A stretch of DNA of 44,834 nucleotides. It comes from Chloroflexota bacterium. GTDB lineage: Bacteria; Chloroflexota; UBA5177. A program made the position numbers and the translations under genes. Of the stretch, positions 1 through 44,834 are shown in pieces. The stretch lies in the NCBI GenBank assembly GCA_025966365.1, contig JAICWV010000012.1, forward strand, positions 1-44,834, read 5' to 3'. A model generated the notes under the pieces. It had not been told where the DNA came from, did no database searches, and worked only from the letters and a program-made list of their open reading frames with translations. The number at the start of each line of letters is the position of its first letter. Position 1 is the stretch's first letter.

Positions 1-27
1 CTAGCCCTCATTGAGTCCATTTGGCGC

Positions 28-1257
28 CTATGTCGCTGAGGCGGTTCCCAGCTTCGCTGCCAGCGCTCTGGTCGGCGCGTAGGCGAGCGTGACCGAGTCC
101 TTTGAAGCCCGTACGGCGACGGCGAGGCCCGGGACGGAGATAACGGTGTGGGCGGAGTTCCAGGTGGCCCTTTGCCCGAAGCGTTTCTCCAGACTCTGGG
201 CTAGCGCTGAGCGCGCCTGGCGCGCCGCCGACGCGCTCGACCATACCGACTTCATCAGCAGGAGGTTTGTCTTTCCCTTTTCCAGGAAGACGTAGCGGTC
301 GCCCCGGTACGGCCGGAGCGCAGCGGTCGCGGCGCTTTCACTGCCGTGCTGCCAGAGCAGCATTTTGTAGCCAAGCGCGCCCAGAACATCGTCGTCTACC
401 TGTTTCCAGCCCTTGAAGCCAACCACCCCGTGGAGAGTCACCGCGGTTGGATGCCAGTGGGAGAGATAGGCCCGGGGGAAAATGATCTCGTAGGTAGACG
501 AGGGTAGGCGGGAAAATGCCGCGTTGATCTCCCGCATGCCACCGGCCTGGTAGAGAGCCTGCACAAACGCCAGTCCGGTCGTGTAGGGAAAGTAGAACTG
601 CTTCTGAATGGCCCAGGGCAGCACCGGCCCCGTCGGGATGTTCCGCTCATAGGCGACCATGGCGCGAAACTGCTCAAGCGAGTAGGACCGCCTGATGTAG
701 AGATTCTGCGTGTTGCTTGCATCTCCCTCCACCAGGGCGTGCCGGGCGGTGACGGCGTCTGAGTTCCGGTATCGGAGTTTGTACTCGTCGGGCAGGATTC
801 TGGCCAGGTTCCAGTGCTGGTCCTGAAGCGCGTGCGTGTACTCGTGCACGATCACGTATCGCTCCAGGTTGAACGCCTGATTGTCCTGACCGCGGACGTA
901 GAGGATTTTCTTCTTGTAGTCATAGACCCCGGCCACCTGACTGCTCATATCGGAAAAGAGAATGGTTCTCAGGTTCTGGCCTGGCCGCAGGAAGCCCACC
1001 TCGTCCAGTTCCCGCTGACTCACGGTGATCTCTGACAGCGGATTGTCGTGCCGCATTTGCCCCGAGATCAGCGCATTGAACGCCTTGTTGCCGGGGAATC
1101 GAGCGGCTACCGGGTGAATTTGGGAGAGACCGCGAATCAGGCGTTCCTGCGCCTCGATCTGCTGCAACTGCCCCGCCCTGCCCGCACGGAGCGTGGTCGC
1201 CGCCGCCGCGGCCGGGACCAGCAGGCACAGCGCGAAAAGGGTGACAAGGCGCCCCAC
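28..1257 (-). CDS. Secreted HExxH-type metallopeptidase-like protein
   Basis: The 409-residue product starts with a Sec-type signal peptide (basic start, hydrophobic core about residues 4-20). A zinc-binding HEYTH motif lies at about residues 138-142 and a VEGDA motif at about 176-180, whose Glu could be the third zinc ligand as in gluzincins. The rest looks like an extracytoplasmic mixed alpha/beta protein. A peptidase role is inferred from these motifs; the substrate is unknown. The start is GTG, two bases after the TAG of the HD-domain gene upstream, so the two are very likely co-transcribed and translationally coupled. The family name is not recognised with confidence. Confidence 0.75.
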   Translation of the reverse strand: MGRLVTLFALCLLVPAAAAATTLRAGRAGQLQQIEAQERLIRGLSQIHPVAARFPGNKAFNALISGQMRHDNPLSEITVSQRELDEVGFLRPGQNLRTILFSDMSSQVAGVYDYKKKILYVRGQDNQAFNLERYVIVHEYTHALQDQHWNLARILPDEYKLRYRNSDAVTARHALVEGDASNTQNLYIRRSYSLEQFRAMVAYERNIPTGPVLPWAIQKQFYFPYTTGLAFVQALYQAGGMREINAAFSRLPSSTYEIIFPRAYLSHWHPTAVTLHGVVGFKGWKQVDDDVLGALGYKMLLWQHGSESAATAALRPYRGDRYVFLEKGKTNLLLMKSVWSSASAARQARSALAQSLEKRFGQRATWNSAHTVISVPGLAVAVRASKDSVTLAYAPTRALAAKLGTASAT

Positions 1258-1259
1258 GG

Positions 1260-1847
1260 CTACGCAGCCCCGTCCAGGCCCAGCTGCGGGGCAATCTCGC
1301 GCATGGCGGCGATCACGGTGGCAATGTGGCGGTCCAGATCGACCCCCAGGTCCTGCGCGCCGCTCACGACATCCTCGCGATTTACCCCACGGGCAAATGC
1401 CTTGTCCTTCATCTTCTTGCGCACCGACCTGGCTTCCAGGTTGTGAAGGCTCTTATCGGGCCGGACAAGCGCGGCGGCGGTAATGAGTCCGGTGAGCTCA
1501 TCCACGGCGAAGAGAGTCTTGTCCATCCGGCTGTTTCTGGGTAAGTCGAGGTAGTCGGCATGGGTCTTGATGGCGTAGATCACGTCGTCCGGATAACCCT
1601 GCTCCTCGAGGATCCGCGCACCGAAAAGCGGATGTTCATTGGCATCGGCTTCAGCCTTCGGATTGGGGTGCTGCTCGTAATCGAAGTCATGAAGCAGGCC
1701 TGCCATTCCCCAGCGCTCTTCGTCGTCGCCAAAGATCCGGGCATAGGCGCGCATGGCGGCTTCCACCGCCAGCATATGGCGCCTCAGACTCTCGCTGGCT
1801 GTATACGACGTCATCAAATTCCAGGCGTCGTCTCGGTTCTTCTCCAT
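1260..1847 (-). CDS. HD-domain phosphohydrolase-like protein
   Basis: This 195-residue protein has the HD superfamily arrangement: a His near residue 24, the HD doublet at residues 53-54 (LLHDFDYEQHP), then further His residues in EHPLFGA and THADY and a later conserved Asp. Such proteins bind divalent metals and usually hydrolyse phosphate esters or nucleotides; the substrate cannot be told here. The ATG is preceded by a GGGGA ribosome-binding site at good spacing on the minus strand. It is the first gene of a two-gene unit with the metallopeptidase-like gene and is divergent from the aldehyde dehydrogenase gene across about 100 bases. Confidence 0.8.
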   Translation of the reverse strand: MEKNRDDAWNLMTSYTASESLRRHMLAVEAAMRAYARIFGDDEERWGMAGLLHDFDYEQHPNPKAEADANEHPLFGARILEEQGYPDDVIYAIKTHADYLDLPRNSRMDKTLFAVDELTGLITAAALVRPDKSLHNLEARSVRKKMKDKAFARGVNREDVVSGAQDLGVDLDRHIATVIAAMREIAPQLGLDGAA

Positions 1848-1927
1848 GAATATCCCCTACAGAAAAGAAGCCCAGGTTGCGGCAGCGCACCCGGGCCCTT
1901 CGCCGCAGTATAGCCCAGCGGCACCCC

Positions 1928-1933
1928 TATAAT
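1928..1933 (+). promoter_or_regulatory. -10 box of the aldehyde dehydrogenase gene
   Basis: A perfect TATAAT lies 18 bases before the first ATG of the dehydrogenase. No good -35 hexamer is visible at 16-18 bp. Transcription would start near 1940, leaving a leader of about 12 bases that still holds the GGAGGG ribosome-binding site at 1944-1949. Confidence 0.55.
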
Positions 1934-1951
1934 TCGTCGCGAAGGAGGGCC

Positions 1952-3454
1952 ATGATGCCCGAGTCATACCAGAACTTCATCGGTGGCAAGTGGGTTCCGG
2001 CCAGAAGTGGGGAAACGTTCGAGAGCAGGAATCCCGCCAACACGGATGATGTAATCGGCACTTTTCCTCGCTCTCGTGAAGAGGACGTCGTGGCCGCCAT
2101 CGACGCCGCTCACGCGGCCTTCCCCGGCTGGCGCCGGACCCCGGCGCCGCTCCGCGCCGATGTGGTCCGGAGGGTGGGTCAGCTGCTGGCCGAGCACAAG
2201 GACGAGCTGGCCAGGCTGGAAACCCGGGAGATGGGCAAGGTGCCCGAGGAGGGTGCAGGCGATGTGCAGGAAGGCATCGATATGGCCGAGTACATCGCGG
2301 GTGAGGGCAGGCGCATGTTCGGGGAAACCGTCCCTTCCGAGCTCCGCGACAAGTTCGCACTGACGGCACGCCAGCCCGTCGGCGTGGTGGGCCTCATCAC
2401 GCCCTGGAATTTCCCCATCGCCATCCCCACCTGGAAAATCTTCCCGGCTCTCGTCTGCGGGAACACCATCATATTCAAGCCCGCCGAAGACACCCCGGCC
2501 TGCGCAGCCCGTCTGGTTGCTCTCTGCGAAGAAGCGGGACTACCCGCGGGCGTCCTCAACATGGTCACCGGGTATGGCCCGGAGGCAGGGGCACCCATCG
2601 TCGAGGACGAGCGGGTTCGAATGATCTCATTTACCGGGTCCTCCGTCGTGGGCCGCGAAATCGCCTCCAGGGCCGGACGGTCCCTCAAGAAAACCATGCT
2701 GGAGCTTGGCGGCAAGAACGCCATGGTCGTCATGCCGGACGCGAATCTTGAGCTAGCTCTGGAAGGAGCGCTGTGGGGAGCGTTCGGCACCACCGGCCAG
2801 CGCTGCACCGCCACCAGCCGCATCATCGTGCACAAGGACGTGCTGGATACATTCACCAAGCGACTGATCGATCAGGCTCGAAAGCTCCGCGTCGGCTACG
2901 GACTTGACGAGGGCGTGCAGATGGGCCCCCTTATTAACGAGCAACAGCTGCAGACGGTGGAAAAGTACGTCAATATAGGCAAGCAAGAGGGGGCGAAACT
3001 GCTGCTTGGCGGCCACGCCCTTTCCGAGGGGCAGTATGCCGGAGGGTACTTCTTCGAGCCGACCATCTTCGGCAACGTCAACTATCGCATGCGAATCGCG
3101 CAGGAGGAAATATTCGGGCCGGTTGTGGCAATCATGCCCGTATCCTCGTACGAGGAGGCGATCAAGGTAGCCAACTCAACCGAGTACGGCCTGTCAAGCT
3201 CCATCTACACTTCGGACGTCAATACTGCCTTCCGGGCCGTACACGAGCTGGAGGCAGGTATCACCTATGTGAACGCGCCCACCATCGGCGCCGAGATCCA
3301 GCTCCCCTTTGGTGGTCTCAAGGCGACCGGAAACGGCCACCGCGAAGCGGGCACGAGCGCGATCAAGGAGTTTACCGAGATCAAGTCGGTGTACGTGGAC
3401 TACAGCGGAAAACTTCAACGCGCGCAGATCGACGTTGAGCACCACAGTGTCTAG
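1952..3454 (+). CDS. NAD(P)-dependent aldehyde dehydrogenase
   Basis: This is a full-length ALDH superfamily enzyme of about 500 residues. Visible family marks are the cofactor-region motif TPWNFPIAIP, general-base Glu251 in LELGGKN and catalytic Cys285 in GQRCTATSR, spaced 34 residues apart as the fold requires. The GQRCTATSR form resembles alpha-ketoglutaric semialdehyde and related semialdehyde dehydrogenases, so a semialdehyde substrate is likely but not proven. The reading frame stays open upstream to 1877. The chosen start is one of two adjacent ATGs at 1952 and 1955 behind a GGAGGG ribosome-binding site; 1955 has the better spacing. The gene precedes def with a 59-base gap. Confidence 0.93.
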   Translation: MMPESYQNFIGGKWVPARSGETFESRNPANTDDVIGTFPRSREEDVVAAIDAAHAAFPGWRRTPAPLRADVVRRVGQLLAEHKDELARLETREMGKVPEEGAGDVQEGIDMAEYIAGEGRRMFGETVPSELRDKFALTARQPVGVVGLITPWNFPIAIPTWKIFPALVCGNTIIFKPAEDTPACAARLVALCEEAGLPAGVLNMVTGYGPEAGAPIVEDERVRMISFTGSSVVGREIASRAGRSLKKTMLELGGKNAMVVMPDANLELALEGALWGAFGTTGQRCTATSRIIVHKDVLDTFTKRLIDQARKLRVGYGLDEGVQMGPLINEQQLQTVEKYVNIGKQEGAKLLLGGHALSEGQYAGGYFFEPTIFGNVNYRMRIAQEEIFGPVVAIMPVSSYEEAIKVANSTEYGLSSSIYTSDVNTAFRAVHELEAGITYVNAPTIGAEIQLPFGGLKATGNGHREAGTSAIKEFTEIKSVYVDYSGKLQRAQIDVEHHSV

Positions 3455-3513
3455 CCGTTTGGGAGGGTGACGCTGACTGTATACCATCGGATAGACCTCA
3501 TCTGGAGTGATAT

Positions 3514-4029
3514 GTGGCAACGCGCACCATCGTGACCGTCGGTCATCCCGCCCTGCGGCAACGAGCAAAGAAAATTCATCGCGTGGACGAATCGGTGAAG
3601 CAGTTGGTCGACGACCTGATCGATACGGTGTCCGCCACCCCAAACGGAGCGGGGCTCGCCGCGAACCAGATCGCCGTGCCCTTGCGGGCTCTGGTGACCT
3701 ATGTTGACCAGAAACCGCAGGTCTTCATCAACCCCGAAATCGTCGAGGAATCGGAAGAAGTCGACGAAGCCGAAGAAGGCTGCCTGTCGATTCCCGGGTG
3801 GTATGGACCGGTGTGGCGCAAGGAACGGGTGACAGTTCGCGCTCTCAACGAAAAGGGCAAACAATTCAAGGTCAAGGCAGCCGACTTTGAGGCACGGGTC
3901 CTGCAGCACGAAATCGACCATCTCAACGGCGTCCTCTTCATCGATCGCATGGAAGACAAGACGCAGCTTCATAGAGTGGAGTCGGACGAAGAAGAGGAGC
4001 AGTTGGAGGACGAGCAGGTATTTGCCTGA
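3514..4029 (+). CDS. def: Peptide deformylase
   Basis: This enzyme removes the N-formyl group from nascent proteins using a metal ion. All three signature motifs are present in the 171-residue product: GAGLAANQI (Gln52), EEGCLSIP with metal ligand Cys90, and QHEIDH with ligands His132 and His136 and catalytic Glu133. Length is normal for the family. Translation starts at GTG, six bases after a GGAG site; an ATG two bases earlier is in another frame. The usual partner fmt is not adjacent. The gene is convergent with a glycosyltransferase gene whose stop lies only four bases away. Confidence 0.97.
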   Translation: MATRTIVTVGHPALRQRAKKIHRVDESVKQLVDDLIDTVSATPNGAGLAANQIAVPLRALVTYVDQKPQVFINPEIVEESEEVDEAEEGCLSIPGWYGPVWRKERVTVRALNEKGKQFKVKAADFEARVLQHEIDHLNGVLFIDRMEDKTQLHRVESDEEEEQLEDEQVFA

Positions 4030-4033
4030 GCCG

Positions 4034-5131
4034 TCACCGGGCTGCAGAGAGAATGTCTCGATACACGGTCTGGGTCTTCTCCGCAATGCGCTCGTGCGTG
4101 TAGTGCTCCAGCACTCGCCGCCGTCCCCGCACTCCCAATTCGGTCCTTAACGCCGTGTCCTCGTAGAGCCGGCGGAGTGCATTGGCGAGCCCGGCGGTGT
4201 CGCCTTCGGGGACCAGGATGCCTGCGTCGCCAACGACCTCGGGAATCTCGCCGGAGGCAGATCCCACCACCGGCACCCCCGCCGCCATCGCCTCTATCAG
4301 CACGCGGCCAAACTGCTCTTTCCAGCGATCGGTCGTGACCGACGGCAGGATCGACACATGGACCCGCCGCAGAAGGCCCGGCATCTCCGCGGACGGGACC
4401 CGGCTCAGTCGTGTGACGCGTGCGCGCAAGCCCCGCGCGTCAATCTCCCGCTCAATCTGCTCGCGGAGCGGGCCGTCCCCAACCATGAGCAGCCGCGCGT
4501 CGGCCGGGATCATTTCCAGCGCCTCCAGAGCGAGAAGCGGCCCTTTGCCGGGGATCAACCGGTTGAAAAAGCCGACGGTAAACGGCCCAGGCGGTGGCTC
4601 GCCGGGTGCAAAGACTGTCGGTTCCACGCCGAACTGCGGAACGACGTTGACGGGACCGTCAAACCCTTTGCTCGACAGAACCCGTTTCGCCTCAACGCTT
4701 CCCGCGACCGCGCCTCCGGACGTCCGATAGACATAGCGCTCCATCTGCGCGAAGGGAGGTGGATAATCGCGACGGATGTTCTGCCACGTGAAAAACAGCG
4801 ATGGGATAGCGAGACTCGCAGCCGAGCGCGTGGCCAGAAAGGTAGCGAGATTGTACGGCTCCTCATCAACATGCACAAGGTCGGGTCGCTCTCGCTGCAC
4901 GATGCTGGGGAGACGGGGGTAGTAGTGGAGGTGAAACCTGCCATTGAATCGGATGGGGCTCACGACGACCCGGTACGAAGAATCGTCCGCGGGCTCAAAA
5001 GGCTGGACGCCCCCCTCCCGCCACTCGGGAGGAACCACAGCGGTCACGTCGATCCCGAGCGCGGAGAGTTCTGCCAGCTTACGCCGGTGCTGTGCGGAAA
5101 CGAGCGCTTTGGAGAGGACGAGTACCTTCAC
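4034..5131 (-). CDS. GT4-family glycosyltransferase (distal gene of envelope operon)
   Basis: The 365-residue product has the GT-B fold pattern of GT4 enzymes. The N-terminal domain begins VKVLVLSKAL. The C-terminal nucleotide-sugar domain has the glycine-rich FFNRLIPGKGPLLALEAL segment and the acceptor-end motif EAMAAGVPVVGSASGEIPEV, where GT4 enzymes carry the E-x7-E pattern. It would add a sugar from a nucleotide donor to a cytoplasmic-face acceptor, probably lipid-linked. The start is GTG at 5131, overlapping the TGA of the previous gene as GTGA; the frame is open to 5185 but that extension lies inside the neighbour. Sugar specificity cannot be read from the sequence. Confidence 0.9.
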   Translation of the reverse strand: MKVLVLSKALVSAQHRRKLAELSALGIDVTAVVPPEWREGGVQPFEPADDSSYRVVVSPIRFNGRFHLHYYPRLPSIVQRERPDLVHVDEEPYNLATFLATRSAASLAIPSLFFTWQNIRRDYPPPFAQMERYVYRTSGGAVAGSVEAKRVLSSKGFDGPVNVVPQFGVEPTVFAPGEPPPGPFTVGFFNRLIPGKGPLLALEALEMIPADARLLMVGDGPLREQIEREIDARGLRARVTRLSRVPSAEMPGLLRRVHVSILPSVTTDRWKEQFGRVLIEAMAAGVPVVGSASGEIPEVVGDAGILVPEGDTAGLANALRRLYEDTALRTELGVRGRRRVLEHYTHERIAEKTQTVYRDILSAAR

Positions 5132-6276
5132 GCGGCCAGGACGTGGCGATAGACAGCGATGGTTGCTTCGGCCGTCTGTCTCCAACTGAAGCGAGCCGCC
5201 CTTTCAACGCCTCGGTGTCCCAGATCGGATTGGAGGGACTCCGACGTCACCAACTCGTGGATGGCCGACGACCATGCACCAGCGTCGCGCGGTGGCAGCA
5301 GAATGCCGGCATCGCCGACCACCTCGGGGATGCTGGTCGCACAGGACGCGATCACAGGTGTTCCGCAGGCCATGGCTTCCAGGGGCGGCAGCCCGAAACC
5401 CTCGTAGGCGGAGGGGAACGCGAGCGCAATCGCGGCGCGATATAGTGCCGGCTTATCCGCCTCCTCCACCGCGGAGACGAACTGCACGCCCTCGACCCCT
5501 AGCTCCCGCACCAGTCGCGGAATGTCCGGATATAGACTGTCTGCGGGCGGAAAGCGCGCCACGATCACCAGTGCTGTTCCCCGTTCGCGCATGTTCCCCG
5601 CGATTGGCTTCCAGGCACGCACCAGCGTTTCGAGATTCTTACGGTGTTCGGCCCCGCCCAGGTACAGGACAAAACGCGGGGGTAGGCCGTACCGCGCGTC
5701 CAGGTGCACGCGCTCCCCCGGCTCCATGTCCGGCGAGCACCCGTCGGTTGCCGCCTCGCGGGTAACGTGGACCCGATTTTCGGGCACCCTCAGAACGCGG
5801 ATGATCTCGCGCCGCGAATAGTCGGACACGGTAATGATCGCATCCGACCGCCGCACCGCCCAGCCCATGAAGCGGCTGTAAGCCTCGGACTGGCGAGACC
5901 GGTGGTAGCCGGGAACGACCAGCGGAATGAGATCGTGGATGGTGACGACAGTCCGCCCCGCCGCCAGAACCGGTGCGGCGCAGTAGGGATAGTGGAGCAC
6001 GGAGTCGTCCCGCGAGGCCGACGCCCCTGGAAGAACCGCCTCCTCCCATAGAAGCTTGGAGGCCCGCGCGCCTACAGCACCCTCGAGCCGGTCAATCGGG
6101 GACGTGATGTGGATCGTTGAGATACCTGGCGCTTGCAGGATGCCGCCTCGCAGGTACGCATTGAAAGCCAGGTCGGGAGCCAGGCGGGGCAGGTGGGTGC
6201 ACAGGCTGCGCGTGTACGTGGCGGTGCCGGAGAAGGGAGACTCGAGGGGGAGCGCATTGAGCCCCACACTAGGCAC
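5128..6276 (-). CDS. GT4-family glycosyltransferase
   Basis: A GT4 enzyme of about 382 residues starting near VGLNALPLESPFSGTATYTRSL, the usual nucleotide-sugar glycosyltransferase N-terminus. It also has VVTIHDLIPLV, the donor-site motif YLGGAEHRKNLETL, and AFPSAYEGFGLPPLEAMACG with the conserved Glu residues. It belongs to the mannosyl/rhamnosyl-type GT4 group seen in exopolysaccharide clusters. Start choice is uncertain: GTG at 6276 (used here, overlapping the upstream stop) and GTG at 6267 are both plausible, and the frame is open to an ATG at 6309. The 3-prime end overlaps the next glycosyltransferase start by four bases. Confidence 0.9.
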   Translation of the reverse strand: MPSVGLNALPLESPFSGTATYTRSLCTHLPRLAPDLAFNAYLRGGILQAPGISTIHITSPIDRLEGAVGARASKLLWEEAVLPGASASRDDSVLHYPYCAAPVLAAGRTVVTIHDLIPLVVPGYHRSRQSEAYSRFMGWAVRRSDAIITVSDYSRREIIRVLRVPENRVHVTREAATDGCSPDMEPGERVHLDARYGLPPRFVLYLGGAEHRKNLETLVRAWKPIAGNMRERGTALVIVARFPPADSLYPDIPRLVRELGVEGVQFVSAVEEADKPALYRAAIALAFPSAYEGFGLPPLEAMACGTPVIASCATSIPEVVGDAGILLPPRDAGAWSSAIHELVTSESLQSDLGHRGVERAARFSWRQTAEATIAVYRHVLAA

Positions 6277-7405
6277 CGGCCACTGCTCGATAGACCGCGA
6301 TGGTTTCATCCGCCGCCCGCGCCCAGCTAAACGCCGCCGCGCGCGCCGGCCCAGCTTCCCGCAACCGTTCCCGCAGATGTTTGTCTGCCAGGATCAAGTC
6401 GATGGCATGGGCGATGCTCTCGACATCCGTCGGGTCGAGCAGGATAGCGGCGTCGCCAACGACTTCCGGCAGCGCCGACCGTTCAGTCACGGCGCTGGGG
6501 ACACCGGCGGCCAGCGCTTCCAGCGCCGGAATCCCAAACCCCTCGTACAGGGAAGGGTAGACGAACGCGTCCGCGCCGCCGTAGAGCGCTGCCAGGTGCT
6601 CATCGCTCGGACGTAGAAGCGTCACCCGATCATTCAGGCCCAGTTCGCGTATCCGGTTGAACACCGGTTCGTACATCCAGCCCGGCGCGCCCGCTATAAC
6701 GAGGTGTTGCCTAATCCCTCGCTCTGCCAGAATCCGGTACGCCTCCAGCAATCGGACATAGTTCTTGCGAGGCTCGATGGTTCCAACAGAGAGGATGTAT
6801 GGATCGGTAATTCCATACGGTGCCAGCATGGTGCGCGAGACATAGGACTGTGGCCGTTCCTGGAGCGCGGGAGCGATGCCCTCGTAGACCACTGTGATCT
6901 TCCGCTCCGGGATGCCGTATAGCTCCATGATGTCCCGCTTTGTCGTTTCCGAGACGGCGATGATATGGGTCGCCTTGCGCGCAGCCCGAGGCACGACCGC
7001 GCGCAGATAGTCGCGGAGCGACGGCACCGCGCAGTCAGGCTCCCGCTCGAAGGCCAGATCGTGGACCGTCACCACCGTGGGACGAGCCAGGGTCGGAGGT
7101 GCAGCGAAGTCCGGTGAGTGAAAGAGAGAAATGCGACCGATAAAGGGCTCGATGGGAATGGGCACCCGCGCGCGGTGCCAGACGGCGTTGCTCACCCGGT
7201 CGGAGACAGGCAGGGCCCTGACACGGAAACGGGACGGAAGCGGAGGAATACCCGAGGCGTCGGCTCCTTGCCCCGAGTAAAACACGCGATAGCGGATGCC
7301 GTCGTCAATACGCGACAGAGCCCGCAACAGCTCGCGCGTGTATCGGCCAATGCCGGCTTGTTGGCGGGCAGCGGCGGTGGCGTCAAACCCTACCGTAAGG
7401 CGCAT
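6269..7405 (-). CDS. GT4-family glycosyltransferase
   Basis: The 378-residue product shows GT4 hallmarks: GFDATAAARQQAGIGRYTREL at the start (acceptor-domain glycine loop), VVTVHDLAFE, the donor-site SVGTIEPRKNYVRLL, and YPSLYEGFGIPALEALAAG with the two conserved Glu residues. It closely resembles the neighbouring enzyme at 5128-6276, so the pair may be a duplication that diverged to add successive sugars. ATG at 7405 follows the flippase-like gene stop by one base, so the two are translationally coupled. Confidence 0.92.
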   Translation of the reverse strand: MRLTVGFDATAAARQQAGIGRYTRELLRALSRIDDGIRYRVFYSGQGADASGIPPLPSRFRVRALPVSDRVSNAVWHRARVPIPIEPFIGRISLFHSPDFAAPPTLARPTVVTVHDLAFEREPDCAVPSLRDYLRAVVPRAARKATHIIAVSETTKRDIMELYGIPERKITVVYEGIAPALQERPQSYVSRTMLAPYGITDPYILSVGTIEPRKNYVRLLEAYRILAERGIRQHLVIAGAPGWMYEPVFNRIRELGLNDRVTLLRPSDEHLAALYGGADAFVYPSLYEGFGIPALEALAAGVPSAVTERSALPEVVGDAAILLDPTDVESIAHAIDLILADKHLRERLREAGPARAAAFSWARAADETIAVYRAVAGA

Positions 7406-7406
7406 G

Positions 7407-8492
7407 TCAAATCGGCTGTCGGAAGTGAGACCTCTTGCTCAGCAAATACACGATGAACCCGAGCACGGCGATGCTCAGGTAGCTGAGCACTCGATCGAAC
7501 AGTACGACGGCAGCGGCGTCCTGCGCGCCCAAGCCGACATACGCCATGATCGAGAGGAGGCCCGCTTCGACCAATCCGAGCCCGCCAGGCGTAAAGGGCA
7601 CCGTCGTGAGGACGGCGGTCGCCAGCGCAAAGAACACCATGGGCAGGAACGGCGGTCCGGCGAAATGGGTGTGCAGTCCCAGTGACAGGAAAACAAGCTG
7701 AAATCGGAATCCTTCAAACATCCAGATGACGCAGGTGATTCCAATCAGCAACGGCAGGCGCTGAAAGCTGTGGAGCGTGCCCTCCTCGAAAGCAATGTAA
7801 CGGGGCACGAACCGATGCGGAAGCAGACGCCGAATGCGGGGGCTCAACGTCTTCATGGCCAGCAACAGAATGACGCCGACCACTGACAGTCCCAGACCAA
7901 GAATAAGGAGCGCGCTCACGTGACCCAGCCGGTCGTGGAACATAGCGAAGGCTGTACCGGTGAGCAACGTGGCAAGGACCAGAAGGTCGATGATTCGCTC
8001 CGCCACGATGGTTCCCACCGTCTTGGTCCAGGAAATATTCCCCCACAGCTTGGCCAGATACGCACGGTAAAGATCCCCGAGTTTGGCCGGGACGATGCAG
8101 TTGACGAACCAGGAAATGAAGATGATCTCAGTGAGCCCGCGCACATGCATGTCGTCGACTTCTTTAGCGTGCGTACGGCCGTACGCGTTTTCCAGCAGGA
8201 CCTTCCAGCGATAGCCGCGCATGGGGAACGTGCAGTAATAGGCCAGGAAGGCCAGGATGTAGAGGAAGACGTTCATTCTGTCGGCTCGCGCCAGGACGGC
8301 CGACGGATTGATGTGGGCCTTGTTCACGGCGAAAGCCAGGACGACGAAGGCAAATATGAAGGAGACCAGCGTTTTCCAGCTGCCGAAGCGATTCCCGAGG
8401 GACAGCTCTTGCTCGGCCTGGGTATCCGACGGCTCGTCGGTCCACTCGTCTTCTCGTGGCAGAACGTTATCGTCTGTGGCTTCCACGCTCAT
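7407..8492 (-). CDS. UPF0104 / lysylphosphatidylglycerol synthase TM-type flippase-like protein
   Basis: A 361-residue polytopic membrane protein with about eight hydrophobic segments. It matches the stand-alone flippase half of MprF (LPG_synthase_TM) by its pattern: YYCTFPMRGYRWKVLL, the ISWFVNCIVPAKLGDLYRAY segment, VGTIVAERIIDLLVLA, and the C-terminal PFTPGGLGLVEAGLLSIM. Related proteins are thought to move lipids or lipid-linked sugars across the membrane. Placed between two ligase-type genes and three glycosyltransferases, lipid-linked glycan export or lipid supply is a reasonable inference. The first 40 residues are an acidic cytoplasmic tail. Its ATG overlaps the upstream stop as ATGA. 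Confidence 0.85.
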   Translation of the reverse strand: MSVEATDDNVLPREDEWTDEPSDTQAEQELSLGNRFGSWKTLVSFIFAFVVLAFAVNKAHINPSAVLARADRMNVFLYILAFLAYYCTFPMRGYRWKVLLENAYGRTHAKEVDDMHVRGLTEIIFISWFVNCIVPAKLGDLYRAYLAKLWGNISWTKTVGTIVAERIIDLLVLATLLTGTAFAMFHDRLGHVSALLILGLGLSVVGVILLLAMKTLSPRIRRLLPHRFVPRYIAFEEGTLHSFQRLPLLIGITCVIWMFEGFRFQLVFLSLGLHTHFAGPPFLPMVFFALATAVLTTVPFTPGGLGLVEAGLLSIMAYVGLGAQDAAAVVLFDRVLSYLSIAVLGFIVYLLSKRSHFRQPI

Positions 8493-9928
8493 TCTGTCCG
8501 CCCTTGCCCCGATCCCAATATGGGTGCCGACGCCATCCGGAACGCGACTGGAACAAAGGTCATTACCAGCCCGAGGAACGCCACCATCCCGTGCACATAC
8601 AGTACGTCGAACAAATTATGTAAGGTCGTCGCGACCAGTGCTCCGAGAACACCGAACGCGACCGCCCGGATGTGGCCCCTCGGCGACACCCAAATGGCCG
8701 CACAACTGTACCACAGTGCAGAACCGACCAACAATGCGTAGGCGGTGAGACCGGCAAGGCCCGCCTCCGCCGCGATGTTGATGAAATAGTTGTGCGCGTG
8801 CTCGAGCGATGCGTACCAGCCGCGCGGATGATATTGGGGGTAGGCATCAGAGTAGTTGCCGATGCCGACGCCGAGGAACGGGTGCGCGGCAAACATGCGG
8901 ACGCCGGCGAGCCAGTGTGCGGCCCGTTCCACAGCGGAAAAGTTGGCGTCAGTCACGGAGCTGAACGAGACATTGCCCAGACCCACCGCATCGAGGACCC
9001 GCTGGAACGGTGACGATGGAATCAGGTTGAGGGCCATGAGCCAGCCTCCCAGCAGCGCCGCCCACAGGCCGGCCCACCACAGCGGGCGAAGCCGGGGCAG
9101 CATCATAGCCAGGATGATGCAGGAAGCGGTGAATCCGGCAAGGAGGGCACCTCGCGACTCGCTGGCCAGGATCGCGCCCGCGATAAGCACGGCTGCCACC
9201 CGATACAACCCTCTCTCCGCTCCTCTGGCTCCCAGCACTGACAGGCTCAAGGCAAAGGGAAAGGTCATGTTCAGGAACCCAGCGTACGGGTTGGGTTGAT
9301 CGAATGAGCCAAAGGCACGCAGGGCAAAATGCTGGGCGGCAAACGCCTCGGGCCCGAGCCCGAAAAAGAACTGAACGTACCCCAGTACCGCCTGTCCTAC
9401 ACCGGCGAGTACGATAGCGGCCACCAGTAACCGGATGTCGCCTCGAGTCCGAATGAATCCGCTGCCGGCCACATATACAACCAGTAACTCGGCCCACTTC
9501 ACGATCTCACGCAGAGACGCGTGCCAGTCGGTGGCCTGGGTTACGGAGATCATGATCGCCGCCAGGAACAGGACCACGTACGGCGTCCAGAGGGGCGTGC
9601 CCAGGGGATTTATCCGCTGCACAATGCAGCGAACGACCCAGGCGGTACCGATGGCGGCGATCAGGATGTCTACCAGCGTGATCGGGAACGGGGGTGGCAG
9701 TAGTTCGATGCCACCCACCCAGGGAACGGCAAGGGCAACCAGAGCCAGGCCCGCCACCGGCCGGCATAGTGCCACGCAGGTAGCTGCGACCACGCCCAGA
9801 ACCACCGCTGCCACCACGGGATCAAGGGCGAAGGTGGAGACGAGCGCGGCAGCCGCCGCGACGGTGACGGCAACACGAGACGCCGTCAAAGCGCCCGACG
9901 GGTCGGTGGCGCCGGCCAGCCTATACAT
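8489..9928 (-). CDS. O-antigen ligase / Wzy-type polymerase family membrane protein
   Basis: The 479-residue product has about 11-12 hydrophobic segments and the Wzy_C/WaaL pattern: ASESRGALLAGF on one side, then a large extracytoplasmic loop ending HPFLGVGIGNYSDAYPQYH and LEHAHNYFINIAAEAGLAG, with the conserved Arg and His expected to act on lipid-linked donors. Members either polymerise polysaccharide repeat units or attach them to an acceptor. ATG at 9928 overlaps the end of the previous ligase-like gene by eight bases; the open frame continues to 10015, but that part lies inside the neighbour and reads as an Arg-rich shadow. Whether it is polymerase or ligase cannot be decided. Confidence 0.87.
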   Translation of the reverse strand: MYRLAGATDPSGALTASRVAVTVAAAAALVSTFALDPVVAAVVLGVVAATCVALCRPVAGLALVALAVPWVGGIELLPPPFPITLVDILIAAIGTAWVVRCIVQRINPLGTPLWTPYVVLFLAAIMISVTQATDWHASLREIVKWAELLVVYVAGSGFIRTRGDIRLLVAAIVLAGVGQAVLGYVQFFFGLGPEAFAAQHFALRAFGSFDQPNPYAGFLNMTFPFALSLSVLGARGAERGLYRVAAVLIAGAILASESRGALLAGFTASCIILAMMLPRLRPLWWAGLWAALLGGWLMALNLIPSSPFQRVLDAVGLGNVSFSSVTDANFSAVERAAHWLAGVRMFAAHPFLGVGIGNYSDAYPQYHPRGWYASLEHAHNYFINIAAEAGLAGLTAYALLVGSALWYSCAAIWVSPRGHIRAVAFGVLGALVATTLHNLFDVLYVHGMVAFLGLVMTFVPVAFRMASAPILGSGQGRTE

Positions 9929-11366
9929 GCGCCTGCGCCGTCTCCTTGCGTCGCCACGAAACCAGGGCGCACAGGACCCAGAAGAGCACGGCGAGGTCGG
10001 GCAGAAAGTAGCCATTGTCTACCAGCCCGTGGATCAACATGGCCGTCATGGCCGCGGTCGCACCGAGCACGAGTGGATCCTGTGAAGCACGTCGGGCTAC
10101 CACTTCCCGCCAGAACACCACCTCAAGCCAGAGAAAGGTGAAGAGTCCGGCGATTCCCGTGCTGAGCCAGAAGTCAAGGAACTCGTTGTGGGGGTGAGAC
10201 AAGCACGGCTCGCCTTCGGCGTTGGTCCCGACGTAGCCAAGGCCGGGCGGGCATTCATTCTGCCAGCGATCCTGCGCGCGTGTCGGGGCGTAGTAGTGCT
10301 GAAAGTTGTCCGGCCCGATACCGAACACCGGATGGTCCTGAACCATGCGCGCGGCCGCGCCCCAGACGATCAGCCGCTTGGAGGCAGTCCCTGCGTGCCC
10401 TGACGTCAGGGTGCTAACGATCTTGGGACCCGCAGCGGCGAAGCCCACCACGGCAACGACAAACGCCGCAGCTACCAGCCACTTGCCCCAGGGTTGCATC
10501 CAGGCGAGAAGGAGCAAAACAGCAATCGCGACCGCGACCCAGGCGCCGCGCGAATACGTCAGCACCAGCGCAGCGATAAGAACCGCGCCGAGCACGGCAC
10601 ACGCGACGCGCTTGAGGCCCGTCACGACCAGCGCGAGTGACAGCCAGAGCGGAATGAGCCGGTCGTAGAGCAGCCCCAGATTGTCCGGGCTCCCGTACGC
10701 GCCACGTGCCTGTTGAAGATGCACACCCAGCACCGGTATCGTGGGTCCGGCGGTGGCAGTCATGGACTGTTCCATCCCGATGGCCCCGGCTACTGCGCCA
10801 CCCAGCACAGCAGAGAGGGCGAGATACACCCAGTCGCGCCCCCGCCGGAGGAACAGCAGAAGCAAGAGAAAGTACACAACGGGCTCGACAATTGTCCAGC
10901 GGAGCCATTCCAATGCGACGTGGCGGTCAGCAGCTGCGACCGTGCTCGCCATTCCGGCAACAACCAGTAGCAGGGCAGGAGGCGCGAACCTCGACTGAAT
11001 CGCAGCCTGCCAATCAACGGAGATGCGACCGGAAACAACAAGCGCCCCTGCGGCAAGCACGTCCAGGACAATCAGCAGTTCGGACGGAGCAAACTCCCAG
11101 TGACCGATGTGCTTCGTGGCGGGAAAAAAGGGCAGGTAGAAGGGGACCAGCAACAGGGCCAGATCGAGACGAAACAGCGTCAAGCCCGCCAGCAGGGCGC
11201 CCACGGGCACATACAGCAGCGGCCAGGGAGCCAGGTAGACGGTGAGCGAGAGGGCGCTCAGCAACGCAAGGACGAGGGTATCGCGCGACTGACCTGGGGT
11301 CAGTGACGGGAACGATGGTCCAGGTCTAGCCGGAGATCCAGGGATCGACCGCGCGGGTATATTCAA
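9921..11366 (-). CDS. O-antigen ligase / Wzy-type polymerase family membrane protein (second copy)
   Basis: Polytopic membrane protein, about 445-481 residues, with the same family marks as its neighbour: LTYSRGAWVAVAIAVLLLL, HPVFGIGPDNFQHYY, and SHPHNEFLDFWLSTGIAGL with the loop His. The two copies differ clearly, suggesting one polymerises and one ligates. The start is unresolved. The first membrane helix begins near 11275, but no ATG or GTG lies between the ndk stop and that helix. TTG at 11366 (used here, 41 bases inside ndk) and TTG at 11264 (cutting the helix) are the options, and neither has a good ribosome-binding site. Confidence 0.8.
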   Translation of the reverse strand: MNIPARSIPGSPARPGPSFPSLTPGQSRDTLVLALLSALSLTVYLAPWPLLYVPVGALLAGLTLFRLDLALLLVPFYLPFFPATKHIGHWEFAPSELLIVLDVLAAGALVVSGRISVDWQAAIQSRFAPPALLLVVAGMASTVAAADRHVALEWLRWTIVEPVVYFLLLLLFLRRGRDWVYLALSAVLGGAVAGAIGMEQSMTATAGPTIPVLGVHLQQARGAYGSPDNLGLLYDRLIPLWLSLALVVTGLKRVACAVLGAVLIAALVLTYSRGAWVAVAIAVLLLLAWMQPWGKWLVAAAFVVAVVGFAAAGPKIVSTLTSGHAGTASKRLIVWGAAARMVQDHPVFGIGPDNFQHYYAPTRAQDRWQNECPPGLGYVGTNAEGEPCLSHPHNEFLDFWLSTGIAGLFTFLWLEVVFWREVVARRASQDPLVLGATAAMTAMLIHGLVDNGYFLPDLAVLFWVLCALVSWRRKETAQAHV

Positions 11367-11784
11367 CGATCTCGTCTGGCTGGAAGTACAGGCCGATCTC
11401 GTACTCCGCCGTATCCGGTGCGTCGGAACCGTGGATGAGGTTCTGGCCGATCTCGAGCGCATAGGTGCCTCGAATGCTGCCCGGCGCGGCCATGACCGGG
11501 TTGGTGCCACCCATCAGGTTGCGTGTGGCTTCGATGGCGTCCGGTCCCTCCAGTACGCCGACCAAGACGGGACCCGAGGTGATGAAATTTACCAGGCCTT
11601 CGTAAAACGGCTTCCCCTGGTGGACAGCGTAGTGTCTCTCCGCCAGCGGGCGATCGATCTTCATCAGCTTGAGAGCGGCGATTCTCAGCCCCTTGGTCTC
11701 GAAGCGGCTCAGAATGGCCCCAGCCAGCGCCCTCTGGACTGCATCCGGCTTCACAATGATGAGCGTCCGCTGTGTGTCGGCCAA
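11326..11784 (-). CDS. ndk: Nucleoside diphosphate kinase
   Basis: This enzyme transfers the gamma-phosphate between nucleoside di- and triphosphates through a phosphohistidine. The 152-residue product has the full family pattern: TLIIVKPDAVQR with Lys12, the RNLMGGTNP loop, and the active-site NLIHGSDAPDTAEYEI with His118. The start is TTG, placed six bases after a GGGGAG ribosome-binding site on the minus strand, giving MADTQRTL. It sits inside the polysaccharide operon, where it could help supply nucleotide-sugar precursors. Its stop region overlaps the possible start of the next membrane protein. Confidence 0.97.
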   Translation of the reverse strand: MADTQRTLIIVKPDAVQRALAGAILSRFETKGLRIAALKLMKIDRPLAERHYAVHQGKPFYEGLVNFITSGPVLVGVLEGPDAIEATRNLMGGTNPVMAAPGSIRGTYALEIGQNLIHGSDAPDTAEYEIGLYFQPDEIVEYTRAVDPWISG

Positions 11785-11847
11785 TGTTTACTCCCCTTGC
11801 TCCTGACTCACCAAACTCTATCAGGATCGAACGCCCGGACGGGACGT

Positions 11848-13212
11848 TCACGGCCGCGCTTGGCGGGGAACGACCGCGCGTGCAAACCAGATGTCTGTCT
11901 CGTTGGGCAGGTGGAGCTGCGTATCTGCCCAGGTGGCGCAGAGCGTGCCGGAGGGCTGTGCTGCCACCCCGATGTAGTCGCCGAAAAATCGGCCGGGGCT
12001 GAAGCAGGTGCTCGAAGGGGCAATGTAGTAGATGTCGTTGATCGGTGCGGTTCCACGATTGAGCCGCATGTTCGGGGATACATGGATGCCGTGGCGGTAC
12101 CAGACGCGGGCTGCATAGACATCGAGAAGGCCGGGACTGCGGCGCCGGTCATAGAACGCGATGCCGACTGAGCGGTCGGGCCAGGTGGTGATCGCGGGCA
12201 TGAATCTGTCTCCTGCCGTCACGTCGTTCACCCGCACCGGGATCGACCACGTTCGGCCCCCATCGGTGGAGCGAATGATCTCGATATTGGCATTCACCCG
12301 TCCGCCCCGGAAATGGGCAGTTGGGCGCGCCCACGCCAGCCACAGGGTTCCTTTGCCGTCCGAAATCGCGGCAGGCATGGTGAGGTTACGCAGTGACCCC
12401 GGCTGCGAAATCTGTGGTATCGCGTCGAACCGGCCCACAACCGCTCGCGCCGTCGTGAAGTGGCTGCCGTCGTCGGACGAAGCTCGCATCATGATCCGCG
12501 TCGGTGTCGATCGGTGCTGTGACTGGTCCGGAAACGTCGACCAAAACACGTAGATGCGTCCCCCGGGACCGGCCACCGGCACCGGCCCGTAGTTGTCCAG
12601 AGACGATCCGAAGAGCTTCCGTGGATGATCGAAATGGGTGCCGCCGTCTCTGGATCTGGTGAACCAGACCTCGCTCCGGTGGTCATAGAGTCGATCCCAG
12701 ACCACAAAGAGATGGTCGGGCTTCCCGCTCTCTACGACCATCGTCGGTTTGTCGTCGGCAGGGCTGGAATCGGCGATAACCGGGGATCGGAAGCTCCGGC
12801 CGTGGTCGATGGAATGCAGGACGACGATCGCTCCCTTCCCGCCCTCGCAAAACGCAGGCACTTCCCCCAGATAGCTGAAGAACACCGTGCCGTCGCGAGC
12901 AATGGCCACGCTGGGATCAGCTGCGGTGGTGAATGGGTAGACGATGGGAACGTTCCCCACGGTGAATGTTCGTCCACCGTTGCCGCTCCGGTATTCGCCC
13001 AGCGGCAGAGTGCCGTTCACCGGACGGTTGTAGTCGGTGTTGGACAGGGCGACAACCACGCTGGGATCGGCCGGATCCACCGCGACCACCGGCTCAGTTC
13101 GGTCCCGCGCGACCAGGACATTGCCGGGATCGGCGTACGCGCGGCTCCCGGCGAGACCCGGTGCGAGCGTACAAAGAAGCATCAGGACAGCGACTATGCG
13201 AATGAGTTTCAT
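11848..13212 (-). CDS. Secreted Asp-box (BNR, sialidase-fold) protein
   Basis: The 454-residue product begins with a clear signal peptide (MKLIRIVAVLMLLCTLAPG...). It then carries repeated Asp-box motifs of the S-x-D-x-G-x-x-F/W type: SIDHGRSF, SRDGGTHF, SSDDGSHF and STDGGRTW, plus a variant NGGRTF. This predicts a six-bladed beta propeller of the sialidase/exo-glycosidase fold, exported from the cell. Asp boxes also occur in non-enzymatic propellers, so sialidase activity is not claimed. ATG at 13212 is chosen because the signal peptide starts there; the upstream open frame lacks any such feature. It heads the operon with ndk, 63 bases ahead. Confidence 0.8.
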   Translation of the reverse strand: MKLIRIVAVLMLLCTLAPGLAGSRAYADPGNVLVARDRTEPVVAVDPADPSVVVALSNTDYNRPVNGTLPLGEYRSGNGGRTFTVGNVPIVYPFTTAADPSVAIARDGTVFFSYLGEVPAFCEGGKGAIVVLHSIDHGRSFRSPVIADSSPADDKPTMVVESGKPDHLFVVWDRLYDHRSEVWFTRSRDGGTHFDHPRKLFGSSLDNYGPVPVAGPGGRIYVFWSTFPDQSQHRSTPTRIMMRASSDDGSHFTTARAVVGRFDAIPQISQPGSLRNLTMPAAISDGKGTLWLAWARPTAHFRGGRVNANIEIIRSTDGGRTWSIPVRVNDVTAGDRFMPAITTWPDRSVGIAFYDRRRSPGLLDVYAARVWYRHGIHVSPNMRLNRGTAPINDIYYIAPSSTCFSPGRFFGDYIGVAAQPSGTLCATWADTQLHLPNETDIWFARAVVPRQARP

Positions 13213-13220
13213 TCGTAGCC

Positions 13221-13226
13221 AGCATA
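13221..13226 (-). promoter_or_regulatory. -10 box for a leaderless Asp-box protein mRNA
   Basis: TATGCT on the minus strand ends eight bases before the ATG at 13212, so transcription would begin at or one or two bases before the start codon. No Shine-Dalgarno sequence is present. The -35 region is not convincing. Confidence 0.4.
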
Positions 13227-13288
13227 GCGGCCTCGTGTTGCCCGGGTGGAATGGGTCTTGCACGTACAGGGGCATTCGGAGGTACGCA

Positions 13289-13522
13289 ATGACTGAAGAC
13301 ATCATCCCGGGTATGGACGATCCGGAGAAGTACGGAATCCAGGATCCTGAAGCTCCGGGCGAGCCGGATTACTGGTCGCACGGTATCTCGAAACCGGTAC
13401 CGGGGACGCGTAAGGAGACCCGCGACGAGCACGAGGGACTGCGCGGCGGTCACCACAACTCCAGCGAGGGCCAGGGCCACACCACCAGCCGGGGCGGACG
13501 CGGCGGCCACGGCGGCCACTGA
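13289..13522 (+). CDS. Small protein with His/Gly-rich tail, function unknown
   Basis: The 77-residue product is not recognised. The N-terminal half is acidic and Pro-rich (MTEDIIPGMDDPEKYG, then EPDYWSHGISKPVPG). The C-terminal third is rich in Gly, His, Ser and Arg and ends GGRGGHGGH, with seven His in about 30 residues, which suggests disorder and possible metal binding. There is no membrane segment or signal peptide. A CGGAGG ribosome-binding site lies six bases before the ATG, good support for translation; the frame is open much further upstream but that part is a shadow of the divergent gene. It ends next to a cluster of palindromes. Confidence 0.65.
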   Translation: MTEDIIPGMDDPEKYGIQDPEAPGEPDYWSHGISKPVPGTRKETRDEHEGLRGGHHNSSEGQGHTTSRGGRGGHGGH

Positions 13523-13536
13523 GGGCCTAAAGTCCC
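13523..13536. promoter_or_regulatory. DosR/DevR-box-like palindrome
   Basis: GGGCCTAAAGTCCC lies directly after the stop of the small His-rich gene. It matches the core of the known DosR consensus (GGGACTWWAGTCCC) at 13 of 14 positions and is symmetric apart from one pair. A further GGGAC half-site is at 13546-13550. The site is about 90 bases before the GTG of the next gene, where a LuxR-family regulator could bind. No such regulator is in this window, so the assignment rests on the motif alone. Confidence 0.4.
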
Positions 13537-13567
13537 CTTGCGGTTGGGACCGTGGCCGTTGCATGGT

Positions 13568-13586
13568 GGTGCCAGCGACTGGCACC
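13568..13586. repeat. Perfect hairpin, 8-bp stem and 3-base loop
   Basis: GGTGCCAG, CGA, CTGGCACC forms a perfect stem-loop in the gap between two plus-strand genes. There is no following T-tract, so it is not a standard intrinsic terminator. A second perfect palindrome, CGCGACGTCGCG, lies ten bases later at 13596-13607. Confidence 0.6.
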
Positions 13587-13624
13587 GTAAAGGGACGCGA
13601 CGTCGCGATTGAAGGGGTGGTACG

Positions 13625-14131
13625 GTGGAGTTCGAGCCTCGAACAGAGATCGGATACGAAAAGGGTCTCCGCGTGATCGGTCGGTTCCTGGATTCGGAGC
13701 CTTCCTATCACGTGAGCGTGCTAGAAATTGCGGACGGGTTCGCCGTCCGTTCCCACGGCAGTGTGGATCGCGCCGAGGGCCGGTCGCAGCATTTCCCCTG
13801 GGAGCGTCTGCGCGATCTCGTCATCTTCCAGGCGGCGGGAAGGGGGGTTCGCTCCCGGCGGCGGAAACTTGGCGAGGTGTGGGACAAGTTCCCGAACGGG
13901 CACGAGGATTTCTTCCGTGCTCTCGGCCACGAGCTGGATGCCGAGCAGGCACGAAGCCTTTCCCTCGACGAAATTCCGCAGGGTATCGCGGTCTCTTATA
14001 TGCGGCCAAAAGACAATGACCGTGGCTCGTTCGAGAAGTACCACACGGTGATGGGGCGCGATGAGATCACTACCCTGCTGGAAGCGGCCCAGGCACGACG
14101 TGGACAGTCGCCGGAGCCCGCCGCGGTCTAG
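13625..14131 (+). CDS. Uncharacterised soluble protein
   Basis: The 168-residue product has no signal peptide or membrane segment and matches no family I recognise. The N-terminal half looks like beta strands (YHVSVLEIADGFAVRSHGS) and the second half is mainly helical and charged, ending in an Ala/Gln/Arg helix. The start is GTG, eight bases after an AAGGGG ribosome-binding site. Upstream lies a 100-base gap with three palindromic elements, including a DosR-box-like site, which may control it. Its TAG shares bases with the TAG of the convergent ChrB-like gene in a CTAG tetranucleotide. Confidence 0.65.
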   Translation: MEFEPRTEIGYEKGLRVIGRFLDSEPSYHVSVLEIADGFAVRSHGSVDRAEGRSQHFPWERLRDLVIFQAAGRGVRSRRRKLGEVWDKFPNGHEDFFRALGHELDAEQARSLSLDEIPQGIAVSYMRPKDNDRGSFEKYHTVMGRDEITTLLEAAQARRGQSPEPAAV

Positions 14132-14742
14132 ACCGGGTACTCCTCGCCTGGCATGTCAGACGACCCGGCCAGCCGCTCAAAGACGTCGTCAGGCGGCGCG
14201 GTGACGCGTTCCACCTGGCGCTCAGACGCCTCGTGGACGAAGCGATCGAAGGCCCGCTCGCACTTCGACAGAATATCGGCGACACGCGCACCCTCGACGC
14301 CGCCAAAATAGTCGCGCTCTGTGACCTGCTCGTGCCACCGGGTCAGCCGGCCCAGCTCGCTCTCCAGATTGTCGACGTCCGGAAATCCGAACTCCTCGGC
14401 ATCCACATCGTGCAGGACGTCGCGCAAAAAGCGCACAGCCGCATGATATAGCTCCCGGTACTCTGCGGCCCGCTCCTCGTTGAAACGGCCAACCAGCTCT
14501 TGCTCGCGTTCCGGCGGAAAGGACGGGGCGTCGATCAGATCGGCGGTTCCCTCGTACTCATCAATTCGATCCCGGACCTCGCGCAGGCGCCCTTGCAAGT
14601 CCTCGCGCGCAGGTAGCACCGCGACGCCGTCACGGAGATAGAGCGCGCCCAACTTCTTGAGCTCTCGCCACACGTACGCTCGCTTTCGCGACGGCTGTGA
14701 GGGGAGAGTGTAGATCAGTAGCAGCCAGCCGTTCATGCGCAT
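14128..14742 (-). CDS. ChrB N-terminal-domain-like protein
   Basis: The 204-residue product starts WLLLIYTLPSQPSRKRAYVWRELKKLGALYLRDGVAVLP, the typical opening of the ChrB N-terminal domain (a PaaX-like winged-helix shape), followed by long charged helices (EYRELYHAAVRFLRDVLHD...). In chromate-resistance operons ChrB is a chromate-responsive regulator, but here no chrA transporter is nearby and the C-terminal ChrB domain is absent. A DNA- or RNA-binding regulatory role is a guess. Two in-frame ATGs lie at 14742 and 14736. The gene is divergent from the lysozyme-like gene and overlaps its convergent neighbour by four bases. Confidence 0.72.
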   Translation of the reverse strand: MRMNGWLLLIYTLPSQPSRKRAYVWRELKKLGALYLRDGVAVLPAREDLQGRLREVRDRIDEYEGTADLIDAPSFPPEREQELVGRFNEERAAEYRELYHAAVRFLRDVLHDVDAEEFGFPDVDNLESELGRLTRWHEQVTERDYFGGVEGARVADILSKCERAFDRFVHEASERQVERVTAPPDDVFERLAGSSDMPGEEYPV

Positions 14743-14783
14743 AAGCCTAGCTGTCCCGCATTCGCGCTTCCAACCGCAGAGGA

Positions 14784-14789
14784 TATAAT
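14784..14789 (+). promoter_or_regulatory. -10 box for a near-leaderless mRNA
   Basis: A perfect TATAAT ends 13 bases before the ATG at 14803. The expected transcript start near 14796 leaves a leader of about seven bases, and no Shine-Dalgarno sequence is seen. A weak -35 (TTCGCG) lies 17 bp upstream. Confidence 0.55.
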
Positions 14790-14802
14790 CCCTGGTAACC
14801 GA

Positions 14803-15306
14803 ATGGGAAGGGACGCAGCAGGCGTGCTGCTGGTCGCGCTGACCGTGTTATGTGCGTCAGCGTGGGCCGGCACCGGACGCGCCCAGACAGGACAGCCGCG
14901 AGTGGCGGCTTGCATATTCGATCGAGCCAGCCTCCACACATCGCGGGGCACGTGCCGACCGAGAGCCAGGTCGTACCCTGCCGGCGTGAAGACATCGGTA
15001 CGGCGCTCCATCTACGACGGCGCGCTGACCTTCGGCATACCCTACTCCGTCATGCTCCAGGTCGCCCGCTGCGAAAGCAATCTTGACCCCCACGCGGACG
15101 ATGGGCTGCACATGGGCCTCTTTCAATTCCTGCCGTCCACTTTCAAGCAGGGTGCGAAGGCGCTCCGGGGACAGACGGGCATCAGGGCCAGAAGCTACTG
15201 GAACCCGCTCGACGCCGCCTACGTCGCCGGATACATGTTCGTCAACGGACAGGCTGAAGAATGGGGCTGCGTGCCTCAGCTGACACCGCCGCCCAGCGCC
15301 CGCTAG
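14803..15306 (+). CDS. Secreted lysozyme-like / SLT transglycosylase-type protein
   Basis: The 167-residue product has a signal peptide (hydrophobic residues about 7-23, likely cut after a GRAQ segment). A lysozyme-like catalytic domain follows: LQVARCESNLDPHADD with probable catalytic Glu91, GLFQFLPSTF, and SYWNPLDAAYVAGYMFVNG. This is the pattern of soluble lytic transglycosylases and resuscitation factors, which cleave peptidoglycan outside the membrane. Five Cys (at 37, 51, 90 and near the C-terminus, plus one in the signal region) could form disulfides. Translation appears near-leaderless. It ends seven bases from the convergent nth gene. Confidence 0.82.
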   Translation: MGRDAAGVLLVALTVLCASAWAGTGRAQTGQPRVAACIFDRASLHTSRGTCRPRARSYPAGVKTSVRRSIYDGALTFGIPYSVMLQVARCESNLDPHADDGLHMGLFQFLPSTFKQGAKALRGQTGIRARSYWNPLDAAYVAGYMFVNGQAEEWGCVPQLTPPPSAR

Positions 15307-15313
15307 GGACTGG

Positions 15314-15952
15314 TTACGCGACGAACGCCGACGGGCAAAGCGACGCGAGCACACATTCGCCGCACCTGGGATTCCTGGCCGCGCATACCCGCCGTCCATG
15401 CCAGATCAGGAGGTCGGAGACTCGTCCCCATCGGGATTCGGGAGTCGCGGCCATGAGGTCCTGCTCGATCTTCACCGGATCCTTGCTCCGACTGAGCCCC
15501 AGCCGCTGGGACAGACGGGTTACGTGGGTATCCACCGCGATACCTTCGTCCCGCCCAAAGGCATGCGAAAGCACCACGTTTGCCGTCTTTCGCGCCACGC
15601 CGGGAAGAGTGATGAGATCTTCCATTCGGGACGGGACCTGACTCCCGAAATCATCAATCAGTTTCTGCGCCATTCCCTGAATGTTCCTGGCCTTATTGCG
15701 ATAGAAACCGCAGGAGTGGATGACTGTTTCCAGTTCCTCTCGGTCCGCCGCTGCGTACTCAGCGGCCGTTCGATAGCGGGCAAAGAGCACGGGAGTCACC
15801 AAATTGACCCGCTCGTCGGTGCACTGCGCCGAGAGAATCGTGCCCACCACCAGTTCCAGCGGAGTCGAGAAATTCAATCCGGTGGTCATTTCCGCGTACA
15901 GGGGCTCAAGGCGGTCAAGGATCTCCTCCGCACGGGCAGATTCACCGGTCAT
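15314..15952 (-). CDS. nth: Endonuclease III
   Basis: This base-excision repair enzyme removes oxidised pyrimidines and nicks abasic sites. The 212-residue product has the helix-hairpin-helix LPGVARKTANVVL with catalytic Lys122, the VDTHVTRLSQRLGL segment with catalytic Asp141, and the four-Cys iron-sulfur loop Cys190-x6-Cys197-x2-Cys200-x5-Cys206. ATG at 15952 overlaps the stop of the HMG-CoA lyase gene as ATGA, so it is translationally coupled to leucine catabolism genes, an unusual partner for a repair enzyme. The open frame continues upstream only as a shadow of the lyase gene. Confidence 0.96.
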   Translation of the reverse strand: MTGESARAEEILDRLEPLYAEMTTGLNFSTPLELVVGTILSAQCTDERVNLVTPVLFARYRTAAEYAAADREELETVIHSCGFYRNKARNIQGMAQKLIDDFGSQVPSRMEDLITLPGVARKTANVVLSHAFGRDEGIAVDTHVTRLSQRLGLSRSKDPVKIEQDLMAATPESRWGRVSDLLIWHGRRVCAARNPRCGECVLASLCPSAFVA

Positions 15953-16854
15953 GCCGTCGCCGCCGCGAAGTACCGGCTGGACGGAACGCGTCCGGTGGCA
16001 GATGCCAGGAGTCGAGACGCTTCCACCACGTCCGAAAGCGACACCCCGGTCTCGATCCCGAGGCCCTCGAGCATGTAGAGGAGGTCTTCCGTCGCCAGAT
16101 TCCCGGAGGCTCCGGGAGCATACGGACACCCGCCCAGTCCTCCGGCCGAGGCGTCGAAGATGGTAATCCCGCGCTGCAGTCCCGCCAGTACATTGGCCAG
16201 GGCGGTTCCACGGGTGTCGTGGAAGTGGAGGGCAAGCTGTTGAACAGGCATTTCTTCGAGCAGCGCATCCAGCACCTTGTCAACCTGCCGCGGCGTGGCG
16301 ACTCCGATGGTGTCGCTGATCGCAAGCTGACTTACGCCGAGTGCCAGCAGATCTTTTGAGACATTGACGACTGCTTCTGTCGATATGTCTCCCTCATAGG
16401 GACAGCCGAAGGCGGTTGATACGTACCCTCGCGTCCAGATGCCGCGCGCCTGCGCCTCTGCCACGACCGGCCGGAATCGCTCGATGGTTTCGGCGATACC
16501 GGCATTGGTGTTGTGCCGGCTGAACGTCTCCGATGCCGCCGTGAAGACGGCGATTCCGTCAAGGTGCGCGCGGGAGGCCCGCTCCATTCCGCGCGAGTTG
16601 GGGACAAGGGCGGTATACGCAATCTCGGGCCGCCGCTCGATCTCTTCCGCGACCTGCTCCGCGTCGGCGAGCTGCGGGATCATCCCCGGCCGCACGAACG
16701 AGGTGACCTCGATGTACGGGAGGCGCGCCCGGGAGAGCGCGTCCACAAAACGGACTTTGACATCGGTGGGGATCACCTCAGCCTGGTTCTGCAGACCATC
16801 TCGCGGACCTACCTCGTAGACAGTCACCCTCTCCGGCAGTTCGCCGATCGGCAT
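15949..16854 (-). CDS. mvaB: Hydroxymethylglutaryl-CoA lyase
   Basis: This enzyme cleaves HMG-CoA to acetoacetate and acetyl-CoA, the last step of leucine breakdown. The 301-residue product has YEVGPRDGLQN at the start, metal ligands in LHFHDTRGTALAN (His210, His212), and the signature GGLGGCPYAPGASGN with catalytic Cys243. It follows the biotin carboxylase gene with the stop and start fused as TAATG. With the carboxylase and hydratase genes just upstream, this is a liu-type operon. Confidence 0.96.
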   Translation of the reverse strand: MPIGELPERVTVYEVGPRDGLQNQAEVIPTDVKVRFVDALSRARLPYIEVTSFVRPGMIPQLADAEQVAEEIERRPEIAYTALVPNSRGMERASRAHLDGIAVFTAASETFSRHNTNAGIAETIERFRPVVAEAQARGIWTRGYVSTAFGCPYEGDISTEAVVNVSKDLLALGVSQLAISDTIGVATPRQVDKVLDALLEEMPVQQLALHFHDTRGTALANVLAGLQRGITIFDASAGGLGGCPYAPGASGNLATEDLLYMLEGLGIETGVSLSDVVEASRLLASATGRVPSSRYFAAATA

Positions 16855-18839
16855 TACGGCTCCTCCAGCCGCACCAGTGGAGACCCGGCCGGCACCATAT
16901 CCCCTTCGTGGAACATCACCTCGCCCACCACGCCGGGGTGCGGGGCTTCAATAACATGTTCCATCTTCATCGCTTCCATGACAACCAGCGGCTCGTGGGC
17001 CGTCACCGCCTGGCCCGGACGCACCAGGACGCGAACCACGGTCCCGGGCATTGGCGCCAGCAAACGTTCCTGCCCGGCGCGCGCGCCCTGCTCCCCGGTT
17101 TCGGATGACACCGCCGGAGGCTTAAGATGGTAGACCGTACCACGCCAGCTTATGTCAATTCCCCCTCCGGTCTCAACCGCGAATCCGGTGATGACCGTCC
17201 GGCCGCGCAGGACAGTGAGCCTGCTGCTTTCGCCGGGAACGACGCGAACGGCCTCCGGCGCCTCACCCTCCTTCGCCACGTCCCAGGCGCCGGGAGTGCG
17301 TGGTACTGCGTCCACCGCGATCTGTTCCCCGCTCCACTCGTACACATACCGCCTAGAGGCTGCCGACGCTCGCCAGTTGCCGCTACGCAGCCACGGATTC
17401 TGATGATCGGCGTTCGGTCGCTGCGACCGGTTCACGTCAAACGCCACCGCCAGAAGAAGCACTTCAGGCGGGAGCGCCTCGCCGAGCTTCGCCTCCGGCC
17501 ACTCGCGATCGACGAAACCCGTATCCATGTGCCCGGCGGCAAAAGCAGGAGTCCCTGCGACCCAGCGCAGAAAGCTCTGGTTGGTCGCGACGCCCAGGAT
17601 GCCGTAGTCATCGAGCGCAGACCGGAGCCGGGCGAGAGCTTCCCCGCGCGTCTCCGCCCGGACGATCAACTTGGCCAGGATGGGATCGTAGTGAGGCGAC
17701 ACCTCCGCGCCCGGCTCAACCCCCACATCGTTTCGTATCCCGGGCCCCTCGGGTGGGGTGAAGACGTGCAGCCTGCCGGTGGCAGGCAGAAACCCGCGGG
17801 CGGGGTCCTCCGCGTATAACCGCGCCTCGATCGCGTGGCCGCGCGCGGCGACATCCAGCTGGCTGAGCCGCAGATGACGTCCTGCGGCAATCTCGATCTG
17901 CAAGCGCACCAGATCGAGGCCGGTCACCATCTCGGTAACCGGGTGCTCTACCTGAATTCGGGTGTTGACCTCGAGGAAGTAGAACTCATCGTTAGCGAAG
18001 AGAAATTCTACGGTCCCGGCATTCACATATCCCGCGGCACGGACCACCCGCAGCGCCGCCTCGCCCATGGCGGCACGAAGCTGAGGTGTAAGAACCGGAG
18101 ATGGAGACTCCTCCATCACTTTCTGATGGCGCCGCTGAATTGAGCACTCGCGCTCTCCCAGATAGACGGCGTGGCCGTGGGAGTCTGCGAAGATCTGGAT
18201 CTCAATGTGACGCGGACTGGCAAGGGCTCGTTCCAGGAAGATCCGACTATCGCCGAAGGCGGCAGCGGCTTCGCGTGAGGCTGCCGCCGCCGCCGCTGCC
18301 AGTTCCGCCGCGGTATTGACAACCCTCATTCCCTTGCCGCCACCCCCCGCCGCGGCTTTGATCATGACCGGGAACCCGATCTGCTCCGCCTGCCCGACAA
18401 ACCACCACGCCGACGTGCCGTCCCCTTCGAAGCCGGGCACCACCGGCACTCCAGCGGCCATTGCCAATCGCTTGGCAGCCAGCTTATCGCCCAGCAAGGC
18501 GATCACGTCGGCCGGGGGCCCGATCCAGGTGAGGCCGGCCTCGGCCACCAGCCGCGCGAACTCCGGGTTTTCGGCCAGAAACCCATAGCCTGGGTGGATG
18601 GCCTGGGCTCCCGTTTCCTCCGCGGCCTGGATCAACGCTTCCATGCGGAGGTAACTCTGAAGCGCGGGAGCGGGCCCGATGGGATAAGCCTCGTCGGCAA
18701 GACGCACGTGCAGGGATCCTGCATCCGGCTCAGAGTAGACGGCCACCGAGCCTATACCCATTTCCCGGCACGCCCGGATGATACGGACGGCGATCTCGCC
18801 GCGGTTCGCAACCAGGATCCTGTCAAAGGGCGGAGTCAT
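16854..18839 (-). CDS. liuD: Methylcrotonyl-CoA carboxylase alpha subunit (biotin carboxylase plus biotin carrier)
   Basis: The 661-residue product begins FDRILVANRGEIAVRII. It has the ATP-grasp loop AAAGGGGKGMR and FLEVNTRIQVEHPVTE of biotin carboxylases, then a linker domain, and ends with a biotinyl domain whose VMEAMKMEHV carries biotinylated Lys625. It carboxylates biotin with bicarbonate and ATP and works with the beta subunit encoded at 19789-21396. Specificity for methylcrotonyl-CoA is inferred from the HMG-CoA lyase and hydratase neighbours. ATG at 18839 overlaps the hydratase stop as ATGA; the long upstream extension to 19148 is out-of-frame shadow of the hydratase. Confidence 0.95.
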   Translation of the reverse strand: MTPPFDRILVANRGEIAVRIIRACREMGIGSVAVYSEPDAGSLHVRLADEAYPIGPAPALQSYLRMEALIQAAEETGAQAIHPGYGFLAENPEFARLVAEAGLTWIGPPADVIALLGDKLAAKRLAMAAGVPVVPGFEGDGTSAWWFVGQAEQIGFPVMIKAAAGGGGKGMRVVNTAAELAAAAAAASREAAAAFGDSRIFLERALASPRHIEIQIFADSHGHAVYLGERECSIQRRHQKVMEESPSPVLTPQLRAAMGEAALRVVRAAGYVNAGTVEFLFANDEFYFLEVNTRIQVEHPVTEMVTGLDLVRLQIEIAAGRHLRLSQLDVAARGHAIEARLYAEDPARGFLPATGRLHVFTPPEGPGIRNDVGVEPGAEVSPHYDPILAKLIVRAETRGEALARLRSALDDYGILGVATNQSFLRWVAGTPAFAAGHMDTGFVDREWPEAKLGEALPPEVLLLAVAFDVNRSQRPNADHQNPWLRSGNWRASAASRRYVYEWSGEQIAVDAVPRTPGAWDVAKEGEAPEAVRVVPGESSRLTVLRGRTVITGFAVETGGGIDISWRGTVYHLKPPAVSSETGEQGARAGQERLLAPMPGTVVRVLVRPGQAVTAHEPLVVMEAMKMEHVIEAPHPGVVGEVMFHEGDMVPAGSPLVRLEEP

Positions 18840-19570
18840 TGCTGCCAGGAGGGGGGCCGCCGCTCCAGAAACGCTGCCAGTCCCTCCTGTCCTTCCGGGG
18901 ACGTACGGAGGGCGGCAATTCGCTGAACAGTCAGTTCTCGAAGGCCCGCCGCCGTCTCTCCTCGCGCTGCGGAAATGAGCGCCTTGGCCTCTACTGCGGC
19001 CGCCGGTCCGGCACCAAGCAGGTCGTTCACTTTGGCGTCGACCACCGCATCCAGCTCGCCCGCGGCGGCAATCCAGTGCACCAGGCCAATGTGTCGTGCC
19101 AACTCGGCCCCGAATCGCTCGCCGGTGAGGAAGAGGGCCCGAGCCCAACTTTCTCCGATCTTGGGCAGCACAAACCGGGATATGACTGCCGGAATGATCC
19201 CCAGCCTGGTCTCGGTGAATCCAAAAACAGTCTCACTATCGGCCACCACGATGTCCGCCACCGCCGCCAGCCCCATCCCGCCGCCAAGAGCAGCGCCGCC
19301 AATCCGGGCCACCACTGGTTTGAGGCAGGTGTCGATGGCCGCGAACATGTCGGACATGCGCCGGGCATCTTCCAGGTTCTCCTCAGCCGTGAACGCCAGG
19401 CTCTCTCGCATCCACGTCACGTCGGCTCCGGCGCTGAACAACGGGCCATTGCCGCGAAGGAGGATGGCGCGCGTGTCCGACGCCGACAGGGCGGTGAAGA
19501 CCTCCGTGAGCTCACCGATCATCCGGGCATTGAACGCGTTTCGCACCTCGGGCCGGTTGAGGGCGACCAC
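18836..19570 (-). CDS. liuC: Enoyl-CoA hydratase/isomerase family, probable methylglutaconyl-CoA hydratase
   Basis: Crotonase-fold protein with LNRPEVRNAFNARMI, the CoA-binding and oxyanion segments FSAGADVTWM and IGGAALGGGMGLAAVADIVVA, and FGFTETRLGIIPAVIS with the conserved Glu. It most likely hydrates methylglutaconyl-CoA to HMG-CoA between the carboxylase and the lyase. The first usable codon, GTG at 19570, starts at VVALNRP and drops the first strand of the fold. The same frame upstream encodes the expected strand (TYATLQVSQRGSVT) but has no ATG, GTG or TTG back past the neighbouring gene, so the true start may be a rare codon such as GTA at 19622-19624 or nearby. Confidence 0.88.
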   Translation of the reverse strand: MVALNRPEVRNAFNARMIGELTEVFTALSASDTRAILLRGNGPLFSAGADVTWMRESLAFTAEENLEDARRMSDMFAAIDTCLKPVVARIGGAALGGGMGLAAVADIVVADSETVFGFTETRLGIIPAVISRFVLPKIGESWARALFLTGERFGAELARHIGLVHWIAAAGELDAVVDAKVNDLLGAGPAAAVEAKALISAARGETAAGLRELTVQRIAALRTSPEGQEGLAAFLERRPPSWQQ

Positions 19571-19620
19571 GGTGACGGAGCCGCGCTGCGAGACCTGGAG
19601 AGTGGCGTAGGTGCTCGCGG

Positions 19621-19773
19621 CTACAGCTCCTCGGGCGATCGGAAGCCCAGGCCGATAGAGATGAGGCCGAACACGATCAGCCCGAAGTAGGCAAGTGAGG
19701 GCCTGGAAGCGATGATGGCGGTGATTGCCATGAGAATGATCGCGACGCCCAGAAACCAGAGTAAGGTTCGCAA
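19621..19773 (-). CDS. 50-residue membrane protein in the leucine operon
   Basis: A short open frame lies between the carboxyltransferase and hydratase genes. It starts with TTG five bases after a perfect AGGAGG that directly follows the carboxyltransferase stop. The product reads LRTLLWFLGVAIILMAITAI, a short turn with ASRPS, then LAYFGLIVFGLISIGLGFRS and an acidic end. That gives two membrane helices joined by a tight basic turn, with almost no soluble part. The strong ribosome-binding site and tight fit argue that it is translated. Its role is unknown. Downstream it runs to the point where the hydratase N-terminus should begin. Confidence 0.7.
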   Translation of the reverse strand: MRTLLWFLGVAIILMAITAIIASRPSLAYFGLIVFGLISIGLGFRSPEEL

Positions 19774-19788
19774 TGAGACCTCCTGCGC

Positions 19789-21396
19789 TTACATCCGAAA
19801 TACGCCGTACCTGGTGGGACCGAACGGAGCGTTGAGCGATGCCGCGATTCCCAGGCCGAGCACCGTCCGCGTATCCACGGGGTCAATGATGCCGTCGTCC
19901 CATAGCCGAGCCGTGCTGTAGTACGGGCTGCCCTCAAGCTCATATTTGGCGATAGTGGGCTCCTTAAAACGCTCCTGTGCTTCGGGAGACATGGATTCAC
20001 CGCGGGAGGCGAGATTGTCCATTCGGACCGTCAGCAGGACATTCGCTGCCTGTTGGCCCCCCATGACGGAAATGCGAGCATTGGGCCACATCCAGAGCTG
20101 GCGCGGCTCATATGCGCGGCCACACATGGCATAGTTGCCCGCGCCGAATGAGCCACCGATGATGACGGTGAACTTCGGGACCTGCGCGTTTGCCACAGCC
20201 ATGACCATCTTCGCCCCATCCTTGGCGATGCCACGGTTCTCGTACTCTCGTCCCACCATAAAGCCCGTGATGTTCTGCAGAAAAACAAGGGGGAGCCGCC
20301 GCTGAGTGCAAAGCTCGATGAAATGAGTTCCCTTGAGCGCGCTTTCTGAAAACAGGATCCCGTTGTTGGCCAGGATGCCCACGGGATATCCCAGGATGTG
20401 AGCGAAGCCGGTTACCAGAGTCGAGCCGTACAGCGATTTGAATTCCTGGAAGCGGCTGCCGTCCACCAGGCGCGAGATCACCTCACGAACGTCAAAAGCC
20501 TGGCGCAGATCGCTCGGAATAATGCCGTACAGATCGGCTGGATCATGGAGCGGCTCTTCGCTGGGCTTCACCTCCCAGGGCACCGTATGCCTGCGCTGAA
20601 GATACGAAGCGATGGTGCGCGTTACGGCGATGGCTTGCTGGTCGTTGTCGGCTATGTGGTCGGTCACGCCCGAGACCTGAGAGTGGACAAGCGCGCCGCC
20701 CAGATCCTCCGCCGAGACGTCCTCACCGGTCGCAGCTTTGACCAGTGGCGGGCCTCCCAGAAAGATAGTTCCGGTACCGCGTACGATGACCGTCTCATCG
20801 CTCATGGCCGGGACATATGCTCCCCCGGCGGTCGAGGATCCCATGACCGCCGAAATTTGCGGGATACCGGCAGCCGACATGGTCGCCTCGTTGAAAAAGA
20901 TGCGCCCAAAGTCGTCCTTGTCCGGGAACACTTCGTCCTGAAGCGGCAGGAAGGCACCGCCGGAGTCCACCAGGTAGATGCACGGAAGACTATTCTGCTG
21001 GGCGATCTCCTGCGCCCGCAAATGCTTCTTCACCGTCATCGGGAAGTAGGTGCCGCCCTTGACGGTGGCGTCATTGGCGACGATCACGCATTCCTGCCCG
21101 GCCACCAGTCCGATTCCGGTGATGATGCCGGCGGCGGGCGCCTCGTTGTCGTACATATCCCAGGCCGCCAGCGGTGAAAATTCGAGAAAGGGCGCCCCAG
21201 GATCGACCAGGAGATTGACGCGCTCGCGCGCCAGCAGTTTGTTTCGGGACCGGTGCTTGCGAACCGCGTCCTCTCCGCCCCCCTGCTCCACCCGGCGAAT
21301 GCGATCGCCTAGCTCGGTGACGAGCGCTTCGTTGTGCGCGCGGTTGGCTTCGAACTCGGCGCTGCCTCGGCGCACCCGCGTGTCGAGAACGGTCAT
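19789..21396 (-). CDS. liuB: Methylcrotonyl-CoA carboxylase beta subunit (carboxyltransferase)
   Basis: The 535-residue product, a normal length for this family, has both carboxyltransferase half-domains. The first has [20 protein letters not shown] and [19 protein letters not shown], the second [19 protein letters not shown] and [17 protein letters not shown]. These are closer to methylcrotonyl-CoA and geranyl-CoA carboxylases than to propionyl-CoA carboxylase. It moves the carboxyl group from biotin on the alpha subunit to the acyl-CoA. ATG at 21396 overlaps the plsX stop as ATGA; the frame is open to 21567 but only inside plsX. A geranyl-CoA substrate cannot be ruled out. Confidence 0.95.
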
Positions 21397-22457
21397 GGAT
21401 GGCTTGGGCGCAGATGGAGAGCGCGCGCCAGGCGGCGTCGCCTGCCGGCCTCCAGTGCCTCTTCGTGCAATGACTCCCCGATACGCTCCAGCAGATGCTC
21501 TTTGGCCAGTCGCTCGGCCAGAAGGATCGCGTTCGTGACCGCCTTGGCCTTGGATCGGCCATGGCAATTGATCATCACGCCGTTGATGCCCAATACGGGA
21601 ACACCGCCGTACTCCTCGAAATCCACCTGGCGCTTGATCCTCTGAAAGGTGGGAATCAGCGCGGTTGACGCCACCCGTGCAAGCAGATCCTTCTCGATCT
21701 CTCGCTTCAGCAGGCCCAGGATCTCAGCCGCCACGCCCTCCGACGCTTTCAAAAGGACGTTGCCTGAGAACCCGTCGCAAACGACGACGTCTGCCAGCCC
21801 CTCGAAGATCTGGTTTCCCTCCACGTTACCGATGAAATTGAGATCCAGCCGGTGAAGCGCCTCGTTGGCCTCTTTGATCTCTTTCGTGCCTTTGGAATCT
21901 TCAGTGCCGTTACTCAAGAGCGCGATGCGGGGCGATTCAATGCCGCGGGAAGTGCGTACAAAGACATCGCCCATGACTGCGAACTGCAGCAAGTTGTTCG
22001 GTTTGACGGTCGAGTTGGCGCCGATATCGAGCACGAATACCCCACCGTGACGATTAGGCAGGGTGCCGCCGAAGGCGGGACGATCGACCCCGGCCTGACG
22101 GCCGAGTATGGTGACCGAGAGGGCCATGATGGCGGCGCTATTTCCAGCCGAAACCGCACCTGCCGCTTCGCCGGTGGCGACCAGATCAAGCGCGCGGCGC
22201 AGAGAGGAGTCCGAGCGCCGCATTGCCTGGCCCACCGGCTCGTCCATTCCAACGACCTCGCGCGCGTCCAGGATGGTCAGGTCGCCGCCCAGGTCCTTGA
22301 GCCTCGGCTGCAGAAGCTCTTCAGGCCCGACCAGCACGACCCTGGCGCCGCCCTCGACCGCCTGCAGTGCTCCTCGCACAACCTGATCGGGAGCATTGTC
22401 ACCACCCATCGCATCGACGGCGATGGTCGGCCGCGCGCCGTTTGTTTTCAGTGCCAT
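21393..22457 (-). CDS. plsX: Phosphate acyltransferase PlsX
   Basis: PlsX makes acyl-phosphate from acyl-ACP for phospholipid synthesis. The 354-residue product has the family pattern [18 protein letters not shown] near the start, [43 protein letters not shown], and the C-terminal [19 protein letters not shown]. Two starts are possible: GTG at 22487 and ATG at 22457. The ATG is chosen because a TATAGT -10 box at 22477-22482 would start the transcript between them, and GGGAGGA precedes it, although very closely. It is translationally coupled to the carboxyltransferase gene. The usual neighbours fabH, fabD and rpmF are absent. Confidence 0.94.
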
Positions 22458-22476
22458 TCCTCCCGTTCCTGAACTA

Positions 22477-22482
22477 ACTATA
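22477..22482 (-). promoter_or_regulatory. Possible internal promoter (-10) for plsX
   Basis: TATAGT on the minus strand lies 19 bases before the plsX ATG, within the 48-base gap after glpX. A transcript beginning near 22470 would have a leader of about 13 bases. No clear -35 is seen. It would let plsX and the leucine genes be expressed apart from glpX. Confidence 0.35.
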
Positions 22483-22505
22483 GTCACTGGCTGAATGCCG
22501 GGGCG

Positions 22506-23534
22506 CTACCGCTCCGCGTGGACTCTGGGATCCTCCAGGGCCAGCCGCCGGCCGCTTGCACGCAGCCAGCTGACATCGTGCACGGTACTGATCCAGCGCA
22601 GAGAGTGAGACCGCGAGCGCATTGCCAGAGAGTGTGTCCGGATGTGCCGGGGCCCGTACTGGACACCTCGTACCAGGTCGGAGTCACTGATTCCGGTGAG
22701 TGCCAGCGAGATGTCCTGGCTGCTGCACAGATCGTCCACAGTCAAGATCTGGTTCGGCTCGTAACCCTCCTCTCGGAGCAGCCGCACTTCAGCATCATCC
22801 CGCGGCCAGAACCTCGCCTGCATGTCACCGTCCAGCGCGCGCACGGCGCATGCTCCTACCACCCCTTCGGTGGCGCCGCCGATCCCCATCAGCACCTGCA
22901 CCTCGGTAAAGTCCTCCATCGCCGACATGATGGTTCCCAGCACGTCTCCGTGCGGAATGAGGCGAAGGCGGGCGCCGGTGGCGCGAATCTCTGCCAGAAG
23001 ATCGGTGTGGCGCGGACGATCCAGGACGACAACGGTAAGGTCGCGCGTCGGCGTTCCCAGCGCCTCGGCGATGCGATGGAGATTTTCACCGGGCGGCCGC
23101 GTGATATCGATGGCGCCGCGCGCTCCCGGACCCACCGCGATCTTTTCCATGTAGGCCACGTGCGTCCGCAGCATGGTGCCGGGCTCGGCAACGGTAATCA
23201 CGGATACCGCGCCAGGCATGCCGTGCGCCACCAGGGTGGTGCCCTCGATGGGATCAACCGCTATGTCCACCCGCGGCGGGCCTCCCGCGCCCACTTTTTC
23301 GCCGATGTAGAGCATGGGCGCTTCATCCTTCTCGCCCTCGCCGATGACAACTTCACCCTCGATGGCTACTCCGTTGAGGGCGCGGCGCATGGCCTCGACT
23401 GCGACACCGTCGGCAAGTTCCTTCTCGTCCCACCCCAGAACCCTGCCGGCCGCCATTGCCGCCGCCTCTGTCACTCGCACCATCTCGATAGCGAGATTCC
23501 GGTCCAGAGTCTCCGGTTCCTCCGAATAGGTCAC
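22506..23534 (-). CDS. glpX: Class II fructose-1,6-bisphosphatase
   Basis: This metal-dependent enzyme makes fructose 6-phosphate in gluconeogenesis. The 342-residue product has the GlpX metal-site motifs GEVVIGEGEKDEAPMLYIGE (about residues 60-79) and VDPIEGTTLVAHG (about 92-104), then IMSAMEDFTEVQVLMGIGGA and the C-terminal RTHSLAMRSRSHSLRWI. The start is GTG five bases after a GGAGGT ribosome-binding site. It is the first gene of the run leading to plsX and the leucine genes, and is separated from gyrB by an intrinsic terminator. In some bacteria this class also acts on sedoheptulose bisphosphate, which is possible here. Confidence 0.95.
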   Translation of the reverse strand: MTYSEEPETLDRNLAIEMVRVTEAAAMAAGRVLGWDEKELADGVAVEAMRRALNGVAIEGEVVIGEGEKDEAPMLYIGEKVGAGGPPRVDIAVDPIEGTTLVAHGMPGAVSVITVAEPGTMLRTHVAYMEKIAVGPGARGAIDITRPPGENLHRIAEALGTPTRDLTVVVLDRPRHTDLLAEIRATGARLRLIPHGDVLGTIMSAMEDFTEVQVLMGIGGATEGVVGACAVRALDGDMQARFWPRDDAEVRLLREEGYEPNQILTVDDLCSSQDISLALTGISDSDLVRGVQYGPRHIRTHSLAMRSRSHSLRWISTVHDVSWLRASGRRLALEDPRVHAER

Positions 23535-23587
23535 GGCGCACCTCCAACGAAACCATCATAGGAGCCTGGGCTGCGCCTGCACGCCGC

Positions 23588-23625
23588 AAAAGAAGAGGCA
23601 CCTCGGAAGGGGTGCCTCTTCTTTA
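23588..23625 (-). terminator. Intrinsic terminator of gyrB
   Basis: A perfect 14-bp stem pairs 23589-23602 with 23611-23624 around an 8-base loop (TCGGAAGG on the plus strand). It begins about 13 bases after the gyrB stop on the minus strand and runs into a T-run (A-rich on plus). It separates gyrB from glpX. The A/T-rich stem base gives U-runs on both strands, so it could work in both directions. Confidence 0.9.
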
Positions 23626-23637
23626 CGTGTCGTGCGT

Positions 23638-25910
<2,273 letters not shown>

Positions 25911-25913
25911 GCC

Positions 25914-25990
25914 TGGTCGGGGTGCCCGGATTCGAACCGGGGACCTCCTGCTCCCAAAGCAGGCGCGCTACCAGGCTGCGCTACACCCCG
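25914..25990 (-). tRNA. tRNA-Pro (anticodon UGG)
   Basis: Read on the minus strand, the sequence folds as a full cloverleaf. The acceptor stem pairs CGGGGTG with CACCCCG, the D-arm pairs GCGC with GCGC, and the anticodon arm CCTGC, TTTGGGA, GCAGG carries anticodon TGG. The T-arm is CCCGG, TTCGAAT, CCGGG. The discriminator base is A and CCA is encoded (25914-25916). It decodes CCN proline codons, chiefly CCA and CCG. Confidence 0.95.
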
Positions 25991-26020
25991 CAAAGATGCC
26001 GGCCATCCGACCGGCTCTCC

Positions 26021-26050
26021 ATTCTACGGGCTACCTCGACAGACTGCCAG
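26021..26050 (-). promoter_or_regulatory. Promoter of the tRNA-Pro gene
   Basis: On the minus strand CTGGCA at 26045-26050 and TAGAAT at 26021-26026 are separated by 18 bases, matching the -35/-10 pattern at four and five of six positions. The expected start lies about 24 bases before the tRNA 5-prime end. Confidence 0.45.
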
Positions 26051-26086
26051 AGGACCACGTAAGCTTACGCGTCATACGCACTCCAG

Positions 26087-27775
26087 ATGCTCGGAGCCCC
26101 AATCATAATGAACGCCACGACGTTCGCACGGCGATTCGGCGCACTTTCGGCGGCGCTCGCTGGATTGATGAATATCACCTCGGCGCTCTATCCGGGCGTC
26201 CCGTCGCGCATGGAGATTCTCAAAGACCTGCTGCCGTTGTCGGTGCTCCGGCTCAGCAACACCGCTACCGTGCTCATTGGTTTCGCACTGATTCTGCTCG
26301 CCGACGGACTGCGCAAGCGGCGCGAACGGGCCATGCATCTCACGGTGGCCCTCCTGACCGTCTCCGTCATCCTGAACTTGACCAAGGGGCTCGATTTCGA
26401 AGAGGCGACCGTCTCGCTCGTGCTGGGAACCGTACTGCTCGCGGGGCGCCGCGGATTCGATGTGCGCAGCCGTTCAATCGTCCCGCGGCGCGGCATGCAT
26501 CAGATCCTGGTACTGGCCGCCCTCTACGTCTGTTACATCCTGGCCGGCTTCCTGATCTTGCGCCATGCTGTGCTGCCTGCTCCATCCATCGCCACGGCAC
26601 TGCAAGAGCCCTTTCGGCTGATCGCCGGTTCCTCGCAGATCCACTACCTGACGCCCCACGCACGGTGGTTCGCGCGGTCGCTCGTCGCCCTGGGCAGCCT
26701 CGGCATCCTTTTCGCGCTTGCGCAGCTCTTTCGGCCCCTGCTCCCGGCGCGGACATCCAGCTCCGACGATCTGCGTCGTGCCCGGGACCTCGTACGCCGG
26801 TACGGAACCGACACTCTCTCCTACTTCGCCCTCCAGGACGGCCGTAGCTATTTCTTCGACGCCAGCGGTGAAGCGATGTTGTCATATCGACTGTGGGGCA
26901 CGGTAGCCGTTGTCGGGGGTGACCCGATCGGACCCACTGATCGGTGGGAACCACTGCTTCGCGCCTTCCTGGAGTTCGGTGCCGCACACGGGATGGACCC
27001 GTGCTTCGTCGGCGTGAGCGCAGCGACCGCGACCGTCTTCGACGTCCTGGGCTTGAGGCTGCTCAAGATCGGCGAGGACGCGGTGATCCGGCTGCCGGGC
27101 TTCGACGAGTCGGCCCTGAAGCGAAAGGTCCGGAGGGCAGGGCGGCACGCAGAGTCGCTGGGGATCGAGGCGCGATGCTATCGCTCCGGCGAGCTCCCGG
27201 AAGCGGTCCAACGCCAGATCGAGCAGGTGTCACGGCAATGGGTCGAGGCCAAGGGCGGGACGGAGCAAGGGTTCTCGATGACGCTCGGCCGGCTGCCTCG
27301 GGAGACCGACGGCGACTGCGAGGTGGTGGTGGCGATGCAAGGCGGTCACGTTTGGGGCTACCTGAGCCTCGTGCCCGTGGCGGGCGGAACATCCTGGTCG
27401 CTGGACGCCATGCGCCGCCGCCGGGACAGCCCCAACGGACTGACCGAGTTCCTGGTCCTCCGCGCCGCGGCCATGTACCGAGACCGCGACTGCCGCACGC
27501 TGAGCCTGAATTTCGCCGCGTTGGCCGATACCCAGGGAGAGCTGGAATCGCGGGTGCTGAGCGGCACGAGACGCTTCCTGTGGGAGAACCTTTCCTCCGT
27601 CTACCAGCTGAAGTCGCTCTATCAGTTCAACAGCAAGTTCAATCCGGACTGGCAGAGCCGATATCTGGCCTACAACGAGGTCCTGAAGATCCCCAAACTG
27701 GCGGTGGCGGTGGCGCAGTGTGAAGCGCCGATTCAGGGCATCGCGCCCAACCCATGGTCACGCAAAGCGCCGTAA
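26087..27775 (+). CDS. DUF2156 protein, MprF C-terminal-like aminoacyl-phospholipid synthase candidate
   Basis: The 562-residue product has about five to six membrane segments in the first 230 residues. A soluble domain of the GNAT-like fold follows, typical of MprF/DUF2156: RARDLVRRYGTDTLSYFALQ, FDASGEAMLSYRLWGTVAVVGGDPIGP, the FDESALKRKVRRAGRHAESLG basic segment, and the C-terminal LNFAALAD and LYQFNSKFNPDWQSRYL. MprF transfers Lys or Ala from aminoacyl-tRNA to phosphatidylglycerol. The eight-helix flippase half is not fused here but occurs as separate genes at 7407 and 29598. The start is ATG at 26087 or 26108; neither has a ribosome-binding site. A 12-bp palindrome, CGTAAGCTTACG, lies at 26058-26069. 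Confidence 0.85.
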   Translation: MLGAPIIMNATTFARRFGALSAALAGLMNITSALYPGVPSRMEILKDLLPLSVLRLSNTATVLIGFALILLADGLRKRRERAMHLTVALLTVSVILNLTKGLDFEEATVSLVLGTVLLAGRRGFDVRSRSIVPRRGMHQILVLAALYVCYILAGFLILRHAVLPAPSIATALQEPFRLIAGSSQIHYLTPHARWFARSLVALGSLGILFALAQLFRPLLPARTSSSDDLRRARDLVRRYGTDTLSYFALQDGRSYFFDASGEAMLSYRLWGTVAVVGGDPIGPTDRWEPLLRAFLEFGAAHGMDPCFVGVSAATATVFDVLGLRLLKIGEDAVIRLPGFDESALKRKVRRAGRHAESLGIEARCYRSGELPEAVQRQIEQVSRQWVEAKGGTEQGFSMTLGRLPRETDGDCEVVVAMQGGHVWGYLSLVPVAGGTSWSLDAMRRRRDSPNGLTEFLVLRAAAMYRDRDCRTLSLNFAALADTQGELESRVLSGTRRFLWENLSSVYQLKSLYQFNSKFNPDWQSRYLAYNEVLKIPKLAVAVAQCEAPIQGIAPNPWSRKAP

Positions 27776-27788
27776 AACCAGCCTCTCG

Positions 27789-29516
27789 TTATCCGTCGAC
27801 ACCTGGTCCAGAGGTCGTGGCCGAGCCGCTGCGCCCCTCGGCAAACGCGTGCGAGACACCCGCTGGCTCGTCTCGCTGAAGTGACGCTGCCGCCGGCGCC
27901 CGGGCCACCTCAGGTTTCGGCGCCGCCGGCACGATCCAGCTTCGGATTTCCTCGTATAGCAGATAGAAGAACAGTCCCACACCGGCGTAGCAGATAAGGA
28001 TCCAGAGGTTATAGATGTTCGGGAAGGTGTTGATCCACAGCAGCGTGGCGTGGTGGAACCAGTCGTTCTCCGAGAGCCAGTTCGTCGGCGGAATGTCAAG
28101 CAGAAATCGGTGATCACCGGTGACGTGCGGTCCATAATTGGTCAGTGTGGCCTCCCATCCCTTGTAGATGGACATGCCACAAAGCAGGGCGGCGAACAAA
28201 CCAAGCACAACCTTGAGTGCCCGGTTCCGCAGGGCGAGAATATTGCGCCAGAGATAGGCAAGACCGATCGTCAGGAATGGGAGCATGGGCGTGAAGTAGC
28301 GCCCGTCGAATAGGTTCGCCGAGAAGAAGCACACCAACTTCGACATGGCAATGAGCACGACGGCGGCGATGGCAAGTCCGAGGACCGCCTGCCTTCTGCG
28401 CTCGCGGAAGAAGAAGTAGAGACCGGCGACAGCACCGAAGAAATACGGGGACTGGATAAACAGACCCTGGTAGTTGTCCTTGAGCGCCCAGTTCGCGCTC
28501 TGCTGCACGAAGATGGCCGGATTGTTTCTTAGAACCGGGGACAGTGCGTCGTAGGGAATCGGGCCGTGACTGAACAGGTTCAGGGCGATGCTGGGCCAGA
28601 GCGGCGTTGAGAACAGGTTCCCATAGGTTTCCCATCTGTACGCTGCCCGCGATTCATAGAGATTGATGAAGAGGTGGTGAAAGGAAATGAGATTGTACGC
28701 GGCCAGCACGGAAAGGCCGCCGCCCATGCCTACAACCACGATCCCCATGGCTCGTCGCCGGAGTGCGAGCGGCGCCGGTGCGGTCGCGATACTGACCAGA
28801 AACCAACCCAGATAGATGGGCACGATGAAAATCGCCGTGCTCTCGGTGACGACCGTGTAGCCCAGCAAGACGCCGATGAGAAGCAGCTTGTATGGCCGCA
28901 CTGCCGTGGGACGGAACGTGATGGCGAGGTAGAAGAGGAGCGTCAGCAACAGGATGTACAGGGGCATCCGTTGATAGGAAATGCTGTACCGCCACAGAAG
29001 TGTGCCGAGGCCAAGGGACACCGCGGCGATGAGGCTGGCCGTCCGGCTCTGGGTCAGAGTAAAACAGATCAAATAGAAAAGCACGATCACGAGCGCCCCA
29101 CAGAGGGCGGGATAGAACATCGACAGCGCTTCGGTCGGGCTGTCGCTGGTCAGTCCCTGGTGCTGCCAGTTGTAGGGGGCGGTGGCGAGACGGTGGAATC
29201 CGAGAGCCAGAATGTAGAAGGGCGCGCCGAGTAGCGACAGCCCGGGCGATCGCATGGCATAGACGCGACCATCCACCTGAGCGTAGTCGGGGTTGATCCA
29301 CTGCGGGTACGCGCCGATATCGGTCGTTCGCCGCTCAACAATCGCGCGAGTGAGCGCGTAGTCGGGCCCGTCCTGGCTGTTCGAGATTCCGACGGTACTG
29401 GAAAAATAGACGGCCGAAAAGACGACCAGCAATGCCCACGGGATGAATTTCGGATCCCGGATCACTGTCTTGATCGTGCCGAGGCGGGGTGAAAACAGAG
29501 CAGAAATTGAAGTCAC
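27789..29516 (-). CDS. GT-C type membrane glycosyltransferase (PMT/ArnT-like)
   Basis: The 575-residue polytopic protein has about 11-12 membrane helices. The first large extracytoplasmic loop holds SNSQDGPDYALTRAIVERRTT, with the acidic residues where GT-C enzymes bind the polyprenyl-phosphate sugar. Further on are DGRVYAMRSPGLSLLGAPFY and a late loop with FDGRYFTPMLPFLTIG. This is the GT39/GT83 layout: sugar transfer outside the membrane from a lipid donor. The last 40 residues are a disordered Pro/Ala-rich tail. The start is GTG without a good ribosome-binding site. It is convergent with the DUF2156 gene, 13 bases apart. Substrate unknown. Confidence 0.82.
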   Translation of the reverse strand: MTSISALFSPRLGTIKTVIRDPKFIPWALLVVFSAVYFSSTVGISNSQDGPDYALTRAIVERRTTDIGAYPQWINPDYAQVDGRVYAMRSPGLSLLGAPFYILALGFHRLATAPYNWQHQGLTSDSPTEALSMFYPALCGALVIVLFYLICFTLTQSRTASLIAAVSLGLGTLLWRYSISYQRMPLYILLLTLLFYLAITFRPTAVRPYKLLLIGVLLGYTVVTESTAIFIVPIYLGWFLVSIATAPAPLALRRRAMGIVVVGMGGGLSVLAAYNLISFHHLFINLYESRAAYRWETYGNLFSTPLWPSIALNLFSHGPIPYDALSPVLRNNPAIFVQQSANWALKDNYQGLFIQSPYFFGAVAGLYFFFRERRRQAVLGLAIAAVVLIAMSKLVCFFSANLFDGRYFTPMLPFLTIGLAYLWRNILALRNRALKVVLGLFAALLCGMSIYKGWEATLTNYGPHVTGDHRFLLDIPPTNWLSENDWFHHATLLWINTFPNIYNLWILICYAGVGLFFYLLYEEIRSWIVPAAPKPEVARAPAAASLQRDEPAGVSHAFAEGRSGSATTSGPGVDG

Positions 29517-29597
29517 GAAATGTCTGAGTCGGAGTTGTAGCAGCGCTCGGTTTACTGTACTATTCGCCCCTGGTAATCCGTCGACCGTGTCCAGGAT

Positions 29598-30632
29598 TCA
29601 GCTGTACGGCCGTTCCTCCGGGCGGCTGCTTCGGGACGCCAGGCTGAGCACCAGAGTTTCCCCATGCCGCGCCAGCAACAGCAGTCCCACCACGGTCACG
29701 GGCACGAAATTGATGAAGTGCGCCGCCAGGGCGGCCGCGACCGCGGGGCCGTGCCGGACGTCGTACAGACTGAGGGTGAGCACCATCAGGTAATCAAAGA
29801 CGCCCAGATACCCCGGTGAACTGGGCACTGCCATCCCCAGGAACAGCACGCCGGTCAGAAGGAACCCGGCACTCAGCGGAACGTCGAGATGAAACGCGCG
29901 CACCAACAGCCAGAACAGGACGGAATTCGATACCCAGATGATGACGGTGTAGGCCAGATAGAGTGATAGCGCCCCCGGATCACGCAGCGCCCGCACCCCG
30001 GTTAGCGCCTGCCCCAGCATCTCAACCACTACCCGCAAGGGCGTTTCTCGGAAGCGCGCAATAATCCGCTGCGCCCATCCTGCTTCGGGTGCAGACATGA
30101 GGGCCACGACCACCAGTGCCGCCAGCCCGGCAACCATGAGCCCACCCACGACGATGGTGGGAGCGACGAGCGCGCGCGGAAAGGCCACGGTGGGGGCAAA
30201 GACAACCAGGATGAGGAGCACGGCGACTCCATCCGTGATCCGCTCCACCGCGATCGTTCCCAGCGCTCGGGCCATTCCCACTCGCGACCGATCCCGCACC
30301 CAATACGCGGTAACGACTTCACCCAGACGCAAGGGCAGGACGGTGTTCACTCCGTAGCCGACGCTGATGGCCCCAAAGAGGGTCCACCAGGTAGGAGAAT
30401 CCTGTCCAAACAGCAATCCCCAGCGCGTAACTTTGATTCCGAAGGTGAGGAGAAACGGGACAAGCGCGATAAGCAGGTAGGTGTAGTCAACGTGGGCAAA
30501 GGCGCTCGCGAGAACGTCGCCGCTGACGGTCCGGAGCAGCAGGACCAGAAGACCGACACCAAGGACAAGTCCGGCTACCAGGGCGAGGGCTCTCGCGAGG
30601 GGGCCGGTCAGGTTGGTCTCCTTCAGTGGCAA
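29598..30632 (-). CDS. UPF0104 / LPG-synthase-TM flippase-like protein (second copy)
   Basis: The 344-residue product has about eight to nine helices and the same family marks as the protein at 7407: ITRWGLLF-type basic turn (KVTRWGLLFGQDS), VGYGVNTVLPLRLGEVVTAYWV, LGTIAVERITDGVAVL, and VPSSPGYLGVFDYLMVLTLSL. It could flip lipids made by the DUF2156 protein nearby, completing a split MprF pair; this is an inference. The TTG at 30632 lacks a ribosome-binding site. An AAGGAG lies just inside, six bases before an in-frame CTG at 30611, so the real start may be there. Confidence 0.85.
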   Translation of the reverse strand: MPLKETNLTGPLARALALVAGLVLGVGLLVLLLRTVSGDVLASAFAHVDYTYLLIALVPFLLTFGIKVTRWGLLFGQDSPTWWTLFGAISVGYGVNTVLPLRLGEVVTAYWVRDRSRVGMARALGTIAVERITDGVAVLLILVVFAPTVAFPRALVAPTIVVGGLMVAGLAALVVVALMSAPEAGWAQRIIARFRETPLRVVVEMLGQALTGVRALRDPGALSLYLAYTVIIWVSNSVLFWLLVRAFHLDVPLSAGFLLTGVLFLGMAVPSSPGYLGVFDYLMVLTLSLYDVRHGPAVAAALAAHFINFVPVTVVGLLLLARHGETLVLSLASRSSRPEERPYS

Positions 30633-30733
30633 GTGAGGTCGCGACGACGATTACGCGCCGGACGTTGCAGTGTCGGGCGGATCGCGACCCGGGCAAGTCT
30701 ACCCTCTCACCCGTGCCCTACACTGTCCTCGAA

Positions 30734-30958
30734 ATGCCTCGACTCTCACGGCGTGCGGGGATCGTCTCGCTGCTGCTCCTGCTCACCGCCTTCACCGTGC
30801 CGCTGATCGCGCCGGTGCGTGCCTCCAGTCTCCATCTGCCGGCCGCGATCGGTATTGTGCTCATCGGCGCTGCACTGGCGATGTTGGTTCTCTTCGCCGG
30901 ACCCGACAACGGGAGCGAGCCGGATCCGCGGGAGCCCGAGGAGTCCCTGGACGGCTAG
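30734..30958 (+). CDS. Small two-helix membrane protein, unknown
   Basis: The 74-residue product begins with a basic stretch (MPRLSRRAG), then two hydrophobic segments at about residues 9-26 and 34-56, and ends in an acidic tail (GPDNGSEPDPREPEESLDG). No family is recognised. There is no Shine-Dalgarno sequence, but a TACACT hexamer ends about 11 bases before the ATG, fitting the near-leaderless pattern seen elsewhere in this window. It lies divergent from the flippase-like gene and just before the GT4 gene. Confidence 0.55.
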   Translation: MPRLSRRAGIVSLLLLLTAFTVPLIAPVRASSLHLPAAIGIVLIGAALAMLVLFAGPDNGSEPDPREPEESLDG

Positions 30959-30969
30959 AGAGGCCTTGC

Positions 30970-30975
30970 TATAAT
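30970..30975 (+). promoter_or_regulatory. -10 box of the GT4 gene at 31019
   Basis: A perfect TATAAT in the context CTTGCTATAAT lies 43 bases before the ATG. The -35 is weak. The transcript start is expected near 30982, at the foot of the hairpin that follows. Confidence 0.55.
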
Positions 30976-30983
30976 CCGTGCGC

Positions 30984-31008
30984 CAGCCGCCGCGGATTGC
31001 GGCGGCTG
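30984..31008 (+). promoter_or_regulatory. Perfect 10-bp hairpin in the 5-prime leader of the GT4 gene
   Basis: CAGCCGCCGC (30984-30993) pairs perfectly with GCGGCGGCTG (30999-31008) around the loop GGATT. It sits right after the -10 box and ends ten bases before the ATG. It has no U-tract, so it is not an intrinsic terminator. At the very 5-prime end of the mRNA it could protect the transcript or affect initiation; it also occupies the place of a ribosome-binding site. Confidence 0.6.
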
Positions 31009-31018
31009 CATCGTATCT

Positions 31019-32158
31019 ATGAGCACTTCCACACGGCCTCGCCTCCTGCTCGTCTCCGACTACTACTACCCGCACTGGACTGGAATCTCAAAGTCCGTCC
31101 ACCGCCTGGTCGGCGCGCTCAGTGACCGATTCCACATCACTGTTCTTGCCGTGGATCACGGCCCCGGCCTCCCCAGGGAAGAGCGCGACGGTACCAGCAC
31201 CATCTTCCGCGCCGCCCCTACCGTCACGTTGAGTCGGGGATTCGTGTCCGTCCCGCTTCTGGCCCGCTTTCTCTTGCGGGTGAGAGAAAGCGACGTGGTC
31301 CTGGTGAATTCACCCAGCGCCCACATCCTTCCTATCGCCGTGCTGACCAAACTGTTTCGGAAGCGGCTGGTGATCTTCCATCAGGGCGACCTGATCCTGC
31401 CCTCCGGCCGGGTGAATCGCCTCATCGAGCGCGTGTTCGACATATCCAGCTACATCTCGCTGAGTCTCGCCGACCGGGTCGCAACCTACACCCAGGACTA
31501 CGCGCGCAATTCCCGGGTACTCCGTCCCTTTCTGCGCAAATTCCAGCCGGTGGTCATGCCGCTTCCGCCATCAGGACCTGCCAACGCCGATGGACAGGCC
31601 ACCCGCGCCCGGGTCCCTGCCGATAGCGAGGTGCTCTTCGGCTTTGCCGGGCGTTTTGTCGAGGAGAAGGGGTTCGATATCCTCTTCGATGCTATCCCGC
31701 TGGTCATGCAGGAGATCCCAGGTGCCCATTTTGTCTTCGCCGGCGAGACAAACATGGCCTACGAAGATTTCTTCGGACGTAGCCGCGAGCGTCTGGAGCG
31801 GGTCCGGGAGCACATTACCTTTCTGGGATTGCTCGACGAGAACGCCATGGCGGACTTTTACACCGCCATCGACTTCATCGTCATTCCCTCGCGCTCGGAC
31901 TGTTTCAATCTGGTTCAAGCGGAAGCGATGCAGCGTGGAAAGCCGTCCATCGTAGCCGATATTCCCGGCGCGCGGGCCATGGTCCAGCTGACGGGGTTCG
32001 GGCGTACGTTTGAGAAGGAGAACCCGCGAGCACTGGCGCACCAGCTGATCGAGGCTGCGCGGGAACGCGACCAATTTGCCGACAAGTACATGAACGTGGT
32101 GAACTTCCTGGATGACGCTAGAAACACCGAGCAAGCTGCGCGATTTATTAGCGGCTGA
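31019..32158 (+). CDS. GT4-family glycosyltransferase
   Basis: The 379-residue product has the GT-B layout: LLLVSDYYYPHWTGISKSVHRL at the start (acceptor loop), VIFHQGDLILPSG, the donor-domain FGFAGRFVEEKGFDILFDAIP, and IPSRSDCFNLVQAEAMQRGKP with the conserved E-x7-E region in slightly altered form. It would act on the cytoplasmic face. No Shine-Dalgarno sequence precedes the ATG; the leader holds a strong hairpin instead. It starts a plus-strand run with a methyltransferase and two GT-C enzymes, a likely second glycan operon. Confidence 0.92.
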   Translation: MSTSTRPRLLLVSDYYYPHWTGISKSVHRLVGALSDRFHITVLAVDHGPGLPREERDGTSTIFRAAPTVTLSRGFVSVPLLARFLLRVRESDVVLVNSPSAHILPIAVLTKLFRKRLVIFHQGDLILPSGRVNRLIERVFDISSYISLSLADRVATYTQDYARNSRVLRPFLRKFQPVVMPLPPSGPANADGQATRARVPADSEVLFGFAGRFVEEKGFDILFDAIPLVMQEIPGAHFVFAGETNMAYEDFFGRSRERLERVREHITFLGLLDENAMADFYTAIDFIVIPSRSDCFNLVQAEAMQRGKPSIVADIPGARAMVQLTGFGRTFEKENPRALAHQLIEAARERDQFADKYMNVVNFLDDARNTEQAARFISG

Positions 32159-32939
32159 AGTAGACCCGGCCTTTGCGCTTCGCGCCGGGCTCATCATCGA
32201 CGCACTCGAGGAGAAACGCCCGGCGCGAGTCCTCGACGTCGGGTGTGGCCGCGGCTTCTATCTCCACGTCCTGACCCAGCTCGAGTTCGTGGAAGACATT
32301 CAAGGGGTGGACGTCAACCAGACCTATCTGGAGCTGGCACGGCGGTCCACAGCCGATCCCCGGGTTCATGTCCAGGAAGCCGTCATCGAAGCGCTCCCGT
32401 TTGCAGACGGCGCCTTTGACTTCGCCATCTGCTCCGAGGTGCTGGAGCACCTGGCAGACGACTCCGCCGGCCTGCGCGAGCTGCACCGGGTCCTGCGCCC
32501 GGGCGGCACCCTGATGGTGAGCGTCCCCGACCGCGACTTTCCCTTTCTTTGGGACCCCATCAACTGGGTCCTGATGCACGCCTTCGGCAGCCACGTGCCC
32601 AAAGACATCTGGTGGCTGGCCGGGATCTGGGCCGATCACGAGCGGCTCTATACCCCCGGCGGGCTGAAACAGGCGGCTGAGCGGGCCGGATTCAGGGTCG
32701 AAAAGCTTCGCTCGGTGGTTTCGCACTGCCTCCCCTTCTCGCACTTCCTGCTGTATGGGATCGGCAAGAATCTGGTGGAGCGGCTCGGCGCCTCGCAATT
32801 CGATCGCTTCAACTACGACCGGGGCAGTCTCTCGAAACTGGCCGCCGCGGCCTTCCGCTGGCCCACCCGGTTCGACCGCGCCGCGCCTGACGCTCCCGCC
32901 GTGGATATCGTCGCGCAGCTGACTCGGATCGAGGAGTAG
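32112..32939 (+). CDS. SAM-dependent class I methyltransferase
   Basis: The 275-residue product has the Rossmann-type SAM site VLDVGCGRGFYLHVL (about residues 40-54), the acidic motif GVDVNQTYLELA, FDFAICSEVLEHL (motif after strand four) and LRELHRVLRPGGTLMVSVPD. This is the type-11 family often found in glycan clusters, where it methylates sugars or lipid intermediates. The ATG at 32112 lies 47 bases inside the end of the glycosyltransferase gene, an unusually long overlap; no later ATG, GTG or TTG would keep the whole fold. It is followed by a GT-C gene after five bases. Confidence 0.9.
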   Translation: MTLETPSKLRDLLAAEVDPAFALRAGLIIDALEEKRPARVLDVGCGRGFYLHVLTQLEFVEDIQGVDVNQTYLELARRSTADPRVHVQEAVIEALPFADGAFDFAICSEVLEHLADDSAGLRELHRVLRPGGTLMVSVPDRDFPFLWDPINWVLMHAFGSHVPKDIWWLAGIWADHERLYTPGGLKQAAERAGFRVEKLRSVVSHCLPFSHFLLYGIGKNLVERLGASQFDRFNYDRGSLSKLAAAAFRWPTRFDRAAPDAPAVDIVAQLTRIEE

Positions 32940-32944
32940 GCGGT

Positions 32945-34876
32945 ATGCGACCGGCGTCAGCGGCACGGCTCCCGGGACTACGCAGTTTGTTTCAGCAGCA
33001 GCCGGCACCGGAGATCGAGGAGCCGGCGGCAGTGCCGGTACAGGACCGTGCAGACAGGCAGAGCAGGGTGCGGACGCTGCCGTTGGGCATCACACCCGGC
33101 TTCGTCCTCGTCCTCCTGGTTGGCGCCGTGATGCGGCTGGTGGATCTGACGTGGGATCAGAACACCCACATCCATCCGGACGAGCGGTTCCTCACCATGC
33201 TCGGCACCGGGGTCCGGCTCCCTGGGTCGATCTGGCAGTATTTCGATCCCGCCAACTCACCGCTCAGCCCTTACAACACCTCATCCTACGGGTCCATGGT
33301 CTACGGCATGCTGCCGGTCACGGTCAACAAGGTTCTGGCGGTCTGGCTCGGCAATGACAACTTCGGAATGTTCGTGATCCAGGGCCGCGGGCTCTCCGCG
33401 CTGGCCGATCTCGGCACGCTGTTCTTCGTCTATCTGATCGCCCGGCGTTTTGCAGAGCGTGGTCTGGTTCCGGCCAGTGTCGCCTTGCTGTCCCCGGCCT
33501 TTTATGCCGTCGCCGTCCTGCCCATCCAGATTGCCCACTTCTTCACGGTCGACAGCTTCCTCAACCTCTTTGCCTGGGGCGCCGTGTATTTTGCTCTGCG
33601 CTACTCCTTCGGGAGCACCTGGATCTCGCTGGCACTCAGCGGCCTCTTCCTGGGCCTGTCCGTGGCCTCCAAGGTGACGGGTATCTACATCGTGCCGGTC
33701 GTGGTGTTTCTCATCATCTCCCGGCCGGTCGTCGAAACTGCCGATCCCGTGGCGGTTCTCAACTGGCTGCGGCACGCAGGGAGGAACTGGAGGGAGAGTG
33801 AGCGGGCGGCGGAGGACGCCGTTTATGGGCTCATCGTGCTCAGCCTGGCCGCATACATCGGGGTCCGTCTCGGAGCCCCGTATTACTTCCAGAGCGCCAA
33901 TCCCCTTGACCCTCGCCTTGGACATGCCTTCCTGTCCAATCTGCAGTCGCTCAACGCCTACAACTCTCCCGATGTCTGGTACCCACCGGGCGTGCAGTGG
34001 ATTCACAAGCCCCCCGTCACGTTCGCGCTGGTGAACCTGGCCGTGTTCGGAGTGGGAGTGCCGTTCTTTCTGGCGGCGGTCGCGGGCTCGTACATCACCG
34101 TCGCGCGCCTGGTCCGAACCCCGCTGATCATCGTGCTGCTCTGGACCATTGCCCTTTTCCTCTACCTATCCATCGAGTACGTCAAGACGATGCGCTACTT
34201 CATCCTCCTGTACCCGGCGCTCGCTCTCTTCGCCGGCATCGGTCTGGCCGGCCTGCTTGCCGTCGTCCGCGGCTATTTCAGACCTATTCTGGCTCTAGCC
34301 CTGATCGTCTGGCCTCTGGCGTTCATGTCGATCTACACCACGGATCTATCGCGTTACACAGCGTCCCAGTGGATATACCGGAACATACCCAGTGGGAGCG
34401 TCATTGTGAACGAGGAGTGGGACGACCCGCTGCCGCTGCAGCTGCCCGACACCAACGGCAAGACCTTTTCCCAGTCGCTTCCGCCGCCCCGGAATCCCGC
34501 GGTACGCGCGCTCCTCAACCAGGAGGGCTACATCAAGGACGGCCAGGTATCGCTCACCCTGCCCGATTTCCACTACGACACCCGGCCGAAATGGGCAGAG
34601 ATGCACTACGTCCTGAACCACGGCAACTATCTGGTACTTTCATCGAATCGAGGCTGGGGAAGCATGCCGACGGATCCCGGCCAGTACCCGAAGCAGACGG
34701 AGTTCTACAAAAACCTGTTCGCGGGCAAAACCTCGTACCGCGAAGTGGCTCGCTTCACCTCCTTTCCCTCATTGCGCTACCTCGGCATCCCCATCGACTT
34801 CCCGGACCAATGGGCGGAAGAGGCCTTTACCGTCTACGACCATCCGGAGGTCATCGTCTTTGAGCGCGTGCGGTGA
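32945..34876 (+). CDS. GT-C (GT39/PMT-type) membrane glycosyltransferase
   Basis: The 643-residue product has a cytoplasmic N-terminus of about 50 residues and about 12 helices. The first extracytoplasmic loop carries DQNTHIHPDERFLTMLGTG with the acidic Asp-Glu pair typical of polyprenyl-phosphate sugar enzymes. Further marks are VLPIQIAHFFTVDSFLNLF and YVKTMRYFILLYPALALFAG. A C-terminal extracytoplasmic domain of about 160 residues follows the last helix. It likely transfers a sugar from a polyprenyl donor to a glycan, lipid or protein outside the membrane. Its stop overlaps the next gene as GTGA. Confidence 0.88.
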   Translation: MRPASAARLPGLRSLFQQQPAPEIEEPAAVPVQDRADRQSRVRTLPLGITPGFVLVLLVGAVMRLVDLTWDQNTHIHPDERFLTMLGTGVRLPGSIWQYFDPANSPLSPYNTSSYGSMVYGMLPVTVNKVLAVWLGNDNFGMFVIQGRGLSALADLGTLFFVYLIARRFAERGLVPASVALLSPAFYAVAVLPIQIAHFFTVDSFLNLFAWGAVYFALRYSFGSTWISLALSGLFLGLSVASKVTGIYIVPVVVFLIISRPVVETADPVAVLNWLRHAGRNWRESERAAEDAVYGLIVLSLAAYIGVRLGAPYYFQSANPLDPRLGHAFLSNLQSLNAYNSPDVWYPPGVQWIHKPPVTFALVNLAVFGVGVPFFLAAVAGSYITVARLVRTPLIIVLLWTIALFLYLSIEYVKTMRYFILLYPALALFAGIGLAGLLAVVRGYFRPILALALIVWPLAFMSIYTTDLSRYTASQWIYRNIPSGSVIVNEEWDDPLPLQLPDTNGKTFSQSLPPPRNPAVRALLNQEGYIKDGQVSLTLPDFHYDTRPKWAEMHYVLNHGNYLVLSSNRGWGSMPTDPGQYPKQTEFYKNLFAGKTSYREVARFTSFPSLRYLGIPIDFPDQWAEEAFTVYDHPEVIVFERVR

Positions 34877-36450
34877 GCGCCCGCCTGTCTGAGCCGGCCC
34901 GGAACTCGGACGTAAAGACCACCGGGGAGCAGACTGCCCACTGGTGGCGTCATCCGGCGGTCATCCTGGCTGCGATCACCGTGGCCGGATTGATCATCCG
35001 GCTCTTCCGGCTGGATAGCCTGCCCGCTGAGATGTGGGGCGACGTCTCCGCCCATGAATACCTCGCGAACAAGGTCATGACCGGAGACTTTTACTTTGAC
35101 TACGAGTTCGGGGGGGACGGGCCCCTGTTCTCCTATATCGCCGCAGCGGTCGGGAAGGTGACCGGTCTCTCTTTCTTCAGTCTCAAGCTGACGGGCGCGC
35201 TGATCGGCACCCTCCTGATCGTGGCCATCTACTTCTACGCCGAGACACTCTTTCACAGCAGGAGAATCGGGTATATCGCGGCCTTTCTCACTGCCGTCTC
35301 CTTCTGGACCATCGTCATGTCCCGGCAGGCCAAACCCTACATCCTGGTTCCGGTCTTTGTGGCCGCCGCGCTCACGCTGGCACTTCGCCGCCAGCGCATT
35401 CTGACCGGAATGGTCGTCGGACTTGGCATGTACGCGCAGGCGGCGTTCTGGGGCATGCCGATACTCCTCCTCTTCATGCCGCTCGCACTTCCCGTGGCCG
35501 CCGTCGTCGCGCTCCCGTTCTTGATCACATTTGCTCAGAACCCGAGCTCGATGATGGGATCAAGCTCATATCTGGGCAGCAAGATTCATGTCGCCTCGTC
35601 GCCGGTCGACCTGGCGCTGCGCGTTCTCGACAACCTCGGGAAAAACGCCCTCTCTTTCAATTTCTCCGGCGATACCACCTTTCGCCAGAACATCAGCGGC
35701 AATCCCCATCTCGACGTCATCAGCGGGGTCCTCTTTGTCATCGGCTTGCTGCTACTGATGGTCCACACCATTCGCACCCGGGACCGGCGGATGGCGATCT
35801 GGTTCCTCCTGCCTTTCCTCGTTCTTCAGATTCCGCTGCTCGCCGATCAGGTTCCCTCGGACACTCCCAACATCGGCCGCCTGACCTGCCTTCTGCCCAT
35901 GACCATCGCCGCCATTGCCTTCGCGGTCGACTGGCTCACCGTCCAGCTCTGCCGGCTCCTGAATGGTCGCGTCTCCAGGAGCGGGCTGGTGGCGGGAGGC
36001 GTGACCGGAATCGTGCTGGCCGGGATCACCGTCATTAACCTCACGAATTACTTCGAGGTCTATCCCCGGGGCCTGCCCAATAACAACACGCCGTTCGACC
36101 TGGTCATCGCCCGGGACATGGATCGTGCTCCTCCACACACGACCTCGATTCTCCTGGGCTGCTGTTGGGGCGACTACACCCAGCCCGAGCCTCAGTCGGT
36201 CCTGTACCGCACGGCGACGGGGCACGAGCCGTCGATTGCCTCGTCCATGGCCACTGTCAGGCACGACATCCGCAGTCTCGCTCCGGGCACCCGCGTGGCG
36301 CTCTACATGGATCCGTCGCGTCGGGTACCTCACGATCTGGCACTTCGCCAGTCCACTGAGAAAGTCTTGAGGGCGAACGGCTGGCAGGTTGCACGGGTGA
36401 TAACGGGCGTGTACGGGGGCCCCGGCGGCGGCTCGGCCGGGACCGGCTAG
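34873..36450 (+). CDS. GT-C (GT39/PMT-type) membrane glycosyltransferase
   Basis: The 525-residue product has about 10-11 helices and an extracytoplasmic loop with LPAEMWGDVSAHEYLANKVM, the acidic residues again in the GT-C donor position. Later segments include VSFWTIVMSRQAKPYILVPV and IPLLADQVPSDTPNIGRLTC. The C-terminal part after the last helix is a small outer domain with LLGCCWGDYTQPEPQ, where the adjacent Cys pair is notable. The start is GTG, translationally coupled to the previous GT-C gene. It may be a partner or a second-step enzyme of that gene product. Confidence 0.85.
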   Translation: MSARLSEPARNSDVKTTGEQTAHWWRHPAVILAAITVAGLIIRLFRLDSLPAEMWGDVSAHEYLANKVMTGDFYFDYEFGGDGPLFSYIAAAVGKVTGLSFFSLKLTGALIGTLLIVAIYFYAETLFHSRRIGYIAAFLTAVSFWTIVMSRQAKPYILVPVFVAAALTLALRRQRILTGMVVGLGMYAQAAFWGMPILLLFMPLALPVAAVVALPFLITFAQNPSSMMGSSSYLGSKIHVASSPVDLALRVLDNLGKNALSFNFSGDTTFRQNISGNPHLDVISGVLFVIGLLLLMVHTIRTRDRRMAIWFLLPFLVLQIPLLADQVPSDTPNIGRLTCLLPMTIAAIAFAVDWLTVQLCRLLNGRVSRSGLVAGGVTGIVLAGITVINLTNYFEVYPRGLPNNNTPFDLVIARDMDRAPPHTTSILLGCCWGDYTQPEPQSVLYRTATGHEPSIASSMATVRHDIRSLAPGTRVALYMDPSRRVPHDLALRQSTEKVLRANGWQVARVITGVYGGPGGGSAGTG

Positions 36451-36478
36451 ACTCTCCCCGGCTCCACCTGCGTACAAT
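36448..36478 (+). promoter_or_regulatory. Possible promoter of the MBL-fold gene
   Basis: TAGACT at 36448-36453 and TACAAT at 36473-36478 are separated by 19 bases. The -10 matches five of six positions, the -35 four of six. A transcript start near 36485 would leave about 31 bases of leader before the GTG. Confidence 0.35.
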
Positions 36479-36515
36479 TCGCGGTGGTCACCAAAATCCC
36501 AGGTCATGTTGCTCT

Positions 36516-37265
36516 GTGGAGCTAACCGTCCTCGGCGCAAGCCCCGCCCTGCCCAACCCAGGGGGAGCGTCGGCCGGGTATCTGCTGCAGCAAGGCGGCA
36601 CGTCCCTGCTGGTGGACTGCGGGCATGGAGTCGTCAGCGTTCTGCGAACGGTGATCGACGTCCGGGATCTCTCGGCGGTGATTATCAGCCACATGCACCC
36701 CGACCATTACTTCGATCTGGTACCGCTTGCGTATGCCTACTTCTTCGATCAACTGCCGCCGGTGCCGCTCCACCTGCCACCTGACGGGCTGCCGGTGCTG
36801 CAAGCGGTGGAAAGGGCCGTGGGCCTTGACGAAGGCTTCTTTGCGAGGATCTTTGATGTCCGGCCGTACCAGCCCGAGCACCCGCTCACGATCGGGCCAC
36901 TGACTGTCCGCTTCGCACCCACCAAACACTTTGTTCCGGCCTACGCCATGCGGTTTCACAACGGGACCGGCAGAGAGTTGGTCTACACCAGCGATACGGC
37001 GTACTCGCAGGCCGTCGTTGACCTCGCCCAGGGCGCCTCGGTTGGCGTGTTCGAATCAGCGGTCCTGCGCTACCAGCGGGACGCGGAGCGGCAGGGTCAC
37101 CTGGATGCGCGCACGGCGGGCGCCATGGCTCGCCAGGCCGATGTGGGCATGCTGGTGGTCACTCACTACCCGTCGGCAGATGCCGACAGCGTGGCGCGGG
37201 AAGCCGGAGACGCCTTCGGCAAGCCGGTCATCCTCGCCCGCGAGGGCGAGCGGATCACGGTCTGA
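36516..37265 (+). CDS. Metallo-beta-lactamase-fold hydrolase (RNase Z-like subgroup)
   Basis: The 249-residue product has MELTVLGASPALPNPGGASAGYLL, the two-zinc motif HMHPDH (His59, His61, Asp63, His64), ELVYTSDTAY and VVTHYPSAD with later metal ligands. This pattern is shared with RNase Z/ElaC and related phosphodiesterases or arylsulfatase-like enzymes; the substrate is unknown. The start is GTG without a strong ribosome-binding site. The 3-prime end overlaps the convergent pyrE gene by 11 bases. Confidence 0.9.
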   Translation: MELTVLGASPALPNPGGASAGYLLQQGGTSLLVDCGHGVVSVLRTVIDVRDLSAVIISHMHPDHYFDLVPLAYAYFFDQLPPVPLHLPPDGLPVLQAVERAVGLDEGFFARIFDVRPYQPEHPLTIGPLTVRFAPTKHFVPAYAMRFHNGTGRELVYTSDTAYSQAVVDLAQGASVGVFESAVLRYQRDAERQGHLDARTAGAMARQADVGMLVVTHYPSADADSVAREAGDAFGKPVILAREGERITV

Positions 37266-37809
37266 CGATCAGAAGCTCGTCGACGGAGTAGATCGCGCCG
37301 AAGGTATAGCCGGCAGCTTCGATTGCTTCCCTGGCGCCCTGCTTGCGATCGATCAACCCCCATACGGCCAGGACACTGCCACCTTCGCCGCGGATGGCCC
37401 GCGCGGCCTCCAGCGCAGAGGCGCCGGTGGTCATGGTGTCTTCCACCACCACCACGCGCATATCCTGGCGCCATGGTCCCTCGATCCGCCGCGCCGCGCC
37501 ATGGCCCTTGACGGCCTTTCGCACAATGAGGCCGTCAACAGGGTGACCCCGCTGCCCGGAGACCGTTGCAACCGCACTGACAATAGGGTCGGCGCCTACC
37601 GTCAGACCGGCCACCGCATCCACCGGTAGATCTTGAATCTCGCGCAGAAAGATGAGACCGACCAGTGGCGCCGCTGCGGCCGAAAGCGTGACGCGGCGCG
37701 CGTCAAGATAGTACGGCGACCGTTGCCCGGACGAGAGGACAAAGTCTCCGTGCAGGACAGCGTCGCGTCGAAGGATCTGCAGGAGCGCTCCGCGCGGATC
37801 ACGGTCCAT
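37255..37809 (-). CDS. pyrE: Orotate phosphoribosyltransferase
   Basis: PyrE joins orotate and PRPP in pyrimidine synthesis. The 184-residue product has SSGQRSPYYLDARRVTL (orotate side), VAGLTVGADPIVSAVA, RKAVKGHG on the flexible loop, and the PRPP-binding VVVVEDTMTTGASALEA at about residues 118-134. ATG at 37809 overlaps the end of the small helical gene upstream by 11 bases; the much longer open frame to 38250 runs through that gene in another frame and is not used. No other pyr genes are nearby. Confidence 0.95.
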   Translation of the reverse strand: MDRDPRGALLQILRRDAVLHGDFVLSSGQRSPYYLDARRVTLSAAAAPLVGLIFLREIQDLPVDAVAGLTVGADPIVSAVATVSGQRGHPVDGLIVRKAVKGHGAARRIEGPWRQDMRVVVVEDTMTTGASALEAARAIRGEGGSVLAVWGLIDRKQGAREAIEAAGYTFGAIYSVDELLIVRP

Positions 37810-38065
37810 CCGTCCCGCCCGTCCGCTCGCGCATGAGTCGATCCGCCCGGCGCAAGTCCTCGGCGATCGACCGTGACTGCCGATCGAGCGCGGAAAAGAG
37901 ATCCTCAGGCTCGTCGACCTGCTCATCCTCCAGTCGCTCCAGAATGACTTCCGCCATCTGGCGCAGCCGCTCCCGGACCTCGGCAGGCGAGCGTCCAGCC
38001 AGCATGCGAAGATCCTCGGCGCCGGACTGCAGCTCGGCGAGGGCCCGGCGGAGATTTTCATCCAT
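37799..38065 (-). CDS. Small helical protein upstream of pyrE, unknown
   Basis: The 88-residue product (MDENLRRALAELQSGAEDLR...) is almost entirely charged amphipathic helix, rich in Glu, Arg, Leu and Asp, and may form a coiled coil. No family is recognised. There is no Shine-Dalgarno sequence; a GATACT hexamer ends only six bases before the ATG, so the mRNA may be leaderless. It is translationally linked to pyrE by an 11-base overlap and is divergent from fabI. Confidence 0.65.
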   Translation of the reverse strand: MDENLRRALAELQSGAEDLRMLAGRSPAEVRERLRQMAEVILERLEDEQVDEPEDLFSALDRQSRSIAEDLRRADRLMRERTGGTDGP

Positions 38066-38146
38066 GCCATCAGTATCGCAGGGTTTCGTCGCGGCATGGA
38101 TGGCGGTGTACCTTGATTCGTTATTTGCGGGCTCGGAGGGGACGTG

Positions 38147-38914
38147 ATGGGATTGCTGGACGGAAAGAACGCACTGATCTGGGGAGTAGCGAACCGCCGC
38201 AGCATCGGCTGGGGCGCGGCACGCGCACTGGCGCGGGAAGGGGCCCGCATAGCGCTGACCTATGAGAGCGAGCGCGTGGAAAAGATGGTGCGCGACTGCG
38301 CTGACCAGGTACCCGGGACGACCATGATCCAGGCCGACGTTACCGATGACGCCCAGATCCAGGCCGTGTACGACGAGCTGAAGGCGGCGTGGGATCGAGT
38401 TGACGTGGTGGTTCACAGCATCGCTTACGCGCCTCGGGAGGATATGGAGGGCCGGTTCGCCGACACTTCTCGAAACGGCTTCCTGACAGCACTCGGCATC
38501 AGCGCCTATTCCCTGGTCCCCATCACGCGCTACGCGGTTCCGCTGATGCCGGACGGCGGAAGTGTCATGACCATGACCTACATCGCCAGCGACCGCGTCT
38601 TTCCCAATTACAACGTCATGGGTGTGGCCAAAGCCGCCCTCGAAGCATCGGTCCGCTATCTAGCAGCGGATCTCGGTCCGCAGGGCGTGCGGGTGAACGC
38701 GATTTCTCCGGGCCCGATCTCAACGCTCGCCGCCCGCGGCGTTCCCGGTTTTACGGGATTTGCCAAGGCATCCACCGAGCGCTCTCCCCTCCGTCAGTCC
38801 ACCGACATCGATCAGGTGGGCGACACGGCGGTCTTTCTCGCCAGCAATCTGAGCAGAGGCGTAACGGGTGATGTACTATTCGTGGATCAAGGCTATCACG
38901 TGTTAGGGTTTTAG
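38147..38914 (+). CDS. fabI: Enoyl-ACP reductase (NADH)
   Basis: FabI performs the last reduction of each fatty acid elongation cycle. The 255-residue SDR protein has NALIWGVANRRSIGWGAARAL (cofactor loop), VVVHSIAYAPRED, catalytic Tyr145, Tyr155 and Lys162 in the Y-x6-K spacing special to FabI, and VNAISPGPISTLAARGV. The ATG at 38147 lies seven bases after a GGAGG site; an in-frame GTG one codon earlier is possible. With plsX this gives two lipid synthesis genes in the window. Confidence 0.95.
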   Translation: MGLLDGKNALIWGVANRRSIGWGAARALAREGARIALTYESERVEKMVRDCADQVPGTTMIQADVTDDAQIQAVYDELKAAWDRVDVVVHSIAYAPREDMEGRFADTSRNGFLTALGISAYSLVPITRYAVPLMPDGGSVMTMTYIASDRVFPNYNVMGVAKAALEASVRYLAADLGPQGVRVNAISPGPISTLAARGVPGFTGFAKASTERSPLRQSTDIDQVGDTAVFLASNLSRGVTGDVLFVDQGYHVLGF

Positions 38915-38928
38915 AAGCGGCAGAGATT

Positions 38929-39312
38929 TTGGACGATCGCGAGACCCAGGCTGCAACGCGATTTGAGCAGCGCCTCAGTGCGCTCCGCTCGGATCTCAAC
39001 ACGCTCGGCGGCGATCGCCTGATTCGGGACGTATTGGTCAGCGCCAGGCGCGTGGAGAATGCGCTGGCCGAAACTCGTTCTCTGCTCGAGGGGAACATGA
39101 ACGTGTTGTTCGGAGACGAGACCACCGATGTGCGCCAGCAGCTCACGACGTGGCTCGAACACGCGCGGGAGCAGGTACGGCGTGGGCTGGCAGAAGAACA
39201 CGACGTCGATGCCATCCGCCAGCGACTTACCATGGCTGTTGCCCTGACCGACATGGTGGTCCAGCGCATGCGCGAAAAGATGGATGTCCTCCGCAGCAAG
39301 CATCTCTTGTAG
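38929..39312 (+). CDS. Uncharacterised helical protein downstream of fabI
   Basis: The 127-residue product is predicted almost wholly helical (FEQRLSALRSDLNTLGG..., VRQQLTTWLEHAREQVRRGL..., DMVVQRMREKMDVLRSKHLL), without membrane segments or a family I recognise. The start is TTG, 14 bases after the fabI stop, with only a weak CAGAG site. It probably shares the fabI transcript. Its TAG directly abuts the TAA of the convergent histidine kinase gene with no base between. Confidence 0.65.
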   Translation: MDDRETQAATRFEQRLSALRSDLNTLGGDRLIRDVLVSARRVENALAETRSLLEGNMNVLFGDETTDVRQQLTTWLEHAREQVRRGLAEEHDVDAIRQRLTMAVALTDMVVQRMREKMDVLRSKHLL

Positions 39313-40698
39313 TTACGGACGCGGGAACGAAATTGACGCGACTGTCCCCACGCCGGACTCGCTGGTGACGCGCAGTTCCCCGCCGTGCTGCACGGCGATG
39401 CGGGAGACGATGGAAAGCCCAAGGCCGGCTCCCCCGAGAGACCGGGACCGCGCTTTGTCCACGCGATAGAAGCGCTTCCCCAGGTGGGCCAGGTGCTCGC
39501 CGGCAATGCCTTCGCCGGTGTCGCGCACGCGAAACTCCACCGTGGCATCATCGGCCCGCACCTCAAGCATCACCGTTCCTCCGGCTCGGGTGTACTTGAG
39601 CGCGTTGTCCACCAGGGCCAGAGCAGCCTGATGGATCAGGAGAGAGTCTCCGAGCACACACTGCTGCGTCCCCGCGTTCAGCGTGACAGTGAGGCCAAGC
39701 TCGGCAGCGCGTGCCGCCACCCGGCGGGCGATGACAGCGGCGGTCTCCGAGAGATCGACGATGTCTCGCTCCATGTGGGCCATGCCCGAGTCGAGGCGTG
39801 CCAGCTGAAGCATGCTGTCCGCCAGCCCAGACATGTGATCGACCTCGTGCACCACGTCGTCCAGGAGCTCGGCGTCTTCCTCCGGAAGTCCCTTTCGGCT
39901 CCGCAACAAGACCTCGGCGTCGGCGCGGAGCAGTGTCAGCGGCGTCCGTAGCTCATGCGAGGCGTCGGCAATGAACTCCTGCTGGCGGCGGTGGGCGGCA
40001 CGCACTGGAATGAGAGACCGTCCGGCCAGGACGTATCCAGCCACGGTTGATGCGAGAAGCATGGCGACACCAAGACCCAGGAGCGTTCGCAGAAGCGCAT
40101 GCAGGGACTGAAGCTCTCCGGTGACATCCGCACCCACCAGAACCACTGCCGCCGTGCCATTCGGCCCCGGGACCGCCACTGCATAGCGCTCGATGTGGAG
40201 TTTCTGAATGGTGATGGTGTCCCCTGCAGATCCCCTACGTGCGGCATCCTGCGCGATGGATCCGGAGGTGAATTTTGGAAGTGCGGCCGCGACCGGACTT
40301 GCGTCCGACAGTTGTCCATGGCCGTCGAAGCACGCCGAGAGCAACACATGCTGACCGTCCGGTCCTCGCATCCCTTCGTCGAAACCACAGGCGTCCTGAG
40401 CTCCAAGCGCTGCCGGCCCAATCATGGGTCGAGCAATGAACTGGGCCGTCTGTTCCAGACCGGTGGAAAGCGGATTCAGAACGATCCTGTCGACAGCCAG
40501 GTAGAGGACAACGCCGAAGAGGATCAGGCCGGCGGCCGTCATGGCCGCGTACCAGAGAACCATGCGGCGGCGCACGCGGGCGAGCAGGGCGCTGTCGGCG
40601 TCCCGCCACGGTTTCCGCCGGGCGGGATTGAGCGTTCGCCCGGCGGCGACCAGCCGGCCACCGATGGCGTCAATCCTGGATCTTGTAGCCCACACCAC
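39313..40698 (-). CDS. Sensor histidine kinase
   Basis: The 461-residue membrane kinase has helices at about residues 47-69 and 203-226 around an outer sensor domain of about 130 residues that holds two Cys (104 and 123). The cytoplasmic part has the HisKA motif ADASHELRTPLTLLRAD with phospho-acceptor His248, then ALVDNALKYT, VRDTGEGIAGEHL and GGAGLGLSI of the ATPase domain. No full HAMP domain is evident. The start is GTG, preceded by AGGA at good spacing and overlapping the response regulator by 29 bases. It should phosphorylate that regulator; the signal is unknown. Confidence 0.93.
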   Translation of the reverse strand: MVWATRSRIDAIGGRLVAAGRTLNPARRKPWRDADSALLARVRRRMVLWYAAMTAAGLILFGVVLYLAVDRIVLNPLSTGLEQTAQFIARPMIGPAALGAQDACGFDEGMRGPDGQHVLLSACFDGHGQLSDASPVAAALPKFTSGSIAQDAARRGSAGDTITIQKLHIERYAVAVPGPNGTAAVVLVGADVTGELQSLHALLRTLLGLGVAMLLASTVAGYVLAGRSLIPVRAAHRRQQEFIADASHELRTPLTLLRADAEVLLRSRKGLPEEDAELLDDVVHEVDHMSGLADSMLQLARLDSGMAHMERDIVDLSETAAVIARRVAARAAELGLTVTLNAGTQQCVLGDSLLIHQAALALVDNALKYTRAGGTVMLEVRADDATVEFRVRDTGEGIAGEHLAHLGKRFYRVDKARSRSLGGAGLGLSIVSRIAVQHGGELRVTSESGVGTVASISFPRP

Positions 40699-41344
40699 GC
40701 ACTGTCCTGATCAGGGTCCGTTCGAAGCCGCGATCGATCTTGTCGCGCAGATAGTGAATATAGGTGTCGACGACATTGGATAGGGCGTCCAGATCGTAGC
40801 GCCAGACATGATCGGTGATCTGTGTGCGCGTGAGGACCTGACCCGGGTGGCGCATGAGGAACTCGAGCAGGGCAAATTCCTTCGGCGTCAGGTCGATGAG
40901 CCGGTCACCGCGACGCACTTCGTGCCGCACCTGGTCCAGCACGAGATCATCCACCCGAATTTCTTCGGACATCTCCAGGTCACGATTTCGCCGCCGCAGC
41001 AGCGCATTGACCCGGGCCAGCATCTCCTCCATGGCGAAAGGCTTGACCAGATAGTCGTCCGCCCCGGCGTTCAATCCCCGGACGCGGTCGTCCACCGTTC
41101 CCCGGGCGGTGAGCATCAGGACCGGTGTCTGCACATCGTACGTCCGCAGCTGGCGGCATACGTCGATACCGTCCATGCCCGGCAGCATCACGTCCAGAAT
41201 CACCAGGTCGTAGGTGTCGGTGCCCGCCATGTGCAAGCCATCGGGGCCGGTAGCCGCCACGTCAACGGTATGCCGTTCCTCGGAGAGTACCCGGCGCAGA
41301 AGGGCACCGAGCCGCTGTTCGTCTTCAACCACCAGGATGTGCAT
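40670..41344 (-). CDS. OmpR/PhoB-family response regulator
   Basis: The 224-residue product has a receiver domain with acidic Glu7-Asp8, phospho-acceptor Asp51 in LVILDVMLPGMDG, Thr79 and Lys101 in VKPF. A winged-helix DNA-binding domain follows (LTPKEFALLEFLMRHPGQVL, WRYDLDALSNVVDTYIHYLR, IRTVRGVGYKI). It is co-transcribed with the histidine kinase and faces the DUF2298 genes across a 168-base gap, making those genes a natural candidate target. Confidence 0.95.
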   Translation of the reverse strand: MHILVVEDEQRLGALLRRVLSEERHTVDVAATGPDGLHMAGTDTYDLVILDVMLPGMDGIDVCRQLRTYDVQTPVLMLTARGTVDDRVRGLNAGADDYLVKPFAMEEMLARVNALLRRRNRDLEMSEEIRVDDLVLDQVRHEVRRGDRLIDLTPKEFALLEFLMRHPGQVLTRTQITDHVWRYDLDALSNVVDTYIHYLRDKIDRGFERTLIRTVRGVGYKIQD

Positions 41345-41431
41345 GTCTCGTCTCTACAAACGCCCGATACCACCGGAACCCACCACACCTCCAGGGTATG
41401 GGAGCGAGATTGGAGCCACATGGGAGCGCAA

Positions 41432-41461
41432 TTGAGGGGCGCGCGAACCGAGCTATACAAT
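41432..41461 (+). promoter_or_regulatory. Promoter of the DUF2298 genes
   Basis: TTGAGG at 41432-41437 and TACAAT at 41456-41461 (within TATACAAT) are 18 bases apart, matching at four and five of six positions. Transcription should begin near 41468, 45 bases before the first ATG. Confidence 0.55.
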
Positions 41462-41484
41462 GCCAGGACTGGCTGGCGTTCCCG

Positions 41485-41512
41485 AGCGCGCTGCACCGGC
41501 AGCGCGCTTTTT
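41485..41512 (+). terminator. Intrinsic terminator in the DUF2298 leader (possible attenuator)
   Basis: AGCGCGCTGC (41485-41494) pairs perfectly with GCAGCGCGCT (41499-41508) around ACCG and runs into five Ts (41508-41512). The next base is the A of the DUF2298 ATG. It lies between a good promoter and the coding region, with no plus-strand gene upstream that would need it. It would end most transcripts at about 45 bases unless something prevents the hairpin. Confidence 0.75.
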
Positions 41513-44434
41513 ATGCGACGTGAGGAGAAGCGACTGAGCGCACAACGATTTCGAGGTCTGCCGACGTCCCGTCCCATCCTGCTCGCCGGCCTCCTGCTTC
41601 TGGTCATGCTCGCCCTGCCGGCCGGCGTTCTGGCGGGACGCGTGCTCGGCCCGCACCAATCCACCGCCACCCACGCGGCAAACGTCTATCCCGATCGGCC
41701 GGCTGTCCCGGAGGACTCGCGCCTCATGCTGACCCCTGCCCAGTGGCGGGCCGACCAGCAGGGGCCGACCATGGACGCCATCCTCCCGCCCGACGGCATC
41801 GCCATGCAGGCGCCCATTCTCTTCTGGTGGCTCGCGCTCGAACTTTTGGGGTTTCTGGCATTCCCATTTGCCTTCCTGATGCTGGGCGGGCTTGCCGACC
41901 GCGGGTGGGTTGTAGGCAAAACCCTGGGACCGGTCGTGCTCGCCTATCTGGTCTGGATCGGGCCCGCCACCGGGATCGTTCCGTTCGATCGCACGGAAAT
42001 CCTGGCGGCACTGGGAGGCTTCGCCGTGGCCGCGGTGGTTGCCTTGCTCTTGCTGCGCCGGGAGATCATCGACTTCATACGAACGAGTTGGCGGCCCATG
42101 CTGGCCGCCGAGGTTGTCTTTCTTGCCGGTTTTGCCCTCTTCCTCTGGCTGCGCGCCTGGTATCCGGACCTCGGGCATCAGTTCTCGCCGGTGACTCCCA
42201 GCAATCCCGGCGATGGGCGCATGGGTGAGAAGCAGATGGAGATGGCGTTTCTCAATGCCATCGTCCGGAGCCGCGTCTTTCCGCCGCTCGACCCATTCTT
42301 CGCCCACGGCTACATCAACTACTACTACTTCGGCTTCGTCCTGGTCGCAACGCTCTGCAAGCTCACCCAGATCACCACCGCAACCGGATTCAATCTGGCC
42401 ATCGCCGGTTTCTTCGCCATGCTGGTCGGCAACGTCTTCACCGTCACCTTGACGCTCACCCGCCGCGTCTGGTCGGGCCTGGCCGCCGTTGCGTTTGTCG
42501 GCATTATCGGCAACCTGGCCGGCGCCTGGCAGGTGGTTACCGACCTCATGGCGGTGGGGGGCGCACATTCCTCCTTTCCGGTGATCGGGGGATTCATTGA
42601 TACGGCGTCGGGCCTGCGCGCCGTTCTTGTCGACCACGCGCAGCTGAACGCATTCGACTTCTGGGGGCCCACTCGAATCGTTCCGCCGGTGGGGCTGGAC
42701 ATCAGCGAGTTTCCGTACTTTACCTATCTCTTTGCCGACCTCCATCCGCACCTCATGGCCTTTCCCATGACGGCCGCGGCCCTGGCCTTTGCCGTGAGTC
42801 TGGCGGCGGCGGGTTACGCCGGGGCCGGCCGGAGAATTATCGCCTGGGCACTGGGTGCGGTTCTCTTTGGGGCCCTGCTGGCAACCAATCCCTGGGACTT
42901 TCCCACCTACCTGGTCGTGGTCGGCATCGGTGCGCTCGTCGGCGCCTTCATCCCACAGCGGCGGCTGGTTCCCGCCATCCTGGCGCGGCCAATTGGCTGG
43001 TGCCTCGCACTCGCCGCCGGTGGCTTCCTGCTTTTCTACCCGTTCGAGCACAGCTACAAGACGGTTTTCAATACGGGAATCGGTCTTACCCGAGACATGA
43101 TCGATCCGATCTGCAAGGGGAGTGCGTCCTCCTGCACCGGCGATGCCTACGACACCCTGGTGACGCCGCTGGGAGTCTACCTCGAGCATTTCGGCCTCTT
43201 CCTTTTTCTCTTGCTCTCGCTCCTCTTCCTCATGCTCGCCCGAGCCGGCGGCCGTGAGCGCGTCCATCGCTGGTTGCTCCGGATGCAGTTCGCGTATTAC
43301 TACCGCGATCGCTACGGTCGCGTGCGCCGCGCAGCGCGCCTGGTCCGGCGCATGCGGGCTCGACCCAGAGCTGTCGTTGACCCTTCAACCGCGGTTGGAA
43401 CCTTGATTGTCGCCGGAGGACTTGTCCTGACGCACCTCTATCTGCTCGCCTTCCTGGCAGCGGTCATCGGTCTGGTTCTGGTGCTGCTGCGGCGAACACT
43501 GTCCCGCCTTTCCACCACGGATCTCTTCGTGCTGGTCCTGTCGCTGGTCCCACTCGGGCTATCGCTGCTCACGCAGATGTTTTATGTCAAGGACTTTCTC
43601 GGCGGCGGCAACACCTTCCGCATGAACACCATCTTCAAGTTCTACAACCAGGCGTGGGTCCTCTTCGCGGTCATCGGCGCCTACGCCCTGTGGTACGTGA
43701 TTTGTCGGCTCTTGCCCCCGCGGCCCTTCGTGGAACCGGCGGTTGAGGAGGGTAAAACGGCTCCCCCTCCGCGCAATTCACCGGTGGCGGCCCTGGGCCG
43801 GTTTGTCGATCAGCACCTCCTCTGGTCGAGCGCGCTGGCGGTTCTCCTCGTCGCGTCCCTGGTCTATACCTACGCCGGAACCATCTCGCGCGAGACCTAC
43901 CGGTCGGCCTGGTTGCCGGAGGATTCCATACCACTCACGCTCGACGGCATGGCATTTATCAAGATTGCGTATCCCGGAGATTACGCCGGCATCTCGTGGC
44001 TGAACGGGCACGTCGTCGGTGCTCCGGTCATCGCCGAAGCGGCCGACGGGTACTACCAGTGGCCGTCCCGCGTCAGCATGTTTACCGGCCTTCCCGACCT
44101 CATCAATGGAAATCACGAATCAGATGCGGAGCAGCGGTACCCCGACGAAGTCGATCCCACCGGACTGTGCTCCGGCGCCGCACATCCCGGCCGTTGCGCG
44201 GCGGCAGCCCATTCCCGAGATGACGATCTCAAGCGGCTCTACGAATCGACGGACATCGCGGACAAGGAGTCCGTAATCCACGCCTACGGCATCAGGTACA
44301 TCTATGTCGGCTTCTCGGAGCGTCAACAATTCCCTCAGTCCGGACTTGACGCCTTCCAACAGATGGTAGGTCGCGGGTTACAGGTCGCATTTCGGCACGG
44401 CAACACGATCATTTACCGGGTGACAGCCGCATGA
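41513..44434 (+). CDS. DUF2298 (Chlor_Arch_YYY) membrane protein
   Basis: The 973-residue giant membrane protein has about 18-20 helices. It carries the family name motif GYINYYYFGF after a loop with GEKQMEMAFLNAIVRSR, plus FADLHPHLMAFPM, NPWDFPTYLVV, and FLGGGNTFRMNTIFKFYNQAW. The C-terminal outer domain of about 180 residues includes INGNHESDAEQRYPDEVD and two Cys. DUF2298 proteins occur in Chloroflexota and some archaea; their function is unknown, and GT-C-like sugar transfer is suspected from topology. ATG at 41513 follows a terminator hairpin and lacks a ribosome-binding site; an in-frame CTG at 41534 lies six bases after GAGGAG. The open frame continues upstream as antisense shadow. Confidence 0.9.
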   Translation: MRREEKRLSAQRFRGLPTSRPILLAGLLLLVMLALPAGVLAGRVLGPHQSTATHAANVYPDRPAVPEDSRLMLTPAQWRADQQGPTMDAILPPDGIAMQAPILFWWLALELLGFLAFPFAFLMLGGLADRGWVVGKTLGPVVLAYLVWIGPATGIVPFDRTEILAALGGFAVAAVVALLLLRREIIDFIRTSWRPMLAAEVVFLAGFALFLWLRAWYPDLGHQFSPVTPSNPGDGRMGEKQMEMAFLNAIVRSRVFPPLDPFFAHGYINYYYFGFVLVATLCKLTQITTATGFNLAIAGFFAMLVGNVFTVTLTLTRRVWSGLAAVAFVGIIGNLAGAWQVVTDLMAVGGAHSSFPVIGGFIDTASGLRAVLVDHAQLNAFDFWGPTRIVPPVGLDISEFPYFTYLFADLHPHLMAFPMTAAALAFAVSLAAAGYAGAGRRIIAWALGAVLFGALLATNPWDFPTYLVVVGIGALVGAFIPQRRLVPAILARPIGWCLALAAGGFLLFYPFEHSYKTVFNTGIGLTRDMIDPICKGSASSCTGDAYDTLVTPLGVYLEHFGLFLFLLLSLLFLMLARAGGRERVHRWLLRMQFAYYYRDRYGRVRRAARLVRRMRARPRAVVDPSTAVGTLIVAGGLVLTHLYLLAFLAAVIGLVLVLLRRTLSRLSTTDLFVLVLSLVPLGLSLLTQMFYVKDFLGGGNTFRMNTIFKFYNQAWVLFAVIGAYALWYVICRLLPPRPFVEPAVEEGKTAPPPRNSPVAALGRFVDQHLLWSSALAVLLVASLVYTYAGTISRETYRSAWLPEDSIPLTLDGMAFIKIAYPGDYAGISWLNGHVVGAPVIAEAADGYYQWPSRVSMFTGLPDLINGNHESDAEQRYPDEVDPTGLCSGAAHPGRCAAAAHSRDDDLKRLYESTDIADKESVIHAYGIRYIYVGFSERQQFPQSGLDAFQQMVGRGLQVAFRHGNTIIYRVTAA

Positions 44435-44834
44435 TCGATGCGTTGCGCTGGCTGATCGTCTTCGAGATCCTGAGCCTCATCTTTCTGCCGCTGACCTTCA
44501 CCGTGCTGGGCCGGCTTCGAGACGGCGGTTATCCCTTCTCCAAGGTGCTGGCACTGCTCCTGGTGACCTATGTGACGTGGCTCATCGGGAGCTTTGTTCC
44601 GGTGGCACGTTCGCCTGTTCTGCCGGTGCTGGCCGCACTTGTAGGGCTGATCTCCTGGTGGCTGTGGCGCCCGGCGACGATACAGCGTCTCCGTGCCTCC
44701 TGGCGTCTGCTGGCGCTGGAAGAGGCCATCTTCCTGGCCGCCTTCGTCGCCTGGGCGCTCCTGCGCGTCCACGTCTTCGGCACCGGCGCCAACCATACCG
44801 AGCAATTCATGGACATGGCCCTCCTCAACGCCTC
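44431..44834 (+). CDS. Second DUF2298 (Chlor_Arch_YYY) protein, cut by the window end
   Basis: Translation from ATG at 44431, overlapping the previous stop as ATGA, gives at least 134 residues: MIDALRWLIVFEILSLIFLP, several further helices, and HVFGTGANHTEQFMDMALLN. The last segment aligns with GEKQMEMAFLNA of the preceding protein, just before its YYY motif. It is therefore a tandem paralogue starting directly at the first membrane helix without the 90-residue N-terminal part of the first copy. The rest lies outside the window. Confidence 0.85.
   Translation, partial: MIDALRWLIVFEILSLIFLPLTFTVLGRLRDGGYPFSKVLALLLVTYVTWLIGSFVPVARSPVLPVLAALVGLISWWLWRPATIQRLRASWRLLALEEAIFLAAFVAWALLRVHVFGTGANHTEQFMDMALLNA

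Follow-up and report, generated by a model that had tools for sequence, protein, structure and literature searches.

We consider it likely that DUF2298 proteins are membrane glycosyltransferases of the GT-C fold and that two of them (YYY1 and YYY2), together with a PMT_2-type GT-C protein (GTCa) and usually an Agl23-like protein, belong to one assembly. Their genes were analysed in a window of 44,834 bases from a Chloroflexota bacterium (the window being the whole stretch of DNA under study) and in relatives from the same phylum and beyond. New here is the observation that, in most relatives, the N-terminal half of the YYY1 protein is a PMT_2-type GT-C module; family membership, predicted folds, invariant residues, paralogy and gene order make up the rest of the observed evidence.

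Two overlapping DUF2298 genes and their surroundings

The two DUF2298 genes lie in tandem at the end of the window (Table 1), and the YYY1 stop codon overlaps the YYY2 start codon as ATGA (44431-44434). The original prediction of two different, translationally coupled DUF2298 proteins was borne out by this overlap and by the family matches given below. The window ends with the contig (44834 bases) and the remainder of YYY2 is absent from the assembly; YYY2 was therefore studied in relatives, whose complete proteins are mostly 740-870 aa long. A YYY1 start at 41513 is plausible rather than proven. The GTCa and GTCb genes, which overlap as GTGA, end about 5.06 kb before YYY1, in agreement with the two GT-C genes predicted some 5 kb away. 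We do not count the FabI-type reductase among the components of the mechanism.

Further glycan-related genes occur elsewhere in the window. A polysaccharide-like cluster at 4034-11510 (minus strand) encodes an LPG_synthase_TM protein, three GT4 enzymes and two adjoining Wzy_C (O-antigen ligase) proteins. Positions 26087-30632, close to a GT4-methyltransferase-GTCa-GTCb run, encode a protein with an MprF-type lysyl-transferase domain, an ORF of 575 aa that matched no Pfam family, and another LPG_synthase_TM protein.

Table 1. Features of the DUF2298 locus, with positions in the window.
Feature	Position	Strand	Basis or remark
YYY1, DUF2298/TIGR03662 protein, 973 aa	41513..44434	+	PF10060, TIGR03662, AlphaFold2, Foldseek
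YYY2, second DUF2298/TIGR03662 protein, first 134 aa	44431..44834	+	Pfam, NCBIfam
GTCa, stand-alone PMT_2-type GT-C protein, 643 aa	32945..34876	+	Pfam, homology to fused halves
GTCb, PMT_2-type GT-C protein, 525 aa; weak TIGR03663/Agl23 similarity	34873..36450	+	Pfam, NCBIfam
OmpR-type response regulator	40670..41344	-	Adjoins YYY1; not conserved, not part of system
Sensor histidine kinase	39313..40698	-	Near YYY1; not conserved, not part of system
FabI-type enoyl-ACP reductase	38144..38914	+	5' neighbour of YYY1 gene in genomes of same family
E239 codon of YYY1, first long outer loop, candidate catalytic base	42227..42229	+	184/184 domains
YYY motif of YYY1, Y270-Y272	42320..42328	+	Y270 and Y271 183/183; Y272 178/183
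E124 codon of YYY2, counterpart of YYY1 E239	44800..44802	+	EQFMDMALLN, alignment

The adjoining two-component genes are not conserved

The YYY genes are divergent from genes for an OmpR-type regulator and a kinase, as predicted, and both of these genes were confirmed as real. About 170 bp separate the starts of the regulator and YYY1 genes, and one promoter-like site is present at 41432-41461 (+), an arrangement that would suit a glycosyltransferase pair controlled by the divergent two-component system. However, among about 110 DUF2298 loci a close regulator/kinase pair was found in the window only; one further locus matched a regulator weakly, and unrelated kinases lay nearby in a few others. 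Furthermore, the family relative G001 shows the same FabI-YYY1-YYY2 order without a regulator between, and a divergent position by itself is weak evidence for control. The predicted two-component control was therefore rejected, and we regard it as very improbable.

A strong GC hairpin (GCGCGCTG...CAGCGCGC) followed by TTTTT comes after the promoter-like site and ends exactly at the proposed YYY1 ATG (41432-41513, +). The hairpin might act as an attenuator in the leader; alternatively, YYY1 might in fact start further downstream.

YYY1 and YYY2 have a predicted GT-C fold

YYY1 matched Pfam PF10060 with 330 bits (E 3.7e-98; cut-off 27.8) and NCBIfam TIGR03662 with 436 bits (cut-off 300.25). The first 134 residues of YYY2 matched the same two families with E-values of 3.6e-13 and 1.9e-18, respectively, these matches being partial through the contig end. 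Both GTCa (36.3 bits) and GTCb (30.5 bits) exceeded the gathering score of PMT_2 (PF13231; 26.1 bits). GTCb is not a member of TIGR03663 (Agl23), scoring 30.4 bits against a cut-off of 126.25, and is related to it by iterative search.

AlphaFold2 was run with natural alignments, and YYY2 was modelled from a relative in the same family (L046). Both models were confident, with a pLDDT of 85.8 and a pTM of 0.90 for YYY1, and of 89.8 and 0.92 for the YYY2 relative. In Foldseek searches of the PDB, the top 8 matches of YYY2 (among them CeDPY19, AglB, AftA, STT3 and PglB) and the top 5 of YYY1 (including CeDPY19 and AglB, with ArnT ranked lower) were all GT-C enzymes at probability 1.00. Example scores were E 8e-8 for CeDPY19, E 7.6e-7 for AglB and TM 0.43/0.51 for AftA; TM-scores were modest for both models (0.26-0.51), since the alignment is confined to the GT-C core. 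All significant matches of both models were to GT-C proteins, so that this structural comparison supports the GT-C fold originally suspected for the DUF2298/TIGR03662 proteins. In the models, the GT-C core begins with the fourth helix of the DUF2298 part, behind three additional N-terminal membrane helices, and the conserved outer loop comes after this fourth helix (helices of YYY1 being counted from residue 101).

Sequence comparison gave no corresponding link. Neither YYY1 nor YYY2 had a GT-C match in Pfam, a profile search of PDB sequences returned no GT-C enzyme and only weak helix matches to receptors, and hhalign comparison of DUF2298 with GTCa reached a probability of 12-36% over the C-terminal part only. 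A sequence link between the YYY proteins and solved GT-C structures was thus rejected on the PDB profile search. GT-C families are often undetectable from each other by sequence, and for this reason the fold-based placement is independent of sequence homology.

With no significant sequence homology to solved GT-C proteins and low TM-scores, the YYY proteins might also be read as transporters, or as another non-glycan membrane family whose glycan-gene neighbourhood is incidental. We give this almost no credence, since Foldseek places GT-C proteins first for both models, with transporters at or below about 0.4, and since the GTCa fusion described below spans the whole phylum.

Invariant residues suggest an active site in both paralogues

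A conserved acidic segment had been predicted in the first outer loop, and its glutamate, E239 of YYY1, proved invariant across 184/184 DUF2298 domains of both paralogues. E399, H411, H413, R703 and K709 are also invariant in these 184 domains; D260, Y270-Y272, D409 and N459, among others, are near-invariant. As predicted, YYY1 and YYY2 share the segment (EKQMEMAFLN and EQFMDMALLN, respectively), which reads E-x-x-M-x-x-A-x-L-N, one residue shorter than first described. Its position ahead of the YYY motif was confirmed in YYY1; in YYY2 the motif falls past the contig end and was seen in relatives only. GTCa in turn contains an H-P-D-E motif, of which the classical acidic pair D79-E80 is invariant (90/90).

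Judging by these invariant residues of the DUF2298 domains and of GTCa, no module looks dead. We infer from sequence conservation that E239, its YYY2 equivalent and GTCa D79/E80 are putative catalytic bases, the active-site location of E239 being taken from sequence order rather than from model coordinates. In the tryptophan C-mannosyltransferase DPY19, a single first-loop glutamate (Glu71 of CeDPY19) is essential (PMC10154233), and the YYY proteins likewise have a first-loop glutamate. The possibility that YYY2 is a decayed pseudoenzyme was rejected, every residue invariant in YYY1 being kept. The set is likewise present in a Pseudobutyrivibrio DUF2298 protein that occurs alone, bar two substitutions elsewhere.

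A GT-C fold is no guarantee of catalysis, as illustrated by PIG-U, an inactive GT-C protein (PMC7801869). The YYY proteins could accordingly be GT-C-folded subunits that do not transfer sugar and serve as scaffolds or in lipid handling, flipping or presenting lipid-linked sugar for GTCa and Agl23-like catalysts. The three extra helices ahead of the YYY core are in keeping with such a role, as is the NCBIfam name of the neighbouring TIGR03663 ('flippase activity-associated protein Agl23'). Purified Haloarcula Agl23 translocated lipid-linked oligosaccharide across liposome membranes (PMC11182771), and because of this reported translocase activity in the neighbouring family we retain the lipid-handling reading. 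We nevertheless find it unlikely: an E239 present in every domain and several near-invariant E, D, H, R and K residues in both paralogues resemble an active site and would be unusual in a decayed subunit, and the Pseudobutyrivibrio protein, standing alone among glycosyltransferases, keeps the same residues. Sugar transfer by the YYY proteins themselves is the reading that we prefer.

YYY1 is usually fused to a PMT_2-type GT-C module

In relatives, YYY1 usually forms the C-terminal half of a protein of 1400-1850 residues, the N-terminal half of which is homologous to GTCa of the window over nearly its full length. This fusion was found in 94/102 sampled YYY1 genes, a sample that was drawn from two genome collections, from which two known duplicates were removed and in which further overlaps are possible. 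Four of the 8 unfused genes run off a contig, and the true exceptions come down to four: the window, G001 from the same family, L107 and L117. Several genomes add an extra YYY1-like copy and tetratricopeptide repeats (TPR), giving chains of roughly 2300-2790 residues; in some genomes a GT-C module, two YYY modules and the repeats form a triple fusion of ~2600 residues. The unit is therefore one of at least three GT-C modules and not the pair of glycosyltransferases originally envisaged, a reading that missed the usual fusion of YYY1 to one of the GT-C enzymes noted 5 kb away.

TIGRFAM describes TIGR03662 as including a second class with an additional N-terminal region, two domain copies and TPR repeats, and as associated with TIGR03663. 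The fused GTCa half explains this 'additional N-terminal region'. Two loci (L140 and L094) carry tandem GTCa-YYY1 fusion genes ahead of YYY2. A full-length stand-alone GTCa is also encoded at L168 6572-8563, in a genome (G032) with a very weak DUF2298 match.

The window is an unfused variant

In the window the GTCa gene is separate and lies 6.6 kb upstream of YYY1. YYY1 starts with a new hydrophobic segment (a membrane helix), after which comes the conserved linker found between the two halves in relatives. GTCa of the window and that of G001 (32945-34876 of the window; L165 7609-9417) are divergent stand-alone copies that form a sister pair (100/100) on a long stem. Grouping this pair with the fused GTCa sequences from its own family and order was rejected (AU p 0.00045, a value that long-branch effects may influence), and a simple splitting-off of GTCa from an ancestral fusion was accordingly not supported. 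Since the pair does not group with fused GTCa of its own family, probably either a divergent stand-alone GTCa took the place of a fused half that had been lost, or GTCa evolved fast after separation. The window thus holds a conserved multi-GT-C assembly in a form that has secondarily become unfused.

Two ancient paralogues with a conserved gene order

YYY1 and YYY2 form two ancient paralogue clades, and the extra copies of triple fusions derive from the YYY1 side. A TIGR03662 match was detected in 144/201 sampled genomes of the phylum (above the cut-off in 129), usually in two or more copies; the family extends to archaea and Clostridia as well. A single-sequence scan of genome contigs for DUF2298 loci gave no match, and an alignment-based scan gave 80 loci. 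These 80 named loci are labelled Chloroflexi almost throughout, the few other labels looking like submitter mislabels.

Gene order was assessed on 48 YYY2 genes, those with sufficient sequence on their 3' side. YYY1 lies directly 5' of YYY2 in 36/48, a TIGR03663-like ORF lies directly 3' in 33/48, and both arrangements coincide in 26. GTCb-like GT-C ORFs are found near the core genes in about 30 loci, mostly just 5' of the fusion. Within 6 kb of DUF2298 genes, PMT_2 proteins occur in 15/106 cases, against at most 1/106 for random genes of the same genomes; TIGR03663 neighbours occur in 10/106, and GT4 enzymes in 8, against 3 among random genes. These neighbours were called with a simple ORF picker, mostly on metagenome assemblies. 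Among the sampled YYY neighbours, neither a GT-A gene dedicated to making a donor nor a GtrA flippase was prominent. The survey thus agrees with the predicted co-occurrence of DUF2298 pairs and glycan genes, the pair being conserved in most genomes and linked to PMT_2 and TIGR03663 proteins.

Outside the phylum, the DUF2298 gene of a Pseudobutyrivibrio plasmid (L171 9917-12172) lies inside a surface-polysaccharide locus that looks complete and encodes GT2 enzymes, an O-antigen ligase and an NDP-sugar epimerase/dehydratase. A DUF2298 copy on a haloarchaeal plasmid (Halarchaeum) has no glycan genes beside it.

Our literature search on DUF2298/TIGR03662 returned two passing mentions only, with no function described. 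The family had been predicted to be undescribed, which holds for its function in the literature searched but not for the family itself; both the family and its association with TIGR03663 already have entries in NCBIfam and TIGRFAM.

Discussion

YYY1 and YYY2 of the window belong to TIGR03662 (Chlor_Arch_YYY) and PF10060 (DUF2298), entries that give no function. To these entries our analysis adds an assignment to the GT-C fold, a separation into two ancient paralogues and the identification of the extra N-terminal region of TIGR03662 as a PMT_2-type GT-C module. Like DPY19, AglB/STT3/PglB and AftA, the YYY proteins combine a multi-helix GT-C core, an acid in an outer-face loop and a C-terminal outer domain. 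They differ from these enzymes by the absence of detectable sequence homology, by the three extra N-terminal helices and by YYYxG, DLHxH and RMNTxFK motifs of their own.

In Pmt1-Pmt2 and EmbA-EmbB, two related GT-C proteins act as one assembly in the form of a non-covalent heterodimer, whereas the YYY system has up to three GT-C modules per polypeptide and further GT-C genes alongside. The triple fusions resemble the O-mannosyltransferases TMTC1-4, in which a GT-C module precedes a TPR domain located on the outer/lumenal side (PMC7801869). However, TMTC1-4 are eukaryotic proteins with one GT-C module and no DUF2298, whereas the bacterial fusions have three GT-C modules. In multi-component transmembrane glycosylation, a lipid-linked donor is made inside by a GT-A enzyme, flipped by a flippase and used outside by a GT-C transferase (PMC8035078, PMC11127046). 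The YYY assembly likely follows the same logic, with several GT-C modules instead of one and with GT-A and GtrA genes not prominent nearby.

We propose that YYY1, YYY2 and PMT_2-type GTCa form one assembly in Chloroflexota, which an Agl23-like GT-C protein would usually join; fusions, gene order and a common history connect the modules, and those on separate chains may also form a physical complex. Each GT-C module would most likely bind a polyprenyl-phosphate-linked sugar or a lipid-linked oligosaccharide on the outer side of the membrane, where the first-loop acid (GTCa D79/E80, YYY1 E239 and its YYY2 equivalent) would activate the acceptor. The modules may then extend one extracytoplasmic glycan, carried by a protein, lipid or wall polymer, residue by residue, so that the YYY proteins and linked GT-C enzymes would probably build one surface sugar structure jointly. 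Counted against a glycosyltransferase function were the modest TM-scores, the lack of sequence homology, the conserved loop following the fourth instead of the first helix (behind three extra N-terminal ones), the precedent of inactive PIG-U and the Halarchaeum copy. More tentatively, a single chain or tightly linked gene set with three catalytically intact GT-C modules from two sequence families, together with TPR, may add different lipid-linked sugars sequentially to one surface glycan, and DUF2298 may found a new glycosyltransferase family; we put the chances of this somewhat below even.

Through its GT-C placement and its natural fusion to a recognisable GT-C enzyme, DUF2298 becomes a testable enzyme with named candidate active-site residues, which offers a first point of entry into the assembly of surface glycans in Chloroflexota. 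Covalently linked multi-GT-C proteins would provide natural material for studying acceptor transfer between the active sites of membrane glycosyltransferases.
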